From Triparma columacea (taxonomy: Eukaryota; Sar; Bolidophyceae; Parmales; Triparmaceae): a stretch of 64,000 nt of DNA. Positions 1 to 64,000 of this stretch are shown piece by piece; position 1 is the stretch's first letter; the number at the start of each line of letters is the position of its first letter. The notes beneath the pieces are model-generated. The model was not told the DNA's origin. It did no database searches and saw only the letters and a list, made by a program, of their open reading frames with translations. A program made the position numbers and the translations under genes. The DNA lies in NCBI GenBank assembly GCA_030267965.1, contig BRYA01000107.1, forward strand, positions 1 to 64,000. Direction: 5' to 3'.

Positions 1-81
1 TTTACACCCTTTACACCCTTTACACCCTTTACACCCTTTACACCCTTTACACCCTTTACACCCTTAACACCCTTTACACAC
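1..81. repeat. Telomere-like 9-bp tandem repeat
   Basis: Seven perfect copies of TTTACACCC run from base 1 to 63, followed by a variant (TTAACACCC) and a degenerate copy (TTTACACAC) to about 81. The G-rich complement is GGGTGTAAA. The C-rich strand reads 5'->3' inward from the left edge, which is the orientation expected for a left chromosome end. The unit is not the TTAGGG or TTTAGGG type, so it could be a divergent telomere repeat or a subtelomeric satellite. The sequence shows the array; the telomere role is inference. Confidence 0.6.
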
Positions 82-522
82 TCTTTCTTTACACACACTT
101 TACCCTTACACCAACACACACACACACATACACACCTTCAACCACACTTACAAACACACACACACCATATCACCTTATACCATCATCTCTACTACTCTCC
201 CCCCTCACTTCCTCTCTCTCCTCTACACAACCACACTCATCTATCTTTTATTCATCCCATACACATCAACTACACTTCCATTATACTCACAAAACACTAT
301 AACACTTCCACAATTTTTCAAAACTCCACACACATCTATAACCCTTCCTCAATAATCACAAACCACTTTAACACTCTCACAATACATCAACTACACTTCC
401 TCAATTCCCACAAACCACGTTAAAACTTCCACCCCCACACCAAACAACCCTAACACTTACACTAAAGTCACAACAATAACAAATCAAATCAATTTGTCCT
501 ACAAATGTTGCTGCCTTATTAG
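82..522. other. Subtelomere-like low-complexity stretch, no gene
   Basis: This stretch is strongly strand-biased: rich in C, A and T and poor in G, with CA/CACA runs (about 115-170) and many short CACTT/ACAC motifs. No reading frame with protein-like composition was found. It separates the terminal tandem repeat from the 3' end of the giant minus-strand gene and looks like degenerated subtelomeric repeat sequence. Confidence 0.5.
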
Positions 523-3500
523 TCACTTTCCATCCTCATCATCTACCGGAAAATCACTGCTTACTTTAGCCTTCCCACCTCCAACCTCTACAATATCTCC
601 ACCATCAGCGCCTCCAACACTTGCTCTCCTAATACTCGCTCTCATAGCACCTGCTACACCAACCTCAGCTTCAGCGTCAACACTTGCTCTCCTTACACTC
701 TCTCTCCTTCTAGCATCTCCAGATTCTGAAATGTATTCCACTGGCACTCTAGCTCTCATAGCGTCATCAAACCAATCTGGCTCCTCCTCCTCCCATCTTT
801 TCCAATTTGCCTGTACCCAAGTTTTCACTTCTCCTTCAATCGACTTCCAATGATGCTTTGACCTTTGGAATGTAAAGAAAGCCTTAACAGCATCTGAGCC
901 CTCTCTGAAATTCTTTACTGTTATGTCTTTACCTTTTTGGAAGCTGTAGAAGGTGCCCCGATATTTTTTCTCAATATTAAAGAAAAAAACAGCAAACAAC
1001 AAGACTGTAAATGGTATAACTGATTCTACTACTTTCCACGCCAATTTAAGGCCCTCATCTGCAACATCTCCCCTTTCAGCTACTAATATAGCTATTGGAA
1101 GACTTCCCATTGTCAATACAAACCCAAATATCCAATACATTCCTCCAACCTCATTAGGATGCCTAAATTGTACAATTGATGTAAAGTCATTCACCACTTT
1201 TACCACAACTCTGCTAAAACTGCTACTCAATATTTCTACATTGCCTCCTGCAAGAATCCAATACCAAAAGTCTCCTCTTAATATCTTTACTAACAAGTAC
1301 AGAAGCATATCAGCACCAGCATAGAGAGAGACCCATCTACCACCAAGTAGCCCTAACACAACTATTGTCATGCATCTTATCACAAGCATACCTGCACTAA
1401 AGAGCATCATTGCAACAAATATGATAGATCTTTTGGTGGGATTTGCAGGCACATACCCATAGAAGTCAGGCACTTGTTCTCTCTTCACTGGGTCAGTGTC
1501 AAAGTCATAACTAATAGTTGCTGAGGCATAGCCTGTTGTCAAAGCTGAAACGATAAGTGAGACCCAAGCTGCATCTGCAACGTCTTTTTTACTTGTTGCT
1601 ATAGCCATAAGTTGGATAATCACTCCAGGTATGGCTTCTGCAAACATTTCCACAACTTTCATGATTGTCAACTCAGCCATGGCATCAAGTGCTTGTTCAG
1701 CCTCTTGCTTTTCTCTCTTTGCAACCCTGTAAGCATCAACAGCAGACTTAAATCCAATCAAAATAGGAAACCATTCCTTAAGCACCCTCAACATCCCCAA
1801 CTTTCTATTTTGACCCCAAACAAAAATCATTTGAATCCCAATTGAAACCATCAAACTTGCCAAAGATGCCTTAAAGTACCCATACTTCTTATCACTCCAA
1901 AACATGTACGTCACATACACATCAGTAAGCAAATCAAACATAGATGTAACAGCACCAACAGTAACTCTGAATAAAAGCCCCCAAGGTGCAGTCTTCACAA
2001 CTCCCTTGCCTATCTCCACAAACATGCCCTCCATCCATGGAAATTCCTCAAAGAGCTCCCCAACAGCCCTGTTCTGTAATCTCCACATGTCTACCCCAGC
2101 CTCAATCACCTTCCTGCTCTTCAAACAAGGCATCAAGTTGTTTCCAATCACCCTTGCCTCCTTCTCCTCCACACACTCAAGCTTAGTAGACACTGAGCTG
2201 TTGGAGCTAAACTCACAAAGCCTTGCCCTCGTCAGCAAAGTGACAAACCAAGGGTACTTCTTCACAACCTCTCTCAAGCGACATTATACTTGCAAACCTC
2301 CTCAACATGTCTCTCTCTGTCCTTCCTTGAGTGTGCTCCTCCAAGTTGTCCTCCATCCCAAACCAAATCAGCACCCAAGGCCTCGCCAGCTTGCTTAGAC
2401 ATCTCAATTAGAGTAACAAGGTCAATAAAGTAGCGTTCTACTTCAGCAGCTTCGTCTAGGTGCCTCTCCAGAGTTGATCTTGTTGCCTCAACACTCACAG
2501 AGCTACCAAGCTCTATCTTGGTGACAAATTCTACCTTGGTTGTCTTCTCTCCCCTTTTTGTGAACATTATTGCGACTTCTTCAGATGCCCTTTGTGCAGT
2601 AGATCTCTGAGTGTTGCTCAAAGCATCACTTCTCTCCATATTCTCCAATATTGGCTCCATTCCAATCACAATGATATCTTCATCTACCTTGTGCAGCTTC
2701 ATCAAATTCCAGAACTCCCTATCTCTATGCATTCCTCCATGTTGTGACTCCAACTTCTGCCTTCTCCTCACAACCACTTCCCATGTCCCCTTCTTCTCCT
2801 CAACAACCCTCTCAACGTCTCCTGTTGTTTCTTGTTGGACTCTGCTCTCAAAGTCCCAGAAGTACGCAGCAGCTTCCTCCAAACCAGCTCTAACAGTCAC
2901 TGTTGTCTTCCCCCTTCCCTTTCCCATCTCCTCCACTTTAATAAAGGTATCTGAAAGAGGGAATGCACCTTCAACCTTTTGTTTACCTTCAAGCTCTAGG
3001 AAATTGGCATCAAATGTCTCAGTGGACATCTCTTTGATTTCGCCTATTCCACTTATTATCTGGATCCTTGTTGAATCATCAATGTCTCTGCTTCTGTCAA
3101 ACAACTTCCTCAGGTCTGAGGCTTGTGCAAGAAACCTTGGTGCAAGCTTGTTCACAATGGAAGAGAAGAAGACACCACCAAGGTCTACCTTTGTTGTGAA
3201 AGTCACTGCTGTTTGTGGCACACCTCCAATAGGGTCAAGTGGCTCAAACACCCATACTGTGTGAATCTTTACTAAAACATTCCCAGTCTTCACTGGAAAG
3301 TCTACCTGAAGTTCGTCTGTGTCTGCAACATCTATGATAACTTTGCCGTCGTCTTGTTTGAACCAGGTAACTTTACTCCGACCATCACGTGGAGCGAAAC
3401 CAGAAATACTGAGTTCCCTTGTTGTTGCATAGTAGATGGTGTGGGGATTTACTTTGATGACTTTCAAGAAGGTGATTCCATCAACTTCTTTTGCGTTCCT

Positions 3501-5880
3501 AGTAAAATACCTGTTGCCCAACTTGGTATATTCGTATGCTGCACACTCCTCAACACTAGCATCTACCACAGTAGCGGCAAAACCAGTCCCACTGCTTGCA
3601 CCATCAACATGAACTAGCTTCATCTTGACCCTCTCATCAGGACTCTTCAAATCATCAAAGTTCTCATCGTTCTTGCACTTCTCATAAAACTCCTTCCCCT
3701 TCCTGATTGCCGCTTTCTCCTTTTCAGTATAATCTTGGTGTTCTTTCTTGATGATTTTGGCAAGAGAGGCCAGTGCAGCTTTATCAACCTCTTCATCTTT
3801 CTGGAAGCACTCTAAAATACTTGAAATGATAGAAAGTGCATGGGGTAGCTTATGGTTCATGACCTTGACTGGAATTAGCCCGCCTGCATCAAGATATTGC
3901 TCTAGTTGGATTTTGCACTGCTTTGTCTTGCTGCTGCTTATGATGTTTGTGGCTGAGAAAATTGCATTGGAGGTCCCTTTGACTATTTTGCCTAGACGTC
4001 CTCCATAGTCAATATTATCTGAAAGTGTCCAGGCTGCAACTCTCGTGCTTCCATCCTCATGTCTCATCCAAATTTGTTTGAAGACAAACTCTCTGCTGTG
4101 CAGCAAGAAAGGCATCTTCTTAATTGTTGCATAGAGCTTCTCATTTGACCTCAATTCCTTGTGGCTGACCTCGAGCCTTGCAGGGTTCCCCTCCTCTCTA
4201 TCTGCTGCCGTCCTCTCCCTACTGCAGTACTCAAAGTACCAAGCAGCTGCCTCCTCTGCTGTACAGTCTACAGTTGATTCTGCGCGTCCCAAAGCTATAC
4301 TCCGCTCTCCATTCTTCTGCGCCTGGTGCTTTATCTTCATCTCCACTCCCTCATAAGGTGACTCAAGAGGCCCCCATCCTCCTTCCTCCTCCCCACCAAA
4401 GAGCTCCTCCAACTCCCCAAACACCTTCTTCTGGTCCTCCTCCAACTCAATGCCCTCCCTCATCCTCTCCACCAAGGCCCCCCTGACCTCAGCATCAACC
4501 TCCTTCCCATTCCTCCTGAACTTCTCTTGCAGCCTGTTGGCCTCAACAAGCTGACTCTTTGCAAGGTAGTCAATTGCTTTGTCCATCAGCGTCTTATGAA
4601 TGCCACTAAATTTCAGATCAACTGTTTGAATGCGTGTCACTCTACAGACATTTGGGGCAATCTCATTGAAGAAGTAGACACCTGTAGTCTCTGCTAGCAC
4701 AAATCCTTCCTTACTGAGGTCCTTGAAGCCTCCTCCAGGGTACTGTGTCAGTGGCACAAATGCTGACATGTATGAAGTCCGGCCATTCTCAAGTTTGACT
4801 TCCTTCCACACTAACCACATCTCAAAGAGTCGATTGGTGGCGGCCGGGACCTTCATGCCCAAATGATAGTGCATGCTTCTAGTTCCGTCAACATCATTCC
4901 TGATAACCCTTGGTAAGTTCCCATTATTTTTTAATTGCTCCTCTGAATACTCAAATGCGTCAAGCAGAAATTCCTCTGCCAACATACCCTTTGCTGACTT
5001 GTCCACCGTGACCCCAAAGGCTGCCCACACATTGTCCCTCTCTCTCCACAGGAACTTGTCGATGTCCTCCTTCAGTGTCCCCTTGACTCTCTTCCCCTTT
5101 GTATGAAGTTCCTTCTCTAGATTCCCAACCCTCTCCAACATTGTCTCCTCCTCTCTTGTCAGAGGCGGTGCCCTTGGCATGACCTCCTCCACAAAGTGCT
5201 TCTTCCTCCTCTCATCAAGAAGGCCAGTCTTTTGGAAGTGTTTCTCAATCTCACCAATAATGCACTTGAAGGCCTTGACAATTTCTCTTCTTTTTTCTAT
5301 GCTGCTAGATTTCACGGTAGAATTTTTCTTTGGAAGGTTGCTTTTCGTCTTACTAGCTATTGCAGTCACAGACTGAGCTACATTGATCTTGCTTTCAGGT
5401 GCTCCTAATTCTTTTTTCTCTTCGAGCAATACTGTAATATTTCCTGCAAAGGTCAGAGCTGTTTGCCCAAGTTCGAAATCAGCTAATCTGATGTGACCTT
5501 CCACCATTCCTCTTGGGTTGTTTGAGTTGCCTGCTACACTTTCTGCTAGATCTACATCTTTGACTTGCCCAATTTGGATGGTATATTTTGAGTCGTTTGT
5601 CTTTTTGGTCACCATCATGTTCATGAGGAATTCAGCTGAGATTTTCCGTCCCTGTTTTTGCTTCCATAGCACAATCCTTTCGCCTTTTTTGCTTGTTTGA
5701 ATGGTTTGCCTCGTGAAGTCTCCCTCCTTGATGTCACTAAGTAAAAAGTCCAGGACTTCTTCTGGATTATGGTGCAAAACTAAACCTAGTTCGGTTTTCA
5801 AGTCATGGTTGTCCTGAGAGTAGTGAAATAGACCTTCCACTGCACCTCTTTCCTCCAACTTTGCAATAAATCTTGTAGTG
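523..5880 (-). repeat. Intragenic duplication, copy 2 (C-terminal unit)
   Basis: This half of the giant gene aligns with the half about 5.4 kb upstream in the gene. Near-identical nucleotide blocks sit 5,400 bp apart, for example 3121-3180 against 8521-8580 and 4380-4500 against 9780-9900. The membrane parts match at an offset of about 5,400-5,430. Conservation is highest in the fourth START-like module and in the linker ending the second. Boundaries are approximate. Confidence 0.85.
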
Positions 5881-8800
5881 GATTCCTTGATCTCCTTCTT
5901 GTTGTATCTTCTTTTGCGGACAGCAGCCATTAGCTTTGCTATCTCTTTTTGTCTGAGGTAAGTGTCAGCGATGTTTTCTTTTGGCTTTCTGGTGGTGAGA
6001 TTCTCTAAACTTGTTTCGTCTGAAGGGAATTGATCTGGAATGTCTTGCTCCGGGCGTACAGGTTTCACCCTCTTTTTATTTGCACTGGTGTTTACAACTA
6101 ACCCTCTTCTCTCTTTCTCTTGCTGCCTAGCTGTGGCAGTAGGGATATATTCTAATGGTATCCTTGCTCTCATTGCCTCATCTAGCCAATTTGGCTCTTC
6201 TTCTTGCCACCTCTCCCAGTTGGTCTCAACCCAGCCTCGCACTTCCTCTTCTATTGACTTCCAGTGGTGTTTTGAGTACTTGAATGAGTACTTTGCTTTA
6301 ACAGCTTCATCCTTCCCTTCTCTAAAGTTTTTGACTGTCAAGTCCTTTCCTCTCTGTAAACTGAAGAAGGTGCTCCAATATTGCCTCTCAATGTTGAAGA
6401 AGAAGACAACGAAGGAAATGACAGTAAAAGGTATAAAATACCACAACACTGTCCACCCTATCTCTACCCCTCTCTTTGCATCTTCTAGATGCTCAGCTGC
6501 CATTATTGCTAATGGAAGACTTCCTAATGTCATAACCAAGCCAAAAGCCCAGTTAGCCCCTCCAACCTCATTTGGGTGTCTAAATTGAACAATTGAGGTA
6601 AAATCTGTCACAATCTTTACCAAAACTCTTGCAAAAGAGCTTAACAAAACTTCAACATAACCTCCTGCTGGTATCCAATACCAAAAGTCGCCTCTCAAAG
6701 TCTTTACAGCTAAGTAAAGACCAAGGTCTGCCCCAATGTAGGCAAAGGCCCACCTCTTCCCCGAAAGGCCCAACAGTACAATTGTTGTACACCTGATCAA
6801 CAGCATCCCTGATGACACTAAAAGCATTGATGCAAACACTATTGTCCTCTTGCTGGCCAGTGCAGGCACATAGCCGTAGAAGTCTGGTGTTGTTTGTCGC
6901 TTTTCTGGGTTTGTGTCCCAGTCATAACTGATTGTAGCTGAATTGAACCCTGTAGATAGTATTGATACAGTGAGTGAAAGCCATGCTGAATTAGCAATGT
7001 CTTTCTCCTGCTTTGTTGTTGCAATGGCCATTAGTTGAATAATCACTGCAGGGATTGCTTCTGCAAACATTTCGATGCCCTTCATGTACGTCATTTCTAC
7101 CATTGGATCAACGGCATGCCCAGCCTCTTGCTTCTCTCCTGTGGCAACTCTAAATGCGTCCAACGCTGGTTTGAAACCAATCAACACCGGAAACCATTCC
7201 ATCAGCACTCTCTTCATTCCCAACTTTTTGTTATTCCCCCAAACAAAAAGAAGCTGCATTCCCATTGACGCTGCCAAACTTGCCAATGAAGCATGAAAGT
7301 ACCCTTGTTTTTCATCATCTCTCGAAAACATGAGTGTAACATAGATGTCAGTCAGCAAGTCTACCATGCTTGTGGCAGCCCCAACCATCACCCTAGCCTT
7401 GACACCCCACCTTACTTCCCCCACCAGCGTGTATCCTATTGACTCCAGCAGTGGCCTCAGCCAAACATACTCCTTCATTAGCTGCCTTAATGAAGGGTAC
7501 TGATGCGCCCACTCATCCACCCCATGAGTTGCAGTTAGAGTAGTTGCTAACGTTATGGCCAAACTTGAACCAATATCCCTTCCCTCCTTTTTCTCCAAGC
7601 ATTCAGCCTTTCCTCCCACCTTCACCATTGGGCGTAGCTTGTTCATAACTACAGCACACAAAAGTGGATCAAAGAAACTGTACTTCTCAACAAGCTCCCT
7701 TAGTGCATTGTTTGCATTAATGAAATCTTTCACAGCTTTTGCTTTTGTCTCTCCCTTCTCCCTCTCCTTCACCCTCATCATCAGCTCCTCTGCCGCTACC
7801 TTGCTGTCTTCTTCTGTCATCTCTGAAGAGCTCTGAAGATTATTGAAGGAGAAAGATGCTTCAGTGGCTTGAGCTAGATGCTTCTTCAACACTTCAGTGG
7901 TTGCACCCTTGCTCACATTTCCTCCCAGAGACAAATTTGTCACTAATTCTACCTTTGTGTCTTTCTCTCCAACCTCTGTGAACCTCACAGTAGTAGACTC
8001 AGTCGCATTGGTAGTTGATTTTAATGATGAACGTTTTCTTGAGCTTCTTCTTTGCACCTCTTCCTCTCCCTCTTTAGGCTCAACTGTCATAATAAGAATG
8101 CCATCATCGACCCTCACTAGCTTCATCTTGGACAAGAACTCCCGGGTATGGTGAATTCCCCCATGCTTACTTTCTAACTTTTCAAGTCTCTTCACAACCA
8201 TCTCAAATCCTTCTTTCCTTAAAATCTCGACGATCCTTCGCTTTTCTACCCAAAAACCGCTGGTGACATCCCAGAAGAAAGCTGCTGTTTCCTCAAGACC
8301 TGCTCTCACAGTTACAACACTTTTTCCCCACCCCTTTCCCCCTTCAGCTTTCACCCAAGTGTTTTTCCCCTTTATCTTCTTAGCTCCCTTGACCTCCTCA
8401 AGCCTTTTCGCAACAGACTCGCTTCCAATGGTAGCAAGTTCATTCATCTTTTCAACTAGCTTTTTCCTGCTTACTTTGTCGATTTCCTTACTCTTGTCAA
8501 ACTTCTTTCTCAAGTCTGAGACTTGTGCAAGAAACCTTGGTGCAAGCTTGTTCACAATGGAGGAGAAGAAAATACCACCAAGGTCTGTCTTCGTTGTGAA
8601 AGTCACTGCTGTTTGTGGCACATCTCCAATAGGGACAAGTGGCTCAAATACCCATACTGTGTGAATCTTCACTAAAACATTCCTAGCCTTTACTGGAAAG
8701 TCTACCTGAAGTTCATCTGTGTCTGCAACATCAATGATAACTTTCCCATCCTGTTGCTTGAACCAGGTAATTTTACTCCTCCCATCACGAGGAGCAAATC

Positions 8801-11800
8801 CAGGGAGACCAAGTTCCCTTGTTGTGATGTAATAGAAGGTGTGGTCATTAACAGTTTTGACGTTATACTCAGTGATCCCTCGCTCCTTTGAAGTTTTACG
8901 GAATTCTCTTGAACCAAAATAAAACTCATCGGCAGCACACTCCTCCACACTAGCATCTACCACAGTAGTGGCAAAACCAGTCCCACTGCTTGCCCCATCA
9001 ACATGAACTAGCTTCATTTTGACCCTCTCATCAGGACTCTTCAGATCATCAAAGTTCTCGTCCTCCTTGCACTTCTCAAAGAATTCCTTCCCCTTCCTGA
9101 TTGCCGCTTTCTCCTCATCAGTATAGTCTTGATGTTTGTTCTTGATGATGTTGGCAAGAGAGGCCAGTGCAGCTTTATCAACCTCTTCATCACGCTTGAA
9201 GGAATCCCTGAGCACTGCTATTGTACTTAGTACTCGTGGAGTAGATCTGTCGACAATTTTGACTGGAATATGCCCCCCTGTGTCCATAAATTGGGTCAAT
9301 GTAAGTTTACACTGGAGAACACCATTATGGTCCTCAATATTCTTGGCATTGAGAATGCCACTTGTTGTAGCTTTCACAAGCTTTCCTAGATTTCCCCCAT
9401 AGTCTACCTGCTCTTTAGCTGGGACAAACGCTATAGACATGATGCCATCTTGGTGTCCTTTTTGCCACACATACCTCATCACAAATTCTCTTTTGTGAAA
9501 AGGGAAGGGAAGTTTCCTTACTGTTACAAACACCTTCTCATTAACACTTCCTTCGTCACTCTTCAGCATCTCCAGCCTTGCAGGGTTCCCTTCCTCTCTA
9601 TCCACTGCCATCCTCTCCCTGCTGCAGTACTCAAAGAACCAAGCGGCTGCTTCCTCGGCTGAGCAGTCGGTGATGCACTCAGCTCTACCAAAAGTGAGTG
9701 TCTTTTTTCCTTTCTCCTGCTGCTTGTACTTGATCTCCATCTTTACTCCCTCATGAGGTGACTCAAGAGGCTTCCACCCTCCTTCCTCCTCCCCACCAAA
9801 GAGCTCCTCCAAGTCCCCAAACACCTTATTCTGGTCCTCCTCCGACTCAACACCCTCCCTCATTCTCTCCACCAAGGCCCCCCTGACTTCGGCATCAACC
9901 TCCTTCCCGTTCCTCTTGAACTTCTCCTGTGCCTCGTTGGCCCAATGCATTTGTTTCTTTGCGAAAGACTTGAGGATAGTCATAGGAAGGGAACTGTTGA
10001 GGTCAGCGTGCTGCACGCGTAGGACTGAGCAGACTCGTGGGGCAATTTCTGTAATAACGTAAACACCATTTGAAGTGCCCTGCTCGTACTTGCCTGGGAA
10101 ATATACTTTTCTCTTCAGCCCTTTGTATTCACTTAAGGGGGCAAAAGCAAAAACAAAAGACACTCTTCCATTCCGATTAATGACCCTCTTCCAGCACCGC
10201 CATCCCTCAAAGAGTCTTGGTGCCAGTGGAGTTGGCAGCTTCTTCCCTACTGAGTACTGCTGGCTCCTTGTTCCGTCAATTTCCCAAAGCTTTCTTGGTA
10301 TGTTGCCGTTTTTCTTCTTGTGAGCAGCAGCCTCCTCGGAAGTGTTAATGACTGCCACTTCAGCCAAGAGGGATGACGCCGAAGTGTCAAGGACACAGAA
10401 TGAAACCGCAAATACTTTGCTTGTTTCCTCCTCCACATAAAGAAATTTGTCCACGCCTTCCTTTAAGGAACTGTACCTCCTCGCGTCAGAAGTAGTGCTC
10501 ACAAGTGCCACTCTTCCATTGATCATGCTATCCTCCTCTACTGTTAGTGGAGGCAAACTAGGCATAACCTCCTCCACAAAGTGCCTTTTCCTTCTCTCAT
10601 CAATAACGCCGGGCTTGTGGAAGTTTTTCTCGATCTCGCCAATTATACCCTTGAGGGAGGAATAAAGGAAATTTATGTCTAATTTCTTTCCAGCAGAGAA
10701 GGTCGTCTCTTCTGCTCGAAACTTTCCAGTAAGGACAAGCCTGGTCTGCCCATACTGAGCTGCTTCAAGATGCAGCTTTCCTTCGAGTCCAGCCCTCCTG
10801 CTGGCCTTCTTCTGAATTTGGTCTTGGTCCGTAAGTTTCTTCATAGCCACACTGGTTAAATCCTTGTCCCTGACGGACGTCAATGTGATGGTGTGGGCCT
10901 GATTGTAAAGGTCATGGCTTGTTTCTAATGTGAGGACATATTCCACTACCTTGTCCCCCGTGAGGTAGTGTCGCCAAAACGCTAGCCTCGTGCCCCCCTC
11001 CTCCTCTAGGGGGTCTAGGATGTGCCTGCGCCACACTCCATCTGCACACTCTTCAAGAAGGAAATTCAGCACCTTGTCAGGTAAATCGTGGATGAATATG
11101 CCCTGCTTCAATTCCTTGACAATGTCGTCCTTGGAAAGGTCGAGCTGCCCTTCCACTGCGCCTCTAAAAACTAAAGCATCGTAGATCTCATTGTGGATGA
11201 GCGCGTACTGCTCCTCATTGTCTGGGCCACATTGAGATGGAAGATGGTCGCTTGCAGAAGAAGGAGGATCACTTAGGAAAGAAGGAGCGCTTGCCGCAAG
11301 CGCAAGTGTAGGTGCAGGCGCATGCGTAGGCGCAAGTGTAGGTGCAGGCGCAGGCGCAGGCGCAGGCGCAAGCGTAGGCGCAGGCGCAGGCGCAAGCATA
11401 GGCGCAAGCGCAAGCGTAGGCGCAGGCGCAAGCGCAAGCGTAGGCGCAGGCGCAAGCGCAAGCGTAGGCGCAGGCGCAAGCGCAAGCGTAGGCGCAGGCG
11501 CAAGCGCAAGCGTAGGCGCAGGCGCAAGCGCAAGCGTAGGCGCAGGCGCAAGCGCAAGTGTAGGTGCAGGCGCAAGTGAAGGCGCAGGTGCAAGCGTAGG
11601 CGCAGGCGCAAGTGTAGGCGCAGGAGTAGGCGCAGGCACAGGAGGCGCAGGCACAGGAGTAGGCGCAGGCGCAAGCGTAGGTGCAGGAGTAGGCGTAGGT
11701 GCAGGAGTAGGCGCAGGCACAAGCGCAGGAGTAGGAGTAGGCGCAGGCGCAAGCGTAGGCGCAGGAGTAGGTGACGCAGGAGTAGGCACAGGATCACCAC

Positions 11801-11867
11801 TTGCAGGAGATGGTGGTCTCATGTCCATTTTGTCGAAGTAGGTCTGCGGACGGGATTGAAGGGGCAC
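523..11867 (-). CDS. Giant START-repeat membrane protein, split by a frameshift
   Basis: Two abutting minus-strand reading frames (11867-2274, 3,197 aa; 2277-523, about 584 codons) read as one gene of about 3,780 codons. The N-terminus (aa about 15-200) is an Ala/Pro-rich repeat. Two copies of one unit follow. Each has about five START/SRPBCC-like modules (copy 1 near aa 236, 469, 693, 941, 1170; copy 2 near 2006, 2269, 2499, 2742, 2972) joined by charged helical linkers, then a multi-pass membrane domain (copy 1 about 1390-1900). The membrane domain has conserved DLLTDIYVT, AEAIP and FRHPNEVGG motifs. Copy 2 breaks at the stop after KYNVA; the next frame resumes with LREVVKKYP, exactly where copy 1 reads NNALRELVEKY. 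One missing T explains this. The second frame begins at TTG, not ATG, so it is not a separate gene. No introns are needed. START modules usually bind lipids, so a membrane lipid-handling role is an inference. The break could be a sequencing error or a real mutation. Confidence 0.75.
2270..2286 (-). other. Frameshift junction in the giant gene
   Basis: On the minus strand the first frame ends AAT GTC GCT TGA. Reading one extra T (GCT TTG AGA GAG) continues directly into the downstream frame with homology to the other copy of the duplicated unit. There is no convincing donor/acceptor pair here, and the downstream frame has a stop (TAA) just upstream, so a single-base deletion is the simplest explanation. 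Confidence 0.75.
6090..11180 (-). repeat. Intragenic duplication, copy 1 (N-terminal unit)
   Basis: This is the intact copy of the 5.4-kb coding unit: five START-like modules followed by the membrane domain. It includes a module 5-to-membrane linker and a segment near 7480-7600 whose counterpart in copy 2 is divergent and shorter. Patches of very high nucleotide identity within otherwise diverged sequence suggest an old duplication with later gene conversion. Confidence 0.8.
11300..11790 (-). repeat. Ala/Pro-coding minisatellite
   Basis: A GC-rich tandem array at the 5' end of the giant gene is built from 6-bp subunits (GGCGCA, AGCGCA, AGCGTA and variants). About six near-identical 24-bp units between roughly 11400 and 11565 encode TLALAPAP. 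Flanking units encode APTPAPT-type repeats. Because the period is a multiple of three, several frames on both strands stay open (poly Arg/Leu and poly Arg/Lys), and those are artefacts. The array length is likely to vary between alleles. Confidence 0.85.
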
Positions 11868-13088
11868 GGGAGGTTTAGATCGGTGTAGATGAGCAGGGGC
11901 AAGGGATTATTGACACCTCTGAGCGGTATCCGACGTGGCCGAAAATGTGATGATGTCAGTGGCCTGACTCAGCACCAACTTTGTCTCTGCGGTAACTTTG
12001 CGGACCGAACAACGGCGGTATTTGGCCATTTGGGGAAGGGCTTGCCTACCTTGACTTACCTCGACCCGAATTATCCTAGAACAGTGGAGTTTTGGAGCCA
12101 GGCTCGGATGGCACGAGGTTGGTGGATTAGGATATGGTGGTGGGACGGGGGAGGAGGAGGATTGAGGGTAGGAGAGGTTTAAGATTGAGCAGGAAGGACG
12201 AGAAACCTGATTTACGGGTCGCAGGAGGTCCAATATACGAGATTTTAAAAACCAGTAAAAACAGTTGTGCCGAGGGAAGAGGTGTTGGGGGAAGCGTCAG
12301 GCAAGTTTTGCTTGTGATGACGGAGCTTTTAGTCGAAGCTGGTGTAATACAAAGCTCGAGTGCTAGTTATTGGGCGGTCGGTAGTCGGAGAAGCTCAATT
12401 ATTTTGGTGGTAAGGGTGCAAAGTGAAAATTGACAAAAATCGGCAAAATGAAATTGATTATTTGAGACTTTAAAAATGTATAATATTTCTTTGTATCAAA
12501 TTGAAACCTAAATTTATATATTTATATGTCTTAAATAGGATCTTGATAAATAGTGAAAATATTTTTTCAAAGGTTTCAAATCAGTATAAAGAAATTTTAT
12601 GGTTTATATGTAATTTTATAAAAATGAATAAATGGATATTGATTTATAAATATTCAAAAATTTGTCACAGATATAATCAAATATTCATAACTGATTCCAC
12701 TTTATTATTTAATATAATTTTGTGAAATGACATACATAAAATAGTATATATATGTTTATAAAATTGTATTGACAAGAATGTCACATTGGTCACGAAAATT
12801 TTTTGGGGAAAATCCATTGAGAATTTCGACCGTTTTGAAGCGTACAAGATATCCGCATCCGTAACTCTAGATTCTCTTGATTATTATTGATCTTCTTCCT
12901 CTTTTGATCCTCTCCGAACTCGTCAAACATCCATTCCACGGCCAAACCTTACTCTCGGCCTCGAACCCTTTAACTCTTTCAAGTTTTTGAGCCTTAAAAT
13001 CACGCTATATAGGTGATAAGCCACAAGGCGTTAGTCTATACCAATTTTTTGATTTATTTCTGTCCACAAGACTCCAACTTACCAAAGT
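11868..13088. other. Gene-free spacer with an AT-rich island
   Basis: About 1.2 kb separates the divergently transcribed giant gene and the F-box gene. The first 560 bp are of ordinary composition with no convincing exon. From about 12430 to 12790 the sequence becomes very AT-rich, with TTTATATATTTATATG-like runs, in sharp contrast to the GC-balanced neighbours. The final 250 bp before 13089 presumably hold the F-box gene promoter. The short open frame in the AT island looks like chance or degraded organelle-like sequence. Confidence 0.6.
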
Positions 13089-15774
13089 ATGGGGAAGAAA
13101 AAGAGTGCTGTGGAGAAGGCAGAGGCGGAGGAGAGGTCTAACAAGACAGGGAGGTCTTCGAAGGTGAAGAAAGGGTCTTCTGGATGTTCTGAAATTCAAC
13201 GTGCGATCAGACGCGCTACCCCTCCGGTTCATATTTGGATGTCGCATATAACTGACGATGGTGCCAATACCCAATCAAGCTCTTCTCGAGAACAGAATAG
13301 GGGGCGAGGGGCAACGAAGGCAAACGCTCGTGCCAAGGAGGATTCCACGTTGGGTAACACTTCCTTCCAGGTAAGGTGAATTTCTTGCGCTGTGCTCAAT
13401 TCCTCCCTCAAGCCAAACCAACCCCCCCCCAATCGTCCATCCCAAAAAACCCTTTTCTCAGGTGTGTGCTCAGAACTTCTTCGAAGCTCGCAATTTTTGT
13501 ACAGACAAGAAGTGCAAGCGAAACCACGATATCAGACCGATTTATGAGTGCCTTGTGCCCGACTTTCAGATCCCGAGACTGAAGAAGAACCAAAAGTCCC
13601 TCAACATTCAGTTTTACACTTGCCTTGCCGATGTCGATGAGGTCAAGTCTTTCAAGACTTCTAATGATACTGTGGTGTACGCTGCGACCAACAACCTTCT
13701 CCTGTACTCTCCTGAAAACGGCCTCAACCTTTCCGCCTTGGAGCCTGCCTCCTGCCTCCCTGCCCCTCCACCTTCTTCAGCATTTTCTCTCTCCACCCCA
13801 TTCGACGAGGACGCCCCTCCCCCCCCTCCCGACAAGAAGTTGCCCGCATCTGCAATCGCTCTTTTTGCCATCCTCCCGGACGAGACCCTACTTCACCTCT
13901 TCACTACTTTCCTCCCCCTCCCCTCATATGCAATGTTTGCCATGACATGCAAGACCTTCATGACTCGCATGTACTCTGACGCCGCAGGTGAGAATGGATG
14001 GACAAAAAGCGTGCGATTCGGAGCTGTAACCTAACACTTGTCGCAGTCTCGGACCTCTTCCTTTACCACCGTTGGTCTGTGCCTCCTCCCGCCTCCCCTT
14101 CGCTCTCCATCTTGCAGGCGCACTTGACCCACAAACGTAACTTCTCCGTCTTTGACCCCTCTAACAACTCCAAGTTGCTGAGGAAGAATACTCACGTGTT
14201 ATCGCCGCAATCGTCCTCCAATCTTAAATCAGATCCTTCGAGATTGTTCAATTCCATTGTTCTCCCTAACATGGTGAGTGGGTGCGAGGGTAGTCAGGGG
14301 CGACCCAAAATACACAACATCCATTCTATTTACCCCCCCACCCCCCCTCCCCCTTTATCGCAGTCCCACGCCCTCACTCTTCATCCCTCTTCCTCAATCT
14401 CTGTCCACGAGCTTGGCAAGCCTCAACCTGTTCATATTGTGAGGGCGGCCCCGTTCAGGAAGGTGAGTCGAGGTGCAGAGCGAACCAAACAAGGAACGCC
14501 CTAATGCTGTTTTGCCCATAGCCCACCCCCTTTTGCGATTCACTCCGCTCATCGCTCCACGCGTCCCAGAATATATTTATCACAGGGTTCTGTTGCACGC
14601 CCTCCTTCATGATTACGGCATCGTCGGGTGAGGAAGACCAGAATTTTATCACAGTCTTCCCCATGGAAACTTTTCTTGCTGGTGAAGGCATAAGACAGAA
14701 GGGTGAGTGGAGCGGGAGGACGAATGGTTGTTCCATGTGTTTCCTTCTCTTACCCCCCTCGTTAAAGACTCCTCCGCCCGTGTCTACTCTTCTGCCGACT
14801 TATTTGGCGAAAGTGACGAGGGTTCCTATCGCTACTTCCACGATGGGCTCGTGACCTTCAAGAGTCACAGGAAGAATTACCTTGCAGTGCCCGTGACACA
14901 ACATTACGGTGAAGCAAATCATGAGCTCCAGATTAATATTTTCGCTATTGGGAAGGATGGGGCCATTGAGCCGGTGAGAAATTTGATACTTCACGAAGAT
15001 AGGGAAGACATACCTCAGGATGACGACCGTGCCAGGTTATTCCTTGGGAAGTTGGGGGATGGTTGTTTGAGCGTGTGTCTGGAAATGTTAGAGGAGGACG
15101 AGGATGAGGAGGACGGGGAGGACGGGGGGGGAAATGGTGGAGGGGGGGAAGATGAGGGAGGCGAGGAGGACATCGAGAGCGACGAATATGGCGAGGGCCG
15201 GGAGGATGAAGAGAGTGATGAACATGATTCCGATTCTGTTTCTCCTTCCAGCGCCTCGGTCCCGGCTATTGCAGAAAAGTACCACATCTTTTACGACGTT
15301 TCTGCAAATGATCCAGCTGATTGGTCCCTGTGCTCTGAACCGCCTCTTGTTCCTACCCCAGCGGTTCCCTGCAGCCTTTCTGTTGACCCGACGGGAGAAT
15401 ACTCAGTCTCTAGAAACGAGGATTACGATTGGTCGTTGAAGTACAGGGGGGAGGTAAGTGACAAAGCTGCTTTTCTAGGGCACCTGCCAAACCGTTGACT
15501 TAACCCCGGCCCCCTGCCCTCCCCCCAGGTTCTCTACAAATTCTCAATCCCCGAACCCCTCTTCTTCAATATTCAACACGACACAATGATAATGGTTTCT
15601 ACGGACAAGTTCGTCTTCATCAGGGCTTCGCCTGTCAGGGATGCTGAGACAGTTTCGGAACAATCGAGGTCAGAAACCATCAACGCGAAGAAAAAGAAGA
15701 AGCAGGGGGGGGGGAGGATGGCCAAGGACGCGGGGACAAAGGGAATGAAGCTAAAAATGCGCAAAAGATGTTGA
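13089..15774 (+). CDS. F-box protein
   Basis: Seven exons join in frame: 13089-13370, 13462-13987, 14047-14273, 14364-14462, 14522-14702, 14768-15453, 15529-15774, giving 748 aa. All introns are GT-AG and 59-91 nt long. The N-terminus is Lys/Ser-rich with a Cys-containing segment (CTDKKCKRNHD). An F-box-like stretch begins near aa 230 with ILPDETLLHLF, then LPLPSYAMFAMTCKTF, the typical Skp1-binding pattern. The C-terminal half has no domain I recognise. It carries a Glu/Asp/Gly-rich acidic insert (exon 6, about 15090-15235) and ends in a basic tail (KKKKKQGGG). F-box proteins recruit substrates to SCF ubiquitin ligases; the substrate is unknown. The stop is 45 bp from that of the convergent downstream gene. 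Confidence 0.7.
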
Positions 15775-15819
15775 GTGGGGGGTACCAATAGAAACAAAAT
15801 ACAGGCTTGATAAGTACGA

Positions 15820-18189
15820 TCAAAACATGTTATTTTTTCCCTCTCTCAATTTCTCCATCACGAACCTAGTGGTACCCGTTTTGTAGTACAGGGGCAGTAT
15901 GTCCTTCCGGTACTCCGACTCTCTAGTATTGTCCGTCAATAGGCCGTCGTCCCTCGTTTGGAAGGTGCACGCCCCCCTGCGACGAGGAGAGTAGAGCGGA
16001 GCGATTGGATCAGTTTGGGTGGTGCTACAAGAGGCGAGAGAAAAGATTCGCCAAGAATATGTGGTGCAGCGCATTGAGACATCGCCACATTCCTCATGGC
16101 TCCTCCTCGCCGCGCTCCTCTTCGTCCAAACTCACCTAACCTTGATGCTCCTCTTGGAGTACTTGGCCTCCAGCCTCGCTCCCCTATCAACGTATCCCTT
16201 GTACTCGAGTACCAGCCCCCCCTTCTCCTGAATTTGGAACGTGACCGTATCCAGGTGCGTCGGCCCTGGGTCGAGCCTCCACTGAAGGCCAACGTAGCCG
16301 GTGACCCATCCCTCGCTTATCTTAACGACCCCGTCCTCTAACAGCGTGACGCTGCTTATCCCAATCTGCTGCCCCCCCACCTCGTCCGCGACCGTCCAGT
16401 CCCCGACCAGATCTTCTGGGTACGCGTTATCTCCCTCTGCGACAGGCAATTAGTTAGTTGGGCAAGTTTGAGAAAGCCGGCATGTGTTATATTTTCCTCA
16501 CCTCTCGACATTTGTCTAATTTTCTTCTCCCACCGCACGAACCGTGAGAGCTCCTCGGTGGGGGTCTTGGGGAGGGCATTCTTTTTGGATGCCTTCCCGT
16601 CACCCGATTTAAGCTGCGATGACCGGGGGAGGAGTTTAGTCGTTGGAGGTATGAGTTGTTAGCAATAACCAACATCACGAAACAGATGACACGCGCTTTT
16701 CGTCCCCTCTCACCTTCACGTAGCCGCTCCCTAGCTCCACCAAGCTCGCCGCCAGTCTTTCGTACGAGTTCCCGAAGCTCTGATTGAGCTCGACCCCTGG
16801 CTGCAGGCTGTCCACGACCCCCTCCTCGTAGGCGACCCTGCAAAGGAGGATCAGGGCATCAAGGTATGCGACTCCTTCCTGCAAGCGACGGACGAACCGG
16901 GAGAAATGTATCGTCAGTGGAAAAAATAAGCACAGCCACCGGGGTAGTTTGTTTAACCCCCCTCTCAGTCCTCACCTGCTTCGTGTTGGGTTCCCCACCG
17001 TACCATCTATCCGAGAATGCCGATTTCTCCTCCTCCAGCGTCTGTGCTAGCACCCTCAGCTCGGACTCCCCGCCGAATAAGAACGCCCTCTTCACGATGT
17101 TGGAGAGCACGTTGAGCTGCCGGGTTATCGTGGGCTCTGAGGCTGAGGATAGAAAGGACCCGAGCGTGCTTCCCTCCTCCTCCCTCCCCTGTTCTCCCTG
17201 AATCTTGTCCATGAGGCTCAGACAAATATCCTCGTCCCTCAACTTCCCCGCAAGTCTCTTTTGTCCCCCCTCTTCCCCCTCCACGAACAATGCACCTGCG
17301 GACTCCAGTACCTGCGGGAGGTGGTGTTGGCGGCGGTGGTGAGAGAAACGATCTACGGAGCAAGTTCAAGCAAAGAATAGACTGCCCCCGTCGGCGATTC
17401 AATTGGTGATCCACTTCACTGATCCTCCCCAGTTGCTTATCACTGCTTATCACTCCCATCCCCAGCCCCATCCCTAACCCCCATCCCCACACTCACCTGC
17501 ACCAATCTCCGATAACTCCCCCCATATACATTCCCCGCGAATACCTCAGAAACCTTCTCGCTCTCTACCCCCTCAACGCTGAGGCTGAAGACGCACTCTA
17601 GGAAGGCTTCAGCCTGTTCCACCCCCGCCCCCCCGGAGCCGTGCTTGTCCCGGAAGGCCTTCATCTGCCTAGCCGCGCTCTCCATGCTCATCTTGTCCAT
17701 CCCCTCGTCGTCCCCTGTAGCCGCCCTGGACTTTGTTAGGATGTTTAGGATGGGGCGGGGGACGGGGCATTTTAGCTTGGGGGTACCGGCGGCCTGCTGA
17801 CGGGGGGAGCCCTTGAGGAGCACGGCGGTCATCTCCTTGCTGGGCCAAGAGCGGGAGAGCATTATGCGCCTGACGTTGGCGTTGACCATGGCGTTTATGG
17901 AGCGGGTTACTGAGGAGGTGGAGTCCTGGGAGAGGGAGGAGTCAAGGGGAGAGAGACAGAAGTCAATCTCGTTCCGGCGTTGAGTTGAAATACTAGAATC
18001 TCGTGAGGGAGTAGAGGAGGGAGTAGTAGGGGGAGTTGAGGGGACAGGATTGGAGAAGATCTGGGTGGGTGGGCGGGTCATCGAGGTGGAGGGTGTGCCA
18101 ATTTGAAAGGTATTGGATGCATTTGGGAGGCTTAGGAGGATAATTGGGATGATGATGGTGAGTAAAGGTGTTGAATAGAGGTATTTCAT
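15820..18189 (-). CDS. Probable plastid-targeted protein of unknown function
   Basis: Six exons: 18189-17497, 17311-16976, 16878-16714, 16613-16502, 16436-16136, 15976-15820, giving 587 aa. All phases match. An upstream in-frame codon at 18318 exists, but the ATG at 18189 starts a clean signal peptide (MKYLYSTPLLTIIIPIILLS). It is followed by NASNTFQIG, which resembles the ASAFAP-type junction used for secondary plastids, and a Ser/Thr/Pro-rich transit-like stretch. The middle is helical. The C-terminal part (from the DLVGDWTVADEV segment through LEYKGYVDRG to VMEKLREGK) looks like a beta-rich globular domain. I do not recognise the family. The start is 137 bp from that of the divergent helicase gene, which also appears plastid-targeted, so the two may share a promoter region. 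Confidence 0.65.
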
Positions 18190-18326
18190 AGTACGATGTG
18201 GTGGAGGGGTGGAGAAAAGGGGGGGGTGGTGGATTCTCCGGAATGAGGGCAAGAGGAGGGGCGAGGGGGAGAAGGCAGACCAACAGTTCCAGCCCAATTT
18301 CTGCAATTTTGTGTGCATTTCCCTTT

Positions 18327-21300
18327 ATGCTAAAGTTCACCCCATTAATAATCATAATAACAATCATGTTCACGATGCGCCTAAGTAGAGCTTTTGGGCC
18401 TCGTATCATCCAAGGAAGTCGATCCAGGCAATTTTCACCACTCACCTCGGCCCATCGGCTCATCTCTACGACCAGGATGGTTATGGCTAAGGATGAATTA
18501 GATATGGAGATTGATAATATGATTGAAAATATCGTTATGGAGGAGGTGCCGCCTCCATCTCTTACTAACATTGAGACTGAGGTGAGTTTGTCAACCCATA
18601 CCACAGCACCACTGGATCGAGCCTTTGGAATTCTCCTCCAAAATAACTGCCGTTCTACAAACTATACCATTCAACACCCCATTTATGCCATACTATACCC
18701 TCCACCACACATCACCACCAATACAACTGCCTCATTCACCTCATCACTGGGAAAGAACAAACGATGATGGATGAAAGTCACTTTCTTCCTCCAGATTTAA
18801 TTTGTTGTGGGTCATTGTAACACACTTTGGGGCTATACAGTGGAGATGAATGCACACTGCGGAGACTTTACATTCTTGGGGAGCTTTGATGAGGGTGATA
18901 ATAATGGTGTGCACTTCTAACCCCCCCCCGCCCCCCACCCCCTTTACCTCCCAACCCCCCACAGAACCCTGAACACCTCAGCACTATGAACCCCCACTGG
19001 CTGGAGCTGGGCATGACCCGCCAGGTCATTGACGTCCTCTCCAGGAAGGCCATTACCTCCTTCACCCCCGTCCAGGCTGAGGCGTTTGAGCCTGCCATGC
19101 TCGGTCGCGACATAATCGGTCGCAGCCGCACCGGTACCGGCAAGACCCTTGCGTTCGGTCTCCCCGCTCTCCACCGCCTCCGCGAGCTCGGTGCCGGTCG
19201 CGTCACCAAGGACGGTCAGCGTCCCCCCCGCGGCCGTAAGCCCTCCATGATCGTCCTCGCCCCCACCCGCGAGCTCGCCCGCCAGGTCGCCGAGGAGCTC
19301 ACGGAGGTAGGGAAGCCCCTGGGTCTCGACGTCGCTCTGTTCCACGGCGGGGTCTCGTACGAGCCCCAGACCAGGGCGCTAAGAGCAGGAATCGACGTAC
19401 TTGTCGCCACGCCTGGACGCATTATCGACCACCTTGATAGGGGTAACTTGGATGTCAGCGAGGTTAACGTCGCCGTCCTTGATGAGGTGAGGCAGTGCGA
19501 AGAAAAATTGATTGAACCACATTAGGCCACTTCATTTTAACACCCTCCCCCCCCCTTCCTCCCCTCCTCCATAGGCCGACGAGATGCTCAACCTCGGGTT
19601 CGCTGACGATGTCGAGAGGGTCATGTCAGACTGCGGAAGCGCGAACGACGTGAAGCCCCAGGTCCTACTCTTCTCGGCCACCACCCCGTCGTGGGTTACG
19701 GACATTGCCGGTGAATACCAGACCAACGCCCTGAAGATCGACGCCACCACCAAGGAGGACGGAGGACGCGGTGCCAGGACCGCTACGACCGTCAGGCACC
19801 TCGCAATCCAGATCCCTCCCAGCAGGGACGAGCGCGCCTCCATGCTGGAGGACATTATCGCCGTCGAGATCAGCAAGGACGCAGACTTGGCCAAGATCGC
19901 GAGCGCGGCAGGTCCCACAGATAACCCGCTCTTCAACGACACATACGTCAACACCATCGCAGCCGACGCGATCGCCGCCAAGGCGGCAAGCAGCGGTGCG
20001 ATGCAGCAGAAGATCTTCGGCAAGACCATCGTCTTCACCCAGACCAAGCGTGACGCCGACGAGCTCGTCAGCGGGGGCGTCTTCAAGAGCCTCACCGCCC
20101 AGGCTCTTCACGGCGACGTCGCGCAGAAGCAGCGCGACGCCACCCTCTCGGCTTTCAGGGCCGGAGCGTTCAACGTTCTCGTCGCGACTGACGTTGCCGC
20201 GAGGGGAATCGACATCCCAGAGGTCGACCTCGTCATCCAATACGAACCACCGAGGGACGTTGATACTTACGTTCACCGCTCTGGCCGCACGGGCCGCGCT
20301 GGACGCAAGGGAACCTCCATTCTCCTTTTTACCCCCCGCGAGGCGAGGGACATTGTCAGAATTGAGAGGTCCCTTGGACACGGTTTTAAGGTGAGGCGGC
20401 GAGCCGCGGAAATTTTCTGAGATGTTTATATATGTTTCTGAATTTAACGCGTCAATTTCTTGCCACTAATCCTAACCCTGCTCCTCCCCCCAGTTCGACC
20501 TTACCGGACCTCCTACTCAGGAGGCTGCTCTCGTAGCCGCAAGCAGGACTTCAGCTCTCGCATGCAGCGCTATCCCAGATAGCACGGCGGCGCACTTCCA
20601 GGAGGCCGCGGCTGCGCTTCTCTCCAGTCAGGACTCCGACCCCGTCGACGTCGTAGCCAAGTGCCTGGCCGCCATTAGCAAGAGGACGGGGAGTGTCGAG
20701 TCCAAGAGTCTCCTTACCGGAGAGAAGGGAATGCGCACCGTCCAGATGAGCGCCAGCCTTGAGCAGAGGGACGGAAGGGGCATCACCGCCGGTGATGTCA
20801 TGTTCGCTGTTTCGAAGCTCACGGCCGAGGCCAGAGCCGAGAAGATGGGCGAGGCGGTGGCCGACGAGGACGCCGAGGAAACCTTCTCGCTCGAGGAGGC
20901 CAGCATGGGATTCCCATACAACTGCGATGTCGGAAAGATCAGCACCTTCAGGGAGAACAACATCGCTTGCTTCGACTTGGCCGACGAGGATGCTGGCGCT
21001 CTGATTGAGTACAGTGAGAAGGTTGGTGGAATCAAGGGATTCCAATTCTCCACCCTGGATAGTTTGCCTGTAGAGAGGAATCAGCTCCAGACAAGAGGCT
21101 CCTACCAGGGCGGAGGAAGGCAGGGCGGAGGAAGGGGAGGAGAATACCGCGGTGGGGGAGGGAACCGTCAGGGTGGAGGAGGAGGAGGGTACAGAAGCCG
21201 CCAGGGTGGAGGGGGATACCGTGGGGGGGGAGGAGGAGGGAGGCGTGATGGGGGGGGGGGATACCGTGGGGGAGGAGGAGGAAGACGTGATGGTGGGGGA

Positions 21301-21393
21301 GGGGGTTACCGTGGGGGAGGAGGAGGAGGAGGAGGAGGAGGAGGAAGGCGTGATGGTGGAGGAGGGGGAGGAAGGCGTTCCGATGGCTGGTGA
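18327..21393 (+). CDS. Plastid-type DEAD-box RNA helicase
   Basis: Four exons: 18327-18581, 18965-19486, 19575-20390, 20494-21393; 830 aa. The N-terminus has a hydrophobic signal (FTPLIIIITIMF) then LSRAFGPR, an ASAFAP-like cleavage context with Phe, indicating plastid import. Helicase motifs in order: Q-motif region (about aa 90-115), motif I SRTGTGKT (about 137), PTRELA (184), TPGR (233), DEAD (258, with intron 2 falling between DE and AD), SAT (292) and HRSGRTGRAG (492). The C-terminal extension (531-730) is followed by a long Gly/Arg/Tyr-rich tail (about 733-830) made of RGG/GGGY repeats, typical of RNA binding. The layout resembles chloroplast RH3-type helicases, which act in plastid ribosome assembly and group II intron splicing; the subfamily is inferred. 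Intron 1 (383 nt) is the longest here. Confidence 0.85.
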
Positions 21394-21678
21394 AGAACAG
21401 AGTGAAGAGCATGGCATTGTGAAGGGGGGGAAAGGGACAGGAATGAGGGACGAGTTGCTTGGTGGGGATGAAAGAGATGATTGTAGCAATAGACAGACAA
21501 AAAGAGAGAGAGACAATTTGTGGTTTGAGATCAAAAATATGTCTTTAACATTCTTTCTTTTCCACCCAGGGCTGCGGGCGGCTGATGCTGTTGGATACCG
21601 TTCATTCGTTCAGTTGAGATGAAATTACCACAGAATTGCCCCCGCCCCTTCCTCCCACCTTTGCCCCCATCGCCCAGT

Positions 21679-22855
21679 TTAGGCCTCCTGAACATCACAT
21701 CCCTCCTGGACGACGTCGAAACAAGGGCAGTACAAATCAACTTCAAAGGTTCCATCTGCGGTTTCGACAGTGTACATGTCGTCGTCGCAATCATCGTAGA
21801 GGCTTTTGCACGTGTCCAAGTCCACAGGGGTGTCAGGGTCACCGTAGCAGCTCAAAGTCCAGGTGTAGGGGTACACTTCAGTGTCCTGGACGTGGTAGTG
21901 GTAGATTTCGACGGACTTGGTGACTCCGTACTCAGCCTGCACGGGGACGTACCCGACGTGTCCGTGGCAGACATCCAAGTCGCAGGGTCGTTGCTCATGG
22001 GTCTCAAACTTGCCGTAGATGCCATATCCATCAAGGGAGACGCCAACCAAGGTAGAGTGCCCAGTATCTGAATCTTCCTCGTAGTTGCAGACGGGGTCAG
22101 TGTGGATGTGGTAGGGTGTAGCGTGTCCTCCGCAGCTATCCATGAACATCTGATATGCGACATCAGTCGTGCAGGCGTGGTAAAGGTGCTCCTCGCAGGT
22201 CTTGACGTCCATTCCTCCGGGGCAAGAGGCCCCGTCACAGGCGCAAGGCATGCCGTCGACCGCGCAGTCGTTGAAGCCGGCCTCGAAAGCGGAGTAGATG
22301 TTAACTCCGCCGCTGAGGGTCATGGCGATCCTCCCGAGGACGGGGGTGGGGCCAGGGTTGGCGGCTGAGGGGGCAGGGATGGTCTGCTGCTCGCAGGAAG
22401 CGGTAGCAAAACCGTACTGGCGGAGCTGGTCGTTGCACTCGTTGGTGACAACGGTCCCGGAGAATTTTCCGGTGGCGAGGTCAAAGTCGAGCTTGGTGTG
22501 GTCAAAGTAGTTGGTGGATCCATCCGACTCGCAAGTGGTTCCATCGGAGGTGCTGCACTCGCTGGAGGACTCGGACCCATTACTATCGGGCTTAGGGCCA
22601 GGTCCCTGAAGACGGCGTCCCGCCACGCCGTCCCTCCCTTCCCTTAGGACACGATCGAACTCCGCGACGGTCTTGGCGGCATGGAGCTCCTTCGCATGAT
22701 GAGCCTGTGATCGGAAGAGAGGTTAGTGCTGGTTCCTTTTCTTCCCTCTTCCCACCCTCCCACACCCATTTCTGTCTACTCACGTAAGAAGTGGCCATGT
22801 GCTGGGCAGATACTGAGCCGATGGTGGCAAGAGCGCATGCAACAGATAATTTCAT
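21679..22855 (-). CDS. Secreted YHYH-domain protein
   Basis: Two exons: 22855-22784 and 22704-21679; 365 aa. The first exon encodes a signal peptide (MKLSVACALATIGSVSAQ) and exon 2 continues in frame. The mature protein has many cysteines and paired His motifs (YHIHTDPVC, EIYHYHVQ) with GVSLDGYGIYG, which is the YHYH domain pattern. YHYH proteins are usually secreted or surface proteins, and metal binding has been suggested for the His-rich core. No membrane anchor is seen at the C-terminus, so the protein should be secreted. The gene is convergent with the helicase (285 bp) and divergent from the giant ubiquitin protease gene. Confidence 0.8.
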
Positions 22856-23419
22856 CCTCAAACAAAAAATGAGATCAACTTTGCGCGATCTTGTCCGAAT
22901 CTTGGATGATGCGATCCTTTTGAGGCCTCTTTGTCCCATAATGCTAAATGCTTGGCAGGAGGGTTGCCAAAACGACAGGGGTTTAAAGTAACCGCCTTGC
23001 AACCCCCCCCCCCCCCCCCCACCGATTCCGAGAGCCTTCTAACCTACCGCCTCCATTCTATCCCCTCCCTTTATAATCCCAGTACCCCAAATCGCCGCTT
23101 CAGTGCCCCCCAAACTTCCAAGTCCGCCCGTCTGATCCATTCCCCTCCCCCCCCAACGCTTATTTCGTTCATCCTTCCGCATCACTAAATGAGTTGAAAA
23201 GTCAATTCAAGGTTCCCCTCCCCACCCGGGAATCACAAATTGAGATTGTATTTTGATAACTTCTTGCGCCCACCCCCAACAACCTGCGCCCCCCCACACC
23301 TCTCTCTACAACTTAGTTCACCCAATCCCTCCCCTGCATCCCCTCCCCCCCTCCCCTAACCCACAAAATCCAAAAATCATTCTCGGCTCTGAAGAGATCC
23401 AAGGCCGAGAAAAGAAGCT
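22856..23419. promoter_or_regulatory. Divergent intergenic region with long poly-C runs
   Basis: This 564-bp region between the divergent YHYH and ubiquitin-protease genes holds no exon I can support. A run of about 20 C residues sits near 23000-23019, and several CCCC-rich blocks follow up to 23350. It must contain both promoters. The G-rich strand could form quadruplex structures, but that is only inference. Confidence 0.4.
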
Positions 23420-26400
23420 ATGGCATCTCCCACAGCACTAACCGAGGATAAAATCCAGAGCTCCACCTCTACAAAACCTGATACAGCCCCAACGTCTACT
23501 CCAGCTGCTGGATTGAAGGTATTTGCCTCTGTTAAGAACATGCTTGAGACGGTGCAGGTGAGAATTGGCAAGATTATCACCCAAATTTCGCACAAGCGTT
23601 GAAACAAACCCTAATCGCCCCCATATCCCCCCCCCTCCACCCCTCCACCCCTTCACCCCACTAATGTACCTCGCAGAAGGTTGGCTGGAAGGATGCTGTG
23701 ACTTCCCTTGAGGTGAGGATGGTTGATGATCCTGGGGACGAGAGGCCCACGATGGGTTAAGCAGCAACAAACGTATAATAAGCTGACCCTCCCCTCCTCC
23801 CTCCCCTCTCCCCCCAAATAGTACGCCGGCGATTATATAACCACGTGCGAGCACGCCAGCACCTTTGTAGCCACTTACATGCAGCAGATCATCAGGTGAG
23901 TGAGGAGAGCCGAAGAGAACCTTATCCTGCGCAAAATACCACACACTGACCGTTTGCTGACTGTCGCTTTGCTTATCGCGATAACCACTTCGCTCCTTGC
24001 CTCCCAATTACCCAGCATCCTGCTCGACCAGGATTTTGTAAAGTTGAATTCTATGCCTGTGGAGCGGAACTGTGTCGAGCAGTCCTTGCAGAATGCCGTC
24101 AAGGTCATCGCGAAGGATTTAGACCGCGCAGTCAAATCCAACTCGAGATCTACGCTTCTCACCACACTTAGCATGATATTCAACCCTGCTAGGCTCTTTT
24201 ACCAGAAGGTAAGATTCGCGAGACATGCGCTTGGGGAGGCACAAAAACAAACGAAAACAAGGAAAACAGCGAAAATAATGAAAACAACAAAAGCAACAAG
24301 AAATACAAAGTATAACTAACTTCCTTGCTCCTCACTCTCACTCACTCACTCACTCACTCACCATTCCTTTTTACTTCAACCCTCGTAGTCCAAGAACAGC
24401 TACAACAATTCCTCTTCCTCCTCACCGTCCAACGACGGCTTCCGTTGCAGCCTGATTTCTTCCTTTACATCCATGGGCGGGACGGCCAACCTCGTCGCTT
24501 ACATTAAGGCCCGGCCACCCTCTGAACTCCTGGATTCCTCCAAGATTGGGCTCGAGACGCTCAACCTTCTCCTCCTCGGTGCGGAAACTTCTCTCAAGTA
24601 TTGTGATACCACTACTCGTCCGCACACCCCCCCTCCCCCGCCCCCCACGAGCCCGTACGATACTCCCCCTCCTACGCCCGAAAGGACCGCCCCTACCCCT
24701 GCCACCCCTTCAACACCCCCTGCCCAACCTGCAACTGACCCTCTGAGGGCCAACCTATCCCTCATTACGACCAAGCTGATCGACATCCTCCTTACCACCC
24801 CTGACTCCGAACTGAAGTCTCTTCCTCAGGAAAGCATTTCCGAAGTCATTTCCACCATCCAGACTCTCCACACTTCCCTCTCCCCCATCCCCCCAATCCC
24901 TACACTGCCTAGGAATCCGAGCATGAACAATATTATTTACGCGAATCTACCCCCATGTCCCCCGCGTGAGTTCTATTCCGACTTCATCTTCCCCTTCACC
25001 CTTAACCTTTTGAAATCCAAGTCACTGCCCTCCCGCCTTTACGGTTGGGAGTTCCTCACGAACCTCATCAAAACTGCCCAGTGCTACCGTCCGCCCCCTG
25101 TTTCCTACTCTGTGCAGGGGGCCGGCCTGGAGTGGGCCAACGGCACGTTCACATTCGCGAACGAAACAAAACCTGATGGTTCCGCCAAGTTCATCGCGGA
25201 GGCTCCCAAGTACACCATGACTGCCGTGAACGGCAAGGTCCTGACCCTCTTCCGCTGCCAGATGAGGTCGAACCACAAGTGGTGGTTCATATCCGAGGCC
25301 GATCCGGAGCAGCCGGGAACCGACAAGGACGTTGACTACTACCAGCACAAGTCCTCCAAGTATGAAGAGAAGATGCCCCCTGAGGTCGGCTGGATGATTT
25401 CTAAGTGTCCCGAGATGGCCCTCCGCGACCCTCCTCCCTTCCTTACCCCGATTATGAGGCCCGACTTCGAGACTCTCGAGTACCAGGTCGCTGCCTTCAT
25501 CATATCCGAGGACCTTCTTGGCCTCATCTTTGGCTCGCACCTTCACAGGGAGGTGCTCAGCAGGTCCCAACCGATTGTCAACTTCCTTGCCTCAATGGGC
25601 AAGGGCGCTCGCCCCTCCGAGGTTGATGCGGCGTCCTTCTCCCTCTCGATAAAGCACATTTCTCACATCTGGGAGACCGGGAAGAACCAGGGCGTCATGG
25701 AGAGCGACGAGATCTACAAACTGCTCGCATCTCTTCTCCCCTGCCTCGAGGAGGCTCAGGCCGAGGCAATGTTGACAATGATTGCCAGTACTCTCAAGGC
25801 ATCTTCCAACCTTTCTTCGCCCTCTCCCCTTCAGAGGGTTGGTTCTTTTTGTGAGGCCGTCGCAAAATACAAGCCTTCAATCTCTTCCGAAACCACTGCC
25901 TCTCTAATGGATCTCATGTGGGCAACGCTCGTATACCCGGCTACTACATCCAACCCTTTGAAAGCGAAGAAGCTCCTCGAGGACTACTTTTTCTCAGTCA
26001 TGCGATCCCATCATGAACTGAGAGATGTTTTCATCCGTCGCTGTATTGAGTCACTTTCGACTCCCCTCAAATCTGGAGCTGCCGTTGACGAGTCGTTGAC
26101 ATCGACAATTCTCTCATTATTCCATTCCCTTATGCAGTCGTCACCCGTCGACGATGTTGTTGAGTTCGTCGAGTCATCCGCCAAAATTCTGGACCTCCTT
26201 ATCAACGAGACCATCCAGTTCCTCAAGCGAACTGTCGACAATACGTCGAGCTCCTCGAAAAAGTACCAAACGCAGAACTTATCCCAGCGCCTTGCAATCT
26301 TGCGTTTCATTTATGGACAATCGGACAATGTCAGTATTGAGTTTATCAAGCTTAAGGAGTGCTGGGAGCTCACCGCCTCTTCAGTGAAGCTTCGTGAGGA

Positions 26401-29400
26401 GCTCCTTTCCTTTCTTTCTGAGGGGTCAGGTTTCGACTATCACCTTGCCTCCTCGCACTTAGACACCTCATACGGACCATCTTCCTTCCCCTACACAGGG
26501 ACTCCCGACGATTTCTCGTCTTTAAAGCCGGCCTTCTCCATCAAAGTTTGCCACGAAGTGTTCCAATCTTTAATATGCCAAGGGGTCGCCAAGAAGCACG
26601 ACGTTGTCACCGTCAAAGGGTATGAAAGCATTAAGAAAATTATTGACGGCCTCGACGATAACAAGGCGTTCATCAATTCGGAACGCCAAGACTCCAGCGA
26701 ACACCTTTACAAGGAGTTCCAGGAGTTGCTTTGGAGCATCGCACTCACCTCTGACTCGGACGAGGTCGTTGACTCCGCAGGCTCTAGGTTGCTGAACATG
26801 TACACCCAAGCCAATGGGGCAAAGTTTGTCGAAACTGTCTTCCAGGCGATGGCACAAAAGCTTCCTCACCCACCGACTGTCAACAGGTGCATGAAACTCC
26901 TCACCGCTTCCATGAAATGTGGGCTTGAATCCCAGTACGAGAAGATTATCTACCGCTTAGGCGCTATGAACGAGATCGATTGCAGAGCCGTCGTATCTTC
27001 TGTGCCTCATGGGTTGAAGTCAGCCGCTTGCAAGAAGTCCGTCACCGTGGAGCTCAAGTGGTTAGACCAGAATTCGGCAGCACGCAAGTCTGTGCATCCG
27101 AGTTATGCTCTCCAACTGCACCCCCTCGAAACCCTGGAATCTGTCTTGAGGAAAATCGCCTCTCTGACCGACATCGCTTTCAATCTCTTCAAGCCAATGT
27201 GCGTGATGCTGAAGCGTTCCAAGCCGAACATCAACAACACACCGATTGCCACCTCCCCCTACCACACTACCATGTCGGAGCTATTCGTGACGGACGGAAC
27301 GAAAATCATCCTCATGGTTCGCAAGCAACCTGAAAAAAGTTCGCAACAGTATCTGCTGAAGAAGCAGTACCAAGGGGACTCTTTGGATGTGAACGAGTTC
27401 TTCGGGGAAACGAAGCAGTCGGCAAAATATTTCAACTTGTTGCTGAAGAATTTGGAGGGGCTGGGGGACGATGACGGTGGCAAGGAGGCTAAGGCATTGA
27501 CTTGGGACTTCCTGAGGAGCATCCAGACGAACCACACTGTTGTCATGGAGGTAAAGGCAGCCGCAGGCCTTGTTTACAGCGAGAGCGGGGATTGCAACTG
27601 GGCGACTCTCCTGAGCCCTAAGACTCTACACAAGTCCGTCTACACAATGCAGGTGATCGACTTCCTGCTTCAGCCCTCGAACGAGATTGGTAACGACACT
27701 ACTATGGCGTCGAAGGTACTGATGGAGGAGCTTGCTGGATTTGCCGTGTCCTTCAAGAAGGCTTTCATTGCCACCGGGGGCTTCTCAGCGCTTTTGCAGT
27801 TTTTCATCGGGGATAGCAAGAGCGACAGTGCGGCTAAGGTCGGGATGGGGAACGCCGTCGCCCTCCGCGTTCTCAAATTTTGCCTTTTTGGCGACTTTGT
27901 CGAGAACAAGGTTAAAAATTCTTTGCTGAAGAACATCAAGGACCCCGCGCCACTGTTGAACAAGCTTGCCATGGCAGCGCTTGGAGACAGCAATGAGAAC
28001 TCCCTTAACATCTCCAACGACCGTGTCGTCCTCGACGCCGTGGAGATGCTCAGGTTGTTGCTCCTTAGTAGCCAGAATCTTGTTTCTGCATTTGTGAAAC
28101 TCAAGGGCAACCATGCAGAGAATTTGGTCATGAAGCTCTTGCTTAAAAAGGGAGGCAGGGGGAGTGGCGGAGCCAAGATAAGGGAGACCATGCACAACTT
28201 GATCATTGACGTTGAAGCTCTTGGAATTGTGGGGTTCGGTTGGTTCCTCAAGTGCTTGAGCGGGCTTGGAGTTGAAGACGACAATGTCGGGGAGTTCTTC
28301 AACGTCCTTAAGAAGCTCGTCAAGGGGAACATCGTGAAGAGCAGTTCAGGGGAAGAGAAGGCAGTTGGACCGAGTGCCAAGTTGTTGGCCGATTTGGGCA
28401 CGAGAACTTGCACCAAATTAATCGAACTTGGGAAGGACGCAAAGTCTGGCGGCAACCCTGCAGTCTTGAATGGGTGCCTTTCCCTCATTAGGAGGCTTCT
28501 CGAGACCAAAGTGGAAGGCGGCGGAATCAACTGCCTCGGAGAAGGCTGCGAGCTCATTGCGAAGGCGAGGGACAGCAAAGCTTTCTTGGGAAGGGTCGTA
28601 TCGACGCTCGAGAAGCTGACCTTGAAATCTGACGGGAAGGCGCGAGTTTTAGGCAGCTTGGTAGGGCTGCTCTTTGAAGACTTTCTCTTTGCAATTGGGG
28701 ACAAGGGGAAGAAGCCAATTTGCACAGGCGAGGAGTCGAGAAGGTGCGCGTTCGCCGTGCTCCTGGCCTGCGCGAGAGCCGACGCGACGGGATCGGTGGT
28801 CAGTGTGATTATTGAGAAGGTCGGGGCCATGGTAGACAAGGGCGAGGCTGGCTTGAGGAATAAGTACGGTTTCATGGTCAGTAGCGACGGCAAAAGTGAA
28901 GGCATGATGAGCGGTCTGAAAAACCAGGGTTGCACTTGCTACATGAACAGCCTCTTGCAGCAGCTCTTCATGATGAAGGACTTGAGAGACTCACTCTGCG
29001 ACGCCCCAATTTCCAAGAAATTGAGGGGCGGGCTTGGAGTGGGGGATGAGGGAGGCAAGGGGATGGTCGGCAAGAGGCTGAGCATCTTTTGGGAGACTGG
29101 GGGGAGCTTCGACTGCAAAGTAACAAGCTTCGACGGAAAGACGGGGATGCATACCATTAAGTACGACGTCCAAAAGAGGCCCAGGGAGCTGGGAAGCATG
29201 GGAGCGTACGGGAACTACCACCAGAGAACCCCCAACGTATCGACCGATGATATGCTGAGGGCGTGGAATCTCGAGGAGAGGGAGGTTGAACTATTCTTGA
29301 CCGAGGGTCGCCCGGGAAGGGAGACTGGAAACTTTCAGCAGCTCAAGGGCGGGGAAAAGCCGCACGGGGAGGGGAGGCAGGGCCAGGGAGGCGGGGAAAT

Positions 29401-32400
29401 GAGCGGAGAGAGCGAAGGGAAGAAGGACAAGGGGGCGGAAGGAGAGGACGCTGAGGGGGAGGACGAGGAGACGGAGGATGAGAGGAAGAGTAGGAGGATG
29501 CTCGAGGAGCTACAGAAGACGTTTGTCCACCTGAGCAAAAGCGAGAAGCGATGCTATGACCCAAGGAGCCTGGTTGAAGCGAGTGACTGCCTGAGGCTGG
29601 AGTATGAAGTCTGGCAGCAGAACGATGCCTCCGAATACCAGACGAAGCTCCTTGACTCCCTGGAGATTGCCCTCAAGAAGCACGCTCCCAAGCACTGCGA
29701 TTACCTCACGGAGAAGTTTCGCATGGGCATTACAAAACAGAAGATCTGCAAAGAATGCGGCCTAAAAACGAACCGCGAAGAGGTCGTCGTGAACTTAGAA
29801 GGCCCGGTGAGGGGAAGGAGCGAGATCCTCGAGCTTATCGAAGGCTACTGCTCCGAGGAGCTCATGGACGGGGACAACAAGGTCAGTTGCGAAGCTTGCG
29901 ACAAGAAGACCGACACCATCCTGAGGACGTGCATCAGCAAGCTTCCAAAGGTGCTCACTGTAAGCTTGAAGCGGTTTGACTTGGATTACACTACTTTCGA
30001 GACTGTCAAGTTGAACTCCAGAATGGAGTTCGGCACGACGCTGAACATGAAGAAGTACACCCTTGAGGGCTTTGAGATGATGGACAAGTATAAGGCCGAG
30101 TTAAAGTCCAAGGAAAAGAGCGGAGACGTAGAGGGCGGAGGGGACGAGGACGAGAAGCAACTCGAGGATAGCGAGGAAAACATTGCGGTTGACACGAGCG
30201 CAATAATCGACCCCCTTGAGGCGCTCAGTGACGCGGGCAACGAGTATAAGCTCAGCGGCGTTCTTGTACATGCAGGCGTGGCCCAGGGGGGGCATTACTA
30301 CAGCTTCATAAAAGATAGGGATAGTGGGACTTGGTTTAAGTTTGACGACGACGACGTCACTCCATTTGACCTAGCGAACCTCGAAACCGAGTGCTTTGGG
30401 GGAAAGATGATGAAGGAGAGCAAGTGGCCCAACGGCACTGTCAACAACGTCGAGACCGAGCGGTACGCGAATGCCCTCATGCTATTCTACGAGAAGGTCG
30501 AGGAGGACATCGGCAAGGGCGAGAAGGTAGAGGGGAAGGAGAGGGTTGATAAGGAGAAGGCGGAGAAGGACCCTGGGGTTGCCAGCGACTCTGTCAGTGG
30601 CAAGGAGGCGTTCGAAAGTGTCGTACAGAAGGACAACGATACCCACATTCGGTATAGTTACCTCTTTGACGCCGAACTCTCGGCGTTCTTGAGAAACATA
30701 GTCCTCTTGGGCACCCAACCACAGAATACGTGGAGTTTGGTAGTGCCCCAGAGTGCAATCGCGTTCTTCTTCGATATCTTTTTGCACGGAACGACAACGA
30801 ACAAAAACCTCAAGATGTGGACTGACGTTCTTCTAAAGGCACTGGGGACCAACGAGGAGGTTTGCATCTGGTTCTGTTCCGAGCTCGCTGAAAGGAGCAA
30901 GAGAAAGAGCGGGAATTGGTTGAGGCAGGTTGGCAGCGACTGCATCGACAGCGGCAGCAGGGAGGCTGGGTTGAAGCTCATTGCCTGCGGAATGAGGAAT
31001 TGCATCGAAGCGAGCAAGAAGGAGGAGAGTAAGCTCATGGTTTGGACAGAGAGCTGGAAGAAGCAGACCGCGGGCTTGATGATGGGGGGCTCAGGATTTG
31101 CCGTTCCGACAACTCTGATGGGTGACATGGCGCAGTTTGAGAATTGGAAGACTGCGGGGTCGAGCGTTGGAGCGATTCTTGGATTTGTCAACCAGCTGCT
31201 GGAGGAATTCGTCATGTACTCCAAGGACGGGGTTGAGCTCTTGAACTTTGTTGAGGAGCTGACAATGACCGAGGGCATGAGGGAGGCCCTGGTGAGCAGT
31301 CACGCGATTGGCAGGGTGGTAACGCTGTTGATGCGCGAGGCTGCCCCCGGGGCTCTGAAGGATGCATATCCCGGTTGTTGCCTCAGCGGCGACGCCATCG
31401 AACTCATGAGGGGCGGGGGTACCGGTGGCGTGGGGGCGCACGGTCAAATGATTGGTTACGGCGCGGTTGGAATGACAGGAATCGGCGGGGGAGGCGAGGA
31501 CGACATCAATGCCGCGCTTCTTGGTTTGTTCGGAGCCCTGGCAAATGTCAAGGGCGTCCACAAGGCGCCGATCTCCGTTGGCGGCACCATCACCGACAAG
31601 GCCAAGGCCGCCTTCACGGAAATGTGGGACTCGTGCAGGGACGGAAAGGTGGGGATGGACTTGAAGAGCATCGAGAACTGTATGGTATTGTGCGGAGTTC
31701 AGCTCAACAACGTGCACGCTTACCAGGTGTCAACCATTCTCAACAAATACGATACCGTTGTCGAAAGTGACGGAGAGAAGTGCCTCACTTTGGAAGGCTT
31801 TCTCAGGTACCACAAGGAGACTGTGCTCACGAATGAGGAACAATTGAGGAACGATCTCAATACGTTTGGATTTAGGAGGGACTTGAGCAAGAGGGAGGAA
31901 GTCTTCGTCAAGGGGGACGGGTCAGGCTTGAAGCTGAGTGTTGGCATCCTTGAGGCTGCTGCGCTGGATACTGGGGGCAAGAGTGGCGGTGACTTCGGGG
32001 AGCTGACAGAGGTTGGACTGATGGAATTGCAGCTTTGGGCCACTTGCTTCAGGTGCGACGAGGGCTTGGCAGCCTCCGTCCTTGCTGCATGCTTCGTTGG
32101 GAACCCAAAGGGGGTCGGTACTCTCATTAACAACATTTTAGTGGGACTCTTTGATAGTATTGGCCAATGGAACTTCACGCAGACGGCAGTAGTGTATGGG
32201 AAGATTCTGACGGTGCTGGCTTGCATCCCTGACGACTTCCAAGAGGAGAGACTCGCGGTCATTTTGCAGAGCAAGCACGAGATCAAGGGAGTCGCTGTAG
32301 GTCTCATCCCAATGGCGAGGGAATTTGCCATGAACAACAGCAGGTACGCCAACCAGACCGTCCACGGGGATAGTAAAGGCCCTGCGTACACTTACATTGA

Positions 32401-33028
32401 CATCATAAAGAGAATGAGGGAGAGCCAGAAGGTCAAGGATTTCATGGCGGACGAAGGGAGGATTGCTGCTTGGAAGTGGATGGAGCAGTGGCTGACGGCA
32501 GATATAAGGGAGGGAGAGGGAAGGGGCGCAGGGATAACCGGGGTTGAAGGAGGGAACAATACTTTTGACAGCGACAGTGATGAGGACATCGGACCTGTTT
32601 TGGTGGAAGGGGCGGGGGTAGAAGCGGTGAATGGAAGATATGGATTCAGCGGAATATTTGATAAGGTCGGGAAGTGGACTAAGGAGGGCACAGATATGAA
32701 CGGGACCATGTGTCTGTACAGGTGCAAGTTGAACGACGACAGCAGGAGGTGGTACATTTCGGTTGTCCCCAGGGGCAGGAACCCCGGGACTAAGGACGAC
32801 GAAGATTACTACCAGAACTACATGACGAGGGGTGCGGGGCACGGATTATTGCCCCCTGTAAACGATTGGGTCCCAGTTTTGAAGCACAATGGGCTGGGGG
32901 TCGCCCCCGGGCCAACCGTGGTTTTGGCTGAAGCCCAGGTGCAGGCGGAAGGACATAGCTCCAATTTTGGGGGGGGGGATGATGATGACGACATATATGA
33001 GGATGTACCAGAGCTGAGCTATGTATAA
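23420..33028 (+). CDS. Giant ubiquitin-specific protease (USP9X/USP34-like size)
   Basis: Five exons: 23420-23557, 23677-23712, 23822-23895, 24016-24208, 24389-33028; about 3,026 aa. The four small 5' exons keep frame into the 8.6-kb last exon. The long N-terminal half is alpha-helical, with a ubiquitin-like segment near aa 1055-1128. The USP catalytic domain begins at the Cys box GLKNQGCTCYMNSLLQQ (aa about 1657) and contains the zinc CxxC pairs CKEC (1934) and CEAC (1982) and the His box HAGVAQGGHYYSF (about 2108). A Tudor-like insert (VGKRLSIFWETGG...) and an acidic, charged stretch lie between the Cys box and the core. An EF-hand-like segment is near 2552-2628. A domain with WANGTF/CLYRC/WYIS/PGTKDDEDYY motifs occurs at aa about 388-498 and again at 2887-3002. 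It removes ubiquitin from substrates; the targets are unknown. Confidence 0.88.
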
Positions 33029-33232
33029 GCTCGAGCGAAGAAGAGCAGCGCGCGTGGGATGTGTGTGTGGCGGTGGTGGCGGGTAATCGACGAACATAAT
33101 TTCAGATAAATTGTTGTGATTTTTCTTTTTGAGAGTCAGCAAGTAAATATCTAGTTTAAAATCTATCCGGAAATTCTTCGTCCCCCAATCCGACGCACCC
33201 CTGTATGTCTCCCCTCAAATCTCAAATCCCTT

Positions 33233-35480
33233 TTAATCAAGATAATCCTGCGGTTTCTTGCTGAACCCCGCAACCCTCTCAATCTCCTTCATGATCCTCA
33301 AGCACTCCTCATCCCTCCAAAGTGGTGTCATGACCGCCACGCTCATAGGCAACCCTTCGCTCTCCTTCATCTGTTCCTGCGCCTTCCTCGCCCAGTGGTC
33401 CCACTGAGAGTCAGGGATGAAGTCCATATCGTAATGCTGTTCGTCCCTCGTAATCGTCGTGACCGGGACCGTCCCGGCCGGCCACAGCAGGAGGTTCGCC
33501 AGCAGGGTGTAGCTGAAAGCTCCCGTCAGGTCCCCGCTGGTCCCGCACTTGAGCGCTGGGAGGGGCAGGGCGACGTGCAGGAACCCGTCGACACCGAGAG
33601 CGGTGGCCTTCTCCTCCCAGGCGGAACGCATGGCGTTGAGGTCAGCCATGCGCTGCCAGTAGTCATATGCGGAGATGCCGCCGGAACGACCGGCGGAGAC
33701 GAGGCGGGAACGACGGTCGTTCATGAGGGTGGCGACTAGGGGGCGGAGGAAGTTGGGAAGGCTGGAAGCCATTTTTAGGATCTTGTAGGGCGGTATGAGG
33801 TCCTGCGCGGGAGTAATGTGTGTGAGGTGGAGGGGCGAGGGTACAGTTGCATGAGTGCGTAGGCCTCAGGCATCTTGTATGGGTATTTTGTTTTCTGCTC
33901 GACCCCCCCCCCCAAAAAGCTCCTCACCTCTCCCTCAAGTCCTTCGTGGAAGCACCTCATATCACCTTCCGCCGCCGCCAGCGCCACGTACAGCGCGTAC
34001 GTTTCGGCTCCGTTCCCAGGGAATTTGATCTCCTCCACATCGTGTCCCTCATGCCTGAGCTTGTCCACAGTCTCCTCGAGCGCACGGAGGGCGGCCTCGC
34101 AAGGGTGGAACCACCCGTCGGTCTTGAAGTAGGCCAGCTTGAGCTGCGGAAGAAGGGCGAAGGCACAGAACGAACGGGTGGGTGTCAGATCTGGGAATGG
34201 GCCTTGCTCCTCAGCCTTTCATTTTTGCTGTTGCTGCTTCATTCTCACCTTGTCCTCCTTCTTATACGTCTTCTTGTCGAAAACCTTGGCCACGACGTTC
34301 TTGTCCTTCTTGAAGTGCTCCTCCGTCCACACCGCCTCGCAGAAGAGTGCGCAGTCATCCACTGTTCTGGCCAAAGGCCCCGGCGTGCTCGGGATGACGA
34401 TCCCCGGCCCATGCCTATTGTCCTTCCTCGGAGCCATGCAACCCTTCTTGCTGATCCTCCCCGGAGAAGGCTTGAAGCCCGCGATCCCGCAGAAGGAGGC
34501 TGGGATCCTTATGCTCCCCCCCACGTCGCTCCCCACGGCGAGGGGAACGCAACCGGTGGCCACCAGCGCTCCCTCCCCCCCCGACGATCCCCCGGGGGTC
34601 CGGGTCTTGTCCCAGGGGTTGAGAGTCTCCCCCCAGACGTTGTTGGCGGACTCGGGGAGCATCATGCACTGAGACACATTTCCCCTGACGATGGGGATGG
34701 CCCCCTGGGATCTAAGGGTGGCGACGAGGGTAGAGTCAACCTCGCTCCGGTGCTCTTCGAGGGTGCGGACGGCGAGGCCCCCGGTCTGGAGGCAGCCCCT
34801 GACCCCGATGCAGTCCTTCACCGATATCGGGACATTGCGGAGCAGGGCGGTGGCGGCGGGGGGCTTCTTGAACTGCCTGGAAGCCTGCCTGAAGCCGTCG
34901 GCGTAGAGCTCCTCGGCGGTAGCGTTTATGCCACCATCGTTGCGGTAGCTGCACAGGTTGGCAGTGCGGGATGATAAGGAGGACACAACGTCGCGGGGAT
35001 CGAGGGTGGTAGATGTGGCGATAGAGGCAGCGGTGAGGCTAGAAAAGGTAGAGTGGGTGTGAGAGGTGGAGGAGAAGTGGTTGAAGCAGTTCGTGTGATC
35101 TAGGTAGGCAAAGCGGCGAGTGATGAGGTGAGTGATGAGGTGAGTGATGAGGTGAGTGATGAGGTGAGTGAAGTCCTCTCCAATCTCTCTCTAATCTCCC
35201 CCCCCTAACCCCCCTTACCTTTATTGTCCCTGGTTTCCCTTGCCCGCTTGGTGGCTTCCCTTAGATATGATGCTCTTTTCCTTTTTCGAATCGATTTGGA
35301 AATGATATATACGCAGAATGTAACAAAAATTACAATACCAGCAGCTTTGAGAGTTTCCTGGTTATAATATATTGCATAGGGCTGCAAAAGTGGATGATCC
35401 AAAAACCCGTCGAAAGGACCTGTTGAAGAGCAGGAAGATTGGGGGACTTCTGCGGGGGCTGCTTTTCGTAAGAAATTCAT
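33233..35480 (-). CDS. Membrane-anchored FAAH-like amidase
   Basis: Four exons: 35480-35219, 35099-34249, 34143-33928, 33802-33233; 632 aa. Exon 1 encodes an N-terminal region with one transmembrane helix (AGIVIFVTFCVYIIS) and a basic helix, as in fatty acid amide hydrolases. The amidase signature is intact: Lys182 in VPISVKDCIG, cis-Ser in TPGGSSGGEGA (about 259) and nucleophile Ser283 in GSDVGGSIRIPA, with spacing close to FAAH. The C-terminal exons complete the fold (LPLPALKCGTSGD, PAGTVPVTTITRDE, GLPMSVAVM). The enzyme probably hydrolyses fatty acid amides or related lipid amides at a membrane. The join of exon 1 is inferred: it uses acceptor CTACCTAG at 35100 and puts a 12-bp repeat in the intron. 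Without it no ATG lies in frame. Confidence 0.75.
35119..35170 (+). repeat. 12-bp tandem repeat inside an amidase intron
   Basis: About four copies of TGATGAGGTGAG occur between 35119 and 35170. On the minus strand the array would encode LITH repeats if translated. A better acceptor (pyrimidine-rich, CTACCTAG) lies downstream on the coding strand, so the array is placed in intron 1. Confidence 0.7.
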
Positions 35481-35736
35481 TGTTGAAATTGATTGGAAGG
35501 CGAGGCGACGTAAGTACAACGTGAGTCTATTTAGATAAAGGGTGGTATTGAGAGGATAATATTTATTTGGGTTTTGGAGTCGGATTGTCGGATTGAATAA
35601 TTTATGATCTTCTTCACAGGCGCCCCGTTGAGAAAACTCTATTTTTTCGTCTTTCAATCCTCATTACCATTTGATTACTTAAATTGTGTGCTTCCGCAGA
35701 ACTTTATCCAACGTCATGAAGTTGGCATCCTTGTCA

Positions 35737-36444
35737 CTATAGTAGAAACTCCGATACTGCAACAAGAGCCACGGCGAAGCCCCCAATCATCGTTGCAAGT
35801 GACGCGCCTACGCTCGACGCAGGACTTGAGCCCGGGCAAGCCGGATCAGGATAATTGCTGTTTGCGTCACCCTTGCTGAACGCAGGGCATTCATCTTTAG
35901 CTTCGAATGCGGTAGAATCTTCCGCGGCACAGTCGTCCTTGCTCCACACAGCCTCGTAGCAGAAACCGTCGGCACATGTAGCTGCTGCAGTGAACCTTCC
36001 AAATTCTGGACAGTTGTACGGCGAAATGACCGAGTTTGAAGATAAAATGTACGGCACCCAACACCTCGTATCTAGAGGGTTGGGGTTAGCACATGGTTGG
36101 CTGTATACAGAGAAGTCCTCGTCGCATCTAATCTTCCCACTACCGTCTGCTAGTGGCATATCATAGCAGAAGACCATCTTAGGGAAGGTAGTAGTATGGT
36201 TAGTGCTTCCGTTCCACGGGCTTGTGCTTCCAGGGACAGTACACCCATGGCTGTTACCCGTCAATGCCATGGATGAAACGTGGTTCCAGCAATCGCAAGT
36301 CTCAAGGGACAAGCTGTATGTACTACAGCTTTGAGCTGATGCGGGTTGGAGAATCATGGATAAACCAAGTAATGCAAGAATAAGAGTCTTTGTAGTAGCA
36401 TGACGGTCGCCTTTGAGCGTTTTTTGAGAACGTGTAGTTTCCAT
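35737..36444 (-). CDS. Cys-rich surface protein, probably GPI-anchored
   Basis: This single-exon gene encodes 235 aa. After a basic N-terminus there is a signal peptide (KTLILALLGLSMILQPASAQ). The mature part carries about 16 cysteines and several N-glycosylation sequons (NGST, NHTT). The C-terminus is Ser/Pro/Gly followed by a hydrophobic tail with no basic residues (SSVGASLATMIGGFAVALVA), the layout of a GPI-attachment signal. No family is recognised. The start ATG at 36444 is supported by the signal peptide behind it. The protein is likely a cell-surface or vesicle protein; its function is unknown. It is divergent from the next gene, with a 330-bp shared upstream region. Confidence 0.65.
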   Translation of the reverse strand: METTRSQKTLKGDRHATTKTLILALLGLSMILQPASAQSCSTYSLSLETCDCWNHVSSMALTGNSHGCTVPGSTSPWNGSTNHTTTFPKMVFCYDMPLADGSGKIRCDEDFSVYSQPCANPNPLDTRCWVPYILSSNSVISPYNCPEFGRFTAAATCADGFCYEAVWSKDDCAAEDSTAFEAKDECPAFSKGDANSNYPDPACPGSSPASSVGASLATMIGGFAVALVAVSEFLL

Positions 36445-36774
36445 AGTATATAATATGCGACAGAAGTGAGGTTAGGAGGAAAGAAGTTGAGAATTCTGTT
36501 GATATCCGCAGTTCTTCGAATCTTCGAAAATGGGCTGGGGGCTGGGGTTTGGAAGTTTGGATTTTGGCATTTGGTCCCCTGTTTCTTGGCTTACACTACA
36601 CAATCTAAATACCGTCTAATCCTCATCTCATCCCCATCAACACAATATTCACTAATTGTCCCAATATTGTCCACTACTACACCACTATTCTCTTCCCAAA
36701 CACTTAACTTGCCTTCGACGACCTTAAAAACCTCCTTTACCCACATCCATTTTACATCTCATCTTACACTAAAT
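36445..36774. promoter_or_regulatory. Divergent intergenic region
   Basis: These 330 bp lie between the divergent Cys-rich gene and the 351-aa gene. An open frame on the plus strand extends back through most of it but has no ATG before 36775. The composition (CA- and TC-rich, few G) resembles 5' UTR or promoter rather than coding. No recognisable regulatory motif was found. Confidence 0.4.
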
Positions 36775-37830
36775 ATGACTACTCCCATTACTACTCCTTC
36801 AAAATCCATCACATCCAACCCAACATCCAACTCTACAGCCTCTAAACTCAAAAGAGGCCCAGTTAATGAGACAATCAACTCAATCAACGGGACAATTAAT
36901 CAGCCAATTAATCCATCACACCTTCAAAATATCCGCACGAAGTTAAAATCATCTCTAATACGCCGACCATCCTACCGTTACATCCGCTCCGCTAATATCC
37001 TCACATATATAAGTCAAGCTCCATCCTCAAACACATCCTCAAACACCCCCTCAAACACCCCACAATTCAAGTCCAAGGCACTGGAGATGCGTTACCTCAA
37101 GGTAATCAAAGCCTGCGACCTCCACCGAACCTCCCCCCTCCTCCTCCCTTCCCCCTCCACCCCCTCAACTCCAAAACCCTGTATAAACGAGGACCTTTTA
37201 TCACACCTCCGTTCCGAGTTATCCTACAATGTATCTTCAAACACCCGTCACAAGATGGTATCAAGTTACGTCTCAAGCATCCTAACAGCCAAGGTCTACG
37301 AGCTTGAGTGCAAGATGCGTAGTTCACAAAAAAACAACGCAGCAGGTGGAGAGGGTGGTGAGGACGGTGATTTGGGGCTTGATAAACACATGGTTCAATG
37401 CAAGGATATACAGGCTGGAAACTGGCCTGTAATCGTTGAAGACATTCAAGCCAAGGTCGTCATACACGGTATTTACTCCGACTCCGACACCTCTAACATT
37501 AAGGTCGCTGATGGTTTCTCTATTGGTTGGTCCTACGGTCTCCGTTTGTCCCCTTCAGACATTGCTTTCGGTCGTGATATCATCGAGATTCTTACCTTCA
37601 CGCCTTCCAATGGGGGGTCAGAGGAGGTTCTAATAAGCAGGCTTCGTCGACCAGGTAGGTCAGACTACTGGTGGGGATATAGCTGCTCGTTTGACCTTGG
37701 GGGAATTGAGAGGGTAACTAAAGGAAGGGAAGGGTGGATAAGGGGGGGTGTTGAGGTCAGGATTAAGGGGGGGAAGGGGACACTTAGGAGGGCTGATACG
37801 GGAAGGTGTAGGTTAGAGTATAAGAGGTGA
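36775..37830 (+). CDS. Hypothetical protein, 351 aa
   Basis: Single exon starting at the first in-frame ATG (36775, context AAATATGAC). The N-terminal 70 residues are Ser/Thr/Asn-rich. A basic segment (SSLIRRPSYRYIRSANIL) follows, then a helical part with Cys and Lys. The C-terminal half (from GNWPVIVEDIQAKVVIHG) looks like a compact beta-rich domain ending in basic Gly-rich sequence. No signal peptide or membrane helix is seen and I do not recognise the family. The codon pattern and length make it a likely real gene. Confidence 0.5.
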   Translation: MTTPITTPSKSITSNPTSNSTASKLKRGPVNETINSINGTINQPINPSHLQNIRTKLKSSLIRRPSYRYIRSANILTYISQAPSSNTSSNTPSNTPQFKSKALEMRYLKVIKACDLHRTSPLLLPSPSTPSTPKPCINEDLLSHLRSELSYNVSSNTRHKMVSSYVSSILTAKVYELECKMRSSQKNNAAGGEGGEDGDLGLDKHMVQCKDIQAGNWPVIVEDIQAKVVIHGIYSDSDTSNIKVADGFSIGWSYGLRLSPSDIAFGRDIIEILTFTPSNGGSEEVLISRLRRPGRSDYWWGYSCSFDLGGIERVTKGREGWIRGGVEVRIKGGKGTLRRADTGRCRLEYKR

Positions 37831-37983
37831 GAGAGGGGGAGAGAGGGGGAGAGATGGAGGGGGACGTTTTCAATAGATAAACACACACACACACACACAC
37901 TAAACCCAAAATCTCACACACGGAAACGCACTCGTAGGACGCTGTCCGAAAGCGTTTTGTCGCTGTGTCGCAGCAAGGTCGGG

Positions 37984-38620
37984 ATGGTGCTAACAGCCTT
38001 GGTCGGACTCGTTGTAAACGGGGCTAGGCCTCAAACGGGGGGAGGAGGGGGAGGGAATGGATTATCATTCTGGGCGTGGCTGATGGCGGCGGTGATACTC
38101 ACGGGGATCATGGGATGGATGAGCGTTGGGATCGCTTCCGAAAACATTCGGAGGTTGAAGGAGGGGTGGGAGGGGTGGAGGGGGAGGAAGAAGGGGAAGG
38201 TAGAGGAGGGGAGGAAGGGAGAGGAGGGGAGGAAGGGACTTAAGTTAGGTAAGGGAAAGGGAACGTGCGTGGAGGTTGGGGGGAAGGGGGGATGACGTTC
38301 GAACCCCTAACACGACAAGGCATGTTTATTGGACGCAGGTGGGGACGGGAGGAAGACTTGCGTAGTCATTGAGCAAGACAAGGGCAAGGAGGAGGAGGGC
38401 GTGGAGAACAGCAAGAACACGGCGGGGTTCGGAAGGTGAGCCTTTCTTTTGCACCAGCCAAGGGGCCCGCTCATCCCCCCCCCCCGGTACCTTTACTAAC
38501 TCAAAACAAAGGTGCCCACACGGGAACTTTTTCTTGCCAGAGAATATGAAGAAGGGGGCCATCGGGGGAATGATTGACGTCTTCAATATGGGCGCGGGGG
38601 GGTGCTATAAGTGCAGATGA
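37984..38620 (+). CDS. Small membrane protein with C-terminal Cys motif
   Basis: Three exons: 37984-38248, 38339-38435, 38512-38620; 156 aa, frame kept across both introns. The upstream extension to 37957 starts at TTG, so the ATG at 37984 was chosen. A hydrophobic N-terminus (VLTALVGLVVNG) is followed by a clear transmembrane helix (FWAWLMAAVILTGIMGWMSVG), then a Lys/Glu/Gly-rich basic region. The last exon encodes CPHGNFFLPENMKKG and ends CYKCR. Conserved-looking Cys residues in a short C-terminal tail suggest metal binding or lipidation, but that is conjecture. No family is recognised. A TCGCAG acceptor-like site at 37973 leaves open an upstream exon. Confidence 0.5.
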
Positions 38621-38687
38621 AACCACAAAGCTTGTTCATAATATAAAACGTAACAACACAATTACCAAACCCTCCTCCTCCCTTCCC

Positions 38688-40700
38688 TCACGCCCTCATG
38701 CCCCCCCCCTTGATTTGATTGAACCTACTAGCCAAACTACTGTGTCTGTACATGCTTTCCAGCCTGGCATCCTCCTCGTCTTCCACCATGACCTCTTCCA
38801 GCCATCCATCCTCTCCCTTTGGTTCCCTCATTGCCACCCTCGCCGTCAGCGCGCTCAGCTCCTTCCTCCTCCTCACAACGTCGAGGCTCCTCTCCCTCCT
38901 TTCCGCTGCGATCCTCTCATCCCTCTCATGCGCCGTAAGCATCTCGCTCGTTATGCCCTCTCTGACCGGTGCGTTTTTCCAGACGCTCCCCCCCCCATCC
39001 CTCTTTCCCCCTCCTGCCCCAACCCTGATGGCTGGGAGGCTGATGGCCCCGTCGTCGCTGACCCGGGGGCTCTGCCTGAAGCCGATGTCGCTGGCGGTCT
39101 CGACGACCTTCTGCTTCACCCTGTGTCCCCCCACCCCACCAAGCCTGATCCTCTCCGAGTACTAAGGGGGGGAGGGGGGTTAGGGGGACACGAGATGTAT
39201 CATCATTGTTTCAACCAGTCCACCTGTCCAACCAGTCCACCTGTCCATCCACCCGTATACACTCACCTCCCTCTTCTTTTCCAACCTTCTTCTCCTCTCC
39301 TCCGCCTTTCTATGTTCTTCCTCCTCCTTCTCCCTCCTCTCTCTGTTTGGGTTAAATCGCCTCCTCCTGAAGACATTCCTCCCCCCCTCGTCCCTCTGCT
39401 TCCCCTCGACCATCCGCTGGGCCTGCTTCTTCCTTATCCTCTCCCTCCTCCTTTGCATTTCCTCCTCCTCCCTCCGCCTGTCGACCCCCCCCTGCACCCC
39501 CCCGCCCCTCGAGTTCCTCCGAGCCCGGTCGATCCTCTCCCCCCTCATCTCTTTCCCTTTCTTCCCCCTTTCTTCCCTCCTCTTTCTGAGCTCCTCCCTC
39601 CTCCTCTCCCCGTTCACGTCCGACTTGTAGTTCCCTCCTCCCCTTGGAACCTGGCTATTGTTGAACTTCTTCTTCCTCTCGATCATGGCCCTCTCCACCT
39701 TTCTCTTTTCCGCCAACCTCTGCCTCTCTTCTGCCTTCTTCTGCATCCTCTCGAAGAGCGGCTTCCTCTTCTTAACCTTGCCCCCCTCCCTCTCTCTCTC
39801 CACCCCTCCCTCCCTCTCCCCCCTTGCGCTGGGTAGGCTGGGCGTGGTCATGCTGTCCTTGCTTCTTCTCTTCTTCCTCATTTCCACCCTCTTCTTCTTC
39901 TCCTCGAGCGCCTTGGCCCGGGCCTTTCTGTCATCCTCCATCCTCAACTCGGCCTGCCTTGCCTTCTCCTTTCTCAGCTTCACCTCCATCTCCAGTGTCT
40001 CTGTCAAGGCCCTCTGTTCGGCGAGTTGTTCTGCCTTCTTTTTTAGTTCTCGAAGCTGCAGTGGGGTGTATGGTGGGGGCTGCGTGTTAGCGCACCGAAT
40101 CGCACTGCTCCGCCCACACACTGCTCCGCCCATCGACCTCACGCNNNNNNNNNNNNNCCCCCCCCTCACCCCCCCCCCCCTCACACTCACCTTCTTCTCC
40201 CTCTTCATCTTGGCCACCCTCTTCTTCGCCTTGATTGCTAGCTTCTCCTCCTCCTGCCTCTTGGTTTCCCTCTCTTTCAAAAATCTGCTATTCGGAACCG
40301 GCGGCGCGGGCTTCAGAGGTTTCATGACAACCTCCTCCAAAACCACTTCCTTGTACTTGCCCCTGTAGTTGTTGGGCCTCCGCACCCCTTTAACCTTCTT
40401 GTCCCTCTTCGGAGGGGTCTTGGGCTTCTTCACATCCAGATTAACCACATCCCCCTTGTTTTCAATGTCTCCGACGCTCGCTTCCCCACTAGCCCCCAAG
40501 TCCATCTCAAACTCTCCAAGAATGTTGTCTATTGCCTGACTAGCTGCCTCTACATTGTCGCTCGATGCTACAGTCTCTTGGATTGGGGAAGGTACTACCG
40601 GCACGGCTGACTCGCCTTCAAACTGGGAGAGTATATCATCAATGCATAAAGTGCTGATTTCCAAGCAGGCCTCGAAGCTGGTGGGGGTTTCATCATTCAT
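38688..40700 (-). CDS. Highly charged coiled-coil protein
   Basis: Three exons: 40700-40191, 40079-39267, 39161-38688; 598 aa. The first exon holds an acidic N-terminus with two short similar motifs (IDDILSQFEGE and IDNILGEFEMD), then Lys-rich sequence. Exon 2 is almost entirely Glu/Lys/Arg coiled coil (KKKAEQLAEQRALTETLEME and RREEEEMQRRRERIRKKQ). The last exon is mixed and ends with a basic tail. The 13-base sequencing gap at 40145-40157 lies inside intron 1, so it does not affect the protein. The composition suggests a cytoskeletal or nuclear scaffold, but no family is recognised. The IDxILxxFE pair may be a short repeated binding motif. Confidence 0.55.
40145..40157. other. Assembly gap (13 N)
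   Basis: Thirteen undetermined bases sit within a C/G-rich part of intron 1 of the coiled-coil gene. Poly-C tracts on one side (40158-40180) probably caused the gap. Confidence 0.95.
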
Positions 40701-40909
40701 TTTCCCACAGGGATGTTACAGAGACGGTAGACAACGTTGCTGGCTCTTTTCAGCCTTCTAACCGACAGGTCTACCTTCAATCACGCAAATATCTCTGTCA
40801 ATGAAGCGCAAATTTCTTTTAGTCCAACAACCGCCGCCTTTGGGACTTGTCCCAAGTCGGGAGTCCTGAACAGATCTGCCTTCCAATTGACCATAACATC
40901 TTGCCACTA

Positions 40910-42487
40910 ATGGCATTCGCGTTGAATCAGGATTCCGTCGTGAAGAAGCTCGGCGATGTGGACAGGATGCTGTCGGACTGGGAATCATCGCAGATACTTA
41001 ACGCATTTGTCCCAAATCCCCACTCGCCAAACCCATCACCCACGCAAGGAACTAGCCCACAGCATAGCACAGGCTTCCGGGGCTCTTACTCACCGGTCTT
41101 CCAAGACATGGCTACCGTAATAGACGAGACAATGACGGGAACCGCAACAATAAATAACCCGAACCTCAGTGCAACCCTGCACACGCAACTCGGGAACCTG
41201 ATGAGGCTTGAGAATGAGGTTCAACAAAACAAGAGGGAGGTGAGTAGACTTTGGTTGCAGTTCACTCCCTACTGCCCTCTGCTCACAGCAATTTATTTCC
41301 TTCCCACCTCCCCCCCACCCTCCAGTGGACTCTCCGAATGAACAACATCAAGCATGACCTTGGAAACGCAGGAGTCTACAGTAACGCTGCGTTTCAGCCT
41401 AGCGAGAACCCGGTCTTCTCCACAACACAGTCGGACGCTCAACATGCCCGCCCCTCTCCAAACGCTACGAGGACTCCAGGCCAGGTTTCGTACCTTTCCC
41501 CCTCGCAGTACCCGACCTCCAAGCACGATTCAATGAACGACCTTACCATGACCATGATTAACGAGCAGTCGCAACAGGTGGCGAAGCTAATGGAGGCACA
41601 GCTAGCGATGAAGGAGGCCTTTGAGGAGAAGGTGAGCTTTGGCAGGAGGGAAGGTTGAGGTTTATTATTTATTATCGTTTATCAACTAAAACTCTAATAA
41701 AAACGATGCCCATCTAATGTGCCAACCAACCGCAGATGTCGAAGTTGGAGGACGTGGCAAATGCCGCACTTGAAGCTGTGGAAAACAATATTTCCAGCGG
41801 AGGAAGGAGAAAATCAATCGACACATCTTCACACTCCACGCCAGGAAGAAGGAGGAGCCGGAGCAGCGTTGGCTCCGGTTCAGCTTCCGCACCTGCTTCA
41901 GCCTCGTCAACACCAAGGAGAAAGAGCAAGAAGTTGCATGCCGTTCTAAAGGTGCACGATGATGGCCACCACTCGGGCGACACAGGGCACCACCACTCAG
42001 GACACCACCATAGCGGTGACGACAACGACAACGACAACGATAGTAGCTACGGCAGCGGAGATAACAACGGCGCATATGACGATTCTACATCTTCGATGCG
42101 CGTGCGGAAGATGTCCAAATCTCGAAAGAATATGGCCGACAAGATCGCCGACCTCCATGCAAAATCAAAGAAAAAGAAAACAAAAAAGAAGGAGCTGAAG
42201 AAGAAGAAGACAAAGAAGAAGGAGCCTTTGTCACCAGCATCGAGTCGGGCGCCCAAGCACGTATCAGTGACCGAAAGAGTCAACCATTCATTGGATAGGT
42301 GAGGTGGGACGCAAGACAACAACAGGAACTCTAACTCTAACTCTAACTCTAACTCTAACAAACGCTCTACAGAAAGAAATTTCAACCGGAGAAGCTTAAA
42401 TACGGCAAGTTCGTTCCCGCAGGACAGCATTACGACAACCCATCCTTTGCCTGGGTGGGCAGGCAGCTCAAAGTGAATCAACTATAA
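40910..42487 (+). CDS. Hypothetical protein with His/Asp-rich and Lys-rich regions
   Basis: Four exons: 40910-41239, 41326-41631, 41736-42298, 42373-42487; 437 aa. The ATG at 40910 was chosen because the upstream extension has no ATG. The N-terminal region (DSVVKKLGDVDRMLSDWE) and the segment LHTQLGNLMRLENEVQQNKR look like short coiled coils, as does QQVAKLMEAQLAMKEAFEEK. Exon 3 has a His/Asp/Ser run (HSGHHHSGDDNDNDND) and a Lys-rich block (KKKKTKKKELKKKKTKKKE). A short conserved-looking end (KYGKFVPAGQHYDNPSFAWV) closes the protein. No known family is recognised; a nuclear or cytoskeletal role is possible. Confidence 0.55.
42322..42360 (+). repeat. Hexanucleotide repeat (AACTCT)n in an intron
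   Basis: About five to six copies of AACTCT fill much of intron 3 of the His/Asp-rich gene. This is a simple sequence repeat; it is not the same unit as the terminal 9-bp repeat. Confidence 0.85.
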
Positions 42488-42535
42488 CTGTTTCGTCAAT
42501 CCAACTTCATTTATTTATTTGGGAAGCCGACCTAA

Positions 42536-45169
42536 TCACACTAGACTTTCGTACTCGCTCTGCAATTCTACTTGCCTATTTTCGAGGTTCGTCACCTCCG
42601 TCTCGAGGCCAGCGATCCTCCCACCAATTACGCTGTCCTCCATCTGCTTGAGCCTGCTAAACACGGACGCGTCAATTTCGACCTGCTGTCCCTCCTTGAC
42701 GAGGCGGACAATCTCCGCACGTTTGGATTCTGCCTTTTTCTGGTATCCACCAAACTTGACCTTGAGCTTCTTCTGCAACTTCTGTATCTTCTTCTCAACG
42801 ATCTCCACAGTTCCACTCAGGCACTCATACTCCAGCCGGTAGGCGGCGGTCAAATCCTGCACGCTGGGGTTCTCAACCCAACCAGTCGGTGTGTAAACCA
42901 TACTCTCCGCACCCTCCATACTCTCCTTAGCGACAATGTTTGCCATTTCCTCGACGGTGACGTTGAGTCTGTTCGCGTCACTCTGAATCCTAGCGTCCCC
43001 CTCCTTCGCCAGCAGCGCCTTGGCCTTCTCAAGCTCATCAAGGGGGATGTCTTCGACGGAGGGAGGCTGCTTGCGTTTCTTTTGGTTCTCGAGAGGGTGC
43101 TTGGCTCCGTCGTAGCCCAGTAGCAGCACCATCTCCTCCTCGATCATACTTTGAACCTCGTCCTTTCCAACGACGATTGCCTTGGGGTCGAACTCCATTC
43201 CAACCCTGGGGAGTTCGTTGAGCCTCTTGGCCACACTGGTCCTCTTGGCAAACTCGACTTCCTTCTCCAACCGTTTTATCTCAGCATTCCTCTTGGCCAC
43301 CTCCTCAGCGTCCTCCTCGATCTCCATAGAGGCGGACTCAGCTTCCTGGGGCTCTTCAGGTGCGGCGAGCTCGTACTCGAACTGAGGGGCAGGGAGGCTG
43401 TTGAGCGCATTGATAAGGTCCAACTTCGCCTTCTTCGCGGCCCTCCTTTCGTCCCTCGCGCTGCTCCTGATACTACTGGCAAAGGAAGAGTAACTCGCAG
43501 TGTCACTAAAATCGTCGCTGCTCTCCATCCCCCCTCCCCCAACGCTGTTGAGCCCAAATTGATCTCGCCTGGTTGGGGTCGCATTGGTCCAGGCACTTCC
43601 GACGCTCTCGTTGACGCTCGATGCAACGCTAAACCCTCCGGGGGTTTCATTGACAACTTCAGCGGACCCGGCAGGGTTGGCTCCCTCGAATCCAGTGCCG
43701 GTGGAGAGCTCCGGGTTCTCTTCGCCGTGTAAGACACCGCTAGTCATGTTACTGCGTCTCTGGTTTACAGCCTCGGCGAGAATGGTGTCGCTCTTGTTCC
43801 CCCCCGTGGAGGGCGTCCTCATTGGGGTGGGAAGGGGGCGTTCGGTGTAATCGTTAAGGAGGGCGTTGGTGGCGCTATTTCCACCAGCGCGGCTGGGCGG
43901 GGGCATCATCATGCTGCTCGACATCTTGGCAACGCTCTCGAGTTCGCTGTCGCTCACGGCGGGGGCGGGCATACTAAGGGTTCCACGCGCCCTGTAGGAC
44001 AGGGGGTCGTTCGCCTTGGCGGTCTGCTGGACGACGAGCTGCATGTTGGCCTTTTGGAGGGCCTTCATTCGCTCTTTGTCCTTCTTCTGCTGAGCCTCCC
44101 TCTCCTTGTCCCTGCTCCTCATATTCTGCTCGTTCACCCTTCCAAAGTCAATGTCCTTCATCCTCTTCTCCTGGATCTCAGCCGTCTTGGTCCTCTCGCT
44201 CTCGACGTCGTGGAAGCCCGCCGGGGCGTGCTTGTGGAAGGGGATCTCAACTCCGTAGTCGATCTCCTTCCTCCTCTTCCTGCTGACGCTCGTCCTGGCC
44301 TTGGTGCTGATGATCCCGGCAGCCTTGAGTTCTCTCCTCTTCTGAAGATCGGCAAGGCGCTTCGCCTCGGCAAGCATCTTCTCGCGGCCCTTCCTCTTGG
44401 CTTTCTTACCCTGAGTGTTCGCAAGGCGGGCACGGGCCTCCTGAAGCATTTCGATCTCGTCCTCGTCCATGTCAATGGGATCAGGGCGGGCAGGCTTGGT
44501 CTCAGGCTGAGTGTCAATCTCTCCGACCCTCAGGGCCCTGTTTTGTTTGTCAATCCCGCCCTCCCCATCGCCCTTGCCCTCCCCCCCGTCAGCCTGGGCT
44601 GCAGCATCCAGTAGCAACTCGTATTTTTCCTGGCATTGAGCCGCAGTCCTCCCAACGATGGGAGCAATTGTCCTCCACTGAGCAGGCATGAGCTTGGCAA
44701 GGTGCAGCAACTTCTCCTCCTCGGCCCTGGACCACTCCACCTTCTTTACCGAAGGGTCAAGCCACTCAAACCAACGTGCCTTGCACTGCTTCCCCGACTT
44801 TCGATTCAGGAGACTGGCAACACGATTCCAATTCTGCTTCCCGTACTTCATAACTGGAGGGAGGGGAGGGAACGGAGGGACAGGGGGAGGAGGGGGGGGA
44901 GCGTTAGAACACTACGAGACTTGTAAGTCCTGTCTCATCTTTGTCACCACGACTCACCGGCAGCCTTGAGGATTTCATCCTCACTGTTCTTCCACACTGC
45001 AAATCGAGGAAAGAAAGGGATAGAGGAATGTATTAGACGAGAGGAGGTGCACAGTGACGATGCCTAAAGCTTCCCTCTTGGGATTTGTTGACCCAATTAC
45101 ATGGACGCCATGGAAACGGGGAGAGATGACAAATCACTTACCTCCACCCTTTATAAATACACGGACCAT
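42536..45169 (-). CDS. CDC5: CDC5/CEF1 pre-mRNA splicing factor (Myb)
   Basis: Three exons: 45169-45142 (28 nt), 44996-44958 (39 nt), 44853-42536; 794 aa. The joined N-terminus reads MVRVFIKGGVWKNSEDEIL, then KAAVMKYGKQNWNRV, which is diagnostic for CDC5. Two Myb repeats follow (QCKARWFEWLDP; WSRAEEEKLLHLAKLMPAQW; IVGRTAAQCQEKYE), then the basic region (KGREKMLAEAKRLADLQKRRELKAAGI, in part) and a long coiled-coil C-terminus. CDC5 is a core member of the Prp19/NineTeen complex, needed to activate the spliceosome in the nucleus. Both first exons are tiny and were found only from their homology. The gene is divergent from MCM2, with starts 322 bp apart. Confidence 0.93.
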
Positions 45170-45491
45170 TTTATTGAAGTAGGTTGGTAGTGTCTTATCA
45201 GGATCGTCAGTATTTTTACGACCAACTGGTTAAAAACAAAATGAAGAGAGGAAGTTTTATGGGGTGGGGGGCTGAAAAGGAGGGCCAAAACAGAGGGAAG
45301 CCATAACTTTCCTGCAGTGTAAGTCACGGTTGTCAAATTCGCTCCACTTGAAGAAATTGTATATATATATCCGCTATCGGAAAATTGCGTGCCCAGGAAC
45401 GCTTCTCTACTTGTGGAGGGAAGAGGTCCGGCTTCCCTCCGCTGAACAAATTCAGAATTACTCACTCAATTAACGCCCGCTGTCCCTACAG
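45170..45491. promoter_or_regulatory. Head-to-head promoter region of CDC5 and MCM2
   Basis: These 322 bp separate two divergent cell-cycle and RNA-processing genes, so it must hold both promoters. A TATATATATA run is near 45359-45368. The MCM2 start codon directly follows CCCTACAG, an acceptor-like sequence, so a 5' UTR intron is possible on that side. No E2F-like site is obvious. Confidence 0.5.
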
Positions 45492-48400
45492 ATGAGCACA
45501 CCAAAGCGTCGTCGTATCGTTCAAGCAGATGATGAGTCTGATGACGAGGCTAATAGCCAGTTACCTTTCCAGCCCGCCCAAAATCAGGGGGAAGAGGATG
45601 AGGGCTTTGATGCTGATAATGGAGATAGTGAGGAGGAGGTGGATGAAGTGGGGGGGGATGGACGCCGCCGTGCCGGCCGCCGCCGCAATGACTTCGACGC
45701 GGACGACTCTGGGGACTACAACCCTGATGATGAGGAGGAGGATGGGGAGGACCTACTTGACAACGCCGAGCTTGATTACCAGCGCATTTCCGAGCTTGAC
45801 ACGTACGATGCGTCCATGCTGGATAGCAGACAGTACAGCGCAATGTCCGTTGAACAGCGTAAGAAGGCTGAGGAGGAGAATGCCAGGAGGATGGCTAGGG
45901 AACAGGGACTCGAGGAGCTCCTTGACGATGATGGGGGTGAAGACGACGAGAGGAGGGAGGGGCGACGTGGGAGGTTCGACCGCGGTCGGGCAGATATTGG
46001 CATCGACGGGCAGGAGGATGAGGAGAGCGATGATGACATCGAGCAGGATGACGAGCTCGATCTCAAGGCCCTTGACCAGGTGCAGCTTCGCGAGTTCTTA
46101 GCACAGGACAAGACCCGCCGCATAATCAACAAGAAGTTCTGGAAGTTTGTGTCAACGTACATTGGGAATGTTGACGGAGGGGATGGGGGCGGGGACGGAG
46201 GAGGAGGCCCAGGGGGGGAGGACGATGAGGCCACGAGGAAGAGGAAGAAGAAGTGGCTCAAGAAGCAGGTGAGGGAGGTAGCTGCAGACAGAGTGATTCG
46301 CTGCATGAGAAGGGCGGAGTTCGCGGCGCTCAGGCCTCGGCTTACGCTGCTCCTCTCTCTTTCATTGTTCTCACCGTATATCGTAACCCCTCTCTTACAC
46401 ACATTCGCTTCACTCATCTTCAGACCCCCGTCTACAGCCAGCGCGTCAGTCAGATGTGTAGCCAGAATATGTCGTCGCTCGAGGTTTCTTTCATCCACCT
46501 TTCAGAGGACGAGCCTCAGCTAGCCATCTTCCTTGCGGATGCACCCGCTGACATGCTTGAAATTCTTTCTTCCGTTGCCACTCGGTGAGCACGCGAGGAG
46601 GAGCAAGTCTGTGCAGCGACGCCTTTGTCTCATCGCCGCAATGATTCTCGCCTATTTCGTCGTCCTAACCTTTTCCCCGGTTTGCTTCGCTCATCGCAGG
46701 TTCACCCTCAAGCTTTTCCCCGAGTACGGGAACATCAAGGACGAGATCTTCGTCCGCATCACCAACCTCCCCATCTCGGACAGTCTCAGGGACCTCAGGC
46801 AGGTGCACCTCAACTCCCTCATCAAGGTCAGCGGTGTCGTAACCCGCCGAACTGGCGTCCAGCCTCAGCTGAAGCTCGCCAAGTACAACTGCGTAAGGTG
46901 CGGGAACGTTCTGGGCCCTTTCCGCGTGGACAACGATCGCGACTTCAAGCCCTCCGCTTGTGCAAACTGCCATTCCAACGGACCCTTCAAGCTCAACAGC
47001 GCCCAGACGGTCTACAAAAACTACCAGAGGGTCACCCTCCAGGAAATGCCGGGCCAGGTTCCGGCAGGTAGGGTCCCTAGGAGCAAGGACGTCATCCTTC
47101 TTAACGACCTTATTGACCAAGCCCGGCCTGGAGAAAGCGTAGAGATTACTGGTATATTTTCTCACTGCCACGACTTTGGCATGAGCGAGAAGACTGGCTT
47201 CCCCGTCTTCACCACGCACATAATCGCAAACCACGTCCTGAAGAAGGAGGACCTCATGAGCGCCAGCGCTCTCAGCGAGAAGGACAAACAGGACATATTC
47301 GAGCTCGGCCGTGACCCAAAGATTGGCGAGCGAATTATCAACTCCATTGCGCCTTCCATCTTCGGGATGAAGCACGCCAAGCGCAGGTAAGACGGGTGGC
47401 GCGAGGGTCGTGAGGGTCGATTCGATGAAGCTCTGAGCGTTGTTGGCATTGCATTGCATTGCATTGCATTGGCGACACTGTTTTTAAACACCCTAATACT
47501 GATTTCGCTTCGCTTATCGCAGCATCGCCCTCGCCCTCTTTGGGGGAGTGCCCAAGAATGCTGACGGCCACAGGATTAGGAGCGACATCAACGTTCTCCT
47601 TCTTGGGGACCCTGGGGTGGCCAAGAGTCAGCTGTTAAAGTACGCCGAGAAGACTGCTCCCAGAGCTGTATACTCAACCGGTAAGGGAGCGAGCGCAGTT
47701 GGTTTGACCGCCGCTGTAAGGAAGGACCCCGCCACGAAGGAGTGGACCCTGGAGGGCGGAGCGCTAGTGCTGGCCGATAAGGGCGTTTGCTTGATCGACG
47801 AGTTCGACAAGATGAACGAGGCGGATAGGACGAGCATCCACGAGGCAATGGAACAGCAGAGCATCAGCGTCAGTAAGGCGGGGATCATTACCTCGCTGCA
47901 GGCCAGGTGCAGTGTTATCGCGGCGGCTAACCCTATCGGTGGAAGGTGAGGGGAGGGGGGGGGAGGGGAGAGGGAGGGGCGAAGCGACGACCCAATTTTT
48001 GCCCTAACCAATTTTCTGATTCGCTTCTCTTTTCGTAGGTACGACAGTAGCTGCACCCTCGCCGAGAACGTAGAGTTGACGGACCCGATTTTACAGAGGT
48101 TCGACTGCCTTGTAGTGCTCCAGGACACTGTCAACCCAACGGAGGACGAGATGCTCGCCAGGTTCGTCACGGGTAGCCACATGAGGAGCACCCCTACCGA
48201 GGAGCTCGCTGACATCGGTAAGGGAGAGGGTGAGGCGACTCGGCTGCAGATGGAAGAGGAGGCGGGTGAGAAGGATCTAATGAACGACAAGAACGAGGTA
48301 ACCATCCCCCAGAGCCTCCTCCGGAAGTACATCCAGTACGCCAGGACGTCAGTCCACCCCCAGCTTAAGGGATTCGACCAGGACAAGGTCGCCATGCTCT

Positions 48401-48988
48401 ACAGCGAGCTCCGCAGGGAGAGCAGCATCCACGGGGGCGTCCCCATCGCCGTCAGACACATTGAGAGCGTTATGAGGATGGCGGAGGCACACGCGAGGAT
48501 GCATTTGAGGGAGTACGTTAGGGAGGACGATATGGACGTTGCGATTAGGGTCATGGTGGAAAGCTTCATCGACTCCCAGAAGTTCAGGTGAGTGAGGGGG
48601 GGGAGGCGAAGGAGGGGGGGCGCGCTAGGTTGACACTGCGCAGCACAAGAAAACAAACTAAATTCTCAACATCCGTCCTTTCTCTCTCCACCCCAGCGTT
48701 CGGCGTGCCCTTAAGAAGGGTTTCAGCAAGTACCTCGTAAGCGACAGTGACAAGACCCACCTCCTCCTCCACGCTCTCAACCAGCTCGTCAAGGAGAACT
48801 ACACGTACCTGCAGCTCAAGAACGAGGACGTCAGCGAGATCAGGGTCTTCGTGGACGAGTTTGAGCAGAAGGCGAAGGATATGAACATATTTGACGTTAC
48901 CAACTTTTATGGGAGCGGGGAATTCAAGGATGCTAGCTATAGTATCGACGCTAAGAACGGGGTCATTTGGAGACCTATCACGAATTAA
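45492..48988 (+). CDS. MCM2: DNA replication licensing factor MCM2
   Basis: Six exons: 45492-46268, 46424-46584, 46700-47386, 47523-47945, 48039-48587, 48697-48988; 962 aa. The acidic N-terminus (many Asp/Glu blocks, aa 1-250) is typical of MCM2, which binds histones there. The zinc finger CVRC...CANC lies near aa 376-402. The AAA+ core has Walker [10 protein letters not shown] (about 570), Walker [10 protein letters not shown] (about 631) and the arginine finger in ILQRFDCL (about 697), with Gln where SRFD usually has Ser. The C-terminal winged-helix part follows. MCM2 is one subunit of the MCM2-7 helicase loaded at replication origins. Introns end in TCGCTTCGCTYATCGCAG-type acceptors. The ATG directly follows an acceptor-like CAG. 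Confidence 0.95.
47449..47471 (+). repeat. Pentanucleotide (GCATT)n in MCM2 intron 3
   Basis: Four to five copies of GCATT lie within the 136-nt intron, a simple sequence repeat with no coding effect. Confidence 0.8.
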
Positions 48989-49136
48989 ACGTTGGGGGGT
49001 GTAAAGGGGGAAGGGAGGAGGAGGGAGGGAGGGGGGGCGGGCGGGCGGGTATAAAGTAAAGTGTTTTGCTTTCGTCAAAAAAGAAAAAGGTTTTAGGATC
49101 CTTCAAAAAAGTCCCCTCCCCCCTCCCCTCCCTTCT

Positions 49137-49722
49137 TTAGAAACCGTGCAGAATAATGCTATCCTTAAGGCATATCTCTTGATCAACCAGGAACTCTTGA
49201 ACGTTCGTCCTCTGGTCCCCACTAAGTTGTATAACCTCCCCGACTTCCTCGTCTTTCTGGACGGCACCGTTGCAGGAAAAGTTCTTCTTGAACGCCTTGC
49301 AGATACGCTTCATGTCTAAATCGTCGGCGAGACCGGCGACTGTTGTGATACATTTACGACCGTTACTATTGATTGTAAGGGTAAGTTGTGTGTGGGATAG
49401 GGAGGTGAGTGTGGGAAATGGAGTCGTGTGTGTTTGGGCCTCCATTTTTTGTGAAATTGTGAACGTTTGAGAAGATTTGAACACTTACCGTTGCTGTACA
49501 CGTACATGAACTTTCTCCTCACCATTACCATTATCTTTAGCATCGTCAAATGCGTTAAAACTGAGGGAGAAATAAAAGGAGGGGAGGAAGAAGGAATGAA
49601 GGGTGAGCTTTTGGAGACAATAATAGGGCTGCATGACACAATAGGAGGATGATAGAGATAAGAGATGGGCATATTAGGGATACAAGAGGGGGTGCTCACT
49701 TTGAGAACTGTACGTCAGTCAT
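49137..49722 (-). CDS. EIF1: Translation initiation factor eIF1 (SUI1)
   Basis: Three exons: 49722-49700 (23 nt), 49560-49489, 49365-49137; 107 aa, close to the usual 108-113. The joined protein starts MTDVQFSNFNAFDDA and continues EEKVHVRVQQRNGRK, the conserved eIF1 pattern. It then runs through TTVAGLADD, AFKKNFSCNG, EVIQLSGDQR and the end IILHGF. eIF1 binds the 40S subunit near the P site and controls start-codon selection. An alternative single-frame reading beginning MEAQTHTT is intron sequence. The gene is convergent with MCM2, 148 bp apart. Confidence 0.93.
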
Positions 49723-50070
49723 TATGAGGGTTAAGATGAATGACTCTTGGGTTAGGAGACGAGAATTTGCCAAAAATGGAAGAAGGAAGGGGAGAAAAAA
49801 GACAAAAGAGAGTACCAACACTGTGAGACAGTTTGAGGGTGGTTATTGTACAGGGAGGAGTATTTTGGTCCAACATCGTGCGTTCATATTGCTATCAACT
49901 CATTTACACAACGCATTGATAAGGGTTACAGTAGAATATCTCTCAGTTGAATCTCTCGACAACGGTTGTGATAACGGCCTCTAAATTTCCCTCATCTCTC
50001 TGTCCTACCTTTAAACCACATATTCCTTTTGGTAACTACTAACAATCGCCCGCTACCTCCACAGAATCTA
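49723..50070. promoter_or_regulatory. Divergent intergenic region
   Basis: These 348 bp lie between divergent eIF1 and the small membrane protein gene. They contain no supportable exon. The sequence CTACCTCCACAG just before 50071 resembles an acceptor, so a 5' UTR intron is possible for the downstream gene. Confidence 0.4.
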
Positions 50071-50673
50071 ATGGCTAAAGGAAAAGGAGGACAAAGTCAG
50101 AAAAAGGATAAAGAGACCAAGGAGCAGAGGAAGGCCAGACTCCAGGCTGAGAAGCAGTCCATCGAGCAGGTGAGACCGTTAGAGGCCCTTGTTGTGGAGG
50201 GAGGACACAGGCTTTGAGGAACGGGAGAGAATTACGATTCAAGGAGTGCAAGGGTGTGGGGGGTGGCGGGGTCATTTGTCATTTATTTTGGAAACATTCC
50301 AACATGTAAAGTTCCACTATATTTCCTCCAACCCCTTCCTCAACTCTTCCAACCCCCCCCCCCCCGCCCATTCCAGTGCACGAAGCTCCTTCCCTACGCT
50401 GGTATATTCCTGCTAATCCTAACTCTCCTATTTTGTCTCTACGTAAATTCCGTCCCCCCCACTCTCCCTTCCATTTCCCCCGATCCCCCCCAACAACACA
50501 CCACCATAAACCTCGCTGATTACTCTTTGGAAGAGCTAAGGGATATGGCGAAGAAAAGTGGAGACGATAGGTTCTTGGAACAGGTTGAGAAATACGCAGT
50601 ACAGAGTGGAAGGGAGGGTGGAGAGGATGGGGATGAGACGGGGGAGGAGGAGGGGGAGACGGAGGAGTTATAA
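50071..50673 (+). CDS. Small single-pass membrane protein
   Basis: Two exons: 50071-50169 and 50377-50673; 131 aa. The N-terminal 33 residues are basic and polar (MAKGKGGQSQKKDKETKEQR). One strong transmembrane helix (AGIFLLILTLLFCLYV) follows, then a Pro-rich linker and a helical acidic tail (LADYSLEELRDMAKKSGDDR) ending in Glu/Gly repeats. The start at 50071 is the first ATG of the basic N-terminus; an upstream in-frame codon at 50029 belongs to the leader. The topology resembles small ER membrane proteins, but I cannot assign a family. A decayed copy of its 3' half lies immediately downstream. Confidence 0.6.
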
Positions 50674-50684
50674 AACCCTCTAAG

Positions 50685-50937
50685 TTCTGTCTCTATGTGA
50701 ATGAAGTCACACCTTCAATCCCTGAAATAAACCCACCGATCCAACCACAACAACACACCACCATTAAACCTGGCGGATTTTACTCTTTAGAGGAAGTAAG
50801 GGATATGGCGAGGAAGAGTGTTCGACGATAGTTTCTTGTAACAGGTTGAAGAAATACACAGTACAGAGTGGAAGGGAGGGTGGTGGAGTAGGGGATGAGG
50901 GAGGGGAGGATGAGGGTGAGACGGAGGAACTTTAATA
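50685..50937 (+). pseudogene. Decayed partial duplicate of the 131-aa membrane protein gene
   Basis: This segment aligns with the second exon of the preceding gene from CTCTACGTAAATTCC onward. Shared blocks include CAACAACACACCACCAT, AGGGATATGGCGA, CAGTACAGAGTGGAAGGGA and the final GAGACGGAGGA. It has frameshifting differences and an early stop (for example GTTCGACGATAG), and it lacks the first exon and the transmembrane helix. It is a tandem 3' duplicate that has lost coding capacity. Confidence 0.8.
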
Positions 50938-51233
50938 ACAAGGGAGAAGTGTGTGTGTGTGGGGGGGGGGAGGTTAAAGGGTATACTGAGTTAAGTATTA
51001 AGACCGGGACATAATCAAAATAGACCTGATTGCTATCAAAGCTCGTTTTATTTTTTTTCATCTTTTACCCCAACCCCCTCCACCTCCTTCCCCTCTTCCT
51101 TTGTCGATGGTAGCCTATCTAAAGATTGCCTTCTCTCACTCTCCGTACCATGACCGTCCTCTGCCACCCGACGTGCATTCCTATCATTTGCCTTCCTTGT
51201 CTCCTGTTTTGACGAGAGGTGTGCCGAGTTTCG
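50938..51233. other. Spacer, nothing supported
   Basis: About 296 bp between the decayed duplicate and the 3' end of the Kir-like gene. It has a short GT/G run near 50948-50970 and otherwise no feature I can support; it probably includes both 3' UTRs. Confidence 0.4.
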
Positions 51234-52529
51234 TTAGCTGTTTTGTGCGCTTTGTTTTTTCATAGCGTAGCTGCACTTCTCGAACCCTCCCCCCTCCTCC
51301 TCAATGCTCACCTCGTCCTTGGTTTTCTTGATGACGTTACTAACCGCGCTGCTTTTCCTTCCAATCTCGCTCTCAACGTGAACGATCCTATTAAACGTGT
51401 CGCTATTTGTGACTAATCTCTTCGACCCTATCTCTTTTCTGACGTTCGTCGGTGCCCCATGTGGGTGTGGTATGAAACCGAAGATCTTCATGGGGTTACG
51501 ATTAGAAAGCTCCTCGACCGTGGCGGTCCTGAAACTTATCTGATCCTCGAATTTTGTTTGCGACAAGATTTGGGGGACTCGCGCCCTCATTAATGGATCA
51601 GCGTCTATATGAGGACCCATTATCATCATGTTGAAGCCCTCCAGCCTTGTGTAATGCTGGACTTCGCTGATTGCTGTCCCGTTCGCGTCCTGTGCCACGA
51701 GCGAGCAGGATACGTGTACCATGTTGTCCATTGTCGCCCCGCCGTTTTCAGAGTGGAACGGGCTGTCCTTATCTATCTTATGCCTAATTGTTATGGTCGG
51801 GTTGCCGGACCATTTGGCGTATGTGCCACCGCCAACGAGCGGGATCTTGACGAAGCTCCCGTTGTTCAGGCAAACGTCAACTCTAACCTCCGGGTGAACG
51901 AGGATGGTAGTCTTGGGCCTGAGGAGGCGGATGCGGAGCGTCATTTCTTCGTCGCTCAGCACGCAGTGGTGGGAGAATGCGACCTGTTGAAGTGGGCGAA
52001 GAGCCCGGACAACGACCAATGAAGATGCTACGCATACAAAGAGGAAGTGGAGGTATCCTTCAAAAAGTAGAATTGTTGCACCAAGGGCAGTAAGGGTCTC
52101 CGGGTCGTCCCCTGCAGACAGGAAGGAGAACTGCTCAGGGTCCCACTCCGCCAGCCCCGTTACCGCACGAATGCTAGCAACGAGGCAGCGGTCAAATGTG
52201 TTAGGCCTGACGCCAGAGGTGATGCTTAGCAGTACTGCAAACCAACAAAATATCGCCACTTCTAGGAAGAGGTATAAGATGAGAAGCGAAGGCATTGTGG
52301 CTTCTAAAGATAGCAGAGCCCACAAATCTATCCAAAATCCCGGGCTGAATTTCGACTCGTCGCCAATTCGTTCGTAGAAGTCATGATATTGCTTCATCCA
52401 ATTCCATCGGTATGAAGTATCGAAGTACTCAAGAGAATCCTCATGGTACGGATTGGCAGTGTTCATGTCTGTCACTTTCGCATCCCCCCCGGTGGTGTCC
52501 GCACCAGCCACTTTAGCGCCCCCTCCCAT
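51234..52529 (-). CDS. Kir-like membrane protein without the K+ selectivity filter
   Basis: Single exon, 431 aa, from the first ATG at 52529. Two membrane regions (about aa 80-105, ending VAIFCWFAVLLS, and about 150-180, with LLFEGYLHFLFVCVASSLVVV) are followed by an inward-rectifier C-terminal domain. The signs are RPLQQVAFSHHCVL, PEVRVDVCL, ITIRHKIDKDSPF and the later SEVQHYTRLEGF, which match the cytoplasmic immunoglobulin-like domain of Kir/KirBac channels. The pore-loop position reads SIRAVTGLAEWDP, where Kir channels have a TxGYG filter, so K+ selectivity is probably lost. The protein may be a regulatory or non-conducting relative, or conduct another ion. The C-terminal tail is Lys/Glu/Ser-rich. 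Confidence 0.68.
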   Translation of the reverse strand: MGGGAKVAGADTTGGDAKVTDMNTANPYHEDSLEYFDTSYRWNWMKQYHDFYERIGDESKFSPGFWIDLWALLSLEATMPSLLILYLFLEVAIFCWFAVLLSITSGVRPNTFDRCLVASIRAVTGLAEWDPEQFSFLSAGDDPETLTALGATILLFEGYLHFLFVCVASSLVVVRALRPLQQVAFSHHCVLSDEEMTLRIRLLRPKTTILVHPEVRVDVCLNNGSFVKIPLVGGGTYAKWSGNPTITIRHKIDKDSPFHSENGGATMDNMVHVSCSLVAQDANGTAISEVQHYTRLEGFNMMIMGPHIDADPLMRARVPQILSQTKFEDQISFRTATVEELSNRNPMKIFGFIPHPHGAPTNVRKEIGSKRLVTNSDTFNRIVHVESEIGRKSSAVSNVIKKTKDEVSIEEEGGGFEKCSYAMKKQSAQNS

Positions 52530-52761
52530 CTTATCACTGATCACTGTTGGTAATACAAATTGCTTTGACTATGGGTGGGCAAGGGTGGAGAAATTGAATT
52601 TCTTGGTGGTGAGGAGTGGAATTCATTTAAAGGGAATAAGAAGTAAAGGTTTAATTAACGAAGGCGTAATTATTCCTGAGATTCCCCGCCCCCTTCCACC
52701 TCCCCCTTCCCCCTCGTCCACCCCCTTTCTGTGGATTGATGTCGTTATTTGTTCCTCCCGT

Positions 52762-53854
<1,093 letters not shown>

Positions 53855-54584
53855 CTTAAGCGCTGATTTATGAAAAAAGTCTTAAATTCTGAAAAAAGTC
53901 TGTTCTTCTTAAAATTGTTTGGTCATTGCCAATGGGACCAAACTAAGGGAAAGTAGGGAAAATTTGACCGAAAGAGGGGAAAACGACAATCGATTGTGCT
54001 CTACCTACGCCTTCTTACGGTAGGAGGTAGCACGGCGAAATATAAAAAGTAGTGGAAAACGATGATGCATAATTTCCCCTACTTTCCCCAAAGGCCCAAA
54101 CAAAGTTCTTTCATCTGCCATCAGGATTCGGCTGAGATTTCTGCCACATTTTTGGTGAGATTTCAAAACACACAATACATCGTTGTTTACACATCGTTAC
54201 GGCATATATACATACATCATACATCATAGTATGTGCCCTCAAATCTTCCAAAAACGTCCTTATAACTACATTTACAACACCTCGGAACGTCCGTCCATGG
54301 GATTCATTGATATATGAAAATGTGCATACAATATAGTGGATTAAGCATTCGGTTTCAACATTAAATATACGTGACGTGCAGGTACATTGACGCGTAGTTG
54401 ATGAACTGCCACACGGAATCTGGCATCTGTAAATACATTCTTTTCGAGGGTCACCTATTTTCTATCTCTCTCTTTTATCTCTCGAAAAACACACACTTTA
54501 CAAAACGCTTCAAACCTCAATCCTAACCTCCCCCACCCCTTCCCCCCTCCCCCCCTTCCCCCAGTGTAACAATATAAATTAAAG
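53855..54584. promoter_or_regulatory. Intergenic region, promoters only
   Basis: About 730 bp separates divergent YOP1 and thioredoxin. The sequence is AT-leaning with no supportable exon. It holds a repeat-like pair of GGGAAAATT-type segments near 53955-54080 (AAGTAGGGAAAATTT and its inverted form AATTTCCCCTACTTT), about 110 bp apart, which could form a loose inverted repeat. Confidence 0.4.
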
Positions 54585-54896
54585 ATGGTAAAGATGTGCA
54601 CCTCCCAAGAAGATTTCACCTCCGAGGTTTCCAAGTCCTGTCTAACAGTCGTAGATTTCACCGCCTCCTGGTGCGGTCCCTGTCAGATGATCGGTCCCAA
54701 GTTCATCGCCGCCGCAGAGAAGTACACGACCGTGAACTTCATAAAGGTTGACGTTGACGAGTGCGAAGATGTGGCGGCGGAGTGCGGGATATCAGCCATG
54801 CCTACGTTCCAGTTTTATAAGGACGGGAAGAAGGTTGACGACTTCTGCGGGGCTGATGAGGGGCAACTTATCCAGAGGATCGAGAAGAACATGTAG
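54585..54896 (+). CDS. Thioredoxin
   Basis: Single exon, 103 aa, the normal length of a classical cytosolic thioredoxin. The active site WCGPC is at residues 29-33 (FTASWCGPCQMIGP). The conserved Asp before it (VVDF), the KVDVDECEDVA segment and the cis-Pro in ISAMPTFQFYKDG are present. No targeting peptide is seen, so a cytosolic (h-type) location is likely. It reduces protein disulfides using electrons from thioredoxin reductase. A pyrimidine-rich CCCAG just upstream (near 54560) may be a 5' UTR acceptor or simply leader sequence. Confidence 0.95.
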   Translation: MVKMCTSQEDFTSEVSKSCLTVVDFTASWCGPCQMIGPKFIAAAEKYTTVNFIKVDVDECEDVAAECGISAMPTFQFYKDGKKVDDFCGADEGQLIQRIEKNM

Positions 54897-55378
54897 AGGA
54901 GAGAGAGATAGAGAGAGAGAGATAGAGAACGGGGGTTTGGGGGAAAGGGGGGGGGGGTGGGGGGGAGCTTTAACATGTGGTGTCTTGCGCAGTGACCGGT
55001 TTCCTTCCGCAATAACCTAAATTTTTACTAAAAAAACGTACAGTAGTGCTTATCACCTCGTGGACCTCACGTTCTCTCACACCCTTCTTTGTCCTGGTTG
55101 GCATCCTCCTGTTGTTACGAAAGAACAGTGTTCAAATTCCTAACGTAATCCTCCCTCCCATAATTCCCCCCCTTTCAATCCTCTTCCCCCCTCTCTCTTT
55201 AGTAATCCCCTCTCCCCTTCCAAACCCGTTCAACAACCTCCCCGTTAATTTATCTTTCCTAATAACCGCAACATCCCTCCCGCTTTACAGGTCTCTTTCA
55301 ACCTCGGTCATAACCCCAAAATCCAACCATAATCCTCCCTCCCATCCCCCCGTTCTCCAAACACCTCTTCCCCTCCTT
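54897..55378. other. Spacer containing a decayed 3' duplicate
   Basis: About 480 bp between the thioredoxin stop and the secreted Ser-rich gene stop. It starts with a GAGA-rich and a G-run stretch (54900-54965). The remainder is T/C-rich. The part at about 55225-55312 is a decayed copy of the 3' end of the neighbouring minus-strand gene, described separately. Confidence 0.5.
55225..55312 (-). pseudogene. Decayed duplicate of the 3' end of the secreted Ser-rich gene
   Basis: On the plus strand, 55225-55312 aligns with 55405-55490 at an offset of about 180 bp. Shared blocks include ACAACCTCCCCG, TCCTAATAACC, CAACATC, GCTTTACAG and TTTCAACC. The matching part of the intact gene encodes its last 30-40 residues. 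The copy has indels and no reading frame, so it is a relic. Confidence 0.7.
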
Positions 55379-56335
55379 TCAGTTATCTCCTCTTCCTTTA
55401 TAAACCTTTTTAACAACCTCCCCCGTAATTTTATCTCTCCTAATAACCACAACATCACCGCCTGCTTTACAGTCTTTTTCAACCGCCGTCATGAACATGT
55501 TTACTATCCTATTCTCATCTTTACCCTTTTCACTGTTCGAAGTTAGAGAGGAGTCGTTGTTAATCATGGTCATTATAATAACACTACATTTACCCACCAC
55601 TATTGGTTTATCCACGCTAGTGTAATCACTACCAACACTATCAAACGACGTTGATTTACCAGAGGGGTGTTGTAGTAATACCGATGATATGTAATATGGT
55701 GATGAGGGTAGAGATGAATATAGGAGGTTTTTAGAGGAGGAGGATGATGAGGTGTGGATATGGTTGGATGAAGGTTGGGGGGGGTGGAAGGGGTTTGTTA
55801 TATCTTGGTTATGTGAGAATGGTGGATTCTTAAGGAGGGATTTTGAACTCGTCGTGTCTGAAAGGAAGGAGGGTGGACGGGTGTTACTACTTGAAGGTAA
55901 TTGTGGGGGGGAGGTAACATCTGAGGATGAGGATGATGAGGTTTCAGGGAGGCGGTTACGGGTGTAGAGGAGGCGGCTTATGATCTTGTCTAGGTTTGGG
56001 GTTTTTACGACACCGGGGGAGTCGGGTGATAGGTAACTCATCCTTGATGACCTTGAAGTTAATATTGAGGAAAGGTCACAGAGGAAGTTCTCAACGTGAC
56101 CCTGGTTACCTACGGCTGCTACGAGCTCACCGGTGGGGAGGATGAGGACAAGGTGGTTCGAGGGGGAGGTGGAGATTAGCTGGGAGGTTGGAGTCTGGAG
56201 GAGAGTGTCGTGGAGGAGGTAGGTATGGGTGGAGGTGGAGTAGGAGAGGATTGTAGATGCGGGAGTTGTGGGGAATGGAAGAAGGAGGAGTAGAAGGAGA
56301 AGGAGAATGAGGCGAGAGAAGCTATTGGTTGTCAT
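55379..56335 (-). CDS. Secreted Ser-rich protein of unknown function
   Basis: Single exon, 318 aa. A very clear signal peptide (FSRLILLLLLLLLLPFPTTPA) starts at the ATG at 56335. The mature N-terminal part has a short beta-like region (HLVLILPTGELVAAVGNQGH) and one Cys segment. A long Ser/Pro/Thr/Asn-rich middle follows (about aa 130-225). The C-terminus has a second folded part (VVGKCSVIIMTMINNDS; NMFMTAVEKDCKAGGDVVVIR). No family is recognised. A secreted or vesicle-lumen role is likely from the signal peptide. Its 3' end has a decayed duplicate immediately downstream. Confidence 0.55.
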   Translation of the reverse strand: MTTNSFSRLILLLLLLLLLPFPTTPASTILSYSTSTHTYLLHDTLLQTPTSQLISTSPSNHLVLILPTGELVAAVGNQGHVENFLCDLSSILTSRSSRMSYLSPDSPGVVKTPNLDKIISRLLYTRNRLPETSSSSSSDVTSPPQLPSSSNTRPPSFLSDTTSSKSLLKNPPFSHNQDITNPFHPPQPSSNHIHTSSSSSSKNLLYSSLPSSPYYISSVLLQHPSGKSTSFDSVGSDYTSVDKPIVVGKCSVIIMTMINNDSSLTSNSEKGKDENRIVNMFMTAVEKDCKAGGDVVVIRRDKITGEVVKKVYKGRGDN

Positions 56336-57335
56336 TTTCGGAGGATTGGTGATGGTAATGGGGTGATGGTAATGGGGAGAGGTGACGGGATGTGGAGTTG
56401 TTGGTGGGAGAATATTTTGTTGTGAGTATTTGTAGTATTAGTGCTGAAGTTGGTTATAGTTGGATATTAGTTGGTGGGTAGTCGGATTGTAGTTGTATAG
56501 TAGTTGTTGAAGTCTATAAATTTGGGTAGGGACCTAGGTGAGTTTTGTGACTGTTTTGTGACTGTATTGCACGTATTTGAAGCAACAGCTGTGTCTGGGT
56601 AATATATTCTGTTGTGTTCGTGGTTGTAGTGAAGGAATGTAGCTGCTTGAGGGTGAATGGGACCCCTTTTTCTGTCTTCTTTTGTTTTTTCCCCCACTTT
56701 CTCTCGGACTCGGAGGCCTCGATCAAACTACCCTTTCACCTCCTCGCCCAAATCCACACCATCTGTTTGGGCCATGTTTGCCGTTTCTAGGTTAGTATAC
56801 TATATACACGATAGCTGACATGGTTATATACGGCATAGCAACAGACTACACACCATAGCTTGTGCTATAACGTCGTTCGAAGATGTAAAAAATGGACCTT
56901 AAAGTCATTGACCTCCCGAAGTGACAAACTGTACTAAATATCCACTAATATTACACATTATACACTTATTGAAGTACTGACAGTGTACACACACATATAA
57001 ACACTACATACACACCCACTGTGCTCGGAATGACACGCAAATTGAGATAATTGAGAAACAGAGAACCACACAGATGACCGCCCCTTGCTTACTATGAGAG
57101 ATCTAAAGGGGTATACAGGGGTGTAGGGAGGTGTAGAGGGGTGTAGAGGGGTTTAGAGGGGTGTAGAGAGATGTAGGAGATGTAGGAGATGCACACACTC
57201 ACACAAACACACACACACACCTACAAACACATACAAACAACACCAACAAACTACAAATCACACACACACACACGCACACCCACACACCCACCCACACAAA
57301 CTTACTCCTAACACCCCCCCTCCCCCCCCCCCCAG
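56336..57335. promoter_or_regulatory. Repeat-rich intergenic kilobase
   Basis: About 1 kb between the divergent secreted gene and the COX5B-like gene. It includes GGTGATGGTAATGGGG repeats (56346-56380), a GGGGTGTAGA-type 10-bp imperfect tandem (57118-57180) and CA-rich runs (57190-57300). The first exon of the COX5B-like gene may lie here. No open frame with protein-like sequence was found, although a 76-codon minus-strand frame (56467-56697) is open by chance. Confidence 0.45.
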
Positions 57336-57681
57336 AACCTCCCGTGCTCTCCCTGCACTTCGGTCCCTCTCCCGTCCCTTTTCCGCCATGAAGGACGTGG
57401 ACGGTCTAATCCCCTCCGACGCCGGGCGCCAAATCGGTCGTCGCGCCGAAGAACTCGAGGCCGAGAAAAGCGGTGTCATCCTCTACAACCGCGACCCCGT
57501 AATTCCCCCGGCAGGACAGGGTTCATACGACAACCCTATTATGGTTCAGAGTGGTCTGCAGGAGAGGGCGGTTGGGTTTGAGGACCCGGGGACTCACGCT
57601 ATTTATTGGTTCAATCTGAATAAGGGGCCGGTTCATTATGTTAAGCAGCTTGATATGTACTTCAAGATGGACCCTGTTTAA
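57336..57681 (+). CDS. COX5B-like mitochondrial protein (first exon not found)
   Basis: The exon starts after a long C-tract acceptor (CCCAG at 57335) and runs to the stop at 57681. It reads SRALPALRSLSRPFSAMKDV, a mitochondrial presequence, then a domain with NPIMVQSGLQERAVGF, AIYWFNLNKGP and the end YFKMDP. This follows the cytochrome c oxidase subunit 5b pattern (NPxxVxS, RxVG, WFxLxKG, YK). The four zinc-binding cysteines of animal and fungal COX5B are missing. The true start is in an upstream exon; the ATG at 57388 is probably internal because the targeting peptide precedes it. If correct, it is a structural subunit of respiratory complex IV. Confidence 0.55.
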
Positions 57682-58072
57682 GGGGAAGGGGGGAGAGGTT
57701 AGATGAGGGGGGAGGTGGTGTGATAACGTATAACACTAAACACACACACGTAAGGAGGAGGAGGGGTGGGGGGGAGGATAGGGGGTTTTGTTTTAGGTGG
57801 AAATCGTGGTGGTGGTGGTGATGGGGGGGTGGGGTTAGGGTGGGTAGGCTGATATGTCAAAGGAGAGGGTAGAGGAGAACGTGGGTGCATTTAGGGATTA
57901 CCCTTAGCACTTTAAACTCTTCCGGGAATAATTTCATCTCTACTTCTTTCACTAAAACAACTCGGGACGTTGGAATTCCCTTTTTACTGTCACCTCACTT
58001 TCTCACCCCCCCATCCCACTTCATTTTTCCAAACACTCCTCCTCCTCCTCCTCCTCCTCCTTCTCCTCCTCG
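57682..58072. other. Intergenic, nothing supported
   Basis: About 390 bp between the COX5B-like gene and the PQ-loop gene. It is G-rich at first (3' UTR with GTGGTGGTGGTGAT) and T/C-rich near the downstream start, ending in a (CTC)n run at 58037-58070 just before the next ATG. Confidence 0.45.
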
Positions 58073-58749
58073 ATGCCGACTCGTGTGTTTGGATGGATCG
58101 CCGTGACGTTAAGTCTAGTTTATAAGTTCCCCCAGATCTGGAAGTTATACCAGACCAAGGATACAAGGTGAGGTGAAGGCAAGGCGCGACGAAGCATGTT
58201 TGATGGGGACAAAGGTTTCAACCCAGATGCACACGAGATATGTAGAGTATATAACACGGTCGAATTATCTACGACCAACGGCGGGTGATTTCCAGTGAAG
58301 TAAACGCAGCCCAAACCAAGCCTTTCTCCTCATGCTAGGCCGACGCCTCTTTTGGGAGGGGGGGAAAGGTGGGACACCTAGCATGAACGAAGTATAAGGA
58401 ACCCCCCGGAAACAAAAACACACCGCAAAAATAGTGCGATGACGTTTCATTCACGCGGAACTTATTTTAACGCATAATCCTATCCTCCTCCCCCTCCCCT
58501 CCCCCCCCCAGAGGCATATCAGTGGGTAGTCAGATAATCCAAGCCTCAGCCTACGGTTTCTACATAGTCCACGGGAGCATAATCTCCGACCCCCCCGTGG
58601 TCCTCCTGGGTATAACGTCGCTTAGCCAGAGTTTGGTATTAATAGGACAGTACTTTTACTTTAAGGGTACGTACGAGGAGAACGACGGGAGGACTAAGAA
58701 GGACATGGAGGAAGGGGACAAGTACGAGGTGGTGGAACAAAGGGTTTAG
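58073..58749 (+). CDS. SemiSWEET-size PQ-loop membrane protein
   Basis: Two exons: 58073-58167 and 58512-58749; 110 aa. The joined protein has three hydrophobic helices: FGWIAVTLSLVYKFPQIWKL (with the PQ motif), IIQASAYGFYIVHG and VVLLGITSLSQSLVLIGQYF. The segment YQTKDTRGISVGSQ matches the conserved linker of MtN3/PQ-loop proteins. A single three-helix bundle of this size works as a dimer in SemiSWEET sugar transporters; which substrate is carried here is unknown. The C-terminal tail is acidic (EENDGRTKKDMEEGDKYE). Intron 1 is 344 nt, longer than most here, and has an inverted repeat. Confidence 0.75.
58331..58385 (+). repeat. Inverted repeat in the PQ-loop intron
   Basis: CATGCTAGG at 58331-58339 and CCTAGCATG at 58377-58385 form a perfect 9-bp inverted repeat with a 37-base loop. 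It lies inside intron 1 of the PQ-loop gene. A structural role is possible but not shown. Confidence 0.6.
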
Positions 58750-58819
58750 ACAATTTTTTTTTAAACCGTCTTTTTCTTTCGACTCGACCCTTCCAAACAC
58801 GATAAAGTTACCGTTTCCT

Positions 58820-60824
58820 TCAAATCTTCCCCTCCATCCTCAATACGTCCTCGATAAAGTTCCTCTCCTCCACAACAAGGTCCCAAAAGCTATACCCCAG
58901 TACAGCATGTGCCGTAAGTATCCCCCCATTAAGCGCCCCCACAATCCCCACCGTCCCCACATCTTGTCCCGTAACATACAGTCCCTCAATGTCAGTTTTC
59001 GGCCTCATGTTATTCAGGCTACCTCCGTAGTGTTCCGGGGTATGCTCGAGACCATAAGAGTCGCAGCGGCCAAGGTAGTACTTGTTCGTTAAAGGCGTTG
59101 CTATGTTTACGTACTCGACGGTACCTCGGGTTAGGGGGTAGTTTCTGTAGAGTCCGTTCAGGAGTTTGAGCTCGAGGGACTTCTTGAGGTTGGTGTACTC
59201 GGCGTTGTTGCGCTTACCGCTCTGAGGATTAGAGGAGGTCTCGAATTTAGAGAACCACGAGGGGTGGGCTGTCGTTATCATCTCGCAAGCGCTCTTTCCC
59301 GGGTGCTCCTTTGCGTAGTTAGGGTCCTTGACACTCGGGAACCCTACGAACAGGAGCATATCCTCCTTCCCACCCGGCATATCGTCCTCCCCCTTACCGT
59401 CCCAAACCGTGCCGCCGTCGGAGCCCTTGTCGGAAGAATCTAAGGCGGCGCCTTCGTAGCTGTAGTTACCGGAGGGGCCGGTGGAATCTACGGGAAGGAC
59501 CCAGAGGTTCGCGCACCGGAGACCGAGGGAGGAGGTCGTTCCCTTCATACCGATGAAGGCATAAACGTGAGAGATACTGGGGGGGGGTTAGCACCTTATC
59601 AGAAGAGCGAAAAAACCAAGGTCAACTTCACACCACATACCTAGACTTGACCTCACCAAACATCTTCTCGTAGCCTAGCTTTTCCCTGTACTCCTTCGGA
59701 ACGAGGTCGTTAGTAACCACAGCGCCAGCTCCTGAGATAACCCCCAGTTTCCCCCTGACAGTTACAACCGGGCCCTTATCCTGCCCCGATTTATCTACCG
59801 TGACGACGTTTACCCCCGTCGCCCTTCCCCCCTCCACGAGTACCTCCTTCGCCCTGCACGATACCAGTACCCTCCCCCCTGCCTTCTCGATCGTCGGCAC
59901 GATTGCCTTGCTTATCCTCTGGCTCCCCCCCACAGGGTAGTAAGCTCCCTCCATGTAGTGAGCGACGATCCCGGCCTGGATTAGGAAGGAGGAATCCTGA
60001 GGCTTTAAACCGTAGTCTCCGAACTGACCGCAAAGGATGGCGCGGAGCCTCTTACCGGGGGTCGTGGTGGGGTTCTTTATCAGGGAGGTTACCATGTCCC
60101 AAGTGGTGGTGTTGGCGTAGGTGAAGTACTCCTTGTTGAGGAACTTGTTGAGGAGGGACTGGACGAAGCGGGGGAACATCTTGCCGTAGAAGTAGAGGTC
60201 GGCCTTCTTGTTGGCGCGCTTGCAGAGGCGGACGTACTCCCTGATACCCTCCTCCTCATCTGGGAACTCCTTCACCAGGTCCGCTATGAAGTTGTCCTCC
60301 CCCGCCCTGAACTTCCAGGGCTCCTCCTCCCCGAGCTTGATCTCGTCGTAGCAGTACCCGTCCTCCTCTGTTCCCATCTTTGCCCACTCTACCTTGCTCC
60401 CAGTGCTGACCATGTCAAAAAGAGCTGCGTACTTCTCCATCCTCCCGACGTAGTGCAGGCCGGTGTCGAACTCGTACGCCCCGTCGTGGAACGAGTGGGT
60501 GCAGCCTCCCGCCACGTAGTGCTGCTCTAGGACAACACAGACGTAACCGGCCTTGGACAGGAGGGCAGCTGTGTAAAGGGAACCCATGCCGGAGCCTATA
60601 ATCACGTAATCGATAGACTCGGGGAGCTTCTTAACCCGGAAGGCGTCGCGAGAAGGGTCGGAGGAGGCCTTCCGGGGATTGGGAGCAGGTGGAGCCGCCT
60701 TTCGACGAGCATTCTTGATTGACTTTGGCTTGAAGGAACGGCGTATAAGCACGTAACCGGCCACGCAACCGACGGTAGCAGCAACAGCTAAGGCAACCAC
60801 ATTGGTGGAGGACTTGGACTTCAT
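58820..60824 (-). CDS. RetSat/CRTISO-type FAD-dependent oxidoreductase
   Basis: Two exons: 60824-59641 and 59576-58820; 646 aa. An N-terminal hydrophobic helix (VVALAVAATVGCVAGYVLI) anchors or targets it. The FAD-binding motif DYVIIGSGMGSLYTAALLS lies near aa 72-90, then EQHYVAGGCTHSF, EFDTGLHYVG and the PVGGSQRISKA segment. The second exon ends with GLYVTGQDVGTVGIVGALNGG, the C-terminal dinucleotide-binding motif of this family. The family includes all-trans-retinol 13,14-reductase and carotenoid isomerase, which act on conjugated polyenes. The substrate here could be a carotenoid or retinoid, which fits an alga. The gene is 170 bp from the divergent TIR-like gene. Confidence 0.88.
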
Positions 60825-60994
60825 GAGAGGGCACTATAGCACCCAAGTGGAGGAGAGAAAGAAGTGAACAAAAAAAGTGCCGGAAAAAAGGAAAAGTTGT
60901 TAAAAGTTGCCTAGTACTACCCTCAGGTAGTACGTATCGAGACTAAGTATAGCTCTTGGACTCGATAATTTAGGAACCAGTTCCCTAATAAGTC

Positions 60995-63472
60995 ATGGTA
61001 GTTGCTGCTCCCACCGGTGGGATCGAAGCCCAAGCTTCGGCTCTGAGCAGTGATTATGACAGATTTATAGCGGAGAGGGCCGAAACGAAAAGGAAAGCGT
61101 TTGCTACTGTAGTTCGAGTTGGGTTAATGATGATGGGATGTGGCATCCTTATCTTGATGTTCGCAGGTTTCTCAGGCATGAGCGCCACTGCTGCCATTGC
61201 CCCAGCTGGTACGTTTTTCGTCGTGTCTGGGCTCTGCGTTCTGTCAACACTTCCGGTTGAGGGTTCAGAGGTGAGAGGGGTGGACGAGGAGTGAAGCAAC
61301 GAGTGTTTGTATTTCCACGAGCGCCCCCACACACACTTTCTTAACCCCCCCCCAATCGCTTCTCTCATGCATCACTTGCCGTGCCAGGCCCTCGACCTCG
61401 ATGACTTCTTCTCCCGTTATGGAAAAACGAGGACCATATTTGGTATTCTGCTTTTGCTGCTATCGCTCAGCTTTATGGTAGCCGCCCACGTCTTTATGGG
61501 CCTTCTCATTATTCCTTCTCTAATGTTCATGTTTAAGGGTTGCTGTTGTACTGACAGATTGCCCAATTACATGACTTGTCTTGCGATCTGGATGACAATC
61601 GTTATAACCGGATCTGGAGTATCTTACGTAAGTTGGTTGTGGGTTTGGGGAGTTCCTTGAAATAGTTCCTCGCCACCAACCCTTCACCACCAACCCTTCA
61701 CCACCAACCCTTCACCACCAACCCTTCTCCTGCTCGCTTCGCCCGCCGTTCCGCCACAGGTTGAGTATCTTTACGGGGACTCATCGAATTTCACAACGCT
61801 CCAGTCTGATAAAAAGTACAGACCGATGTACTTGGCCGTGGCAATGCTTCACGTGTTGGCAGGCCTGTTCATGAGCGCCTGGGCTTACACCAACAAGAAT
61901 CTTTTGATTGCTCCCACTGTGACCTTCTACCAAATGCTCTACATGTGGTTCACGTTTGGTGGTATCTTTGCCTGCATTCAGGGATTTACAATCGTTAGTG
62001 ACCCACCTCCCCCCCTCTCAATTGGAGCCACCAATAGCACCAAAAACCCTTTGAGCGACTCAACTGGTGACGTTGAAGCAGATGGGGGAATCGGCTTCAT
62101 CATCATTGGCTTGGTTCAGCTCGTTCCTGCGGTGACGATAATGATCGTGGGGCGAAATAGACTCTTTCAGATCATGGCGAAGCGGTTTGACAGCGATTCG
62201 GCTAGGGCGGAGAGCGACGGTGCCTTCATTGCGGCCATGCTCGACACAAATAGCATCGCCCCAGGCAATGAATTCTGGGTTCACAGGGACGAGCCATGCG
62301 AGGACTACTTGCCGAAGGACAAGAAATTCAATTGGAGGCAAGGGTGGATCATAAGCATCGAAGACGACAAGTTCACGGTCATTATGGAGAAGGTGAGTGG
62401 TTGATTTTCTGGTTAGATGTTATTCATTTGCTCTTTTGCTAACCCCCGGTCGCCTTTATCTCAGGATGCCAGCGAGAGGGTCAAGATCAACAAGCATTCT
62501 TCGAGGGTAGCACCACAACCCTCGAAACAAGGTATCGGAGAAGGCGTTAGCAGAATATTCGGGGGGAGGTATGAAGAACAACAGGCCCGTAGGCGCGGCT
62601 CTGTGAGGAGGGGCAGTGAAGTCGGGAGACGCCTGTCCTTGGTTAGAGGTCTTGCGGGAAACCTCAACATGGCAGCCGCCTTGAAGATCAAGCCGGAAAA
62701 CGCAATTTTCAAGGAGGTTAAGAGGGTCGTGGACCAGATGTCCAAGGAGGAGGTTCTCGAGAAGGGGAAGAGTATCATCAGGTGAGGGGGGGGGGGGGCG
62801 ATCGAAGGGAGAAAGAGAAAGTCCCTTACTTACTCTAATCAACATTCACAAAACACCCATCGTTGCACACGCCACAGATGCGTCGACTATAGCAATATGT
62901 CGCTCGAGCTCCTGAACAGCTCCAAGGGAGGAGATGAATCCTACACGCTTTCGAGGCCACTCGAGGCGAAAGAGCAGATTGACTTCTTCATGAGCCACTC
63001 GTGGTATGACAGTCCCGAGGAGAAGTGGAAGGCGCTATCCGCTGTTGCAGACGAGTTTCACAAAAAAAACAAGCGGTACCCAACGTTTTGGCTCGACAAA
63101 TGCTGCATCGACCAGCAGAATATCGGAGACTCCCTCAAGGTCCTTCCTGTTTTTGTAATGGCGAGCAAGAAGATGCTCGTGCTGGCAGGACCGAGCTACA
63201 TGTCGCGGCTGTGGTGCGTTTGGGAGCTCTTCACTCTCTTTGCATTCTCCATGTTCGAGGTCGCCATGTCCAGGGTCCACCTTGTTGTGCTGGGGGGGGA
63301 GGACGGCACCCGCAAGGGCGAAATAGAGAAGACCATGAAGGGCTTCAACCAGCAGACCGCGTGCTGCTACGACCCCAACGAAGAAAATAAGCTCAAGTCA
63401 GTCATTGCTACGATAGGCAGCAACAAGTTTGACGAGAGGATCAGGGAGATGAGCATGGCGACCATAAAGTAG
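60995..63472 (+). CDS. Multi-pass membrane protein with C-terminal TIR-like domain
   Basis: Five exons: 60995-61270, 61388-61627, 61760-62392, 62465-62781, 62878-63472; 686 aa. The N-terminal half has about seven hydrophobic helices, for example LMMMGCGILILMFAGFSGMS, IFGILLLLLSLSFMVAAHVF and GIGFIIIGLVQLVPAVTIMI. A cytoplasmic linker with RRGSVRRGSEVGRR follows. The C-terminal domain (about aa 515-640) begins IDFFMSHSWYDSPEEKWKAL and contains FWLDKCCIDQ, KMLVLAGPSYMSRLWCVWEL, a TIR-like signature. Similar TIR-like domains fused to membrane helices occur in stramenopile and dinoflagellate genomes; their function is not established. It could act as a membrane sensor. Canonical NADase catalytic residues could not be assigned with certainty. 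Confidence 0.7.
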
Positions 63473-63479
63473 GGATTTG

Positions 63480-63520
63480 TGTGTGTGTTTATGTGTGTGT
63501 GTTTGTGTGTGTGTGTGTGG
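63480..63520 (+). repeat. (GT)n microsatellite
   Basis: A TG/GT run with two T interruptions follows the stop of the TIR-like gene, a simple sequence repeat in its 3' UTR. Confidence 0.9.
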
Positions 63521-63560
63521 TGAAATCCTAACTAGAGGCTTTCATTTTTAGACCAAACGA

Positions 63561-63579
63561 GGCTCGCCGAAGGCGAGCC
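63561..63579. other. Perfect hairpin, 8-bp stem
   Basis: GGCTCGCC (63561-63568), loop GAA and GGCGAGCC (63572-63579) form a perfect GC-rich stem-loop about 90 bp after the TIR-like stop codon. It could be a 3' UTR structure; no function is shown. Confidence 0.7.
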
Positions 63580-64000
63580 GTTCTTATTAGGTTACGTCAC
63601 GTTCTCATTCCAGAAGATTAAAAGTTTTGTTTTAAATTCGCCTAGGAAACTTCCTATAGGCCATGGGCTACTCGGCTACTCTTGCAATTTTTGTTTGCTT
63701 CTCAAAGCTGTTCTGTGAGCAAAGCTGTTCTGTGAACAAGAGAGAATCGAAAAACGCAGCACTTGCCTGCTGAGCCAAGGACGTAACAAAACGCTCTCGA
63801 GCTACGTTTTTGGGGGCGCTATACGGCTGCAAGTGAATATTTTTCTGCAGGAGGTACCGAAGGCTCGAAGTTGGGAGAACTTCTTGGGACACTTGGAGTA
63901 GTGGGGTGACGAAGCAGGTGGCGAGGAGGTAAGAGTGACTATCAGGGGGACGGAGGAGGGGGGTAAGGGGTGCAGAAGGGCTCGTGAGGGTCACAAGAGG
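63580..64000. other. Right edge, possible unfinished gene
   Basis: A 108-codon minus-strand frame (63994-63668) is open to near the window edge and could be the last exon of a gene beyond the right border, but its sequence matches nothing I recognise. A 17-18 bp direct repeat (AAAGCTGTTCTGTGARC) lies at about 63704-63737 inside it. I do not call a gene here. Confidence 0.3.

Follow-up and report, generated by a model that had tools for sequence, protein, structure and literature searches.

The locus at the start of the window (the whole 64,000-nucleotide stretch of Triparma columacea DNA analysed here) belongs to a family of genes, situated close to telomeres, for giant integral membrane proteins in which arrays of START modules are followed by XK-related (XKR) membrane domains. 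The explanation that we favour, to which we assign a probability of roughly 55%, is that the START array and the XKR domain couple lipid transfer to lipid scrambling within a single chain, and that genes of this kind have been amplified at the telomeres. T. columacea belongs to the class Bolidophyceae, the sister lineage of diatoms.

Organization of the window gene

The giant START/XKR gene occupies positions 523-11828 of the minus strand (from the first in-frame ATG to the stop), and its frame is broken at ∼2276. An ORF at 2274-11906 (-), with its first ATG at 11828, encodes 3210 aa (P0001) and is continued in another frame by the ORF 523-2283 (-), encoding 586 aa (P0002). The first-pass annotation had described one gene built of two 5.4-kb units with an Ala/Pro repeat at the front. 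Both units were recovered at the DNA level, as two direct repeats spaced by 5385-5423 bases and 74-91% identical over five matched segments of 134-300 nt. The Ala/Pro-rich N-terminal tract is encoded by an array of 12-nt repeats (DNA repeat family D1) covering at least positions 11235-11811 (-); 31 overlapping register positions, spaced mostly by 12 nt, were counted, and 30 of them define this extent.

The description as one gene applies to the relatives, in which the whole chain is found in one protein, but not to the window copy, which is frameshifted and lacks a single open frame. At the break (2276-2286, minus strand), one T is missing at 2276-2277 compared with the same or equivalent register of 29 other copies (30 copies compared by eye). 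The open frames of these 29 fetched copies are 804-4185 aa long, and three of them contain one stop inside the match. A short intron is a less likely cause than a one-base deletion, since by eye the frame of the relatives is intact at this position. The assembly is Illumina-only, according to excerpts of PMC10328945, and the break may therefore be either a real mutation or an assembly error. A scan of positions 1-600 for bacterial-type promoters is irrelevant to T. columacea and was discarded.

About ten START modules had been predicted, and this stands for most of them. In unit 1 (all positions on the minus strand), module 2 (9915-10478) passes the Pfam START cut-off when scored alone (23.1 bits versus 22), module 3 (9135-9773) is START-like, matching module 4 at the profile level (E 1.8e-17), and modules 4 (8490-9131) and 5 (7836-8423) match the START fold. 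The best fold matches of the latter two are the lipid-transfer START domains of CERT and STARD4, with ABA receptors also among the matches. The modules of unit 2, likewise on the minus strand, are assigned by homology to unit 1, with identities of 43% for module 2 (4515-5078), 54% for module 3 (3735-4373), 81% for module 4 (3090-3731), far above the others, and 42% for module 5 (2436-3023). A second profile built for module 5 matched modules 2, 3 and 4 weakly (E 0.038, 8.3e-4 and 0.0079, respectively). The prediction is less secure for module 1 of each unit, where the support consists of predicted secondary structure only: the unit 1 copy (10617-11123) is helix-grip-like, with weak profile links to other modules, and the stretch compared in unit 2 (5202-5744, edges approximate) is 30% identical to it over 140 aligned residues. 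The P0001 protein as a whole passes the Pfam START cut-off (28.8 bits versus 22) in one stretch, residues 549-653, one of the ten modules does so when they are scored singly, and START was matched at E 0.01 in 6 of 19 aligned relatives.

Each unit ends in one membrane domain, as had been annotated, and Pfam scores and fold matches agree with the earlier suggestions of START and XK-related domains. The XKR domain of unit 1 lies at 6375-7412 (-), with the TM1 motif DLLTD at 7347-7361 and the TM3 motif EMFAEAIP at 7050-7073. That of unit 2 (946-1983, minus strand; DLLTD at 1921-1935, EMFAEAIP at 1627-1650) is 66% identical to it. P0002 passes the PF09815 cut-off (30.7 bits versus 24.8), while the unit 1 domain remains under it (17.4 bits). 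In a predicted model, the unit 1 domain has eight TM helices and two intramembrane helices, which agrees with the XK-related layout, a twofold repeat of four TM helices plus intramembrane helices.

Seven residues of P0002, D117 and D121 in TM1 and E204, E212, E216, P219 and Q224 in TM3, are invariant among 22 aligned sequences including P0002. In the excerpts consulted of a study of XKR9 (PMC8298096), acidic TM1 and TM3 residues are described as strongly conserved both family-wide and in assigned scramblases, and the hydrophilic TM3 as kinked at a PQL motif. The putative XKR-type acidic residues of the window gene lie on the same two helices as those of XKR9, and the literal PQL motif is absent from the window XKR domains. 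In sequence profile searches of the PDB, alignment A3 ranked XKR9 below two RNF8 chains and at no better than E 0.4, and alignments A1 and A2 yielded no credible match; a PDB sequence search with P0001 matched mostly low-complexity stretches and likewise returned nothing credible. XK-related matches were also seen in shorter frames of 241-640 aa (C528:27823, C470:4815 and C133:39666), which outscore all giant frames among the matches listed.

The rest of the window has the appearance of normal gene-dense sequence. It contains a 2879-aa open frame at 24389-33028 (+), which by eye resembles a ubiquitin protease and an ordinary cellular gene, and an ORF at 39180-40715 (-) with a short stretch of unknown residues, where the assembly has a gap. 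A tblastn search of 12001-64000 with six family proteins detected no second family member.

A multigene family at chromosome ends

The genome set searched comprised 37.85 Mb in 789 contigs (the published assembly has 43.0 Mb in 1,858 scaffolds). The T. columacea protein TrCOL_g13771 aligns to it with 100% identity along residues 37-929 of its 1481. A 26-nt TM1 motif gave 579 matches (268 + 311) at up to three mismatches and a 23-nt TM3 motif gave 587 (274 + 313) at up to one, with none in either control; XKR motifs thus occur in ∼580 copies, far beyond chance. The number of genes is lower than that of motifs, because many genes hold two XKR domains. Place-by-place data cover 100 of the 579 TM1 and 100 of the 587 TM3 matches, paralogue scoring covers 75 of 776 candidates, and the tblastn family search was restricted to pieces spanning at least 250 query residues.

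Among the TM3 matches listed, 36 of 42 spacings between adjacent XKR motifs are 1.75-1.9 kb, from which the usual gene form seems to be START5-XKR-XKR. The window gene, laid out as START5-XKR-START5-XKR, is an exception in the family: no other spacing in the set of 42 is close to its 5423 nt, and the remaining out-of-range values are 1677, 2334, 2451, 9035 and 35394.

The architecture was also found elsewhere, as the first-pass annotation had suggested looking for, with the whole START-XKR chain in one protein. Four metagenome relatives (P0140-P0143; 2383-2479 aa) are START5-XKR-XKR proteins, an MMETSP transcript labelled complete (P0144) encodes M1-M5-XKR, a T. laevis protein (P0145) is M2-M5-XKR by BLAST, and P0146 and P0147 each combine an XKR domain with several START modules. 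By homology, START and XKR are thus joined on one chain in all of P0140-P0147, and the START-then-XKR order is kept in the relatives, including other stramenopile ones. Of five relatives scanned, only P0146 and P0130 exceed the cut-offs of both Pfam families, and the XKR domains of P0144, P0145 and P0147 fall below that of PF09815. Since these relatives carry START and XKR together, the fusion is probably older than the amplification in T. columacea.

The copies are concentrated at contig ends. For contigs of known geometry among C1-C121, 95 of 98 TM3 matches listed lie ≤7.4 kb from a contig end, with their 3′ side directed towards it (two of the 100 listed were left out, and four of the 98, on C8, C40 and C67, were placed by minimum contig size). 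TM1 matches listed gave a similar figure, with 86 of 87 within 8.1 kb of a contig end, after 13 plus-strand matches without a known end distance were left out; the one match farther in, C62:39556, and the TM3 match C62:39283 are parts of a single copy. Together with C8:38967 and C118:13208, this copy lies 13-39 kb in from the contig start, and the three are perhaps old chromosome fusions or misassemblies.

Searching for TTAGGG gave 445 and 499 matches, compared to 0 and 2 for the reversed pattern. From 51 (TTAGGG)10 ends on C1-C282, the ends of C216, C225 and C254 and the starts of C242 and C247 were left out. A START or XKR family part was present at the same end in 38 of the 46 telomeres examined, and in the other eight no family part occurred in the 2-4 kb read. 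The family therefore has one trait of variant-antigen families, namely a telomere-proximal, multicopy arrangement with shared orientation (95/98 listed copies; 38/46 telomeres). Two family-free telomeres, at the starts of C53 and C68, carry other, mutually similar sequences with ORFs that are kinase-like by eye. A 1740-nt block without START or XKR matches is common to the telomeres at the starts of C70 and C160 (95% identity) and represents another subtelomeric duplication.

The window itself opens with a subtelomeric 9-mer array, (TGTAAAGGG)n, at positions 1-79 (-). On C52 and C76, (TTAGGG)n lies directly outside such an array. Because the contig begins inside the array, the window gene is most probably the last one on its chromosome. 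The 9-mer repeat has 246 overlapping matches genome-wide; the minus-strand matches listed are ≤700 bases from a contig start, with the G-rich strand outward, and most plus-strand matches listed fall on contigs of unmeasured size.

Repeated genes break assemblies, and the copies might only seem terminal if the family had interrupted a short-read assembly. This would fit an Illumina-only assembly produced with Platanus (as given in excerpts of PMC10328945), and eight of 18 contig ends beside a copy have neither TTAGGG nor a perfect 9-mer array. However, five of these 18 ends do carry (TTAGGG)n and five more a perfect 9-mer array, the listed copies share one orientation towards the end, and the 38 family-bearing telomeres belong to a set of TTAGGG ends chosen blind to the family. 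We consider an assembly origin of the terminal position highly improbable.

Several contigs are short and closed by telomeres. TTAGGG is present at both ends of C70 (75,484 bases), C71 (84,296) and C75 (67,733); with strict motifs, nine contigs among C1-C121 show a telomere or a family copy at each end, and some others carry inverted family copies at both ends. Twenty contigs picked by number measured 10.8-82.7 kb each. In a test against random breakage, the expected maximum contig size was 262 kb and the observed one 129.5 kb (P 0.0001), although the test is weak because most of the 100 contigs are a non-random sample and assembly breakage is not exponential. We read these data as many small chromosomes in T. 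columacea, a reading short of proof. A broader picture, of hundreds of ∼55-130 kb chromosomes in T. columacea (perhaps in all Parmales), with START5-XKR(-XKR) at most ends and hundreds of one-chain transfer-scramblase machines whose diversity would be maintained by telomeric recombination and module shuffling, is offered tentatively, as about one chance in three. Besides the contigs with telomeres or inverted family copies on both sides, the published N50 values of 73-83 kb in four of eight parmalean assemblies speak for it. It is made less probable by the lower values of the other four (8.2-63.5 kb, with 63.5 kb in T. columacea) and by the eight of 18 ends without a terminal repeat. The tiny telomere-to-telomere contigs suggest a chromosome organization, in the sister group of diatoms, of which we found no report.

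Selection, recombination and possible function

Selection was examined over the last 586 aa. Across 30 copies (435 pairs), median dN was 0.119, dS 0.394 and omega 0.30 (0.20-0.45), with an omega of 0.28 for the window copy, and none of 29 windows of 20 codons reached a pN/pS of 1 (highest value 0.84). No stop was found in this part in 68 of 74 listed paralogues, and six contain one, in a list weighted towards good matches. Purifying selection acts throughout the last 586 aa, and antigenic variation can therefore be rejected for this part; the diversifying selection or hypervariable segments of variant-antigen families were not found there in the 30 copies. Between the two units of the window gene, module 4 is 81% identical, compared to 30-54% for the other modules and 66% for the membrane domains, and pS along the XKR domain ranges from 0.14 to 0.67. 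This unevenness points to gene conversion, at module 4 on a local scale, as judged from the sequences.

XKR domains in animals scramble phospholipids. In the mechanism that we propose, the START modules, acting on the cytosolic side, would extract membrane lipids or hand them over, one at a time; the cargo of their closest relatives by fold is ceramide/diacylglycerol or sterol. The array would keep the modules close to the membrane as a tether, and the XKR domain fused to it would equilibrate the delivered lipid between both leaflets, so that net lipid transfer would be coupled to scrambling within one chain. The telomeric position may permit ectopic gene conversion and growth in copy number, giving variants that share a conserved XKR core and differ in their START modules and cytosolic tails.

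START and related helix-grip domains also serve as ligand sensors, and lipid binding by the array might instead gate the XKR-fold membrane domain as a receptor, a channel or a regulated scramblase, with no intermembrane transport. The ABA receptors among the fold matches of modules 4 and 5 would suit such a sensor, a chain with several modules in tandem could combine signals, and many XK-related proteins have, to our knowledge, no known scramblase activity. On the other hand, the best fold matches of the same two modules are the lipid-transfer domains of CERT and STARD4, and the invariant acidic residues of TM1 and TM3 appear to match those conserved in assigned scramblases. We therefore hold sensing to be the less probable function, at something like one chance in four. 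A less likely explanation still is that ectopic recombination merely spreads the copies as subtelomeric passengers, most of them dispensable, and that the window copy is a decaying pseudogene. The frame break, the stops in six of the 74 listed paralogues, and the patchy module identity and uneven pS, which point to recombination, are consistent with this. Yet the great majority of listed paralogues are stop-free despite a median dS of 0.39 among the 30 copies, pN/pS stays below 1 in every 20-codon window, and the START-then-XKR order recurs in other stramenopile relatives, all of which speaks against a passenger role. Transfer coupled to scrambling remains our preferred reading.

Comparison with known systems

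Known animal START proteins carry a single START each. Compared with CERT/STARD11 and STARD4, the T. columacea proteins carry five or ten START modules in tandem per chain, and in the window gene one module of ten passes Pfam alone. Relative to XKR4, XKR8, XKR9 and XK (PF09815), they differ in that the XKR domain is fused behind about five START modules, and often in having two tandem XKR domains ∼616 aa apart, in a family with hundreds of motif copies.

Membrane biology has yet to explain how lipid carriers serving a single leaflet work together with scramblases, and the pairs studied so far, VPS13A and XK among them, are separate proteins. VPS13A and XK have been proposed to link lipid transfer with scrambling at a shared membrane (PMC9436381, excerpts; see also PMC12617493), as have Ist2 and Osh6. 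These are separate proteins with a chorein bridge or an Osh shuttle, whereas in T. columacea a single polypeptide with START modules would serve; a putative transfer part and a putative scramblase part are physically joined in P0140-P0147, as judged by homology. The likeness to VPS13A-XK is thus one of working principle only, the transfer part here being START and not chorein. A search of the T. columacea genome for VPS13_C gave no signal, and the control genomes were silent too. A natural single-chain START and XKR fusion makes the coupling of transfer and scrambling directly testable.

START is among the most enriched domains in parmaleans, and multi-domain START proteins have been presented, according to excerpts of Ban et al. 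(2023; PMC10328945). The main text of that paper contains neither "telomer" nor "XK-related", and its supplementary tables may list the fusion. Our literature search, which was not exhaustive, found no description of a START-XKR fusion or of its telomeric position.

VSG, var, TLO and Y′ are subtelomeric multigene families. The T. columacea family resembles them in its terminal position, single orientation and signs of inter-copy recombination; it differs in that it belongs to a free-living alga, encodes membrane lipid domains and is under purifying selection in the last 586 aa. Amplified to hundreds of telomeric copies in such an alga, it would be a subtelomeric family of a novel type, beyond those of parasites and yeasts.
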